The notes beneath the pieces were generated by a model. It was not told the origin of the DNA, did no database searches, and was given only the letters and a program-made list of their open reading frames with translations. Below are positions 1 to 64,000 of a DNA stretch of 64,000 nt, in pieces (position 1 is the first letter of the stretch; each line of letters begins with the position of its first letter). The translations under genes and the position numbers were made by a program. The DNA comes from Lepidurus packardi (taxonomy: Eukaryota; Arthropoda; Branchiopoda; Notostraca; Triopsidae). The DNA is taken from positions 9,952,351 through 10,016,350 of the forward strand of contig JAKZAN010000006.1 of NCBI GenBank assembly GCA_023053545.1, written 5' to 3'.

Positions 1-2104
1 CCATGATGATGTGTATGTGTATGTGTTAGTGTAGATGGGACTGAATGGGCCAATCACAGTGGAGCGACGGCCACTACGCGCAGACGAGATGCTATAGTTT
101 GCAGCCATAACTCATTGGACGAGCAAACGTTCGGTTTCACGAGTAAAAGATGCTCGCATCTCTTGCGCGACGATTTGGGAAGAAGCAGAGATGAGCCTGT
201 CAGCTTTAGAAGCATTGAATACGAGCTCGTTAGCGGCTGTAGAGAGAGAATTAAGCTTCCTTTTTTTCTGGGATATGCGTATGTCTAGCGCTGTTCACAC
301 ACAAAGAAAAGCTTGGCAAAAATCTTCACGTCCGAGTAGACTTCAGAGAATTTAGTACGGGTGTTTAGAAGGGTGGCTCTCTCTGAATTTACATAACATG
401 TAATATGTAATTTTAAGAAGATTTTCGTATCACACACTTCACGGCTTACTCTTTTTCCAAATTTACTGTTTAAATAGATTCTTAAACTCTTTTAAGTATA
501 CTATTATAGGTAGATCTTTTGATTTCTATGTAACTTAAACAGGTTTTTGTTTAGTTATAAGCAGGGCGTGAAATATTGGAGTAAAAGATGGTAGACTGGA
601 ATTAGTTAGAAGCAAAAGTGAGTTGAGACGAACCCTTAAAATATGGTTTCAAATAAACAGCAAAAGAGGACTAAAAGTGTTTTCATTCTACAATCCAAAT
701 TTATCGACACAGATGAGTTAGAAGAAACATAACATCGTATTTTTCAAAATTATTCATTGCATTCAATATGTATTCACCCTACATCAATACAGGACACGAA
801 AGAAAAAATATACCGAGTGCAAATTTTTCGTTTGCTGATCTGCAGTTTGGGAGGGAACTCAGTCCGCAGCGATCACCAGATTCTCCTATGGGTCACTGAT
901 GGAATACAGAAACAAGCTTCTTTAGCTCTAATCCTCGTGAAATACACTATAATTGTCTGGGTTTTTACACTTTTACGAGCATGGTCACATATAATGTGTC
1001 CGCACTTTAATTATATCTAATTTCTAATGAAACAAGACTAATTAGTCAGCGTTGATGAAAAACAGGAATTTGTGTTATCTATAAGCTCTCTTCCTTTCTT
1101 CGAACACTATAGAAACTTTATTGACAATAATGTTCCGTTGATCATTAACAGTCAGTTTTCTAACGTTACGAATATGTTCGACATGAAAGTGCTGAAAAAC
1201 TGTGTCATCTTGGAAACCGATCTTTCTTTCAGTTCCTTTTGATAGATAAAAAATCCATAGTGGTGATGAAGATGTGTTTTCTTTAGTTACTCGTTCTGGG
1301 CGAAAGTCTCGGGGTTGCAGTAATGCGATTTATGGCTCTTGTCCTTTAGCTCCCTTTTATTGAAGGGCGTGGCGACGTCAACCCAATCAAGCACTTCCCA
1401 TTAGGAACTCTTTCGACGCTGTCGACATCCTCCGAAGTCGGTAATAGCCTCACCAAGCTGGCCCATTTGTGCCTAAAAGCTACCTCATACGTAACTTTTA
1501 ACACATGTACTACCCCGCCAAGCTCCATAGAAGCTCCAGCACAAATCACATTAGGTCAGCTCTTGTCATATTACAGGGACACTTCTACCCATCTCTCTGT
1601 ACTTTGGAAACCGTTTTAATCGACCCTTTTAGCTTTCATATTTTCCCCTTTGAAACAAGGCTTTTGTGTAGGAATTAACAGCTCCAAAGGAACCTAAAAT
1701 GTTCCAAATTGTTCATGTCAAAGGGGTTAGGGCTGTACGCCCTCTTGTATTGGGTTTCGCAGTTAGTTAGCGACAGTCTTTTGTATAAATGTCAAGTACT
1801 CCCACTTCAGACCTTTTTTCAGTTTTTTAAAAGATTTTTCTGAAGTACCAAGTGGCCTTTTTAGGAACTCTTTTCTTTTTTAAAAATGCTTGATGGATAC
1901 CTAAAAAGACCAAAAAAGCTTAAGGATTCTGTATTGAACATTTACCCGCGTAACGAAGCTTATCAAGGGAAGGCATCTTTTCAAGCCATGAAAACGTGCT
2001 TTATCAGAGAAGCATCGCTAAAAAACTAAGTTATCCCATAATGGGAAATGCCGAATAATTTCAAATATATTTTAACAATTTGTTCTGTAAATTAGTAACT
2101 TTTT
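1..2104. other. Left flank, no gene recognised
   Basis: I see no convincing coding exon. The short open frames at 757-1020 and 1346-1549 look like nothing I know and have no splice context. The 3' untranslated part of the LRR gene on the minus strand probably runs into this stretch from 2105; an AATAAA in minus orientation lies near 1355. CCAAT boxes occur in both orientations near 50 and 115, which could mark a promoter of a gene outside the window. Confidence 0.5.
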
Positions 2105-4506
2105 TTAAGGCTCGCCATAGTATACATTATCTTTAGGCATAATTGCGACCTCTTCCTGGTCGAAAGACTGTTTGTCGATAGTATCGTCATCGCCCAATTC
2201 AGCTCGGAAATAACGAACTTTTCGTTGGTCTTCTCCGCGGAAAAACTGTTTTCGGCGAAGTAAGACGTAGGTGAAGATTGCTATGACTGTTAGTGCAATC
2301 AGTAGTGCGACGCAGGACGCCACAATTAAAATCGTGTTAACCCCACTGCTGGTGGTGGGTTGGAATGGATCTATGGGAAGCCACCCTGAAGTGGATTCAG
2401 CCTCGCAATTGGTGACGCTAGGATCTTGGAGGGAGATAAGCGAACGTTCTTTGAGGCGTTGCGGTTGCGTACATCTACCAGATAAAAGTTGAGTGATGAA
2501 AACGGAAGTTGAAAAATAAAAAAAAAGTGGTTTTACGTGAGAGATAAGACCAATTCTGGTGATTTGACTTCAATCACTGGAATTAAGCTGGTAATGATCC
2601 ACCCGATGCGACAATCACAAAACCAGGGATTTTCTTGGATGTCAATAATTTCTAAGGATGACCAGGGCAACAAGTTGTTCGGCAGCGAAGAGACTCCGTT
2701 AGCCCTGAAGTGAAACTAACGAAAGAAAAAAGGTCAAATGCAAGTTAAACCAAAGCAAAAGTTGAAATGCTAAAATTTCGCCTTTGCTTAAAAAGAAATA
2801 CTTGCAGTTTCTTAGCCATTGCATTTATATTATATTATTATATTTATATTATATTTATATTATATTATTATATTTATATTATATTATTGTATTATATTTA
2901 TATTATATTTGTATTATTATTGTATTACTTAATATTATTGTATTGTTTTGGTGCGACCAATACGTATGGAACCAATCTTTATGGTCGACCAATATCGTAA
3001 AGACCATCATATCCATCACAAGATATGCGCAAACCTTAATTTATACACCCGCTAGAAAAATCCCCGCCATCTTGTGGAGGTTAGGAATAAACTAGCTAAG
3101 CTTGTCAGGAACTTACCGAGTGATCTCTGAAAGGAACGATCTCGGCTTGCCGTTTTGTCGTCTTTCAACAAAGAAAAAAGGAAACTACACAAAGGGCACT
3201 CTTAATTTTCATTGTGTTGAACTATTCGTGCGTAAAGGGCAAGCCGGATTGACAGCCTTACTTCAGCTGTACTTTTTCAGCCAATTAGCAGACAGTCTTA
3301 ATTTTTAAATCCAATTGTTAAAATAACTTCAAGCCGGAGGAACGTTATTAGAGACCCGAATGCAACACGGTTTCTAGAGCTACATTTTATTTTGTTTTCC
3401 TTGTAAAACTGTTAGTTAGTTAGGTTATATACCTCTTTGAATCGCAGTTCTTCGACGTTATCGACTAGTTTGGCGAAGGCTGAGCCACTGATGCGACGTA
3501 ATTTTGGGTTGTACGACAGCCAAAGCGTTTCCATGGATTTCAAAGAGCTAAAAGCGTAGGATTCAATCGCTTCCAGAAATGGCATGGAACTCATGTTGAG
3601 CTCCCGCAGAGCTCCCAATTCTTGGAAGGAATCCGTAGTTATTAGTTTAATAGGATTGTTGTTCAGGCTTAAGCGCTCCAACTTGATCGCACGTGCTAGT
3701 TCTATGGGAACAGACGCGAAATTGTTATTGGCCAAGTAGAGGGTATTAAGTGATCTTAGCGGGTACAGGAACCCTTCTGGAAGATTAGCTAGCCCCGTTT
3801 GAGATAGATTTAACACCTAACAAAATGAAATATCTTACATTGCGTCAATCCGTCTAATATTTTTTTATTGATTGTTTCTGTTTTTTAAGGAAAAGAGCAC
3901 TTAATAGTCAGTTACCCTAAGGCGGCGCAACGTAGTAATGGCAGTTACTGTATGGTAATCCAAGACAGGTAAAGGGTTGTTGTTCAAATAAAGTTCTTCG
4001 ACATAAGGTAGATGGTCAAAAGCATTTTTGTCTAACGAGTGGATTTGGTTGTAGCCTAGATTGAGACTTATGAGTGCCATGGGTTCGTATTCCAAATCGG
4101 AAAACTGTCCTTCAAAGACTTCTCGGAAGAGGGAAGCTTGGGTTAGTAGGTTGTAGCTTAAATCCAGATAGATTAATTTTGAAAGGGACTTGAAAGCGTA
4201 GGTGCTCATGGCTTGGATTTCGTTGTTGCGAAGATTGAGGCTAGTCATACCGGCAGCTGCAGCTGGGAAGGGTAAAACGTCTTGGAAGTTATTGCTCTCG
4301 AAGGAGAGGTCGAAAGGGAGAGTTTCATTGTCTTGGTTAGGCCAGTCCGTGTCGGGTACTTTTCCGTCCAGAGATTTGCTGGCGCAATTGATGAACAAAG
4401 GCTCGGTGTCTATACACTCGCAAACTGAGCAAATTGAAAGTTCAGAATGGGAATTGTTTTGGGCCAAAGCAAAAGTAAATCCTATTAAGAGTAGCACAAG
4501 CTTCAT
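2105..4506 (-). CDS. Leucine-rich repeat single-pass membrane protein
   Basis: Four coding exons on the minus strand, at 4506-3916, 3816-3433, 2715-2537 and 2474-2105, join in frame (phases 0, 0, 2) to 507 residues. Residues 1-16 are a signal peptide (MKLVLLLIGFTFALAQ). An LRRNT cap with C26, C29, C31 and C41 follows, then leucine-rich repeats to about 350, an LRRCT cap (NPWFCDC at 354-360, then C386 and C408), a membrane helix at about 431-457 and a basic stop-transfer LLRRK. The cytoplasmic tail of about 50 residues ends in NVYYGEP. The plan is that of cell-surface adhesion or recognition receptors. I cannot assign an ortholog; there is no TIR or immunoglobulin domain. The ATG at 4506 is chosen because the secretion signal starts there; the frame extends upstream only to a GTG. 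It is transcribed divergently from CRIPT. Confidence 0.9.
2824..2945. repeat. (TTATAT)-type AT microsatellite
   Basis: About 120 bases consist almost only of TATTATATTTATAT-like units. They lie in intron 2 (2716-3432) of the LRR gene and create spurious open frames rich in Ile, Tyr and Leu on the plus strand. Confidence 0.9.
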
Positions 4507-4545
4507 TTTTCCGGAATTCACTTGTATACCTATGTTACGGCTTTC

Positions 4546-4556
4546 ACACTGACTCC
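4546..4556 (-). promoter_or_regulatory. Possible initiator of the LRR gene
   Basis: Read on the minus strand this is GAGTCAGTGTG, containing the arthropod initiator TCAGT about 45 bases upstream of the ATG at 4506. No TATA box is clear. The distance would give a short 5' untranslated leader. This is a motif match only. Confidence 0.3.
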
Positions 4557-5182
4557 GTTCGTTAAGTCACTCGTTCGAAATCAAACTTGTGCGGACGGAT
4601 GTGTCAGTGAAAGGAAATTGACCACTAGCCAGAATTTATCAATGTTGAAACCAAGATAACGAGATAAGGTTCGTACCGTAACTACAGGTAACTACAGATA
4701 CTTGAGGTCAAAAATCGATATCTTAGTCAGCAATAGATAGTAAAGTGAATAACATTAATATTTTTTATTTCCTAATAGAATTTTAGCAGGCTTTTGTTGC
4801 TCTTGTTGGTTATTCGAACTTAAAATTAAAGAAAAGTGCTACTAGTGAAATTCAACCTTTTTATAAGTTCATCATAGATGGCGCTTGCAGCGGCTCTTCC
4901 TGAACCCCGTTTTCTGTCAGTAGAGTATATAGTCTACCTTTAGCGCTTATTGAAAAAAATATATCCTTCCTAAACAAAAGCTGGAAAAGCGCAACAAAAA
5001 CAAACAGATTTGTTTTGGATTGTTTCTGAAGATTAAAGGTACTGTAAATCAATTTACAATTGAGATATACTTCTGAGATTAATTGATATAGTAACATAAA
5101 AACGTATTGCAATTGAATATGTATGTATAATTTGGTATTTAATTTGTGTTTTTTTCTGTATTTTTCCTCACATGCTACAAGG

Positions 5183-5485
5183 ATGGTTTGCGATAAATGC
5201 GAGAAGAAGCTAGGCAAAGTTATTACGCCCGATACATGGAAGGCTGGGGCGAGAAATACGACAGAAAGTGGAGGGAGAGCCGTAGGAGAAAACAAGGCTT
5301 TGACTGCAAAGAAAACCCGTTTTAACCCGTATACAGCAACGTTTGAAAAATGCCGAATTTGCAAGCAAAAAGTGCATCAAGTTAGCTCTTATTATTGCCA
5401 AAGTTGCGCTTATTCCAAGGGAATTTGCGCCATGTGTGGGAAAAAGGTTATTGAAACAAAGAACTACCGTCAATCAACTGTTTGA
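5183..5485 (+). CDS. CRIPT: CRIPT, cysteine-rich PDZ-binding protein
   Basis: A single exon encodes 100 residues (human CRIPT has 101) that align over their whole length. It opens MVCDKCEKKLGKVITPDTWK and has the family's zinc-binding CxxC pairs at C3/C6, C57/C60, C72/C75 and C82/C85. The tail QSTV is a class I PDZ ligand, like QTSV of the vertebrate protein that binds the third PDZ domain of PSD-95. CRIPT is also known as a small splicing-associated factor. The frame is open 20 codons further upstream, but the conserved start is the ATG at 5183. Just before it stands a pyrimidine-rich stretch ending in AAG, so a 5' intron is possible. The lack of coding introns could mean ancestral loss or a retrocopy; every key residue is kept, so the gene looks functional. 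Confidence 0.96.
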   Translation: MVCDKCEKKLGKVITPDTWKAGARNTTESGGRAVGENKALTAKKTRFNPYTATFEKCRICKQKVHQVSSYYCQSCAYSKGICAMCGKKVIETKNYRQSTV

Positions 5486-6290
5486 ACCCTTTTTTACGCA
5501 AAGAAATTTGTCACAGTGAACGAAATCACAATGAAATCAGCTGTAATATTTGTCACGATGTTTCAATTACATAATCATTTAATGTGTATAGACTTGTGTG
5601 GGATACATTAAAAAATTATTAATCTTATTCTAAAATTCTTTTTCTTAGCATTGTGGCGAAGTGTATACCCGGTGACGCAAGCGGCTGTAGGAAACAAGAC
5701 GACAGAAGCCATAGTGGATAGGTTTTTACACATTATAAATGTATATACTCGTCACTGAAGTTAGAAGTTTAAAAATAGATGTAAGTGGTCAATTGTACGG
5801 GCTTAAAAGCTAGTGTTAAGTTTTTTCGATTGATATGAATACAGAGTTGAATACCCAAGTCATAAACCTCCTCTTCCCCCCTTTTCAGATATGTAGAATG
5901 AGTCCATCTCTTTATAAACACTCATTGAATATCCTTACTGTTAACAGCGTAATACCAATTGCGTTACAGTGTATTATTTTTCAGATTCTTTGAAGTGTAT
6001 GTCAACTTTTTCTAATATTTCTATTTCTATTTAAGGCTTGCGCTAGATATCCACTCCAGTCCATATATCCACTCCAGTTTAACCTCCACTTCTATTTTAA
6101 GTATTTTTTTGTTTGTATGCTTTTTACGCGTTTTATTTTAGCCATTTCATTTTTCCCGCCTAGCTAAACTTTGGGCTTTCACTAGATGGCACTGCCATCC
6201 CTAATCATCTTTCTCAGCTTTATTCATAAAATCTTTTGTACCTTGTGTACTAGACTCCTCGCAGTTCCCTATCCTCATCGCAAAGGAGGC
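5486..6290 (+). other. Intergenic stretch between CRIPT and the MAPKBP1/WDR62 gene
   Basis: This holds the CRIPT 3' flank (an ATTAAA near 5608) and the upstream region of the next gene. The 14-mer ATATCCACTCCAGT occurs twice close together at about 6047-6078. A CTCF-like word lies at 6179-6192. No coding exon is visible. Confidence 0.5.
6179..6192 (+). promoter_or_regulatory. CTCF-like site
   Basis: TCACTAGATGGCAC agrees at 13 of 14 places with the CTCF core CCASYAGRKGGCRS. It lies just upstream of the probable 5' end of the MAPKBP1/WDR62 gene. A related core (TAGATGGCGC) lies at about 4875-4884, on the other side of CRIPT. A word match alone is weak evidence. Confidence 0.3.
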
Positions 6291-6422
6291 GGTAACTTCC
6301 CATTCGCAGTTTAGTTTGGTGCCTTTTGTTAGTTGGAAACTGCTGGTTTATTTGTGTTCCTGGTTTTGTGAAGTGTTCGCTAATCCCCAAGTAAATAATA
6401 GCTGTTTTGACAATAATAATAG

Positions 6423-6693
6423 GTAAGTTGTCTTTGACTATATATAAGGTGCAATTAGTTCGTTTAATAATTTAACAAACTCCTAGCAAAACATTCGGCA
6501 GAAGTAAACTAAAAGCAGTTGAACGTAGAAACGGAATGTAAACTGTTCCTGTTTCGTGTCGTGTTTGTTTTATTTTTTTGACCTTCGTTTGGGAAAAATT
6601 ATCCCAATTCATCTGACAGACGTAACTACCTTGTGTTACAATTATTTAAATTTCGTATTATGTCTAAAATACGTATCCCAATCGATTTTCCAG
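6423..6693 (+). other. Probable 5'-untranslated intron of the MAPKBP1/WDR62 gene
   Basis: A strong donor (AG then GTAAGT) at 6423 pairs with a pyrimidine-rich acceptor (TTTTCCAG) ending at 6693. Removing it places a noncoding leader exon before the exon that carries the ATG at 6823. Transcription would then start near 6300-6400. Confidence 0.5.
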
Positions 6694-6822
6694 GTAGATG
6701 CGTCACAGGAATTAAAGCATGCCCGCGACGGAGTTTATGCTGGTGCCGTCAGTATTTCAAGGCTACAGCTGCTCACGCTTGTTTTAGTATTTTTATACAA
6801 CAATAATCATCCATCCACAACA

Positions 6823-9800
6823 ATGGACTTTTCTTTGCCAAACGAGTCTAAAGTGATTCGAGCTCCCAGTCTTCGTCGAGGAAGAGGGGATGTACCGCTA
6901 GGAGATCGGGTAAGTTGATTACGGTCTTACTTTTGTTTTTAACTTCCTATGTCCTAGATCATTAGCTTACAATGAGGTTAACTTTTTGCAAACTTTGCCA
7001 AAAGGCGTATATATACCTTACCACGAAGGAAAGGTCCCTTCCCTTCACTCGTGTTAACCCCAACTTCACCAATTTTGTGGTTCAACTAATCTGTGACGTC
7101 ATGTCGCGAGCTGGGGAGTTCATTGAAGTGAAGAATTAATAACAGAGAAGACAAAATTATTGTCTGATAGTATTGAAGCATCTTATTTGTCTTTTTCGTT
7201 GAACAGAAACAAGTCATTGTCACGGATGGTCTGAAAAAAAAACTCAATTTCGTTTAAAGCATTTCTATTTTATTTTTATTTTGTCAAGGCGAAGGAAACG
7301 CAAGGCAACGCATGTTACCTTTCGGCTGGGATCGTTTATTTGTCTTTGCATTTAAGATAGAGATTTTTCACGTTTTTGGTCTTCGGTTGAGAAACCTGTT
7401 CATAAAACTCACAAATTCACCAAATTTGGGGGTACCAAGGACTTTTTGAATTGATGAGAATGTACATTTCCTGCTTAGACGAGGTTTTAACTAGTTATCG
7501 AAGATTTTGGTGGTTTTATAACAGCGTGTTCTTATGTGTCAAAGGCAGATGGATTTTGACATGGATTCTATCACTTGGAACACTTGGATTTTTTTCCACC
7601 ATTTTTTCCTCTTTGCCTTTAGAAAGTCGCTCCTTTTCCCTTTTGGTTACGCCTATTAGCAAGCACTTCTCAAAGAGCTTGTTGTAGCTCTTAAAAGTTT
7701 CGGCGTGTGTTTCTCACTATTTAACATGCGCAGCACATGTAGTAAAGAGAGATTCGTCGGCCATCTTCCAAAAACATCAAGGACGCTGGCATATCTAACA
7801 AGGTTGTGAAGCTTAGTAGGAATATTAAAACTTCCTAGAAGAAGAATTGCAACGTCGGAACGACTCTTAATTTTTTTTTTATTTTTAGAAAAGAAAACAG
7901 ACAATATAGTTTATTTTTTTTAATGTGTAAACTTAAAATACTGAATTATGGATGAAAACTAAAAATTAATCCCTAAGAAAATAGTTAAATCGTTATCCTA
8001 CAAATTATTTCGAAATTGTTATTCTTATGGTAATTCTTCGAAACTTGGAACCTTTTCGAACCTCAACATGTTTCGAATGCTAACTAACAAGTTAAGAAAT
8101 TTTGTACCCATTTTGAAAAATTTAGAATCGCGTGGTTGCAAAGTTATTTGAAATTATAAATTTCTTTAAATTGGAAACGCCCAGAAATGTTGGAATTTCT
8201 TAGAATGTGCAAATTTCCTGGAGCTTGAAGTGCTGTTTAAGTTCTATAATTCTTTGAAGTGATAATACTGTATTTTTAAATTACGGAATCTCATATTTTA
8301 TCTTTTTTTTAGAAAAGATATAGTCAAGTTTTGTCGTTAACGGTTTACCAAGCAGTTTACAGGCGTCGTGAAAGCAGATTTTAGGGGGTGGGACGCGGCT
8401 TGCGAAAAATATGAGAAATATAGAAAGGTTTGCGCAAAAGGGGAAAGGAATACGAGGACAAAGACTCGTCAAGTCATTTCAGTGATGAGCTCGACAGGGG
8501 GAAATGACCTGATCGCACGAAACACGGTAGTTTTGGCATCCATCATGTCCTAACACACGCATACGTCAAGAACTAGCAAGGATTTGCAAGCCTTTCTCTT
8601 CGTCTCGATTAACTTCTCTTAGTATCCAGTAGTTTGGAGCGCGCAAACTCAAGATTGATCAATACAGACTTTGTCGTTCAATCATAACGCTACTATCCGG
8701 GATCCGAGTATCTTTCGTTCGGTAACTGTTCACTATTCATTATTGCCTCCTTGCTCCATCGGCCAGGAAGACCGGAGTAAGGGCACGAGACTCGGGGTCA
8801 AGAGCGCCAGTTGTTCGCCTACCAAATGCTGTTCGGGATCATCATTGCGTCGATACTACGGTGAATACGTAGGTCGGGGTAACCCCGATCTTATGGAAAA
8901 CGTCGAAATTATTTCCTTAGAATTGATCATCTGTTATGTTTAGTGGGTGATAAAATAGGAAAAAACTTTAAAATATGCCTTTGTATAAAATACACCAAGC
9001 GTCCCGAATGCCCGTCAAAACATAAACAGTCTTACAGTACTCTCTAGCGGTCGCCACATAATACATAAATATAATACACCACAATCATTAATTATTACAT
9101 GTATTTATTTAGATTTTAATTAAATATTTGATAGATTCGAGTGTCCCTGTTCAGTGCTAAATTATTTTTTTCTATAAATTGGTTTTTATAGTTGGTAGGC
9201 AAGTTGTCAATGTAGGCAAGGTATGTAAGAATGGAAACCACCGGAATTCAAGGTCATGGTGGTAATCTCTACTCCAGACCAAAGGATTTGAGAAGGTTTG
9301 GTTTATTGGGTTGCTGAAGGAAATTGAAGAGTGTGGGCGGAAACTTTTTGTTTTATCAATGAGCTTAGGCTGGCATTTGAGAAAGAATCTTAACATGGGC
9401 AAGCTTAGGGTATTATTTTTTTCGTCTTTCGGCGGACGTGACTTTCGAAGTCGTTGTTTCCTGTCGTGGGCCCAGAAGAGAGCTACCTGGTGAAAATTAA
9501 AATGGAAAGGGGTTTGGTCCTGGTTTCGGTATCCAGTTCTGAAAGAGATGGCGAGAGAGCCAAAACTAGAATAGGAGTTTTCTTTCCATCCTTATGTGGC
9601 TAAACAACACCTTTTTTGTTAACTAAGACACAAAGAACCGTCTTTGCGAACCCCAGATGCAAAAGGTAGGTACCCCGTCCTTCTCAGTTACCAACAACAG
9701 TTCCCAGCGAACAGATGTGGGCTTCTAAATTGGTCCCAGAGGATTAAATCCATATCAACTCCGTGTTTGCCTTTGGTAGGAGGATATTAGAGTGTTTTAT

Positions 9801-12800
9801 TGAGAATGGATAGCGTGCAAGTTTCCTGCGTTTATGTTATGATTGAGACAGGATAAGAAAGTATCAGCAGTTAGAATTTTACCATAGTTAACACATCTGC
9901 ATCTGCCAACCCAGTAGCATTTGCCCAGAAAGTGTCTGGGTAAGAATTGAGGAGAGAGCAATCGTAGTGAGAGCAAGCCGAAGTAGCGCTACAAATCCGG
10001 GTCAAGACAAAGCATTTATTCGGTGACTGCCTACTGTTCGTTATTACGGCACTCCGCTCCGCCACTGACAAGGTATACTGGAATAACGCGACGAGTTCGG
10101 AGGAGCTACAGTTCTTTCAGTGACTGCTTACGAGGCACTCTTGCGTCGTTGCGGCTTTTGGAAAGACAGGCCGATGTAGAGCGACGAGTCGCCGCAGGAC
10201 GGTATAGGCTAACGTCGGTTGCCTTTCTTGGGTTCAGACGGAATAGTAAATAAAACTGTTAACAGTTGGTGTAGTGATACGAAACTGATGTTGATTGAAA
10301 GGGACATATGTGGGTGGTGGACTGTGTAACCAATGAGCTAAAAGTTGGATACGAATTAGACGTATAAAAAACTCCCAGTTCTTTATGTGTGTGCTGTGTG
10401 TGTTGAAGCGTGACGTCATAAATTTGGAGAGAAACGCATGTGTTGGCAAGGAAGACTTGAAAAAAAACAGGAAAGGTGTTAGATCAAGTGACGAGTGAAG
10501 TTGATAAGATATTGTTAAGAATGGAAATAGCCTTTGTTTTGGGAGAATTTAGAAGATTCCTTTGGTGATTAATGGAACTAAAAATGAAAGCCAATAATGA
10601 TTGTGGAGGGGACCTGGGTCAAGGGCGGAAAAAAGGGAGAGTAAGTTATTGTTTTTATCCTGTTCCGCTTGAATGTTTCCTGTTAATAGGAAACAGTGCA
10701 TAAACGTTCTAAAAGCTTTGTAGAATTTTATTCATTGTATTTTTTACGTTTGCGGGTTATTAGGTTCTTATCAGTAAAAAGGTATACAAATGTGTAGGCT
10801 ATTGAGAAAGATTGCGAAACCTTCAAATGTAACCAACAATACCACGTGACCAATGGCAAAAACGCCCAATTTGAATTTTAGCTCTCATATTTTCTTAATG
10901 TCTCAGTTATTATTTCGCTTATAATAAAAAGAAGCATACATCTGGAAACTAGATTATTTTGTATTCTCTTTTTTTTTTAGACAAAACTGTCTTTTGGTGG
11001 CTGTTCCCCTTTAAAGTTCCAGTCAAAGCCGTAAATCTTTCAAGATTGGATCACAATTAGCCCCATATAAACTTACGAGAAACGGCGTCCCGCATAACGC
11101 GGATTGTGGTCGTTTTGTGAGGCACCACTGTATTATATTAGTTTAGTATAGTTGGAGAAGCAGGAACTATCCCAGAAAGCGTTTTTTCATGGTAAAAGCT
11201 TTGGGTTCGGGAAGCCCAACCAAAGAAAAATGGAAATTTGTCCCCGTTATGAGTAAATTTCCTCCGTTTCTTCGGGGCTTCGCTACAGAGTTGCACTGCA
11301 GAAAAACAGGGATCTAATGAAATTCCTGTTAGATATCATTAGCTTTCACGAGTCACGGTTTTCTTCGCTTAAAAAAGAAATAACACGGATAGATTTTTGC
11401 GCTCAAACCAGTTTCCCTTCCTTTTTGTCTCTTTTAAACACTTACAAATTTCCATGCTCTCGAATGTCTTCTTTTTTCTCCTATTTTCACCTTTCATTTC
11501 GCATCATAACTGTAAAAGATTAAAGTCTTTTTCTACGTGCAAATAGCCTCGCAATGAGCCTTCAACGTAGCAAGACCATAAGATTATTATTAATATTATT
11601 TTTGCCAAGAAAAGGGGAAAAGATAGTCTTGGAAGACAGAAGGACAGCTGACAGTCTGGTCATTGTTTAGTTTTCCTTTTTTCATTGTCGCGAGAGGGGC
11701 TTCCCACGGTATTATTATTGTTATTATTATCATTTTCCAAGTAAGTTCCCTTAAGAAAATTTTCAAAGGGATTCGTAAAAGCAAAAGGTCCATATGAAAA
11801 ACCAGTAGGATAGGAAAACTGTTCGGTGAGCTCTATACAGGTACCGTTACGGTAAGACTAAGAGCTTGGAGGGTAACAAATTTTACTTGTGGAACCCCCT
11901 CCAGGTAAAAATCTCATCACCTGCCCTGCAAACATACGGATACTTCATGAAGGCGTTGACTTTTAGGGCGAGAAAGCTTTTTTCGGGAACATTTTGACAG
12001 GTTTTCTGAAACTAGTAACATGAGTTGGTCCTCCCACTGCCCATTATTAGCCCCACCTTGCAAGGAGCCTAAATTAGTTTAGAAATAATAGTTGAAATTT
12101 TTGTACATAAATTAGAGATTTCCCTATAATCCTAAGACGGTAACATAAGAATTGCAACAGTATTCAAAAAATTGTACAACTATATGAATATAAATGTATA
12201 AAAGTATTATATAAATTGTATTTTTTTATAACAAACTTACACAAAATGTACACATTAATATTGCCAGAAAAAATCAAGACAACTTGCAGAACAACTTTTA
12301 TGAACTTTGACGAAAAATGGTGGAGGTTTTGGAAGTAGAGCGCTGAAAACTGGAAAATTTGGGGCTGTTTTAGACAGTTTTTGGTAAAAGCTCAGCTGGT
12401 GTAAAAAGCCACCTGTGAATGTGTGTGTTAGAGAGTGCAGGTGCATGGGAACATCAAGGTATTCGGTTCCGTTGTATTGTAGCTTACGATGATGTTTGAG
12501 CCAGTCGAAGGTGAGACGTAGGAGGAAGAAGTTTTCTTCGTTGGATGCATTCCAAAGCCTTAAAGGAAAGAAAGTCTCACGCATCTCGCGTCGTTTTGTA
12601 AAGCCAGTCAATTTGTGTCCACTACTTCTTGTTGTAAAGTGTCGTACATTACGTAACAAGTCGAAACATTCAACCAGAGTTTGAGAACTTCTAAAGGTTG
12701 ACTAAGACACCTTCCAGGAAGTTTGAAGAAGAGTTAAAAGTGTTCACACATTCTTGGGAAGTTCAAAGAAAAGGAATGTTCGGTTTGCCTGTTTGGATGC

Positions 12801-15800
12801 GCCAAAGTGATTGACATGGCGAATCGGCACTGAAATCACGGGGAATCTAGTCTTGGTTCGCTAAATGGTTTAAAATTCCATTGGAAGTGCTTCGTTAGGG
12901 AGTCCTGACTTGACTTTACTTTGGCTTATACCAAAGCGGGGGAAAGTGGATGTATTTATTTATTGACAGGTTACTTTCTGAAAAGCGCCTACGCGTTAAG
13001 GCGTTGCTGTTTTGGTGCGGCTCAGCGAGCTAAAAGCAAAAACTAGAAAGAGAAAAAAGAAAACACCAGTGGTTGTCTGTCTTCATTGCTTTTGATTCCT
13101 TTTCGATTTGTTACCTTAACGCTGCCATTGAATCAACCGTTGCAAGTTTGGGGAAACCAGAAAATTTAAGGTCGAGCGAGGGATTGAACCTTGTACTGGT
13201 GTGTATATGATTGCAAGATATTGAACCCACGCATTTCGGTGTGGAGGAATTGCTTATTATGAAATCTTCGCTGGAACGCGAATTCTTGTTGTTGAGTCAA
13301 GAAGCCGAACCCACTTCACTATCCGAAGGGGCGGACCATAAGGAAGAAACCTCGACGTCCTTTGTACCGCTAGGGCAGGTATATTGTTCAACGCGTTTCT
13401 AGTTCCTACCTACCACTTCCAAATCAACCTCATGATTTCACAGAGAAAAGTATAAAGTATCACGAGTTGGGGATTCCTTCGCCTTCTAATAGTTATGCCT
13501 TTCTAAGAATAACCCTTTGGCCAAAAATTCTAAGTAAAAGTTGAAGTAAAAGATGGAACTTGATTGATGTTTATTAAATATAATTAATTAAGTGTCGTTC
13601 ATAGGTTATTAAACATTATAAGTTATTAATTGTAGTTTTTAATTCTTTGAATGCTTTAGATAAGCTAAATGTATACAGGTAACAGAGAGATCGTTCCGCT
13701 AGTTAGGAATCCAGTAAGGTTGCGATGGTATCCTAAGCGGAAATAAAGCTAGCGACTCAGGTTTTGAGCAAGCGATAAAGATAAAATCCTTAAAAAAAAG
13801 TCAGGAAGGAGAAAGAAGGACGTTTAGACATGTAAATATAGGAAAAGGACCTTGGAGTTAGCTAATTAATAGGCGAGAGTAGTTTTTGGGTAAAGAATAA
13901 CAGGCTCGGCGCATCCGCAAAGATAAGCAATGTTGTTCTTTTTCCCTGAAATTTATTTCAAGGACGTCGAGATTGGTTAATGGTATAGCGTCATTGATGC
14001 CATGTGCAAATTAGCTGACAAAAAGTTAGGCTGGGTTTGCTTAGGGCGTGACACCTCAAGCAATATGGAATGGAGCCATATTGCTTGAAGTGTCATATTG
14101 TTGTTGCACTCCGTTTAGTGGAACAAATGGGTCAAAAGAAGCGAGAAGAAACGGCAGAGGATGAAAGATATAAAGAAAAACGCCCAAAGTTTGCCAGTCT
14201 CAATTGCTCTCATCAAAGTCACTCCGCAGAACGTTAAAGAAAGGTTAAGTTTTTAGTAATTTGGGTGTGCATTTCGATTTCATTTCTTACAGCTTGCCAA
14301 GTGTGACAGACAAGAGGTCCTTTTTCCGCTTTTTGTCACTTTGGAACGTGAAAGGCTAAGAATGCGTGTCAATTTCCATTAGTTCCCATCACGAGGCTTT
14401 TGGTTTATTTTCATTTTATGTACTGCAAAGTATTTAGGAGCTGTTCAACGGGTCCAACGTAGTTGGTTAGTGAGTGGTTAAATTTTAAAATAGAAAATAA
14501 ATTTGGGAAAAAAGTTAAGAGGAAGGGAAGCTATAGGAAAATGTAAATTTTTTCTCGCTTGCATGTGTGTCGTACCATGACAGATTGAAAGGTCGTTTGG
14601 TTAATTGCTGTGTTTTGTGTATTTTTCCATAGGTACGCCTAGAACGAATTGTGGGCCTTACAGTCTCCAGTAATGCTGCTTTGTCATGCCAGCCCAACAC
14701 AGGCCTAGTTGCTTATCCTGCCGGGTAATGCATATTTTTACTTTTATTTGTTGGCTTATTACTAAGTTCCTTGTCGCTGTATTCCCTATTCAGTCCTTAA
14801 AGCTCCTTCAGGTTAGCTGCATTGCAAAGTAGTTAACGAAACACGCAAGAAATAATAACTTTTTTTAAAGATATAACTCGGTGATAGTAATGTAGAAATC
14901 GATATCGAATGTAGATATCAAAATGTAGTGTAGTAATGTAATATAATGTAGATATGTAATGTATTATAATGTAAATATAGTAATGTAGAGATCGAAGGCA
15001 ACGGCATAGTAGTTCAGTTTTTTTAAAAATCTTGGGCTTAGGTGATTTATGAAGTTGCAAATTAACTTTTCATTTTGCGAACAATTTTCACATTTGCAAG
15101 GTTGACCACAGTCATCACTAGCTGTTATTGTAGTTCATTTTTTGCCAAAAAATTAATGCAAGTCGTGTACACGGTTTATCAAGCAATACGGAACGGGGTG
15201 TTATGCGCAGAACCGTGCGTGTTAATATGCGACTGCAAGAGGCATCCCACAGTCTATTGGTTCTATGGCAAAATATAGCTAAACAGTGTGCGCACTATGT
15301 ATAATTGCAACGTCTTCGTGCTGAATTAATAGTGGACGTTATGTATGCATTTCTTTATCGAAATTTGTATAGTGTATGGTTATTTTCCTTAGCATAACAT
15401 GTATTTTTGCTAACATTTAACATTCCTAAAATTATTTTCCTGAAATCGTTAAATGCTCTTAAACATTTTTATTAAATAATTAAAAATAGTTTAAGGTCTT
15501 TTTTTAAAGAGGTAGAAAAACTGTAGCGTGCGTCATTTACTATTCGTTATTGGCAAAAAATATGAAAGGGGAATTTCGGTTTCGTTGGCAAAAGCCTGTG
15601 GTTTATTCTCTCACGCGTATCACGTGCCTTGGCATAACCTTTTGGCTCTAATGAAACCAAAAACTTGCTTCGGCCATGACATTAAAATCAAAGGTATTTT
15701 GCGTAGATTGTATGCAGCACGTGTTGCTGTGCTGCACCTTTGAAGTGAAGAGAAAAAAGTGGGAGAGACTATATAAGACAAGGAGAGATTGGCCTTATTT

Positions 15801-18800
15801 CCCGTGACCTTCTTTACCTGACGGCAAAAGAAACGTTGGAAACCAGAGCTCATGACTTCCTGTCTAGTGGTGATTGTGATTGTTACGTTAAGACGCCAAC
15901 ATTGATATGGTAGCTTTGCCAAAAAAAATGGTCTTATTTTCGTTTACCTTTAGGGAGTGTAAGAAGGAACATAAAGACAACCTACTTTCTTTACAACGAA
16001 TGTAATGAGAACAGATTGTTGTCACATTTACAATGAGTTTTTACCGGATTACTTTGCATTAGATTACAAATGATCATGTTTGTTCCAGTAATGTATGAAT
16101 TTTTGACAACGAAGTTAAAATAGAAACTACTCATATTTCATTGTTGTGAACAATGAAATTGGAGCCGAGTTTGACTTAACAAGTGAAGCAGATTTTCCAA
16201 CAGTGAAAATATTTTTAAAAAGGATTTTAACTGAGGAAATTGAGGATTGCGTAAGTTCCGTCGTTATAACAACGAAGTTGAAGAAACTTTCAGTCGGAGT
16301 AATCAAATTTTTTTCCAACATTGAAAATTGCAACGAAGTTTAAACTAAAGAGAGCTTTCGCTGCGTTCTTGTCAACAATGAAATCGAAGCTTTTGTACTA
16401 ATGTACCAATTCAAGTCAAGAATCGTATTTAGAAAACAGGCTTCTTTAACTGTTTCTCTCAAGAAACGAGAAGTTCCATTTAAAATTCAAAGTTTAGTTT
16501 TATTGTTGAGTTGAGTAGTTTCTAAAGACGAACTACACTTGCTATAGGATGTTATATCGTCTACTGCTCTCTTTCCAGTTTTATTGTTAGCAACAATTAA
16601 GGGTCCCCTATTCCTTAGCTCGGTTTAAGCCGTTAGTATACGGAATTTCGGAACAACTTTTTGAAGAAACCAGTACATTTCATGAAAGAATTCTTTGACA
16701 ATAAGCTTGATCTTGCCAACAGGTAGTACCTAATCAATGCACGTTACTCATAGCTATATGCAAATTAAATTTGAAACTATGAGAAATACGTTGCCTAAAA
16801 ATCTGTCCTTTGATTGCGCAGTAGCTGCTAACAAAGAAAAGAAAAATTTTGTTTTCAGTTATTTTCAAATCTGGCAAGCCGTTTTTGAGAAATCTTGTTC
16901 CGAAAGTTTGACGACTTAATTTTGAACATTGTGCTGCTACAGCAAACCGTGGTGACAAATTGAACTTCCCGAAGCAAAACACGCTTAGAAACTTTGCTGG
17001 CAATTAGATGCCTATTTCTTTTCTTACTTTCTTACGCAAGGCTTTCTCAAAACAATGACAAACATCAGTGCCATCTATGATTGCTTCGCGTCAATAAGCT
17101 AAGTATACGGGAGCCTTTAAGTGATGCGACTTTGAACCTTATTAATTCTAACTCGCAAAGGTCAATACTGACCTTTGCGAGTTAGAATTTTTATTAAAAT
17201 CTTTGGACGAAGAATACCAATAAGGTTTATTTGTAATGGTTTGGGTGATGTTTAAAAAGCAGTGAATTAAACTTTCTTGCTTTTGTCGCAAAAGTCCTCT
17301 TAGGATTCTCCCAAAGTAAACCTGTTCTATCAGGTCAACTTAGTGAGCAGTACATTTTCCTTTTTAATTAAAAGCTTATATTGTTTTAACCTTATTGTTC
17401 TAAGCTTTAACCGGTATTATTAAAATCGCAAAAAAAGTCAAATACTTGTCTTTGTCTTATGTAAATTTGCATATTTTTATGACAGTTTGACCTAGACAGC
17501 AACAGGACGTGACGCGTGCTAATATTCTTCTTTTCTTTTGTGTGTTCTTTTTTTCTTGGTTGCTCACAGTTGTACGGTAGTTTTATTGAATCCTCGGAAA
17601 AACAAGCAAAGTTATCTCCAAAATGCCAACCGAAAGACCATTTCAGCGCTGAGTTTTTCCGCCGATGGCCGTTATTTAGCAACGGGAGAATGCGGTCATC
17701 AACCAGCCTTACGAGTCTGGGATTTGCAAGAACGTGTCCAAGTCGGCGAATTCACCGGGCACAAATTTGGGATCGTCTGCGTGGTAAACTCTTATACAAC
17801 TAGATTTTTTCCATTGTAAAATCACCGTAAAAAACAACAACTAACGCTGGGAATATTTTTCGTTTAATTAAAAACAATGATAGGCATTCTCACCGAACCA
17901 CAAGTATGTGGTATCGGTGGGATCCCAGCACGACATGATCGTCAACGTCTGGGATTGGAGGGCGGGCACTAAAGTTGCTTCCAACAAAGTTTCTTCCAAA
18001 GTCAAAGCTGTCTCCTTTGCTGAAAACGGATCCTATTTTGTCACGGTGGGCAATCGGCATGTCAAATTCTGGTATTTGGAGTATTCCCGATCCGCCAAAG
18101 TAAGACAGAAGGCCATACAAACCTTATGATAAATATTCATAGATATTTCGTTTCATTTATTTTATTGTTATTATTCTTTACTAGTATAAAGAACCAGTAC
18201 CGTTAATGGGACGCTCGGCAATATTGGGTGAACAGCGCAACAATTATTTTTGCGACGTTGCCTGTGGAAGGGGTGAAATGGGCGATTCCACTTATGCGAT
18301 TACCAAATCCGGGTTATTGTGCGAGTTTAACAATCGACGTCTTTTAGACAAATGGGTTGAACTAAGAGTGAGTTTATTTAACGTTTTAGATCCAATTCGT
18401 GAAATTTTGTATACATTTTCCGACATAATTTACCTATTGATTTCATTTTTATTACATTTCTCTAGACGGCTAGTGCCAATTGTTTGGTGGTTGGAGAGCA
18501 GTTTATTTTCATTGGATGTGCCGATGGCATCGTCCGCTGTTTTAGTCCTTTTACGTTGCAGTTTGTGACGACTTTACCCCGTACCCATTATTTGGGAGTG
18601 GATGTAGCCAAAGGACTATCAATTAGGTAAGAGTCCGTTTCCGCCTATAACTAGAAAAAGGGGTAAACGAGAATCTGTAAATAATGTTCGATGTTCTAAA
18701 TGGATAGTCACATGGCGTCTCATCCGGCGAGTGCGCGTTATCCGGATACAGTAGCCGTCACCTATGACGAGACACACCACAAAGTAACGTGTGTTTATAG

Positions 18801-21800
18801 CGATCGAAGTTTGTACGTATGGGACGTACATGACATCCGGAAAGTAATGAATTTTCTGTCTATTTTTCGTATTTTGGTATCTGGTATCCTGGTTTTTTCT
18901 GGGAGAACCATATGGCGTAAACTGATTGGGCTTTTCTTATCATCCTAGGTGGGCAAATCCCATTCGTTTTTATACCATGCAGCCTGCATATGGGGGGTGG
19001 AAACCTACCCAACGTTACGAGAAGGCATGAAGGGCGTTTTGCCAGCTGGCTCATTTGTCACGTGCTCGAGTGACGACACGATCCGCATCTGGAACCTAGA
19101 TGCCAATATGAGTACAAATACTTTGTACAAACGCAATATTTATAGCAACGTAAGTTGAAAACCATGAATTTCCTTTTTTCTTTTTTTTTCTTTTTGCTCA
19201 GAAAGGCCAAGTTCAAATGGTTAAGTTTAAATTATGTTTAAGTAATGGTTATGTTTAATTATTTAAGTTTAAATGGTTAAGTTCAAGTTCAAATGGTTAA
19301 GTTCAAACGAGCGTTTTTTCAGGTTTTACTTACACGTATCAATGATATTACATTTGGCTTTTAGGAGTACATTATTATGTTTGGATTTATTTACATTTTG
19401 TAAAATTTATTTTTGAATTTTGAAAAGACTGAATGGACCCTTAAATTTTCAGGAATTACTGAAAGTGCTGTACGTGGATTCCGATTTGACGTTTCTGAGG
19501 GACCAAGATTTGGCCGCAGGTGGAAGTGCGGATAAAAGCGAAGGTACTTACGACGGACGTAACGGTGTGAGATGTATTAAAATCAGTCCGGATGGCAAGC
19601 ACCTTGCTTCTGGAGATCGAGCTGGCAATATTCGGTAAGATAAGTTATCAACTTATTTCAGTTTATCAATTTATTTACTCAATTATTTGATTTTTCTGAG
19701 GGGAGCAATATTAACGCGATTTTGTTGGATTTAGAATCCACGAGATCCAGTTTATGGACCAGCTCTTCAAGATCGAAGCTCACGATGCTGAAGTGCTTTG
19801 TTTAGAATACACCCGACTCGAGTCAGGGTTAAGATTGCTGGCCTCTGCTTCTCGCGATCGACTAATTCACGTATTTAGCGTGGATCAAGGCTATAGCTTT
19901 CTGCAAACCTTGGACGACCATTCGTCTTCCATTACAGCTGTCCGGTTCCTGCACTTGCAGGGAGTGACGCAGATGGTGTCTTGCGCGGCTGACAAATCGG
20001 TAATTTTCCGCCAGTTGCAAACTACTGGTCCGGCCAGCCCTCCACAGTTTACACGCGAACGAAATGTGGTGGGCAAAACCACCTTGTATGACATGGAAGT
20101 GGACCAAAGTCAAAAACACATCTTAACAGCCTGTCAAGATCGAAGCATTCGGGTGTACAATACCAGTACTGGAAAACACAGCAAAACCTTCCGTGGAGCT
20201 GTAGGCGAAGACGGTACTCTCATCAAGGTATGAATGCATGTAACTTTATAATGTTCCAAGATGTCGGCCTTTTGCCCGCGAATTTTTTTCCGTCTCGAGA
20301 AGCTTTCTTGTTCCCGAGATACTGAAAATTCTTTACCACTTGCGCAGCACTGATGTATCCACCAAATAGCGATTTGCGGTCTTGGCCATTCGTGGTTCAC
20401 GGCTCTGTGACGTCATTCGGAAAGAACGGAGTTTTAGCGGGTTTTTAGCCTTTTCCACGGAATGTACATAGACAAAAATCGAAAAAGCATAGAGCAGCTA
20501 CTACATGAAATACTTCTTTTTGCGTATTAATTTATATATGTGTACTTCTTCGCGTAATAACTCCAATTTTAAACAAAAAGTGCTATTAGTAATAATAACT
20601 TTTGTTGGTTCTGGATTTTTCAGCTCGTTTTGGACAACAGCGGGTTATATGTGGCCACAAGTTGTACAGACAAAACCCTTTGTATCTATGATTATTACAG
20701 TGGAGAGTGCTTGGCTACTATGTACGGCCATTCCGAATTGGTAACGGGCCTTAGATTCACTCCAGATTCGAAGCATTTAATTTCTGTTTCCGGCGATGGA
20801 TGCATGTTTGTGTGGCGTGTCCCACACGAGATGACCATCACTATGCAAGCCAGGTTGTCGCAGCAAGCAGCTCGACAGGCTAAAGATTCCAGGTAATTTG
20901 TGAGACAGTTTGGTTAAAAAGACTGTATTTGACGTTTGTTTCTTTACAGTAGAATGGATTATAGTTTGCCCAGACATGAAGTGAAAATTGACAACGAAGA
21001 ATTTGGGTCCCCGCCTCCTGAAATGCTGGATCCTAATGCAAATGCTGATGATGCTTTAGATTATCGGTTAGCAACATATTTTAGTTTTCGTAATTTTTTC
21101 ATTTTTTAAAAAATAAATATTCGGTACTTTTAATTTTATATTTTTTTCTTTTTTAGTTTTACAATTGTACCTCATTTCTTCCCATTTAATGTCTTTTTCA
21201 ATTGAAACGAAATTATTTTATAGTTTTTTAAATAATAATAATGTAAAAATGTCATGTATTTGATTTTTGTGTGTGCTAGGTTTAGTGTTGGGCCTCTTCC
21301 GTTATGGGCCAAGAAACAGATCGCAGATGGGAAAGGAAGTAAAGGGTCCTCAGCGGGAAGTTTAGCGAAAAACGTAGATTTCCCTAAAGGTCGATGGGCG
21401 CAACGTGTGGATACTTCAGGACCGGGAATTACTGTCAAGTCATTTTACCAAGGCGACAGCGTTATTCCTTTTCCAGCTGGACAAGGTAAAATTCTAAAAG
21501 CACGTTTGAAAAGATAATAAAAGGAATTTTTTTCTAATGTTGTTGTTGGTTTAATAGGTGGAGATAAGGCGTTGGCGGATTCTGATGGATCTAAAGATAG
21601 TTCCCTTGAAAGTACTGAATCCAGGAACTATGGCGAATTCCGCATGCAGCTCAAAGAGGCAAGAAATCTTTGAATTTCCAAGAAATCTTAAAACAAAAAG
21701 ATACCATCAATAAACCAGTCAAACTTTTCGCTTTTTATGCATGTGTGATATTCTTATTTTTTTGGTACCCTACCTAACTCTTGCATATTGAATGTGCATG

Positions 21801-24800
21801 TGATAGGACGTTGACGAGTTTACCCCTGACCCTCGTAGTCTGGATGAAATTGTTCGTGGTTACCCTTCTTACCAGGTACTATAGTAAAACCTTTCCGCTA
21901 ATGGCTTCATTCTAACGCAGTTTGTATTCTCCCTCCTAGTAACCAATGATTTTCTGAATATTTTTAGGAATTATTTGCTCCTTTTTTTATCTTTTCTTAA
22001 ACTCTATTGTTTGTCTCATTTATTGGTTTTATTTTTATAAATGGGAAGATTATTGTTTAGTGAACACTTCATAATATTTTTATTTCTTAACAATCATTTT
22101 AAGCATTTTTTTTTTTTTACTTGTAGGGCCCGGTGTCTCGAATTACTCGTCGTGGGGGCGAAAGCTCAGCGGAAAGTGGGCGTGGCCGTACCTTAACTGA
22201 CGATAGTAGTGCGTCAAGTCTTAAGATGGAGGTAAAAAACGAGAAGTATACAGAAGGACTCCATGTACCCGACACAAGGACGTCGGGTCTCGACAGAATG
22301 GACCTGGCGTCCTTCTGTTGGGCTCGGCATCCTTGTGTCGGGGCCCTGCGTCCTTGTGTCGGTGTCCGGCGTCCTTGTGTCGGGTACACGGAGTCCTTTT
22401 GTCGAGTCTTCCTTGTGTCGGGATGACTAAGAAAGAACCATTTGATTTTTCACTAATTTTTTTCTAAAAATTTTAGTAATTTATTCTTTATCAATACTTT
22501 CGCTAGGATTTCGAGGGAACTGAGCATGATGGCGACGTGGAAGATTATTCTGACAACGACGGCAACTCCACCGAGCCAGAGCATCATGATAGACTGTTAT
22601 ACTATCCCCAAAACGATGATGGTAGCAGGTAATACTTCAAACACTGGCAATTTTTTTTTTAAGGAACTTAAACAATTTGGTTTCTTTTAAGCAGAGGTAT
22701 TTTATTTTTATTAGTTTTTATTTCTTATCAAATTTTTTTGCTTGCTTCTGCAGATCTTACTAAAGATTTTTTAAAGTGAATTTTTTTCCTTTTTTCCTCT
22801 TAGATTTTATAGTTATTTAAGTCTTATGAAGTATTTTTTTCTAGTGACTATACAGTGAATGCTATGGACGTAGAAGAGCTACGACGTTCCCAACGACGAA
22901 TGAAAAAGGGACGAAACCACGATTTGGGATTACATCTCCCGTTGATTCAGTCTGCTGTTTCTGTGTCTGGATCGCAAGATTCTGATGAGGAAGACGAAGA
23001 AGTATCAACGCCCTCTGGCGAAATACCTGAGCGCAATTTCGCTTCCATGCTTTCCGGAAGGTAGATCTGTTCTTTCTAATTTTTTCTTTTTTTATGGATT
23101 ATTTATTTAGTTTCTTTTTTGGGTCTAATGTGTTTGTTTAGATCTAATATGTTTGTTTTCGCTTTTTTAGTACGGAGAGCTTAGAGAGGGTTGGAAGAAG
23201 GGAAACGTTCCTGAAAAGCACTTTTGAATCCTTGAGTGGGCCAGCAGTTACGTCTCTGAACGATTCAGGAGGAGATAAAGACGATAACAAACCGTCATTA
23301 TCTTCCCGTTTTCTCACTCGCAGCTCTGCCTCCCCTGCGCCTCAAAATGCTGAGGTTATCAACGCAGCTAAAGCCACTCAGAAGGACCCCGAAGCTGCCA
23401 AGAAACGTGAAGAGTTGCAGAGACGCATCGAAGAAACTCGCCGGAAACTACAAAGTGTAAATATTTCCCTCTTTTTTATTACATTGTTAGTTCCTTTTAA
23501 TTTCATTATTAGCTCTATCATTCCGTTCAAGTCTTTAAAAATTCTTTTAGTTTCTTAGCTTTTTGACTTTGCGTTCATTTCAAGTGTTTATTTACGTATA
23601 GTGGTGCCTCGCATAACGAACGCAATCCGTTCCAGGACGGCTTTGATTCTGATTCGTTCCCAAGGTCGATCCAAAATCGCGAAAAATCTTAACTTCGCGT
23701 TACGACAGTGTGGATGCCACTTCTTTTCTTAACAGTATGAAACCACCCCCTACTTGATTTGAACTCTTCTTCCTGTTCTAAAGCTTGTGAGCTTGTTCCT
23801 GGAGTGATCTATTGAACTCTTCATACATGACCCTAGCTTTCTCACAAATTATTTCTAGCGTGGTTAGATCTCCTTTCATTTGCCTTTCACTAACCCAAAT
23901 AACAGCAACCTCTCCATTTCATCATTAATCGATTTTCTGTGTACCTGTGAAGAAACACTTGAGACTCCATTGGCCACCTTTTAGCTTTCGCGATTGATTC
24001 TCTATTGGCTAAAATTGTTCCAATGGTTGACTTGATCACTCCATGTTCAGCTGCAGGATCCACAACTCTAGCTTCTGAGTCTTTTTTGTTTCATTTCAAT
24101 TATTTCATTCTCAATTATTTTATTTCAATTATTTCTTGCTTCAGTTCAATAGTAAGTGCTTTTCTACTCTTCCAACTAACGGTCTTCTTAGGTGCCATTT
24201 TGACAACACTAAAAAAGCACTGAATTTCCCAAAAATTTCAAATGTAAAAAAACAACAGCGCGCGTGCGGTTCGTAAAGCGGGATCGCGTTCGTTATACGG
24301 AACATTTTCCGCCCCGCGGGCGCGTTTGTAATTCGGAATGTTCGTTATGCCAGGCACCACTGTAATTCTATTCGTGTAACAATTAATTGAATTGATTTAT
24401 TTTCTTGAACTCAAAAACTTTAACGATCTCTCAAGTGTAATTTTTTTTAGTACATTAGTATACATTATAGTTTCCCTTGCAGAGTCGCATTAGCTTCTTT
24501 TGATTCCTTTTAAGGCATTCCTTCCTAGATACCCGTCCAGTGATTAGATAATTATATTTTTAGAGAAAAGAGTTAAAGTAAAGGGTTACTGATTTCCATT
24601 TTATTCATTAGATTTATTCCTCCTTCCCTGTTCTAATTAATTTATTGTCAGCTCTCGTGTCTTTGGTTCTGTGAGAGTTTTTTTTCTCAATAATTTTAGT
24701 AATTTACTTGAGTTTGTTAAATATAATGTTCGTTTCTTGTCCAGATTGGGTACAAATCGACGTTGAAAAGCAGTCAAAGTATTAGCGATCTGAGTCGGGC

Positions 24801-27800
24801 GCCTGACAGTGAAACGGAAATGCATTCCTTGTCTCCGTCGATGCGTTTTGGCGGCCGAGTGACCAATGGAACTCCAGGTAAGCGCGAGGGATGGGCGAAA
24901 ACCTCCTTTTCTGTGGATTTGGGACAAATGGGTATGGGTGTGGGCGTGGTTGAAGGCAATGGGCGTGGTGTTGGCATGGGTGCTTGTAGTACTAGTGGGG
25001 AAAAGGTGCACGAGGTGCTGCAAGCGTTGGAGGCAGCTTGGGCTGGGGAAAAAGAGCAAGAGGAGGAGGAGCAAACAATGGAAGAAGACACGCCTACTAA
25101 TAGCGTCAGCACAGACTCATTGGAAACCCATCAAGAATATCAAGGACGCCGCAGGAGCCAAAAAAGAGAAGACTACCCACTGTCGATCCTCAGCAGCATG
25201 ACTATGGATTCGCTGGAAGTCGAAAAGTTGTTCGAAGCTGAGAAACCCCGAGAAAGATTTGAGACATCAAAGTCTGTGCCACCCTTTAAAGACGGTGCTG
25301 CTTCCAAAAGAACCATGAGTCTTCCTAATCCCATTTCTTGGGAGTTGAAATTCGCCGATTCCGAAACTAAAAAGCCCGTTTTGTGGGTCCCACCGAGCGT
25401 GCGCAGCCACAAATGCGATTTGAAGAAGGCCAGTCCCCGTAATTTGTCGAAAAGCTGCGCAAATCTAGCGCCGCATCTTGCGAGTAAAAAACTGGCGGCT
25501 CCGAGTACGTCCAGCAGAAATAATTCTTTCAGAAAACCGCGCTTGAACCCACTCAAGCGATCAGGTACCTTTAATGTTCACGATAAGCCTGCTTGGGCTA
25601 AAAACGTGGCCATCCAACAAGTTTTACCCTCCAAAGTGGGCGTGACTATGGGTCCCAAACACGGCCAAAATGGCAACGGAGGTATACCTCCTTTGTTTGC
25701 TTTTTTCAATTATTTCGTTCAAGTCTACAACCAGGAAAAAACATGTTCGCATTTGCTTGCAAGCGATTGTTATCTTAACCCCTGTGAGACAGGAAATTTG
25801 CAACAATTTGGTGCAGTAACAAGGCCAAAGATGGCGTCTGATTTCACGATGACGCAGCAATGGACGATGACAAGAAACGGTCCAAAAAGAGAAACTCTCT
25901 TTCCCTGAACTTTGCTAAGAATGAAATTCAGTACTATTCCAATGGTTGATACCGAATTAATATATTTTTAAAAATGTGTACTACGTTATTGTTCCAATGG
26001 CGTCCAATTCTGTCATGAATTTACAAGCGAAATTGCTTAAACGCGTTCATATTTCTATAACGTGTGTCTTGCTGAGTTGAAAGGAGAGTTTCTTTTGGGG
26101 TTGCTAAGAACGAAAATCCTTGCTTGGATGTTGGAAAAAACCTACTTAATTTCGGAGCTTTTTCTGGTAATTGACCTTTGTCGCTTTTTGGTGCACATTT
26201 TCCCTTACGTTTTTGCATGTAAATGGTGTTGTTGCGTATGGGTGCGTTTTGTTTTTTTGTTCCTTTTTCGTTGGCTGCTATTTGTATTGTTATGCAGGCT
26301 CTGTTTCGGGAGACACGGAAGAAGAACGCGATGCTGAACGTGAAAACAGCCTCAATAGTAGCGGAGGCATGCGAAGAGCTTGCTCATTGTCTGACCTCAC
26401 CCAACCTTCGCCCAGCCGAAGACTTTTGCCCAATCCACCCAACAATGGTACACTATAATTCTGCATGGCTTTTGTCAGCTTGCCAAAGCCAAAATAAGAC
26501 ACAAACGCAAACAATGTTTGCTCTTTACTTTCTATAAAGAAAATTTATACTTTACAAAATTTACCTTAATTCGATTTAATTTAATGTTTTCCTCTTAATC
26601 ATTTGCGTATTTAGTTTCGGGTAAAGTCGCACCGAAAACGACTGCTACTTCATCTTCAAGTGGAAATAGTAGTAGTAATCGCTCAGCTATGAATCGATTA
26701 AGCAGCAAATCGACTGTGGATTTATCGCGGAGTTCATCCATGTTGCACCAAGTAATTACTGGGTTTTTTTTTTATTGTTTTAGCAAAATTTTGCATGTTT
26801 GAGAAAAATGTTAGGAAATTTTGGCTATAGTTTGTTAGATATTTACTATTTTTTCACTACACTATTTTACTATATTATTTACTAATAATTATTAATTAAT
26901 AATTTAATAATTAATAATTATTAATTAATCATTATTATTAATAAATAATAATTATTAATAAAATAATTATTAATTATTAATTAAAATTATTAAAAAAAAC
27001 TATTTAAAAAAATGGGTAAAACAAAGCCATTTTTAGAAAACAAATAGACACAAATTAGAGAATTATTAAAGGTTTCGTTCTAAAATATTTGAAATTCTAG
27101 TGACAGAAATTAATAGCATGTCTATTTTTCACTAAACTAATCATATTTTGTAGGCGAATGAGAGTGAAGCCGGTGAATCGCGGGTAGTTCGATCGAGTAC
27201 GCATGGAAGGATATCAACTTTAGGTAGGAATGCGACGAGCACTTCCTTGGCCAGGGTAGGGGTCGTACCAAGTCAACAGGCATCTGCTATGCGACCTACG
27301 ATTAGCTCAGCGAACAAAACGAGTGGTTCCAAGCCGAACTCGACCCTCGGAAGCCGATTGACTGCTAAGAGAATGACTGGTGCTGTATCCACAGGTAAAT
27401 AATTCTTTAAAGTATTTCATGAAATATAAGGAAAATAATGTTAAAAGTAATAAAGTCATTAAAAGAGCTTAGCTTAAGAATAGATTTGGATAAATTAAAG
27501 TGGTCGAAAAAAGAAGCTGACGAAAACAACTGATTTTAGTCATTCGAAAAATAATTTTAAAGGACTAACCAAAAATCAATTATTTTTTAAGTCGCAATAA
27601 AACTTACATTTTCTATTCATCTTGTACTTTCGTAGGAGATATACTCCAAGCTATTCATGACGAGTCGAGTTCCGAAGGAGAGCCAGAACGAACAAATGTC
27701 CGAGCACGTGTAATGAATTTCGAACGGAGTGTCACGTAAGTTATTGCTTTAGGTTTTTGTAGTACACATAATAATTTAAAAAACCACAGGAAAAGTCAGT

Positions 27801-28500
27801 CGTCCAATGCAGTTGCTTCGGGCCGTCGCATGCCATCTACGGGCTTAAGTAACCGCACGACTAGTGAAAAGGATCTCAGGAAGTCTACTCCCCCCAGCTC
27901 AGGCAGTACAACGAGTTCTAAGCACGAAGCGAGCAAGAAATTAACGCCAGACGCAACCATAGTCCGCCAATTATTATTTAGCCCCCAAGAAGAGAAAGAT
28001 CCATGCAAAGGATCCTGTGAGTTGTCTTCTTTTATGTTTCTTCGCTTATTAGTTTATTTATTTTTTATTTTATTTTTTTTTGTCCTGAATTAGTGAGTCG
28101 AGCGTCCTGTGAAATGGCAGTGGAAACGTTTAGGAATGCTGCGGACTCACTGTTGGTTCTGCAAAGACGGCTTTCTGGGGGAAGTTTCATGCCTGGCTCA
28201 CGTGGGAGCTCAACCCAAGAAACGGAATCGAATCTATCGGACCGGGAACGAAGCGAATTACTGCATTACCTGTCTTCTTCAATCGTCCCTATTTTGCAAA
28301 GATTGAGGCCCTTGCAGCCAGCCGTTTTAGACCAGGATGTACCCAATATGCCGAGCGAAATGCCCCGCGACATTGCTGTAGTACCGCCAGAACTGGGAAC
28401 TAATAATCCCATGATGGTGCAGATGATGCAGCAATACTCGGACATGCTTTTAACGATGTTTCAGCAGAGGATGCAGACCAATGGAGGTTCAAATAACTAA
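6823..28500 (+). CDS. Wdr62: MAPKBP1/WDR62 ortholog (JNK-scaffold WD40 protein)
   Basis: 26 coding exons join without a frame break into 1,884 residues: 6823-6909, 14633-14724, 17570-17783, 17884-18099, 18185-18367, 18466-18626, 18708-18843, 18949-19149, 19453-19634, 19735-20227, 20624-20892, 20950-21066, 21280-21485, 21558-21658, 21807-21875, 22127-22231, 22507-22628, 22845-23060, 23171-23456, 24745-25681, 26298-26447, 26615-26751, 27154-27394, 27636-27735, 27790-28016, 28094-28500. Residues 30-740 are tandem WD40 repeats matching vertebrate MAPKBP1/WDR62 ([38 protein letters not shown]). GPLPLWAK (about 785) and [11 protein letters not shown] (about 1070) are conserved family motifs. The last 130 residues carry the C-terminal helix. 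Between 1152 and 1750 it is Ser/Lys-rich and disordered. Known family members scaffold JNK signalling and work at spindle poles and centrosomes. Many residues ([15 protein letters not shown]) are closer to MAPKBP1. The intron after 21658 has a GC donor. Confidence 0.96.
7250..8300 (+). other. Intron sequence with degenerate AT-rich words
   Basis: This part of the 7.7-kb first intron shows no exon or transposon that I recognise. From about 7930 to 8260 it is a loose field of diverged GAAATTT and TTCGAAA-like words without a fixed period. Confidence 0.4.
11068..11130 (-). mobile_element. Solo terminal repeat of a Tigger/pogo-like element
   Basis: Read on the minus strand from the TA at 11131-11132 this begins CAGTGGTGCCTCACAAAACG and then carries CAATCCG. 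It is the same terminal repeat as the larger relic at 23599-24362. No matching second end or transposase remnant is seen nearby, so it is a fragment or a solo end inside the first intron of the WD40 gene. Confidence 0.6.
13259..13378 (+). CDS. Wdr62: Candidate alternative first coding exon of the MAPKBP1/WDR62 gene
   Basis: The ATG at 13259 opens 40 codons that end in FVPLGQ directly before a GTATAT donor at 13379. Phase is 0, as for the first exon at 6823-6909, which ends DVPLGDR. Both would splice to the exon at 14633, giving [13 protein letters not shown] or [14 protein letters not shown]. The shared VPLG end and phase make an alternative promoter and N-terminus plausible. An in-frame stop at 13208-13210 bounds the frame upstream. 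The residues are acidic and serine-rich and match nothing I know. Transcript data would decide. Confidence 0.5.
14049..14095. repeat. Near-perfect hairpin, 20-bp arms
   Basis: Arms 14049-14068 and 14076-14095 pair at 19 of 20 positions around a 7-base loop (arm starts TGACACCTCAAGCAAT). It lies in the first intron. It is too short for a normal microRNA precursor. Confidence 0.8.
14884..14995. repeat. Degenerate TAATGTAGATA tandem repeat
   Basis: About ten diverged copies of a TAATGTAGATAT-like unit run in tandem in intron 2 of the MAPKBP1/WDR62 gene. Confidence 0.7.
15080..17140 (+). other. Intron 2 interior, no gene recognised
   Basis: AT-rich intron sequence. Between about 16100 and 16400 words such as AACAATGAAAT and AACGAAGTT recur, which leaves an open frame on both strands. 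I take this as diverged repeat sequence, not a gene. Confidence 0.4.
17144..17189. repeat. Perfect hairpin, 21-bp arms, 4-base loop
   Basis: Arms 17144-17164 and 17169-17189 are exact reverse complements around ATAC. The inner part reads AGGTCA-ATAC-TGACCT, two nuclear-receptor half-sites facing each other. It lies in intron 2 of the WD40 gene. Confidence 0.9.
19209..19308. repeat. TGGTTAAGTTCAAA minisatellite
   Basis: About six diverged copies of a 14-20-base unit with the core AATGGTTAAGTT lie in the intron between the exons ending at 19149 and starting at 19453. Confidence 0.75.
22251..22401. mobile_element. Small foldback element with GC-rich internal direct repeats
   Basis: Terminal arms 22251-22282 and 22370-22401 are inverted repeats matching at 30 of 32 positions. 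Between them CGTCCTTGTGTCGG-like words repeat four times in direct orientation, and another copy follows at about 22410-22422. The block is GC-rich inside an AT-rich intron (22232-22506) of the WD40 gene. It carries no coding capacity. The family is unknown to me; a foldback-type MITE is the simplest reading. Confidence 0.65.
23599..24362 (-). mobile_element. Tigger/pogo DNA transposon relic
   Basis: The 764-bp insertion in the intron 23457-24744 is bounded by TA on both sides. Its ends are inverted repeats (TAGTGGTGCCTCGCATAACG on the left; CAGTGGTGCCTGGCATAACG on the reverse of the right end). On the minus strand from 24198 a relic transposase starts [20 protein letters not shown], the helix-turn-helix start of CENP-B/Tigger transposases. 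Further on, [14 protein letters not shown] matches the second DNA-binding domain. The DDE catalytic part is missing and stops and shifts are present, so it is an internally deleted, dead copy. Confidence 0.85.
26862..27000. repeat. ATTAATAATTA low-complexity tract
   Basis: About 140 bases of A and T only, mostly ATTAATAATTATT units with many small palindromes. It lies in the intron 26752-27153. Confidence 0.85.
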
Positions 28501-28976
28501 CGAGAACTTAGAAAAAAAAATGGGTCGAGTGTTTAGTAAGGAGAAGTGCCAAAGAAAAGAGGCGTGTTTAAAAGAACGAAAAGGGCCAAAACAATTGGAA
28601 ACATTCCAACAACTATACCCCACCCAAATAATGTGACGACGATCTTTTTCTTTAACCTTTTATTTTTGTTGGATTATGTGATACCCTTTACTGGAGTATA
28701 ACCCTCAGCTTGTGGATTCTTATTCAAAGCTTAATTCTAATTTCAAGGTTTTCCGTTACAAACCATATCCAAAAAGTTACATACCATACACCTTTGAACC
28801 ATTCGTATGTGTTTTTGTATGCATTACAAGTGACATGTTGGCTGAATAACCGATGTGGACATAATAACAGGAGTCGTTTGTGTATACTTGTGCGAAACGA
28901 GTAGGAAGGAACATTGGTACGTAAGCGCCAAAATGATCAAAACATTCGAGTTTTCTTTGTTTCAGAGCTCTAGTGC
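28501..28976 (+). other. 3' flank of the MAPKBP1/WDR62 gene
   Basis: The stop codon is at 28498-28500. No second gene is seen. The first AATAAA on the plus strand that I find is at 28998-29003, inside the loop of the hairpin below, so the 3' untranslated region may run to about 29020. Confidence 0.5.
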
Positions 28977-29031
28977 TTAGTGCTTTTCGGGCTAGTGAAT
29001 AAAAATTATTCAGTAGTCCGAAAAGCACTAG
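28977..29031. repeat. Foldback, 26-bp arms
   Basis: Arms 28977-29002 and 29006-29031 match at 23 of 26 positions with only 3 bases between. The arms contain AGTGCTTTTCGG and its complement. It separates the WD40 gene from the BEL/Pao fossil and overlaps a possible poly(A) signal. Confidence 0.8.
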
Positions 29032-29049
29032 TTTCAATTCCTTACTAAA

Positions 29050-29840
29050 TAGTAATTGAGGATCTCAAGGTTTCTAAAACCTATTCCTGCACTTGTAAAC
29101 AAGATAACGCACCTTTCAGGCCATAAGAAACGAACATGGTCCCAATCCTCATCGGACAGACCGATTTGTAGAAATGCCTTTCCGACATCGGCTGTAACTG
29201 CAAAGGGTTGGATGGAATCGGAGAAGGATGGCAAGCAAATCATTTTGAAGAGGGGGCCCTGGCTCAAGACTATCGTTGGGGCTCGATCAGGGGCGTCGCG
29301 AGGGGGGGGTTTGGGGGGGTACACCACCCCCCCAATAATTGGCCAAAAACCGATTCGGTAAAATTTGGGTCGCCGTCGGTAAAATTCGGAAAATGAAAAT
29401 AAAACGAGTATTATTCAATAAATCTCGAAAAATTAAAGGAAATAACTACGATAATAACTGTTTAAATCTTTAATAGTCGATAGAAAATATAAGATAGAAA
29501 CTATAATACAGTCGGTAAAATCGTCAACTACAGTCGGTAAAACTAAGGTCTCCACCCCCCCAATGGAAACCCCCTCGCGACGCCCCTAGGCTCGATGCAT
29601 TGGCTTTGCAAGAGCAGTAAAAAACGAAGCGGATTGGTGTAGTCAAGGAGTAATTACCGGGTGATACGGAATGTAGTGGAATGCAGTATTTCTGACATCA
29701 CGGGAGGTGATGTCACGAAGCTTCGAATCTTTCTATGAATCCCTTGGATTCATAGTCACGGATGACTTGAGCGTACTGTTCAAATAGCTCGGAGTCCCGG
29801 TTTTCTATTTTGAAAAAATCAAGCTCGGATACAATTTTTT
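29050..29840 (-). mobile_element. BEL/Pao LTR retroelement fossil (reverse transcriptase region)
   Basis: On the minus strand stretches such as ELFEQYAQVIRDYESKGFIE, YIPYHPV and ADVGKAFLQIGLSDEDWD are typical of the pol gene of BEL/Pao elements, just before and within the reverse transcriptase domain. No LTRs, gag or integrase are seen in the window. The piece is a broken fragment with several disruptions and is split by a later hAT-like MITE at 29288-29588. Its decay suggests an old copy. Confidence 0.8.
29288..29588. mobile_element. hAT-like MITE with 8-bp target duplication
   Basis: A 301-bp element starts CAGGGGCGTCGCGAGG and its reverse starts TAGGGGCGTCGCGAGG. It is flanked on both sides by the 8-mer GGCTCGAT (29280-29287 and 29589-29596). 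Inside, TCGGTAAAA occurs four times, like subterminal transposase-binding repeats. There is no coding capacity. An 8-bp duplication with CAGGGGCG ends indicates the hAT superfamily. It sits inside the BEL/Pao fossil and is therefore younger. Confidence 0.88.
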
Positions 29841-30798
29841 TAATATAAAATATGGAATTATACAAAATTAATTATTAAAAAATAATTTCTATTCAGAATT
29901 CTCAGTAGAGAAAATTCCCAAGGTTTACCTCCAATACGTAACCAGTTTCTAATAAATTGATGAGTTTAATCTCGGATGCTCACTTTGTAGGAGGGTCAGG
30001 GGGCGGGAAGGGTGAAAGTGGTATTTTCCTTTTCATTTAATTATTACAAAATGCACCTGTTTTGGCCCATGCATAATTGTCAAACGCTACATTAACCGAA
30101 TGTTGACGCATAGCATACCATATGCATAAAAAAGTGTAAGAAGAGAATATAGTCTGACGTTTGAGTCGTTACAGTCTGTCCAAAGAGTTTTTGGCATTAC
30201 GTCCAAAGACTTTGCCTTGTGGGAAGAGTTAGATCATGTCCGAATGGACCTCACCACACTCTCTCCATTTTGATTTAAATAGAACTTATGCCTCTTAATT
30301 CTCTAGATCTTAGGGCTTTTTTAATCCTCTCAAATGCCCTAATTTTGAAAGCTTCCGGATTTTTATTTTTTACAATTCTTCATTGTTTGGCTGTTTGCCG
30401 TTTGGAAGGAGCTATGACGATCATGGTAAGAAGAAATACCAAACTTTTTCTATTTTCTTTTTGTCTATTTTTTTTTCAAATAAAGCGAAGTTAACAATAA
30501 CGTAAGAACGAATGTATTATCAGAAAGACGAAAATGTTATATTGTAGAGTAAAATACGAGTCGAATTGAAGGGGACTGAATTTATTTCCTAAAGGATTGC
30601 TTGAGTTCAAGTACAAAAAAGCCTAGAACTTAACAACGCTCAATGTTTTCTTAGTTTTCTGTTTGTTAAGGTAAGAAACATGTTGGGATGGGATGGGAGA
30701 AAAGGGGTATCAAGCGGAAAAACTTTCAAGGCTTTCATCTTGAAAAATGTTCCCTGAAGTTATAACCGAAGAACTGGACTGAACTTGACATCAAAACT
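29841..30798. other. Intergenic and 3' flank of NAA50
   Basis: No gene is recognised. It should hold the NAA50 3' untranslated region (minus strand). The remainder is AT-rich without a clear repeat. Confidence 0.5.
30581..30586 (-). terminator. Likely poly(A) signal of NAA50
   Basis: AATAAA on the minus strand lies about 215 bases past the NAA50 stop codon. It is the first canonical signal I find downstream. Confidence 0.45.
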
Positions 30799-31606
30799 TC
30801 AATGTTGATCTCCATTGACCAGGTGACTTGGTCTTAGTGTCTTTTGCAACACGTGGGCGTCCGACGGCTCAATTCGTTTGTAGTAATGTTCTTTCGTTTC
30901 CACGATTTCAAATCCAAACTTCTTGTAGAAGTCAATGGCACTATCATTGTTCACTTGAACGTGACTTTCAAAAACAAAAAAACACGATTAGCATGACTAA
31001 TAAAATTTAATTTACCAAGAGAAAATCCTTACAGGAAGATACTGTCAATGTTGCCATCCTTTTCCACAACGTTTAGCACATGCTCGAGCATCTTAGTGCC
31101 GATTCCTCTTCTTCTATAAGGAGCTAGACAACCCAGTGTCATTATGTACAGTTTTCTTGAGCCTTCAACCACGTCAATGCGACAACACACTGCCCCCACG
31201 ACGATGTCATTGTAATAGGCTAAACATAAACAAAATAAGCATAAGAAAATACTCATAACGATTTAATTTAAGAACTGTTTATTAAGACCAATTCATGAAG
31301 ATAAGAGTAATGATTACCAAGTTTAGCCAGTTCTCCAGCTTCGAGTATGTCCTTGTAGAACTTGTCATTGTAAGACACCGGAAAGACAACTTGGTTGAGT
31401 CGTTTCAGCTGTTTTATGTTATGAGGCGTCACATCTCCCAACTCAATCGTTGCCCTAATTAGTTCAGATATACATGGTCAAATACGCAATTAAAGAGTTA
31501 GTTTATGTGTAGATTAAGTTCAGCCGCATGGCCAAACTCTGGAGCCTTTCATACGAGCAGCTAGACAATCGGGTAAAAATTAAATGCTGAAAACTAACCT
31601 AGTCAT
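30799..31606 (-). CDS. Naa50: NAA50 / San, N-alpha-acetyltransferase
   Basis: Exons 31606-31599, 31454-31318, 31219-31033 and 30964-30799 join in frame to 165 residues (human 169). The protein aligns end to end with NAA50 and with fly San, including the start MTR(A)TIELGDVTPHN. The substrate pocket F27, P28, V29 and Y31 is present, as are the catalytic Y73 and H112 and the acetyl-CoA loop RRRGIG (84-89). The enzyme acetylates N-termini starting with Met, associates with the NatA complex and is needed for sister-chromatid cohesion. The first coding exon is only 8 bases (ATGACTAG before a GTTAGT donor), which is why it is easy to miss. Its neighbours upstream on the same strand are the let-7-complex microRNAs. 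The short C-terminal tail is poorly conserved in the family. Confidence 0.95.
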
Positions 31607-31939
31607 GTTTTCAATGCGAAGGGGCTTATTTTGCTAATGACTAAATAAAAATAAGCACATTCACACCACACGTTTACGAGCCTGGAAGAAAACGTGCTGG
31701 CTTGTTTTGACGTTACTTGCTTGAGCAAAATGACTAGGTTAAACAAGTGAAATGAAGAGAGTGGTATAACCCGTCCAACCCTTCCGACGCCAAATCTTCA
31801 CGTGGCTCCATCTATGCTTAACTGAATTACTAAATTCCCAGGGATGGGACGCCTTCCCTAAAAAAAAAAAATTCTTGCGCTATTTGAAGGAGACTTAATT
31901 CATTTTAGCGCGGCAAAATCATAACAAATTTCACTTTAC

Positions 31940-32016
31940 CTCTTCACTAGAGCATTAGCAACATCATTACCCAAGGAGAACCATCTTTCATCGTTTGTAG
32001 TAATTAGAGACGACAT
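31940..32016 (-). CDS. Naa50: Candidate alternative first exon of NAA50
   Basis: An ATG at 32016 opens 25 codons plus two bases (MSSLITTNDERWFSLGNDVA...) ending in AAGAG before a GTAAAG donor at 31939. The phase is the same as that of the 8-base exon at 31606-31599. Splicing to 31454 would give ...LVKR-ATIELGD, adding about 23 residues before the conserved core. I know no homologous extension. It could instead be a 5' untranslated exon with a small upstream frame. Confidence 0.4.
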
Positions 32017-32902
32017 CTTTGCTTTCGCACATCTTTTATATATTTAAAAAAACTATAAATATCACGAAAACCGCCCTTTAATTCAGAAACCACTTGCACA
32101 TTTTAATGTATTAAAGAAGACACGTTTCAAGAGGAAGCGCACCCCCCAAAAAATAAGATTACTTGAATGAGATTCTCAGGCGTTGTCTTTTTTGGACTGG
32201 ACAAAATGTATTCCATACTTAAGCGGCCAAATACAAACCCGTTTTCCCAGTATAGTTGTTTCCTTTTTTTATTTGTTTATAAAAACCAGTACCATGGGGG
32301 AAAGTTCTAGGTTTACGCTCGTGTAAATAGCAGAGAAAACCCCCGAAGTGTTGCTTATAGGTTGTCTCCCTTCGTATGCAAAGGACTTCTTAAAATGTAT
32401 ATAAATTGGAGGGTCCTCAAAAGGTTCGCCGTGGTTGTGAACAATTGTCAGCTTAGTAAACGGAGGGGAAAAGTATTTTGCTTCTGCTATTGCCCCCAAA
32501 AAACTTGCCGTATGCTTCTCTACACAGTTCTGTAGTATCAACAAGTAGTAAAGAAAAAATAATAACAAAAATAACTAGAAAAGAAACAAGTTAGATACAA
32601 CGTTGTTTTGCCCAGCTCCGGACTTTGGATTATGACTCGCTGGACACTGACAGGAGGTATATAGTTCAGCCAAGGTATACGAGTACACGCCGGGTTTAGA
32701 TCGCAAGATACGAATCACTAGAAAGGGAGGAACACAAAAGAAAAACCCGAATCCTTGGGGCATGTGATCGCAACAGCAACACGTAACTATAGCTTCTTTC
32801 AGAACTATTTTAAAGAGATGGTAACGTACCGTACAGGAACCCCTTTGACACACCGTTTTACTCCCTTTTACTGTCGTTTTGATTGTGGAAGATGAGCTGA
32901 TG
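32017..32902 (-). other. Spacer between NAA50 and miR-125
   Basis: No gene is recognised. It must hold the NAA50 promoter and possibly the 3' end of the let-7-complex primary transcript, which runs toward NAA50 on the same strand. Confidence 0.5.
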
Positions 32903-32962
32903 CCCATACCTGAGAAGCTAGCCTGTGAGAGGTTATCACAAGTTAGGGTCTCAGGGAATGGG
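32903..32962 (-). ncRNA. mir-125: mir-125 precursor
   Basis: The minus strand carries the miR-125 5p sequence, TCCCTGAGACCCTAACTTGT with GA following, at 32957-32936, identical to the fly microRNA. The 3' arm (CACAGGCTAGCTTCTCAGGT, about 32926-32907) pairs with it around a loop of about seven bases. The outer CCCAT and ATGGG close the stem. miR-125 (founder lin-4) represses heterochronic targets such as lin-28 and chinmo in known systems. It is the last member of the let-7 complex here, about 4.8 kb after let-7. A long open frame (32575-33144) overlaps it by chance. Confidence 0.96.
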
Positions 32963-35900
32963 AAACAACTCGGAAAACCAGTAGACCAACAGTTCCGAAG
33001 GATGTGATCAATTAACAAGCTAAAAATACTCCGCCCTCCCAAAAAAGGAATTCCTAAACAATAAACCAATTGCATACAATTCGACCTTGGTTGATTTGTA
33101 GAAAGGTATAACCGCAATTTGAATCTAACCCGACACCAAAACATAAACGAATAAAAAAAATATCTTATGATAGCAGGTGCAAGTAGCAGGCAGTTAAGTA
33201 ATTAGAAAAAAAACGAACTACTAGGAGAAGTGTAAGTTAGAACTCGCCCCAACTTACGCGTGTAACAGCCATGGAAAACAAAAAAAAAGGAAAAAAGCTA
33301 TTTGGAGCAGGACGTTATAGTTAGCATTACCCAGCTGCCCAAGCATGTGTTACATCCTCCTGGATCCACGCATGCACGCAAGGACTGATAAGCCAACAAT
33401 AAAAAAATCTCATTCTAAGCCCGAACCCCCACCACCCAGCCCACATGGCAAAAATAATAAAAAAAATAATAACAAGATCCTTAAGGCTATGTGTCCAAAA
33501 ATGCTTTCTTCCGCTTTGCTTGCATTTAATTGCAGTTGAACTTCGTGAGCCACGCGTTTCCCCCCAATTTACACGGTCATCGTCACCAACATCATCTGCA
33601 CTGTCCACACTGAGCATAAATCCAGTCCATTCCAAAAACCATTCGTTCTGGTCCCAGGTGGTTGGTTATTCGGACCTGGTTACAGAAACTAATCCAAAGT
33701 CTGGAAAAAAAAGTAATCCAAAGTCTGAAAATAAGGGACAAAAAACGGAGGCAATATAGATAACATTTCTCCTTGGTTTAGCAATAGAAAAGATAAAAAT
33801 ACAAGTTATAACAATCATGTTAATTGGGCGTGAAGTTAGTCATGAGACAAGTCTTTCTCTTTCTCGCTGTCTGTCTCCTTACTTTTGAGGGTACGGGAAC
33901 GACTTTGCTAATACATGTACTTTACCAAAGGTCCATTCCACTCCACTTCTTTCGGTACACGGGCTAAACCAGTCAGCTCGCCAGACACTCACACCCACAT
34001 CTCGTTTTCTTTTTCTTATGTATTTTTTCTCCCCTTTTTTGTTTTCCTTCTTTTTAACAGGATGCCTAGTTTAGAACATCATCCAACCCACCTCCCCTCG
34101 ACCTCCCCATCACCGTACGGGGGCTTTTTTATCATGATGCATTTAAGCTGGCCTTTCCCGCTCCACTCCCGTTATATAGTGCCTGTCTCCAAGTCACGTC
34201 GACCCCCAAAAAGAGCCCCAGCTAAAGCACCCACAAGCCAAAAAAGGCCGTTGAACTCAGCTCGCCAACGTCCATGCCAGTCTTTCTATGTACGCTTCGG
34301 CGCATACGACGAAGCCGAGCACCATTTTGGCCCTGGCTCCCGCGTGCACGTAATTCACGAGGTTCCACAAACCGTACTCAAGACTTTTTCTTTAAAAAAA
34401 TAAAAAAAAAATCCCGGTCCTTTCGGCTTTTTAGCTTTCGCTTCTACACACACACATAGAGGAAAGTAGGGCTGGCATCAATCCATACGTCTGCCAACAA
34501 GACAAACTTGGAAGGGGACTTCGGGAGGAATCTTTTCGTTGCTTATGGAAAAATTTCGAGAAACTGTTTCTTCGAATTTGGTTTCTATTCACGCCTAAAT
34601 GAGGGAGAAAGAACAGTGTTTGAGTTGTGGTAAAAATAAAACAATTATATAGATATTTTGAATTAAAAAATGATTTTTTTACCATGAGAGGTTTCCAAAC
34701 GTTGCCTTAGCACTCCAAACAGGTGGTTTGCCCAGCATACGTAACTCAAGCCTACATACTGCCGAGAGCAAGACTTTCCGAAAGTCTGTCGCGTGTTTTT
34801 CCTTTCGCTCTCATGGCAGCTTACGTGCTACTGGAAATGTCCCGGGATCAGACAAAGAAGATATCAAGTTTACCAACGAGCCTTAGCATGAAAAGGAACG
34901 CTTGAGGTCACTCTACCATAATTAACAAATGGTCATTTGAAATTTACCAAAAGGTCCCGAAATGCTCAGCCTTAATTCGTCAAGTTGGTTTCCACTTTGT
35001 CTGACCTTCATTACTTGGTTTTAAAAAATTACAAAATTATCCCCCTTCAATAAACCAAAACATTCCACGATTATTTGAAAATTTGGATTATTTATAATTA
35101 TGTTAAAAGTAAACTTGGAATGTTTGACTTACAATTCGGAATTTGCTTATTAGATAAAGTATAGTCTGAAGGATTTATGTAAATTCCTAAGGAGTTAAAT
35201 CAACATGTTAGGATTTACAAATGCTTATTTCTTACTTAGCATTCTTAACTAATCAAAGAATGGTGAAAACTAAACTTCGCAAGTTTAGGTGAAATACGGC
35301 TTTCTTTCAGATTTAACTGTACGCACTCAATCGGATGTTTATCATCCTAGTCCTCTACCGTCGTCTGGTATCTTCAAACAGTACAGAATCACCGAAAAAA
35401 GGTAATTTGATTGTTAGGGGTAGGACACCAAAGAGCGTGGCTTTTGTTTGGTCGCAATTGGTCGCTGTTGCAACAAAAAATTATCCAATAATGAAAAGGA
35501 AGGAAAGGAACCTCTCAGTCTTTGAAGGATACTTTTGATTTAATTACTATCATTTTCAACAAAATTACTGGCAACTACTAGTACTATTTATATCCTATTC
35601 GTAGTGTAAAAATAACGTAAACTATATATCCTAGGAAACAGCTGAACTGTGGGTTTTGGTGCAATTTTTAAACAATGAAAAAGAAAAGGAACAGGAAATT
35701 TGGTTGTTCCTGGTTGCTCCAATGTTCATTGTTGAACGACTGCGATATCGTAATAAGCACGAAGGGAATAATGCTATTCGAGACACCTTAATAAAAATTT
35801 GTTTTAATCACGTTTTAAATCAAGTTTTAGTATATAACTAGAAGTATAATGTACAATATAGACAAATCAGTTTTCATAAACCTATACCTTCTACAACATA

Positions 35901-37749
35901 ACTAATTATAGATGCTGACTAAAGTCAACCAAAAAATGAAAAAAAAATACCCCCGAAAAGTACAAACAAACCGGCTGCTGGTTTTCCTTCGGACGCGGCT
36001 CGATACTTGCCACAGGAGTCGGTCTGTTCCTTGGGAAGACAACTTCCGCCAGGACAAGCACCGACTGTCTGGACAGAGGCGTCGTAAAATGCAAAATAAA
36101 AAAATACGCACACACACAAAAGAAGGCCTCACAGTACCAAACCGTCCGAACTACACAGCCTTTTACTCTTTCCCGCTAGCCAGCGAAACCACCTTTTTCA
36201 TCCCGTTAACTCCCCAACTTTCTTGCGTCGCGCAGACACCCTTGCTGTTCCAAAGCAGTTTTCCCCACCCCCAGAAACTCAATTTCCTTGATTGCCTCTC
36301 CTGCATCTCACAAACGCAACTTGAGGCTCTTCAATCTCAATCACAACAAAAAACCCTTAGGTTACCGACTGCCAGGCTTTTATACTAAACATTAACCTCT
36401 CATAAGTTTCAAATAATTCCCAAAATACTTTGTAATTTCTTTTTAGGTGTTAAAGTCGTAATATTCCTCTATCACGCATACACTAATAAGTTTAGGAGGT
36501 AGATTATTGAAGAAATAGTCCCGAAACTTGACACAGGATCAAAAGTATCGGACGAAAATGGCAATTTTGCAAGGTAAGCCAAACTTCTTCCTGGTCTTCC
36601 TTTCTCCATTGTTAAGAAAGGATTGGAAAACGCGGGTGGGAGAATTTTACCCCATTTATTGTCAGCACTTCTCCCCTTTTATTCTTCCTTCTCGTTTCTA
36701 TCGGCGCTCGCGACGCCGCCGCCGACGACGGACGCCGTTACTAAAGCCTGGATCGATAACAGGTCGCAGAGAAAGGAAGGGAGAGAGAGCCAGAAAGACT
36801 GAGGGGCCGCAGACCTTGTGTATAAATCTCCATGATGGCGCCGCGACGCTAAGACGCACGAGGAATATCACAACGCGTGAATTCGTCCGGAAGGGGGCAA
36901 GGTTTTCAAGTACGGTTTGGGCTTTGTTTCTTTGTACTGTACCTACTCACTCGCACTATATACATGCCATTTGGTCGTAGATGATTTTGTGATGTTACAC
37001 CTACACTCAACCCGAATCGAAGAATCTACACTCAACCAATCAAGTTCAATATACTACTACAATCAAGAGAAAATTCCATAAAAACACATTTATAGCATAA
37101 CAATGAAATGGACTTACCGATATGGCTTAATTGTATCTCCGTTGTCCTTACATACTCCATTAAATTCTAATCTGACTTTCGGGTTTAATTGGATAATTAA
37201 GCATTATAGTCCTATACTTGGGCACAAAAATGTGGTGTACACCCAAGCGTAACGTGTACGCCTAAGCAAATGCTAAACCCCTAATTGTAACCCCAAACTG
37301 AGACTTAAAATTAAAATTTTACGAATTAACATCAGTCTAAACCGCCAAAGAAGAATTCTGAATTGGCCCAAAGTTTAAGTAAAAAATAGTGAAAAAAATG
37401 TAAAAGACTTAACTTCAAACGAACGAAAAATAGAATTCGTCTTTTTAGAAAGAATACAAATTTTGGAAATAAAGTTACCTGCTCCTTGCAACCCAAACCG
37501 CCAACTGTAATTGTAGTTCTGAACCGTTCATAGCAGTCATAAAACAAAGCGTCCTATGTTAAAACATATGACTACAACTATTATAAATAATACTAATTTT
37601 CTTTCTTCTCCTTTCCCCCGTATTTTTTCTACAAGTATTGAGTTGCTATAAGCGTACCGCAGTTAATAATAATTCAACTAGAATCAGGGTAAGAATAGAA
37701 CATGAAGCACTTCCAAGGGTATTTGAAAAACGACTTGTTTGGATATTAG
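32963..37749. other. Spacer between miR-125 and let-7
   Basis: No gene or known transposon is recognised in these 4.8 kb. Runs of pyrimidines on the plus strand (about 33840-34060) give spurious frames. A GC-rich patch with CATGATGGCGCCGCGACGC and a CGCCGCCGCCGACGACGG stretch lies at about 36700-36860. This may be an intron or simply the body of the primary microRNA transcript. Confidence 0.45.
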
Positions 37750-37838
37750 GATTTCTCGGGGAAAGTTAGCAAGTTGTACAGTTTCGCCTGAACGGTGTAA
37801 TTCTGAACCATACAACCTACTACCTCAAACCGAGAATC
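37750..37838 (-). ncRNA. let-7: let-7 precursor
   Basis: On the minus strand the mature 5p arm lies at 37827-37806 and begins TGAGGTAGTAGGTTGTAT. The 3p arm (CTGTACAACTTGCTAACTTT, 37781-37760) is a typical let-7 star. Outer stem bases GATTCTCGG and CCGAGAAATC close an 89-base hairpin with a large loop, as usual for let-7. Position 19 of the mature RNA is G where nearly all arthropods have A, so the 22-mer equals vertebrate let-7c. The seed is unchanged. An open frame across the hairpin (37746-37985) is coincidental. Confidence 0.97.
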
Positions 37839-37934
37839 CGCTTTTTCAATCGTCCTTCTAGTGAGAACTATCTCAATTTCAATGGCTTTCCATCCCAATT
37901 CCAAAGCAGCAACTCCTTGACGCAGGTGGCCATC

Positions 37935-38018
37935 GTCAATATGCGCCCTTAGAATCGAACTTGCGAAAGATTGCAAAGTTGCCACACAAGTTCGGATCTA
38001 CGGGTTCAAACAAACGAT
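37935..38018 (-). ncRNA. mir-100: mir-100 precursor
   Basis: The mature arm AACCCGTAGATCCGAACTTG (plus TG) lies at 38006-37985 on the minus strand, equal to the common bilaterian miR-100; the fly form has A in place of G at position 9. The opposite arm CAAGTTCGATTCTAAGGGCG (37963-37944) pairs with it around a loop of about 20 bases. It is the first member of the complex, some 160 bases upstream of let-7. Precursor ends are estimated from pairing. Confidence 0.95.
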
Positions 38019-41000
38019 ATTTTCGACCCAAAACATTGCATGCCGGAAAAAAATGTGGGCTCCGGTTATGCCGTGTAATGTAGTATACTGTGTATATATG
38101 TTTTCACTTGAGACGGCGGCAGATTGATTTTCCATTGAAGAGTGGGCGTGTCCCTCTCTCTCTGTCCCTCTTTCTTCTCCCTCTCTCGCCTTCTCTTCGG
38201 GACTCTCTATAGCAGGTTCAACAGCACTGCCCTCCTTTAGCGTCCCTTGACTCCTCTGTCCTTTCAGTAAAGAGGTCCCTGAAATGCACGAGTTATTAGG
38301 TTCCAATTCCAAAAATCTCGACGCGTTATCACTTCCATTTTTCTGATTCCTTCTTCGTCTGATTATAGAATTTCCTCATCTTTTCTATCTTCTATCTTCG
38401 CACCCAGCAAGGTAATGTAATCCAACGTCCAAGGTACAACCTTTCTTCTCGAAGCTTCTTCTTTTAGCCACACGAGTTCCCACCTTCCTCTCCTAATCCA
38501 AAAATAAACGCCAACATCTGAATCGAGTCTTCGAGTCAGCATCGAATCCAAATCTTCACCAAACTATTCACAGTCTTCAAACACTTCATTTGAACCCAAA
38601 GTTTTTCTTCTTACCCCCGTCTGTCTTCGGTATTTCTTCAACATTCTCCAAATCTTGCTAACGTTTCGTTAGGATTCTTTGCTCCCCCACGCTCCACATA
38701 TGGGGCGCAAAGTGTCATTCCTTTCGCCAAAAGCTCTGCCAAAAATCTGCGCCAACCGTATGGCTTCAATTTTGGACAGTTACCTCCCTCAATTACTCCC
38801 AACCCAACCAATCCGCACTGGTGTCCTGAGAAACCCTCTCACAGCGGGGTTAAACCGACCCAAGAAGGGGAAGACTTGTGCCATTTGCCAAATCCGTGGC
38901 GTCGCAGATTTCCTTAAACGAACCCCCAACACCTTTCCCTTGCTTGCGGGTTACCGCAACGAGGGGAGAGGCAGGCTTTTCTAGGCTCGGTTGGTGTGAA
39001 CCCTCCCACGCAGAATCACCCTTTGCCGGAAGGTGGGGATTGGAATGCAGCGAAAAAAAGGGGTTATGGAACCCAAAGGGTTGGCTTGCAACTCGTTCGC
39101 GGTTGGATCTTGCGCGTCTTATTCTCTAGCCAAAACGTTTGAACCCTCCTTTTCCTTGCCATGCCAATCTAGCACCCTAGCACGGCAACAGGTTAAGCTG
39201 GCACGGTAGGGCCAAAGTTGTGTTTTTTTCTCCTTTTTTGCCCCCCTGCTCAAAGTCGGGACTTCCGAGTCGGTCCGGGACGCCTAACGTTGAACGCGGG
39301 AGCCAACACAACCCTCCTTGAAGCAGCCCCGCCTTGTCTGGCTCTTGGTTCGTGATCCACGTGTCTTTTGCCTTGAATTTTCATCCACCTCTCTCTCGCT
39401 CTCTTTCCTTCGTTCTTTCTTTGCCTGCTCTTTGGTCCTCTGCTCCCGCGGTTATTCCAGGTTCCATGAACGCGTGTGTCTTTCGCATCAGCTTCCATCA
39501 CTTTTACGCTTGTTTCCATCCGTCTAGCTCCATTCTTCATCCTCTTTTTCTCCTGGCTTTTCCTTCTCGTCTGTTCCTCTTCCCCGTCTGTTCAGTCACA
39601 TAACGTATGCATTGCGATGGCGCTGCCCAATAAACGAAAAAGAAAAAAAACGCTTCCCTTGCTATATACATAGAGCCTTTTTTCTTTTTGTCGAATACGT
39701 TGGACACAAAATCCCGCAACTCAAAAACTAGGTTTTCCTCCCAGCCCTTACCTATTCCCTACCTAGTGCATTGCCTCGTCCTTCAAAGCTTGGCCATCTG
39801 GCGGAATTTCTGGTCAAAGTCTCGAAAACGAGCATCAACAACCCAGAAAACTAAAGCTGGAAGGAAACACGTACTTAATTTTTGCAAAGAGGAAACCTTT
39901 ACGTGCGGTTTTTATGTTTTGGTGGCGTTGCTGAAGCTGTTTCCCTGGCAATCTTGGGGTTGGTTTGTCTCCATGCAGGCAGAATCAGGGCGTGAGAACG
40001 ACTGCAGCAGGTTTTTCTTCTGCTTAGGGATCTTTTCTTGTCTCGCGTATCAATCAGCTGATTATGCATCCATTTATCCTGATAAATTCGTGTTCCTTTC
40101 TGAAGAGACGAGTGATGATTTCTTTTCTTTTCCTTTGGGGAGGGGGATATTCCTTTTCTCGTTCATTTTTAAAAACGGACATGTATGCTAGTTCGGGAAT
40201 ATCTCTCTCTCTTGTCAAAGGCCCAAGGGGAAAAAGACTTAAATTAAGCCAAGAGGGCTGGAACTGTGAACAGCCTTCTTCACGAAGACAATGTCACATA
40301 ATGCCGTGCCTTGCTGGCTTTTACGGCTTAGTTTCTCCTTTTTCCGCTCTGTAATGGCACCTGCAACAAATAAAAAACAAAAAAGAGTTATGCACTGTAA
40401 TATCCAAAGCTTCACCAGACACCTACAGGCGTTAATAATGATTCCCAATTAAGTTAACTAGATTTACGCTATCAAACTGGAACAGTATTATCTGTTTGCT
40501 TACTGTGGAAATTGGTTTAATTACTACAGGACATTGATCACATTATTATTAGCATTAGTCCAGTTACTTAAAGTTACTTTACTGCATACGCGTATCTGTT
40601 GCTAACACCCGGCGACCCTATACACACAAAAGGGCGGAGGTAAGTAAGAAACACTCTTCGGAGTTTTACAGGAGCAAAAAATGGCAAATTTCCTAAGCCT
40701 AACCATCATACGTCCGAAAATTGAATTCGATTCCTTTCCTGTTCGGCTCTCTAGCCTACAAAACAGAGCCAGGTCGATCACGACTTTGGTTTCATCAGTA
40801 TGGTGTCTGATTTGCTTGAGACGAATAGGCCAATATCAAGTTCTCGGTCAAAAACTATGAATTGGAATGTTTCAGATCAAACACTCTACGTTTTTCCCCG
40901 CAACATTTACAATGTAGCTTTCTATTCGATCTCACTCAATCAAGATTTAAACCATTCTATAACTATTTCGAAGACTTTAAATATCATATTAATTACTTTT

Positions 41001-41134
41001 TATATGTTACTTTATTATTATTATATATATTAATTTAATTATATATTCAAATATAGAAAACACGGGGACTCCAAAACCACTCTTCGTGAGAGTCCATTCT
41101 TGCAAAAAAAAACTATAGTAGAGTAGCTAATAGG
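38019..41134. other. Region upstream of miR-100, purine-rich on the minus strand
   Basis: No gene is recognised. About 38130-38280 and 39380-39600 are long pyrimidine-rich stretches on the plus strand, so the let-7-complex transcript would be GA-rich there (GAGAGAG words). Such tracts bind GAGA-type factors in flies. The open frames here are low-complexity products. Confidence 0.4.
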
Positions 41135-41575
41135 ACTAGCGAGCACAGTATAAAGGTTTACACAGTATGGTAACAGGGCTATCTTTCAATGTAAGGGTTT
41201 TACTACCTGCTTTCTCGGTCTTAAGAGAATGTTGGGGTAACAAGGAACATAGGAGGGATGCATTCACAGACTTGCCCATCCTACCCCAGAAGTACGCATT
41301 CCCAATCTACTAGAAAAAGGGTTCGAGAAGAGAACAAAACATTCACAAAACGGGGACTAGCGACTATTCTCTCGGGTATTCTAGGGAGTTTCGGACTGAA
41401 AAAAGATCCTACCTGCACTGTGCTTCGTGACCTTTTTTGAACTGCACTGGGAGGTTTGCGAATTTTCCCTTTGCTATTCTGGCCTTTTACCTGAATTTAC
41501 TCTGGGGACCGAGAAAGTCGGCTTGAAACCTTAACATTAGAAGATAGCCCTGTTACCATACTGCGCTAGCGAGGA
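41135..41575. mobile_element. Inverted-repeat element (MITE candidate)
   Basis: The 23-base arms 41163-41185 and 41541-41563 are perfect reverse complements (start CAGTATGGTAACAGGGCT). Similarity continues inward for about 15 bases with mismatches, and outward through a CTAGCG word. The 355-base centre has no coding capacity. The exact ends and a target duplication are not clear, so the family is open. Confidence 0.6.
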
Positions 41576-44500
41576 ACAAAAAGTGACACTTTCGAAACTT
41601 TATTCCAGTCAACTTGATTGCGAATTAATTAAGAGAAAAACGGGAAAAATTTGCCAATATCGCTCAAAGGCTTAGCTATTACCTTATTATTATTTTCTAA
41701 CTACAAAATCGCACGTAAATAATTGGATACATGGTTATGGTTGCCAGGCCAAGGCAGTTTTATACATAGTAGGCATGCGCGTTCATGTACGCCCATGTAA
41801 CGTCTCGCGCGCCCTTTGCGTTGATTGTAAACTAACCTAGAAAGATACTGCTTCAGGGTACTGAGAGCCCCCAACTTGTAGCGTCCCTTCGCACAGTGCT
41901 GTTTTGTCTAAAAGAAGAAGCAGAACAAGGCCACTGATCGAAGTGAAACAGTCAAGCCGAAGTAACCGGACGAGTCCGGGGTGCGGAGCAACACTCGTCC
42001 GGTATTCAGCTTTGGCGAGGCAGGCCGAGCTCCCACTAGCCTCTACGGCGAAACGTCGTTTTAACTTCTGGCTTGGACAAGACTCTATGTGTCGTAATCG
42101 CTCTTACTGTTTCATTGTTGGCAAGAAAGAGCGCCTGGGCTAAGGCATAATTTCACGTCATTCAACAATGATTTAATCCGGCACCTAAAGCGTACTACTT
42201 GATTCGCCCTTACTGTTTCATTGTTGAATCACTTGCCAAAAACACGGTAAACGCAAGCCGGAGGAACCCTAGCGAGTCCGCCCGGAACATTTTTCAATTC
42301 CCTTGGCGTCACTTTAAACCAACTGGCATTTTTACGTAATTCTAAGCACATGTAGACTTGGTACTGCTTACAGGGACAGTAGTGGACTACAGAAGCCCTC
42401 GCTGAACAAAAAACCTTCGCCGAAAAGCCCAAGCTCGAGACGCGCACATGGCGTAGCATTGGTCACCAACTGCTCTGCTCGTAAAAACCAAAAAAGCCTT
42501 TAGCACAGCATGTTACCCGCTAGAGAAAAAGAAAAAACTGAAATAAAAAATAATCATAAAAAATGAAGCCACGCCAAAAGAGCACGAGGTGAGTGGCTTT
42601 TACCAGATGAGGCAGCAGTTTCTATTTACCCTCCCCGCATTGGCTGCCTCCAAACATTCAAACTAAACAAAAATCTCTCACCTGGATCTTTTATTATTTT
42701 TATTTTATTTTTTAGCTTTTCCTTGCTTCAGCTAGCTGGTACTACGCTAAACTTCCAACCTGTTTGCTTCCCTTGTCTTCACAATTTAAGCACATAGCGT
42801 TCCTAGATCCTATGAAACCAATTGGGCTCTCTAGCCATCGCTTTTCCAGTCATTCCAAAAATTATAAAAATAATAATAATAACGAATAAAAATAAGAAAT
42901 GAAACAGAAGTAAACTGAGAAAAATGAGAACTTCATGAGGAATACAGTAAAACTGAGCTATTAATTTATAGTTAATTAACTATAGATTAAGAAAATAACT
43001 TTGCAAATGTAGGAACGGCCAAAAGCGAAAAGAGCAAAAGAATTCAGATAATTTCATTTTGTCTACTCATTTGTCAGTTTTCAGAATCTTGACCTCATCC
43101 TTTCTCTAGTTTGGTAATCTATACGGTTTCTCCCCAACTTTGAAACCGATATTGCATAAAAAAGGACAGGACAGGACAAAACTGTCGCAAAAAAGACAGC
43201 AAGATTACCAAATCCCAGAAAAGGGGTTAAAAAAATAAAAAGATCCTTATCCTTTGTTTAGCGAAAGGGGTTTCTCACAATCTGTGCAGTTGCCCGCTAA
43301 GCAACTGTCACCCGTTTTATTTTATTTCTCATTTGAGCTTTTTTTTTCTTTACTACAACGGTATGCAAAAACCCGCAAATAGTTGTTACCCATGTTCCAA
43401 TTCGATCAAAGCATGTAGCGCAACATGTTTTTTTACTATTCTTTTTACAAAAAAAAAATAGGAAACGTCACTTTGCTTTTATGAAACTAATTATTTCACA
43501 AGCGCGCACCTGGTTCGACCCAACTGGCTGCTTCTTGGCAGATGACGTCATGCGTCAGAGTTATTCCTGTCAAAAACCAACTGCACCGACTTGGCTACAA
43601 ATATATCTTTGACTTTAACCAACTCAAATTGAAATTAAAATGAAAAAATCTGCCCTTTTCTCATTTATTCTCTTAAAAATATATATTACATAAATATAAT
43701 AAAAATGGATAGATATTCTAATTCGTTACACCACTAAGTTATCTCTCGTGGCAGACAAATTAGCTTTTCCCTCTTTGTGGCCTCTTAATTGAGACCTAAA
43801 TCAAGTTCCAGTACGGCAACTAAGGTTCACAGTAAGTGTAGAGGTGGTAATAAAAAAGGTCTCAGTCTCAGGTGCGACGACTCCCCCTCAAAAAAATCTT
43901 TTTTAAGCTTCTCTGTTTTCGTTAAAAAAAATTACCGCAACAAACGATAGACCAGGTGGAAAACAGGTAGGCCTAAATACGAAAACTTTTATTATGCTTG
44001 CTCACATGCACTAAACTCTTTTCCCCCGTTCCCATTGACCTGCAAGTCCTGTCTGGTAAACGTTAAAATGTAGAAAAAAATTATTTCTCATAAGCAACTT
44101 TTTTTTAATTAAAAGATTCGATTCTAAACTCAAACTTCGCTGTTAGTCAGGCTTTTTGAGTCAAAAGTAACTTGCCTAACGAAAGATGCGAATTCGAATC
44201 CAAGAAACACTTCTTTGTTCGCTTTTAGTTTTGACTGTTAAGAGTGCCATACAGCTGAAACCAGGCGGACACTGGACCTGCAGCATCATCAAGTCCCCGG
44301 ACCCCTTTCGACTCGCCGGGAGCCATCAGCAACAGAAACGTCCAAGACCAGTATTCAGGGAGATAGGAAAATCAAACGGACAAAAGCATGCAGAATCTCA
44401 TTGGAACAAACCTCAACTGGTGCGTCCATGATCACGTAGTTTTTTTTTTTAAAATTATTATTCTTTTCCCCATAAAAATCCACGACATTTTGCTGGCTAT

Positions 44501-46100
44501 TATCAAAAACTCCCTAAATTCACATTTTTGGAGATCGCTTGGCTCTCCACGAGCGTGCGGAATTCCATCTAAGACTTTTTTCTGTGTTCCAACAGTAAAG
44601 CAAGACACTCCCCTTTACCCCCTGGAAGAAAAAAGGGGGGGTATATACCCATCACAAAAAAGGGAAAGGGTTAGAAGCTTATTGGACTCTCATGCCTGAC
44701 AACTCCTTCAAACGAATTCTTAAAAACTAGAAAAATGTAAAAGAAAAGTAAATTCTTTAAAAATTTTCAAGAATTTGAAAGTAAAAGTTTATATAATGAA
44801 ACAATGTAAGTTTAACCAAAATTTTTAAATGTATTAAAGTTAACATTTAAATCTCTAAAACGAGGCTTAAAGCATCTTAATTCAGAGTTTATAATTTGGC
44901 GAATTTTCAAAACTTCATTTCTTCTCGAAGCCTGCCAATTTTTAATAAATAAAAAACTAGAATAAAACTTCAAAAATTGGCGAATTTCTCGCATTTCCAG
45001 GGGTTTTCCGAGAAAGTTTTATTTGGTAGACGAAAGAAGAAAAACTCCCTATGTGAATGTTTAAAATCCTCCAAGTTCGCTTTGAAATAGAATTTGGACA
45101 TTCTATTTGGAAACGCGAACATAAGCAGTTTCAAGTTTAAAAAAAGTTTTCAATAACGTTTAGCGATTTCTGCAGAGATTAGCGCCAGCAATTGGCGTAG
45201 ACAATTCAATTGGCGAAGACTTTCAGAACATCTGTACCTTTAGGGAAATAACAAAAAAAGGAAAAGGAAACGAGCCAGGCAGGGGGAGCCCCTTAAGAAA
45301 TTAAACGAAACGAAACGGAAACCGTTTGCCTTTTGCTTTATAGTGGATAATTGGTTGTCCGCAGAAAAAGACCCCACACAATCTTTTCCTTTTTCTTTTT
45401 TGGTGTTCCATCCCCTTTCCAAAAATTTCCATTTCTAGCCGCAACGAGAAGTAGAAGAAACAGAAGCAGGTTAGGGCAACAAAAAAAAAGGTCTTTTTTA
45501 AATGTATAATTTCAGGCTCAACCGAGTTCTACATAGTGTTTTCCACGGGTGACGAAGACGCTTGTAACGAGGAAGGTAATTGAATCAACACGAACCGAAA
45601 ATCCTTTCTTGTTTCTCTCACCGTCTTTCCGACAATTTGGGAAAGAGGGAAAACTGGAATATCCCTGCACAACCCCTTTTTTCTTGCTTCTTGTGCTTTC
45701 CGTGAAATGGTGCAGAAAAACCCTTCCAAAGATGTGAAATTTGAGAGTATAAAGGGAAGCTTTTGCTTGCTTTTTCACGGTACTTGGATTTAATATTAAT
45801 GGTCCCTTCCGAACATAAAAAGGTTGGGAAGGCCAAAACCCTAGACGATACGAAAGGTCCGCTGGGTTTTTGCATAAGCAGTTCGCAAAAAATACAGAAA
45901 AATGCCCCGTTTTCCAGTTTCCAAAAGCTTGGCGAGATAAATCTAGACCAACTCGAAGTAACGTAAAAGGGGGTCATCCAAAAAAGGATTAAACGGCACT
46001 GGGGGTATTGCCGATTTTACAATGTGAATGTTTAAGTTTATATTTAGCGTTGTCTCCTTATACAGCACGTACTGAAACCTTCAAAGAGCGAGTGAGCGAA
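41576..46100. other. Gene-less stretch with one GC-rich patch
   Basis: No gene is recognised. A GC-rich patch at 41860-42300 carries two copies of the 26-bp module (41954, 42255) and a hairpin with 10-bp arms, CCGGACGAGT at 41966-41975 and its complement at 41993-42002. The rest is AT-rich with homopolymer runs; ACAGG repeats three times near 43165. Confidence 0.45.
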
Positions 46101-46104
46101 AAAA

Positions 46105-46740
46105 AAGCCGGAATAGCACCACGAGTCTGCAGCCAGTCTACAAGGGGCAAACGTTCGTTTAAGCTTCCAAATTTAATTGTCGAGTCTGGCGCACATGGGC
46201 TAACGCAGGCCGAAGTAGCGCTACGAGTTCCCCTAAGAGAATGTCGGAAAAACATCGGTAGTTTCGAACTTTTGGTTGGAACAAAATGCCCCTTTTTGTT
46301 CGAATTAATTCCTCGCGAACAATGTAAGGGAGCTAAGAATACGCCCGGGATAGCGGCACGGATCGGTCTGACCCAACAAGAAAACGACGGCAATATTTTC
46401 GTGGAAGGGGGGATACTATCTCTATTTAGCTCGCATTTAGCCTACATCGAAGCTCGACTAGAACAGGACTACACTAAACCTCTAATCGATAACTCTGTCC
46501 AAAACCAATTTCAGTTGACACGCTGGATGGAGTTTAAAACTAAAATTATCTGCTTAAATGTCAAACTCAAAAGTTTTTGGAAATCTGCGAACGTTTTTCG
46601 TTAGCGAGTTTCGAGCCTGCCCGGACTTGTAGCTTTTACCCCCGGTTGCTTGCTGCGTTTTCGTGAGTGGATAAATTGGACAGGAATGAACCCCGGGTGT
46701 CTGGCTAAGACCGAGCGGAGTAACGTTACGACTTCCCGGC
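46105..46740. repeat. Cluster of four 26-bp modules
   Basis: Modules at 46105-46130, 46207-46230, 46344-46366 and 46711-46740 share the pattern AAGCCG-AGTA-CG-TAC-AGT-CGG. Two keep a perfect 10-base palindrome, GTAGCGCTAC or GTAACGTTAC. They lie in GC-rich sequence and cause a 198-codon open frame that has no known match. Confidence 0.6.
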
Positions 46741-49700
46741 CAGGAATCCTTTGCAAGACCGGTATACTTATCCAGCTTCGCTAGCAACTGGTCATGTCAA
46801 CGTGACGTCACGGCACACGTCATCCTCACAAAGTATTTCTAGAAATGCATTCGTGAGCAAAACTACTATCCTTTTTCATATCTAGGGGACCCAAAAAAGT
46901 AACATAAGAACCAGAGAGAAAGAGGGACGAAACGGACTACGTAAATCGTATGTTCTCTTGTTCGCTTCCCTCCCCTTTCCCAATTTTTACTCTTTTTTTT
47001 TCAATCCATTCAAGTCAGTTGTTCATAAAGCGAAGCACCGGCGTTACACATGACTTGGTCTCTGGTGGAATATGAGCAAAGCAGGTTGATACCCAAAAGT
47101 GCAACACTCTTAATTAAGATGATTTAATGGAGGAATCACTCTAGAATCGCGTTGCTCAGTACCTATTTTCTTGTCTTGATTCCGAGCACTGTCAGTCGTG
47201 AATCCAGGTCGTTTACAGCTTGTTGGGCGTGGACCCCTAAAATTCCAAACATTCCACTCAAGTTTTATAACACACACACTTATCCGTGTTATGGAGTCGT
47301 GCACTTTGCATGCTTTGCAGGCTCTGCGGGACCGTCGCTGCAAGCCGGAGAGACTGCCTTTCAACGGCACAGGCGGCTGGCATTCGTTTTTTTTAAAAAC
47401 CATTTTTCTTTCTTTGTTTTAGAACTCCGAAATTAGGAAAATCCAAGACTACATGGTAACAATTGTTACCAAGCTCGAAAAGGGCGTACCATCCAATGGG
47501 GATAGGTCAAAGTGAAAAGGTAGCCAATTGTGTTAAAAAAAGGCACCAACACTGAATTTTTTTCAAGCGCCTGGCGGGTAGTGGTTAGAGAAAACGTTCC
47601 TCGCGCTCAACTTCCACAGTTCGTCACCAGCAGCAGTACTAGGGCCAACTGATCGAAAATCAGTCAAGGGAGCGAGACCTCGCGAACGAGCGCGCTCGAG
47701 GAGCCGGCTGAAAACCCGGGCTGATCCCGCACCACCACGTTTCTTAACGTTTAGTGCCGGGCGCGGAGCCTGGCCAGGGCAACGCCGGCCGGTTCCGAAC
47801 CCGCGTTCAGTCGCCACATCTCGGGCAAGGCTTGCGGGCCAGACAGACATACCAACACAATGGCATCATGGCTGCTACGGCGGCCCAACCCGAACCGCTG
47901 GCTGTCCATGCTAAGCAGCATAGTCAGTAGTTAGCTCAAACACAATGGGGTTTCAGACTCATTTAGACTCACGAACCGAATCGGAAGGGAACAAAAGAGG
48001 GGAAGATACAAAATCAGCCAACATTCAGAATGGTTGGAGATAACTTCTGTCTCAGGCTGGTTAGAAAGGGAGGGGGATAAATGTCTTGCAACCCGCCCAG
48101 TTTTCTTACAAATCCATCTCTTCCAAGTCAAGATTCTAGCCCGGGCCAAACTAAAAGAGCCATCCCATAACCAAAAAAAAAAAAAAAGAAAAGGGAATGG
48201 TTCTGGAGGGAATTTGGGGTGGGGTAAGGGGGGAGGACGAGGGATGTAGGGCACATTGTCTGCCTTGAGAAACGTTCCTGGGATGGCCTGCATTACCAAG
48301 TCCGGAGACTATAAAGGTTTGAGAAAAAGGGCCAGGGTGGCCCGAGTGGGTCTGTTCGGATCGCACAGGAGGGTTAGAAAGGGAGGGGGGAAAGAGCGAT
48401 TTTAACCCACCCCAAAAACTGATTAAGTTTACATGGCCACACCTCATGTTCATCAACAAGAGTCCAAGAGGCAGAGCTTAGCTATGTGCCCAAGAGCCAA
48501 TTGCGAAACGGAAGGAAAAGGGCGGGAAAGTGATGGGCTTATGACTCTTTTTGCTTTTCACCTTTCGCGTTTTCGCCCTTCAAGAATGCGCCCACGCTGG
48601 GCTCCAAATGTGTTTGGGTTGGTATGGATTCGGATTCGCGGATTCGCGAAAGTCCATAAACCCCGCCAAAAATCCCGCCTTTCTTGTAGGGACGCCCTGG
48701 AATTCGCAATAGCCAAAAACCCCAAGTGAGACTTGCAACTCGAAACTCATGAGCAAAAATTACTTAGGAGTGTATACTGGTAACCAAAAAAAAAATACTA
48801 ATAAAAAATGCCTAAAAAACGTAATTTGATCCCTAGAGTCGACTTCACCTTTCGACTCCAAATAAACTCCCCAGAGTTAAATCCATTTAAGGGAAAATAT
48901 TACTTGAAAAATAAAAAAAATAACGATTTTACAAAAGAATTTTGAAGTCACGTATTGACTCAAGCTAGCTGAAGGACTAGAAAAACCTTGAGCGTTTTTT
49001 CTTCAGTAAGTGTTCAACTAAACCTAGGAAAAGCGGGTAGACATAGCAGGAGATTTAACTCGTGACGACTTAAGCCGGTCGGGAAAGTTTGCATGTGCAT
49101 GTACACAGCGAATATTCTCTTCTCACTGACTACACACGCACCCAACATACACATACAAGTGAGAAGTGAGGCTAGTTAATTACACGCAGCTCTAGGAAAA
49201 GGTTAGGTGGTATTACAACGCTGCTAAATTTTAAAAGAGAAATTAGCAAGAGAACTTACGCCGTATGTGCCACTCAACAAAATGTCAGCAGACTCTAAAG
49301 GCAAAGACTCACAAGATGGCGGCTAGCAAACACGCCTTGCGTCCCAACGGTCTTTTCCTTCCCCAAAATTTCGACATTTTCCCAGTCCGTTCTTACCCGA
49401 CACAAACTTAGTGTCAAGACTTAAGGTGTCTCTGGTTAGGCCACAGAACTAACGAAATAATTAGCTATCAACGCAAACTTACCTAAAAATCTGCCAAAGG
49501 TTTCCGGAGTTGAAAACGGGCGGTTGGTTGACCGTTAATTTGAACAGGAACTCCGAAACTAACAAGTGTTAACGTAGCTAGGCAAGGTTTCGTTTTCGCA
49601 GAAGCTGAGGTGAGAGTGGATGTGGAATTAACTCCATTGTATGTATCGTCCGCAGCTCAGCAAAGGGTTTTTGCTCCTGGACGCCGGGTAAACGATGTAC

Positions 49701-52515
49701 GTCTTGACGGAAGCCGTGTACGCAAAAACTGTCTGCCAAAACCCGGGTCTCATTTGCACGGCGTTTGCAACGTGGAATGTAATGGGTACTCGATGGTTCC
49801 GTATATGTAAAACCCGTGTGCTCCGCCCCGATTGGCAGGCTTGTGCCAATCCGCAACTTAAACTTATATTCACGCGGTCTCGCAGAACAGTTTATTCGTC
49901 CTAGTGGCAACGATTCCTTGACCTTTTTCCATTGCTTCCTTTCTGCTGTTGCTAAGAACCAAAAGGGGCGAAATCAGGAATCACCTGTATAAAAATACCA
50001 GATTTTAGACATGCGAAAACTGGAACATATAGGCATAATCAGAGTTTAAGTCATATTGAAAGCTAATAGAAATTAGTACATAATAGTAAGGATGGCTCGG
50101 CTTTCAGAGTCGATTTGCAAACATGGCGCAAGTAAAACTGGCGTTTTTAACGGTTGTTATGCGATTTGACAACGTCTGGCGGCAAAGTTGATAAGATATT
50201 CGACAGTTTAGTTAAAGATAACAGCTTTCTTGGTTCACTTATCGGTGTGGTTCTGAGGTTGTCTATTTGAAATAGAAGCGTTTCTGACATGTTTGCGAAG
50301 TTACTCTACGACGGTAGTTGCAGCAATGCAAACGCAGTGCAATGTAATGACTTTTGAACCATTTTCTCAAATGAGGAACATTTGTATTATTTGTAGCAAC
50401 CAGACGTCCTATTCTTGGTACACAAAGTACCATAGGCCTATAGCATAGTAGGCCTGCGATATTGTCTAACAAAGTGACAGTAACTTTAATCGCTATTTAA
50501 AAGGTTATCCTCAAAATTTAACCAAAAATCCCTCTTACAGTTCGTTCAAAATATATATGGAAAAGTGTGACAAACTACATAAGCATTTCATGATGCCGAT
50601 ATTTGTACTGATAGACACTTGTTAGTACTTACTAGGCCAGTGTTTAATGTCATTTCGATTACATCCCTTAGAAATGAGGAGAAAAGAGTACTAATCAACT
50701 CCTATTACTCTTGAATCTTCCTTTCGGTACAAAGGCGAAGTGAATGAAATATGGAAGTTATGCTAATCGCTAAGATTTGTATTAAGAATTACTAGTGAAC
50801 ATAACTGCTTGAAGGAAACTTAAGGAACTAAAAAGTACTGTTACTGTTAAAACGGGAATCCGAGCTTTCCATGAACCGCAATGTTTTAACTTGAACTGCC
50901 TGGACGCTCTATAATTTAACAATCTAACAAAGCGTATAATTGTTCACACGATTGACAGCTTTGTGCAAATCGATGCAAACAAAAGTATTTCTTTATGTGT
51001 TAATTGGTAGTTGAACTAAATTTGCATTCGTCAAATAGGGATAATCGTTTGCATGAAGCAAATTAAAATAACCATAAATGTCTTCAGTAACCGTTTCCCG
51101 GAATGATAAGCAACCAACCGTTGAAAATGCAGTACAATAAGAATCGCCATCCAAATGGTAATCTTCAGAGGATTGCTCAGAAACTTTTCTTGCTTTGCTA
51201 TTACTTCCGCAAAGTCTTACTACTATAACTGCCGTAATACTACTAAGACTAAAAGAAAGCTTCAAGTCCGACACATCTAACGTAAATAGAGACGATTAGG
51301 TTCTGACCAAGAAACAATTGAAAAAATAAATAAGTGAACAATCCAATCAGCAAACTCATCAATCTTAACACATTGAATTCATTGTAGTAGGTTATTAGAT
51401 TAGAGTTGAAATTTGATACCAAACAGTTAAATTAGTTTCGAAGCAATTGATCTTAGGAACTTATAAAAAGTTTTAATATTCAATATTTTGTTTCAAAAGT
51501 CACACAATATTATTGAACAATCCGGTAAAATCTACTTTGGGGTAGTTCGAAATCTTCAGTGCTACTCTGCCATGCGCACTGAGATCTAATAGACAGAAAC
51601 CATTAACATTACCATTGAACACTACAATTGAACATTATATTTCACTGGTAGGAAAGTATTCCATATTATGCTGCACTTAAAAATTCTTCCATTAATCCCC
51701 GACGCTACCTTGAGAAATCTCGAACAAAACTCAATAGATAATTAAATGAGTAACTTCTCACAGACCATACAGATTTGCCTAGGTAACAAGAGAATCCTCA
51801 GTGGGATCTTTGAACCCTGCAAACTTGAGCCAATAGGAAAGATTCTGTACCCCCCAAGTTCAACCCTAAACCCACTAGACTCTAATAGTGCTTAAGCTAT
51901 TTAACTTAGTTAATGAAAAATTATTAACAGGTAATGGAAAAACTCTTCCAGGTAATGTCATAAAAAAGAGGCTTCAATCAAAGCAAGAAAAGCCAAATTC
52001 GCCACCCTTTCTTACTTTGATTTCGTAATACAACTTGATTTCGTAATACAAACTCAGGATATCTTAGAAAAACTAACAAAACACTCTATTATTAGAAGTG
52101 TAACTTGAGTTTTTTGCTCTGTATAAGCTTCAGCTGCATGTTCTAATTCAGAACCACCTTTTGAGGCTTAAAAGCACACGACATGAAGAACCAGACTAAC
52201 GTTGCTAGGTGGATTATACATTTCGAGTATAATTAGGCCAATGAAAGAATACGATTAGAGGGATAAGGAGACACCTCCTCTAGTTCAGAAAAGAAAAAGG
52301 AAGTTACTATTACTTCTTGCTATTAAGATTACATAGGCGCTGCCCAGGACCACACCTTGGGTTGTGTGTTCGCGCATGCAATAAAAGAGTCAAGTTATTG
52401 AAAGCTTTACAGGATACCGGTGGTGGGCAAAAGATTAGCAACGCTTGTTGAAACGCTATAGCCACTGAACCCAGTACGTGTAGGCCCGCCAAACTTTAGT
52501 CAACCCAACTTGCCT
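46741..52515. other. Gene-less stretch with GC-rich islands
   Basis: No gene is recognised. CpG-rich islands lie at about 47560-47930 and 49590-49870. ACAAGATGGCGGC, a YY1/Pho-type promoter word, lies at 49312. A perfect 18-base palindrome, TGGTAACAATTGTTACCA, lies at 47454-47471. Any of these could belong to the unknown promoter of the let-7-complex transcript, but nothing shows it directly. Confidence 0.4.
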
Positions 52516-52559
52516 GCACTTACTTTCCATTATTCTATACAATAATGGAAAGTAAGTGC
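52516..52559. repeat. Perfect hairpin, 19-bp arms
   Basis: Arms 52516-52534 and 52541-52559 are exact reverse complements (GCACTTACTTTCCATTATT) around CTATAC. Confidence 0.9.
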
Positions 52560-52567
52560 TTAAGAGA

Positions 52568-52611
52568 GTTAGATTTGAGTTCGCAATTATAATTGCGAAC
52601 TAAAATCTAAC
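52568..52611. repeat. 44-bp near-perfect palindrome
   Basis: The halves match at 21 of 22 positions with no loop (centre GCAATTATAATTGC). It follows 8 bases after the hairpin at 52516-52559. Confidence 0.9.
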
Positions 52612-55095
52612 CTTCTAAGCAATTCATTTCAAGTTTCAATCCCAATCCGAGTATCTTTGCTAAAAGCACTAAGTTGCACAACTCATTGTCTCGTTTCTAC
52701 TTGCTAGAATTTTCCGTGTCTTGTTCTTTTTTTAAATTCAGATTTCATGAATGTGCAAAAACATACTAACTGATATTTCGACAAACTATACGTTCCAATT
52801 GCAACTAGATAAGTCTTCAATTTCCATTGGAGAACTTAAAAAGACATGCAAGCAATAGTTTAGTGATAGAACATAACTTTAAACATCGCCTAGACCTAAC
52901 TTAAACATACGCTTAAACTTTGAGGATTCCCTTTAATTTGCCGAAGCTTAACTTAAAATCGAGGGATTTGGCTTCAATGCACATTAACTCACAGAAAACT
53001 CGACTCAGTTTACTCATTTTTCGGCTCAGGAAAGAAATAATTTTACCTTGGATACACTTTAATCTGTATAAAAGTGGGCCCAATTTTGAAGAGAATTGGC
53101 TGCTGTGGAAAAATTCCCTTGAATTCAGGCAAAATCTCTTCCTTTTTGCAGCGGCTCAAGTCTTTTTACCAGTCAATATGAACCGGTTGCTAGAAACTTA
53201 ACTTAAATCCGCAAAAAACTTTGCTGAAGTTTCAAGGTATTGCCACAGTATATAGGTTTCCCTATATATATTGTAAACCTATGTTTTACGGTGCAATTGC
53301 TTCATTTTGAAGCGTGTACTTGTCTTCCCTTAAGTGATTTTTTAAAATTATAAAATAAGTAGAAGTTAACCCTTGAAAATCAAAAAATTTTGCTGGCCCT
53401 ATTTAAAAAAAAATTCACGCTTAAATAAACGAAATTACCACTGCTGAACCTACATCAAACATTCACTATACTCTTCACCCTGCTTAAAGAATAAAGTTAA
53501 ACCCCGTGCTACCAACTGCTTTCCAAAAATCAAGTCTCGACATGATAGGATTGGCCATACATCCAAAATACTTGAATGATTCAACCCAATTAAACTGACA
53601 GGCTAAGCGACTAACTTAATCCCATTAGTTCGCAGTTACAAAAAATATAGTACAATGAGTAACAGAGAACAAACCTATCTGTTACGATCCACAGCCCATC
53701 AGGGAAAATTATAAAGCGAAGCGAGTATACTATTAAAAAATACAAATTTTCTAATTGTCCTCCTGGTAGTTCAATCTCCCCTCAGCATACTTAAAACATA
53801 CATATTACAATACATACATACAATAAAAAGTGAATCTTAATTTTCAAATGAATAACTTAACTATTATGCAATTAAACCTTTTCTTCGTTTACCCTAACGT
53901 AATTAGAAGCAACAATTTATGCTAATTACAAGAAAACAAGAAAGAAAAAGAAGAGTTGGAAGATGAACTGCAAGATGACAGATGCGAAAAAGTAATAACT
54001 AACGTAAAAAACACGTAATACGTTTGTCGCGTGAGAAATACGACAAATTGCAATCTTAATCGAGATCCCTTCTTCTCACCCTCAGCAAAGAATTAAAATT
54101 AAACAAAAAAAATAACCCAAACAAAGCCAAATATAGTTCAGTCTTCACTCGTAAGCCTTTCCACGCACAACTGTTGTCTTCGACCAATCAACTAGTTAAG
54201 AATTACATCATGTCCACGTGGTCAAGTTTTCGTTACCATTGCAGTTGTTAAGCTTGGTCTCTTTTGAAGCGTTTTCATCGTCGCTTTTCTTTTCTCTATG
54301 AATCTATCTGAACGTCTAGAGAAATAGTGTGCAAAATTGCTGGGTTGGTCCAGTACAACTATCCATTTTCTGTCACTTCTTGTTTTTTTGGCACACTGGC
54401 GTCTAGACTTGCGTTCAGGGACTCTCCCTTATTGTATATGTTGTATGATGTGCAGTTTGAGAAGTCTCCGGGGCCCAGAAGGAGCCCCCCGAACAAAAAA
54501 AAGAGTTCTACATATAACGAAAGTTTAAGCCACAAAAGCTTCCCATTGCCTTGCCCGTATGCAAATGAGATGGACGCAGCTAGCGTGAACGCGAGCGTGA
54601 GGGCCTTGGGCTATTCTGCAGTTACTTTTGCGTTCCCTTCTTATACAACTTATATACACCTCTGTGTCCACTTACAGCCACCCAGCCACCCTAACTCCCG
54701 AAAAACTGGATGCATAAGATACTCCCCTGCGGCCTATAACACAACCCGTACGGAAAATAAAAAGGAAGAAATCCTACGAAAAAAGTGCAAGTAACGAGAT
54801 AAGAAATTTATCATTAAGCAATCCACCTTGTACTCTAATAACGCCCCAGGCATGGTTAATCTTTTAACGCCTATTCCAACAAACTCCAAAACGGATTCTA
54901 GGCCGACACCTTTAGAACATCACTGGTTTAGATTTAGTACATTCTCAGTTTGCAAATTCATTCCTCTTCCTCTTCTTTTCCTCTTCAAATTCGAAAGTAG
55001 GATGCGCAAGCGACAAGGTAATACACGCCAAAGAGTACCAGACGAGATTTACAGGCACTCGAAACGGTACATAGTAAATTCGCTAAGAGCAGCAC
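52612..55095. other. AT-rich stretch, no gene recognised
   Basis: I see no exon, known repeat or RNA gene. Open frames up to 155 codons (54327-54794, GTG start) show no domain. Confidence 0.45.
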
Positions 55096-55154
55096 ATTCA
55101 TAGTTGAACAACTACGAATTTGTTGCAAATTCATGGTTGAGCAACCATGAATTT
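55096..55154. repeat. Two adjacent related hairpins
   Basis: 55096-55120 (ATTCATAGTTG arms) and 55127-55154 (AAATTCATGGTTG with its complement, 2-base loop) are diverged copies of the same foldback in tandem, joined by TTGTTGC words. Confidence 0.75.
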
Positions 55155-56384
55155 GTTGCTATTACCGAATTTACTTGTATAGTGATCCCAGGGGCGATGG
55201 GTTTAGGTAGACTGAAAAGTTACGGAGTAATATCTAGTAAAAGGGCAATCGATAGCAGAATGTTGCACAAGGCGTATTAAAAAAAAAAACGTATACAGTA
55301 TGAACGAACATTACCCGCAGCTGCGGACGGACGGGTGATAAGGCTCGCGAAGGGTACTGTATAGGGTATATAGGTACGCGCTTTGAGTGGTTCCGATCGA
55401 CACGGAATACCAACTTGAAGCACACTAGGTGTTACATTTTTTTTGGAGCCGTCCTAGTTCTACGATTTGCTTGGGTTAAAGATCTAGTTTCTTGAGACTG
55501 TTCATTTGTATTAAAATAGAAAAAGGAGGTAGGGGGGATAGATTTTTTTTTGCGAATGCGAAGAAAGTATGATACTTATAGGCTAGATGAGAAAAGTTAA
55601 CCACAATTAACTCCTACCTGAGTTAATCCCACTTGTCAGTCGTCTAGAAACGACTCCGTTAAGGAAACAGATATCTCTATGAAAAAAAGGATAGAATTCC
55701 TTCAAATGGTCTTCAGTTTGTCATCTGGACTCTCATCAACAACCCCCGTTCTGCGCCTAGTTGAGCTCAATTAACATTTAACTGACTGCATAGGTTGTTA
55801 TTAGTCGGGTGTTCGTCTTTTAGGCCTTCCTTTGGAATCTATTAGTAGGCTAATTTTCCTTCAAGATTCACTTTCCAACTAATCCTTTCGGCAAATGATG
55901 CATTTCTAAGGTAGTACTCGACAAGTACTCAAAAAATTTCTTGGATTGACAGCCTTCTCTGCATGTTTGAGTCTTTCTACATACTAATACAATAATGTTA
56001 TTTCCTTAAAATCTAATGCTTGCACAAGGTAGCTCATAGGTAGCGAAAAACATAGCATGGCAACCGAAAGGCCCTATTAGCCGGACGGAATTGCAACTTC
56101 TAACTTGGGCTTGCCTCTGCACGGTGACAGGTATGCAACAATGGCAGTGGGTCATCTTAAATCCATTTATTTGTTTTCTTCATTGCTGATCACCTTTCTG
56201 TTAGCGTACAAGGCTTGCGTACAAGGGCAACCCCAAGTTAATGCCACGGGTCCGGCCAAAGCTGCACGGCTTTCCTACGGTACTTTCGTTCGACTCTGCC
56301 GTACCAACTTTGAACCGGCCTGATCAACCTAAGAAAATTTTACCGTTTGGACATGGTGCATTCTCTCTCTTGCATTCATTCGTA

Positions 56385-56442
56385 CTAGGCCTAGGTGACG
56401 TGCATCATCTAGGCCTAGTTAATACTCGCTTACTAGGTCTAG
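56385..56442. repeat. Three CTAGGCCTAG palindromes at 24-base spacing
   Basis: CTAGGCCTAG at 56385-56394 and 56409-56418 and CTAGGTCTAG at 56433-56442 are exactly 24 bases apart, start to start. Confidence 0.8.
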
Positions 56443-57558
56443 TAGTACTATGGTCAAAGTGAATCACACTATACAACTGTCCTTATGATACCAACTCATC
56501 AAAACCTTTACAACCCGTCGCTAGCTTCATTGTTGTACCAAAGGACCAACTCGCCCATGTGCCCTTGCCCATTTAGCCTGATCCGCTGTAACAAAGTTTT
56601 AAAGTACCCGAATTTTGATTCATTCATTTCACTATAGTGCTAGCGAGCATAATCCTAAGAAGCCACCTTTGACCAAGCAGAGAATTAATGAGTCTTCATC
56701 CAAACATCGACATGCGGGAATTTAGACTTTAATACCTACCTTGCCAAAAGAGTCCATAATTACCAGTCCCCAAACATTCTTATCCCGTTTCACAACAATT
56801 AAAGCACTGTTAAGTCGCGCTAACCCAGAAGCTTCGAAACCTTCGAGGATTCGTGGGACGCTCCAACAATGAAAAATTCTGGGCCTGGCGAGCCTAGGCC
56901 ATCACGCTTTGCCAAAATGTTCGGCACATGATCGTCACCGTAAATTTTCCGCCCGGTCCACCAGAGTTTCAAGGGGCTTTCGGGACTAGTGCTGAAAAGG
57001 TTGGCTCGGGATTGGCCGATTTGAATTTCATAATGGCTGCCTGACGTTATCCGTTGCTTGTAAAATGCTTGCGGGAGCGATTATGGACGCGCGGATAATG
57101 AACGAAAGGAATAACAGCGCAAACGGCGTAAATAACGAGAAAGAATGAGTAAAAAGGAGAGAGACGAGTCAGAGTAGGAAACTAGGGAGGGAAACAGGCC
57201 CCCCCACTCCCCCATCGAAAACCGGGTAAAAGCGCGCAAGTAGAGGCCAACGCCAATAAACACAAACATCTCCTATGACGTTTTCCCTTCTGGTAGCATC
57301 TGCACGCGCTCCACGCCGGCCCGCTTCCTTTTTTTGGCGAATTTTCTCAGCTGATTACGTCTCGCTCGGCGCGACAGTGCGTCTGGGACTGGAAGCTCGG
57401 GCTTCCTTCTGCGCAAGACCGGCTCACGAACGGACGAAGAGGGAAAATGGAACTAAGCCAAAGCAAATGCAATAAGATGCTGTGTATGCCTCACACGAAA
57501 GTTAAGAAACGTTGGCGGTGCAAAAACAAGACAGACCTAAGACGAGAAGACAAGAAAG

Positions 57559-57561
<3 letters not shown>

Positions 57562-57610
<49 letters not shown>

Positions 57611-57613
57611 GGG
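57562..57613. repeat. (GA)n-(G)n microsatellite
   Basis: About 19 GA units are followed by 13 Gs. A GC- and CpG-richer stretch (57000-57430) lies next to it. GA tracts of this kind bind GAGA factor or CLAMP at fly promoters. Confidence 0.9.
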
Positions 57614-60180
57614 AGAGGGAGATGGGCCAGGCAAGTATAGTATATGGAGAGCTGTGGGTGCTCAAAGGGTTAACACGCAGGCAGTGGCCAAAGGTGGGAA
57701 GAGCATTCCCGGCAACGACCGTTAGACAACACTCACCTTCCTGTCTCTCGGAAACTGTAAAACTCTCCCAGCTCTCGTTTTTCCTTTTCTCTTCACCGAC
57801 ACTAAGAAGCGAGCATCGTTTGCAGAGAATATGGAAACTTTACATCTTTTCGCGCATCAGTTTTCATAATTCACAGACATACACACCCATCTTTCCCTTT
57901 CGCAATAACAGACCTAGTCACACGGAAATTATTTGAACAAGAAAAAGAAGAATAAATAAAAACAGAAAAAATAATCCTTGATTCTTTCGAGAATAAAGGA
58001 TCGGTAATGTTTAATGTCGGCGATCTTGGATAGTTTTAAAATGCAGAAACTTAAAATGAGTGTAGAATTTGTCTACTAAAATGAAAAAATAATTTCTTAC
58101 ATGCAGATCCAAGCATATCCTAGTTACAATCGTTGGGAATATTACCAGGTATTTGAAGGAAAGAACGGAAGTTAAAATGAAACTAAAAGACATGTTTAAA
58201 GCTCTTTGACTTTAAAACTGAAATGACAGTTTTAAAGTCAAAAGAAAAAGTTCGTGACAGTTGCCCAGAAAGCATTTAAACAGAAAGTCATTTAAACTTA
58301 TAATTTGAGTTGGGACTTTAAGATGCATTAATTCAGGAAAAAAATCACAGTAATTGAATGTAAAATTTTTAAAGCTCCCTTTTGATCTCCGTTTTACAAG
58401 TAGAGTTAACTAAGAGGAAATTAACGCCTGTTGCTACAAATGTATGTAAATGGGCTCAAACTACTGCATTTGGCGAATCCGCAATCTAAAGTACTACGTC
58501 AATGTTAATATTTACTGATTCTGAGCCAGACTCTTCAATGATCAATTTTCCTCCTATTGCATAAAAGCATTTGAAATCATTTGTAGCAACAAAAATCCAA
58601 GAATTTATAGCAACAAAAGCAACTAAAATCATTTAAATCATTTTAGCAACATAAAATATTTTGAAATAATTTTTAGCCAACAAATAAAGCGAATAACGCG
58701 AGATCATAACCGTTACTACAATTCTTTTTTAAAAGGTAATAAGGCAGGAAACCAAGTAGGCTTTGCCTGCAACACAAAAGGGCTTGACGACATAAAAGCA
58801 AAGCGAGTAGAAGACACGCCCCTCGTACCTGAAGAGAAGACTCGACTACTCCTTTCTTTTCATTGTTGACTGGCCATGGATCTGCACAGGCAGGCTAAAG
58901 CAAGCTGAAGAAACGGCTACATGTCCGACTAGGGCCTTACACATTATCCGAGTTACCTTTCATTGGGCGTTTTCGTTAGTCTACCTATTTTTTTGCAACT
59001 CAAATATAGCCTCCGGAATCTTTTTAAAGATCTACCTATGTTTTCTTCCACTAGTTCCTCCAGACCTAGTAGCTTTCTAGCAATTAAAATTCCGCGTTCC
59101 TGCAGTCAAATACTCTATAAATTAACTCTTCAAGATGTGCAAACTACACCAATTAGAAACTAAATGTAATTATAAACGTTTATTAGACATTAAAATTCTA
59201 TCCAAGAGTCGCATACATTCTCTTTATTCTGAAAACAAAGGAAAACTACCATGTAGTTCCTATAGGTATCTCGAAGTAGAAACTAACACAATCTAGCTTA
59301 ATACTTTAAATTAAGCATGTGACCCCATCGCTCAGGATCTCTGACAGTTGAAGTGTAACGAATGATCATCTTTTAAGCTTTAACAATTTTTAAACAGTTT
59401 CATCGCACCCAGTTGCTAATTCTACCTCCAATACGTGTCAGTCTGCCTGAACAAGACAACTCATTATCTAAATATATAATTTATAAATAAGAAATATACA
59501 ATTTCCCCAAGCATTTTGCTAGCCGCTTACTTGCCACAGTACCTGCCACGCACCAAGCACAATGACGCCCCGGCAATCGTCAAAGGGTGTGCCATGTTAA
59601 CCAGCGTGGAGTGAGCTGCTATATTGGTAGCTTCCTATTGGTCACGTTGTGCCCATGGAAGCCCAACCTCGTTTGCCAACCCCAAACGTTTTCGCCAAAC
59701 CGCCCCAGGGTGGAGATTCGCATAGGGCTACCCTGGGGTTGGTGCGTTTTTTTTTAACAGGGAATTGCCACTGCACCTGCTCACACCGGCCAGTTTCAGC
59801 GTCCTCCCCCTCCCCCAGACCCCAAAAACCACACGTTCGTTTTAGACCCAGCCTTTTTATTGCTTTATACATTTTACCCACAGAACTGCGCCCCGCCATC
59901 CTCACCTTCTGCTTTAGGTTTACAGATGCTTGAAATTTTTGTGTGCATTAACCAACCTCTATTGATAAGCACAATACAGTACCGTCCGGTAGCCCTAATA
60001 CAAATACTGTCTTAGCCTCACCCTAACGTTTTCTGCTTCTGTTTACTCCAGAAATGGCCCCCAAAATAGGCCTTCCTCGTAAAAAAGAACAAGTGTTCAT
60101 TAGTAAAGACGTTACGGAAACACTAACAGGAGAGAGAACTAATCGCAGGAAACTTAGCGGGTAAAAGGGCGCAACTGGTA
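57614..60180. other. Gene-less AT-rich stretch
   Basis: No gene is recognised. A hairpin with perfect 16-bp arms lies at 58205-58242 (TTTGACTTTAAAACTG). Between about 58570 and 58690 ATCATTTTAGCAACAAAA-like words repeat in tandem with much divergence. Confidence 0.45.
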
Positions 60181-60308
60181 GTTCAAGCCGGGTTAACTGC
60201 TACAAGTCCCGCATCATTCGGCGTATCGTCCGTGCTTCATATATAGCGTCGCTGTTGACCGGACTACATTCGTTCCTCCGGCGTGTGCTTAGCAGTAGCC
60301 TAAGCAAT

Positions 60309-60529
60309 GCAAAGACAAACGGGAGGTCTATACAGTCTTCCCCTGTTACCTTATTTTCATTGTTGGCGCGACTCGTCTACAGCAGCCGGAGTTGCGGACC
60401 ACCACAAGCACGGACGCAAAAGACAACGGGCGTCGTGACCTACACAGTCTTCCCCCGTTACCTTATTTTCACTGTTGGCGCGACTCGTCTGTGTGTCTAC
60501 ATAGGCCGGAGTCACGCCACAAACACGGG
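60309..60529. repeat. Tandem duplication, about 107-bp unit
   Basis: Two diverged copies start at about 60309 and 60416. Both contain ACAGTCTTCCCC, TTACCTTATTTTCA, TGTTGGCGCGACTCGTCT and a CCGGAGT word. A copy of the 26-bp module (60185-60212) stands just before. The unit is GC-rich and the open frame across it is a by-product. Confidence 0.75.
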
Positions 60530-60599
60530 CAACGTCACTACCTTTGAAAGTTTGTCTAACGAGATTATGGTAGCAAAGAACCTATTATTAATTTAATTT

Positions 60600-63500
60600 G
60601 GGCCGTCAGAAAATTTTAGTATCGTCTGATCCAAAGTAGGAGACTTGATGACAGCATCACACCTTTTACTGTATTGAAAGGCTTATTTTTTAAAGAAACT
60701 ACAAAAATAGAAAATGTTTAAATAGAAAACAGTGTATTTGAAATCAGTTAAAAATAAAGATAGCCTGTTCTAAACTACAAAACTTCCAAATTTAGAAACA
60801 AAATTACATTTTAAAAAAATTTAAAAATTACAAATTTAAAGAAAATCGCATCTGCATCGCACATGGCGTGAGAGACCTCCAGACGGCCTTGAGACCAGCC
60901 CTATATATCACAGTAGGTATTGCCTTTAGAATAAACATAATAAAATAATAATAAAAAATGGGAAAACTCTACTCTTTTGCTCGCTCAATAGACTGGCCTG
61001 AATTCCTAATCAGTTTCTTCTTTTATTCCCTGTCGGCCTCTTTTTTTATATTTCCCATATATTCTTGGCCAAATCAATAAAAGCCGGCTGAGCAAGCCAG
61101 TTCACGGGAAAGAAAAAAATGAGAAAAATTCTCGGGAAAAAAAGGCAAAGAACGTGCCCAGACAGGCCACACACAAGATCGAAGTCACGATCCATGGAAA
61201 CGAGACCGATTCTCTAGCTCACCGGGTTCGGAGGGCCACTACAAAACGGGCTAGAGTTATTTTTTTTCCTTAGAAAAAAGTCTTTCCAAAAAAGGAAAAG
61301 AATTGACGTCGCCATAGTAACACTTTCTTGGGTCTACTTATTTTCGTCCCGTTCGTTCCCCACTCACGATTTTTTTCAGTTATTTTCCAAGAAAAAAGAA
61401 ATCTACAGTCAAGGTGATTTACGCATTATCTCTCCATAAGGCCAACAAGCAAGATCCCCATAGAATATACTTATCACTGTCAATAAAAAAAATAAGAACA
61501 AAAGAGTTTAATCGTTATTCTGCATTACAAACTAACTGAAAAAATTGAAAAAAAAAATGAAAATCGATTCGAAAAGAATATTAGGGAAATTAAGATCATT
61601 TAAAACTGAATACGAATGAATAACTACGAAGCAGATTTTAATCATACATAACATTAAGACATGAACTTAAAGGGAATATAAGATAATTAAAATTATAAAT
61701 TATAGTTATATATGTTAAAAAAAATCCGCTAAGGCAGTAAGTGTGGCTAACAATGTGGAAAGTCCTGTGGGTGTGAAAAAAAGTAAATTAAAAACTTGAG
61801 AAATTTGTAAGCCCATTATTGCAGGACGCGCTGGTTTATTTCCGTCAACTGCTCCATAGCGAGCGTCGGCGGGTCTGTCTAGACGTCGTGTGACGTCATA
61901 GACACAGGCCGTGCGCGGTCAAATACTCAAAGAAGGCGTGAAATACTTTTTTGTTCTATTTTGCTTCCCTCGCAAGTTCCTGACATACTTGATCCATGCT
62001 CATTTGCATCACAACATCATACACAATGAGCTTTGGAATGTGACTCGTCTCATAAATTGACAACTTTACTTTCAATGGGTTTCAATGTGACCAAATTCAA
62101 ATATTTTTTTTTAAGTAAAGAGAACATATAATAGACATTCTCCTATATTTAATGGAGGATAAAATATATATACAAGTTACACATCCAAAATCATTTAATT
62201 TCAAACCAGAATAATCGAGAATTTTTCTAAAGTAAATTTGAAAGATTTTAAAAATCTTGATGCCGGTGAGTTCACGAATTGTCATGACAGATTATGATAA
62301 TTTTGGATATTAGTAAGGTAATATTGAGATACTTTGCTTAGTTTAAGTTAATTTAGGGGAAATTTGAACGAATTTTAAGGTTTCTGGAAGAATTGGGGAA
62401 AAAAGTAATTTAAAAGAATTTATCTAATTTCTAAGGTAAATTTATTAAATTTAGCGAAACTTGCAATAAGTTAAAGGACAAATGGAAATATTCTGAAAAT
62501 ATGGGATTAATCTAAAGATATATTCAAACAAAATAGACAATTTTTTGATAATTTCAGGGATCCGTTGAAACTAAATTGAAACTTGAAAGTAAATTGAGCG
62601 AAATTCTTCAAAGTTGAAGATAAACAGGGGTAATTTAGTCAATTTAAATAAAACGGGAGACATTTAGTCAGAACGTTGCGAGGGCTTGGTAGATTTCTAC
62701 GTTGAATTGGAAAAAATAGTCAACTCGAAGGTCAATTGACAGCATAGGCCACCAAAGCCCGCCTTGGCAAGGTGATTTCGCGTTTCAGAAGATCTATCAA
62801 CACTCTTTAGTTTTTTATGAGCCCACAGTTACACGACACTTTTCCACACCTTTAGCACACGCCATAGCGGCCAAGCTAGCACCGTTGCATTGATCCAGTA
62901 TGAGCGGACAGCACAAACCTTCGGGTCAAAAAAAAAAAAGATCCGAGCCATATTGGCCCTTCGACGTTGCTTCTTTTTGTGTCTAGGCTTCTCCTCAGTG
63001 TCCTTCTTTGTACTGAGAAATGATCGTCTTCGAAAGGACGATCATTTCCCTGATATTTTTCTACGTTTTCTCTAGCTATCCAAAACGGATTCATGCTCTT
63101 TTACAGCCACATTCGTATTAATTTCCCATTTATTGGTAAAACTAGTTTACCATTTGCTCGACTTTCCCTTAACTTAACTAACCTTTCCCTTAACTATACT
63201 AATCCTTCTGATCTCCTTTTTAAATTGTCTTTTTAAAAAAATTAAACTATTAGAATCGGACATAGCTTTTTGATAAAACGAAAAATAAAAATAACTACAA
63301 ATGATTGAAATGTCTAATTCAAACTTTTAAAGCTTTAGGAATGAAATTTGTCGAACTGATGTGTTCCGAAGGGAACGATACCCTGTTATTCGTATTATTA
63401 ATTCAATTAAATAATTGAATTAAGACACCAACTAAACTGAATAAGGCCATAAGAGAAGGGTTATTAGAGCCAACAAATAGGAATTAATCCACACAGTAAA

Positions 63501-64000
63501 TAACAATTGATCCTCGTAATAAATAATACTCGGATTGGTAGTGCCAGTAGAAAAAAAGGGGGTCAACCCACCAAAGTTATCGGCCATAAATCCGTTGTTT
63601 AACAGACAGCACTCCACCCAAAACTTCTACACGTCCCATAAGAGTCCCCTCGAAAAAAACCCTACTCAGTAGCATAGCTCCTTTATGTTTCATTTCAGGT
63701 TACAATGATGGCTTACCTGTGAGGAAGTTGACAGACAACAAAGTGAGACAAGACAACAAAGGAAAGCAAACTGAAATCCAAAAATAGAGGCACTTGTTCC
63801 GTTACTGAAATGACACACTTGAAATTATCCCGAATTCTAAAGCACTTTTTAAAGTGTTCGACATAATGTAGGTGATTCTACGGACTAAAGTTTCCTGGTT
63901 TAAAAAAAAAAAAAAATAACGTTTTTTTTTACTCACGGAGCAGACGAGAGAGGAAGAAAGAGAGAGACAACTGGGCTTTCAGAGAGCACAACAAGCACGT
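60600..64000. other. Right flank, no gene recognised
   Basis: Mostly AT-rich with diverged AATTT words (62100-62660). Short hairpins lie at 63017-63048 (GAAATGATCGTC arms) and around 63400 (TTAATTCAATTA arms). The last 60 bases are GA-rich. I see no exon. Confidence 0.45.

Follow-up and report, generated by a model that had tools for sequence, protein, structure and literature searches.

The miR-100/let-7/miR-125 cluster has been described as conserved across most metazoans (PMC3763532), hence its presence is to be expected in a bilaterian genome. In Drosophila, where it is called the let-7-Complex, the three microRNAs have been reported to derive from one primary transcript (PMC8233039, PMC9247461). 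The length of this transcript is given as 2435 nt (PMC8233039) or approximately 2.2 kb (PMC9247461), it is turned on via the ecdysone receptor (PMC8233039), and its hairpins have been found to influence the processing of one another (PMC9247461). The spacing of the members differs among arthropods. Between miR-100 and let-7, Parhyale is reported to have a distance of 9.3 kb, Anopheles one of 3.8 kb and Tribolium one of 100 bp (PMC5111886), and the entire cluster of Bactrocera dorsalis is described with an extent of only about 0.6 kb (PMC4593211). Regarding its composition, the loss of miR-125 has been reported in a centipede (PMC4244043), millipedes are described to retain the cluster (PMC7523956), and duplicated clusters have been reported for some chelicerates (PMC4987109). 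A miR-100/let-7/miR-125 cluster has also been reported for Daphnia magna and D. pulex (PMC6828783).

The three microRNAs and their hairpins

The whole stretch of Lepidurus packardi DNA analyzed here, a window of 64 kb, contains a complete let-7 complex with all three mature microRNAs in the usual order on one strand and with pairing arms. This confirms the original prediction, according to which miR-100, let-7 and miR-125 can be read on the minus strand and each of them faces an opposite arm that pairs with it. The search of both strands of the window, in which up to 3 mismatches were allowed, returned exactly one match for each of the mature sequences. On the minus strand, miR-100-5p (37985-38006) and miR-125-5p (32936-32957) are exact 22-mers with 0 mismatches, and let-7-5p (37806-37827) is an exact 22-mer to a pattern that permits A or G at position 19. 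None of the three 22-mers was matched in 100 dinucleotide shuffles of the window. According to the Rfam alignment, position 19 of let-7 is G here and A in the Rfam consensus. The form with G at this position is presumably the one that was named let-7c in vertebrates.

In all three hairpins the mature microRNA is carried by the 5' arm, and the opposite arms pair and are intact. The folding of the three precursors, which had been proposed as a check, gave -33.6 kcal/mol for pre-miR-100 (minus strand, 37936-38013; z -4.70), -33.2 kcal/mol for pre-let-7 (minus strand, 37756-37833; z -4.52) and -33.7 kcal/mol for pre-miR-125 (minus strand, hairpin at 32899-32965, folded as 32895-32970; z -6.17). 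In each case the fold is far below the shuffled sequences, 0 of 200 of which were as stable. The Rfam search of the whole window at the gathering score returned two matches in total, let-7 (RF00027) at 37756-37833 with 54.1 bits versus a cut-off of 53.5, and mir-10 (RF00104) at 37936-38013, i.e. at the miR-100 hairpin, with 51.0 bits versus a cut-off of 47.5. The miR-125 hairpin reached 27.8 bits (E 0.0017) with the mir-10 family, which is under this cut-off of 47.5. The opposite strand of the hairpins also folds, as palindromic stems should, and the Rfam matches there are weaker.

Order, spacing and putative transcription of the cluster

Along the minus strand the order is miR-100, let-7 and miR-125, with 5' ends at 38006, 37827 and 32957. 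This arrangement agrees with the published cluster, so that the predicted order and strand of the ancestral bilaterian cluster hold for the locus, and the extent of 32903-38018 that had been assigned to it agrees with the mapped microRNA positions. The same three microRNAs stand in the same order and on one strand in the Drosophila let-7-Complex and, as reported, in B. dorsalis, to whose published mature sequences those found here are identical at 22 of 22 (miR-125), 21 of 22 (miR-100) and 20 of 21 (let-7) positions (PMC4593211). The loci differ in size. From the first hairpin to the last, 5.1 kb of genome are already covered here, compared to approximately 0.6 kb for the cluster of B. dorsalis and 2435 nt for the Drosophila primary transcript. 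The distance between the hairpins amounts to 102 nt for miR-100 and let-7 and to 4790 nt (4.79 kb) for let-7 and miR-125, and the spacer at 32966-37755 of the minus strand would be transcribed together with the hairpins. Wide spacing is shared with Parhyale hawaiensis, where mir-100 and let-7 are described as parts of one polycistronic lncRNA; however, the wide gap there lies between mir-100 and let-7 and here between let-7 and miR-125, and mir-125, which the report on that species did not identify, is present here (PMC5111886). The let-7 hairpin of 78 nt is short in comparison with the pre-let-7 lengths of 168 nt and 179 nt given for D. magna and D. pulex, respectively (PMC6828783). The locus thus lacks the long pre-let-7 of the Daphnia type, which speaks against either of these species as the source of the DNA. 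Because the spacing of members differs among species, as reported for the miR-100 to let-7 distances (PMC5111886), the 4.79-kb gap is compatible with the known cluster. Hence, the locus is a fresh instance of a well-known kind, in which the spacer between let-7 and miR-125 is wide but not startling. A single version of the inverted-repeat consensus of the ecdysone receptor had 0 matches in the window. Related loci were searched in two collections of viral contigs and one of prokaryote contigs, neither kind being expected to contain animal genomes, and each of the three gave 0 matches.

Indirect support for a long minus-strand transcript came from T-runs, defined as runs of at least 6 T and counted per strand. 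Over 31.6-64 kb, 44 T-runs were found on the plus and 102 on the minus strand (p 1.8e-6), and 40-64 kb alone showed 34 and 72 (p 2.8e-4), whereby single runs may not be independent. The bias is continuous across the cluster itself, with 7 versus 27 runs over 31.6-38.0 kb. In the WDR62-like region (16.5-28.5 kb) the T-runs are biased towards the plus strand (38 versus 14; p 0.0012 under the same reservation), i.e. they lie on the sense strand, and no significant bias was found in the gene-poor left stretch at 5.5-16.5 kb (24 versus 16; p 0.27). The best single change point was located at 26992, before NAA50 and not at the cluster, and 0 of 1000 permutations gained as much. The small NAA50 stretch (3 and 2 runs) and the bin at 56-60 kb (4 and 3) are unbiased. 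The T-run bias over 31.6-64 kb thus fits a long minus-strand transcript.

Unlike its surroundings, the stretch at 38-40 kb (38001-40000) has GC contents of 0.465 and 0.492 and is strongly purine-rich on the minus strand. It lies just upstream of miR-100 and could represent an exon or the promoter of the primary transcript. If the transcript starts there, the region 40-64 kb needs another explanation. The earlier claim that a long primary transcript should cross part of the right half of the window finds indirect support in the minus-strand bias over 31.6-64 kb, but no observation links these microRNAs to any transcription over 40-64 kb.

Taken together, the locus very probably represents an intact miR-100/let-7/miR-125 cluster of the invertebrate type, which would be expressed as one minus-strand polycistronic primary RNA yielding three guides from the 5' arms. 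Alternatively, the cluster might be split, with miR-100 and let-7 on one transcript and miR-125 transcribed from a separate promoter within the spacer of 4.79 kb. A gap of this length would accommodate a transcript of miR-125 alone, and both the large difference between the two hairpin gaps and the much more compact cluster reported for Bactrocera (PMC4593211) point in this direction. However, the published spacing of miR-100 and let-7 in arthropods covers the range from 100 bp to 9.3 kb, the Parhyale pair with the widest distance is still described as one transcript (PMC5111886), and the T-run bias is unbroken over the cluster, which makes the split unlikely.

It might also be considered that the microRNAs do not belong to an RNA gene of their own but sit in a long 5' part, composed of UTR exons and introns, of the neighboring gene for NAA50 (N-alpha-acetyltransferase 50). 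Three exon-like ORFs with PDB matches to NAA50 are situated at 30802-31477 on the minus strand, the strand shared with the cluster, and follow the miR-125 hairpin downstream at a distance of about 1.4 kb. A start of the putative gene was looked for and not found; near 31551 there is an ATG with codons for MKGSR, presumably as at the start of human NAA50, with no GT donor in the required phase. Against such a host gene, the arthropod clusters described in PMC8233039, PMC9247461 and PMC5111886 are RNA genes of their own, and we regard this arrangement as very unlikely. A single RNA gene on the minus strand that comprises all three microRNAs remains the preferred reading.

Coding content and further hairpins

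The absence of protein genes from the right half of the window had been part of the original prediction and had been explained by the microRNA transcript. None of the 141 stop-free ORFs of at least 62 aa that start at or beyond 32000 (131 + 8 + 2) matched Pfam. In the left half, at least 7 of 68 ORFs of at least 80 aa had a match (WD40 4, LRR 2, CRIPT 1), among 25 of 38 families listed. These matches belong to a neighborhood that comprises leucine-rich-repeat exons (minus strand, 3415-4566), CRIPT (plus strand, 5183-5482) and WDR62/MABP1-like WD40 exons (plus strand, strongest piece at 19715-20230). Within the WDR62-like region, a GC-rich tandem repeat of 21-nt units (plus strand, 22268-22404) forms a very strong hairpin of -55 kcal/mol. 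The minus-strand ORF at 29037-29414, which had no Pfam match, presumably resembles a fragment of a BEL/Pao retrotransposon.

Pfam silence is a weak test for gene absence, because a genuine gene that is cut into pieces of exon size often goes unrecognized by Pfam as well: among the three exon-like ORFs of NAA50, one passed the curated cut-off, one was weak and one had no match. ORFs of at least 100 aa exceed the shuffle mean in the right half (36 versus 10.2) and in the left half (30 versus 8.8), and since the excess is similar in both halves it may come from uneven composition. A score for codon use was trained on 925 codons from 9 exon pieces, excluding a tenth, out-of-frame piece at 17632-17790, with 38.4-64 kb as background. 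Among ORFs of at least 55 aa, scores of at least 0.15 were reached by 7 of the 180 left-half ORFs and by 0 of the 207 right-half ORFs. This test has little power, because the training exons are themselves counted in the left half, the right half served as the background, and held-out training exons scored only between -0.135 and 0.090. The highest codon-use score of the right half in this weak test, 0.149, belongs to a 203-aa ORF without a Pfam match on the plus strand at 45993-46601. Hence, the silence of all scanned ORFs in Pfam does not establish a right half without protein genes, and the claim is weakened by the behavior of the NAA50 exons and by an excess of long ORFs similar to that of the gene-bearing left half. 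It is plausible in part that the cluster may explain the apparently empty right half.

A hairpin screen of both strands of the window returned 53 candidates. The minus strand of the spacer accounts for 3 of these, compared to about 2 predicted from the overall density; hence, there is no hairpin excess in the spacer. The sensitivity of this screen is poor, because it recovered only one of the three known minus-strand hairpins, that of miR-125. The best spacer candidate, possibly an extra microRNA, is an isolated stem-loop between let-7 and miR-125 at 36008-36075 of the minus strand, and the fold of 36001-36085 has -33.0 kcal/mol and a z of -2.76, with 2 of 200 shuffles as stable. Weaker folds were obtained for the spacer candidates at 33315-33400 (z -1.62) and, picked by eye, at 34745-34835 (z -1.21). 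Rfam searches at E values of up to 5 between 32700 and 38300 returned no further microRNA family except antisense readings of the known hairpins; one match to a CRISPR repeat in this region (E 1.6) is attributed to chance. A fourth microRNA in the spacer was rejected in view of these results. It is highly improbable that the spacer has gained a co-transcribed fourth microRNA at 36008-36075 and that a primary transcript of at least 30 kb fills the right half.

Elsewhere in the window, a stem-loop far upstream of the cluster (minus strand, 56249-56320) has a z of -3.63, with 0 of 200 shuffles as stable and no Rfam match at the gathering score. Near-perfect palindromic stems at 52502-52621 and 55088-55160 fold on both strands and are possibly remnants of small mobile elements.

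Proposed expression model and meaning of the cluster

It is highly improbable that the locus is a degenerate or silent copy while the functional cluster lies at another genomic site, given three of three mature sequences and three of three opposite arms in intact form, even though the miR-125 hairpin scores below the Rfam cut-off, duplicated clusters are known in some chelicerates (PMC4987109), and the single occurrence of each mature sequence was established for the 64-kb window only. Judging from what is known about the family, the minus-strand polycistronic primary RNA would begin upstream of 38.0 kb and run past 32.9 kb, Drosha would excise the three hairpins, and Dicer would free guides of approximately 22 nt from the 5' arms. 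When expressed, these guides might repress target mRNAs in developmental timing.

The cluster raises no long-standing question. The description of a complete let-7 complex with a wide gap between let-7 and miR-125 is useful for annotation, and it provides a further example of how much distance can arise within the cluster while its order is kept.
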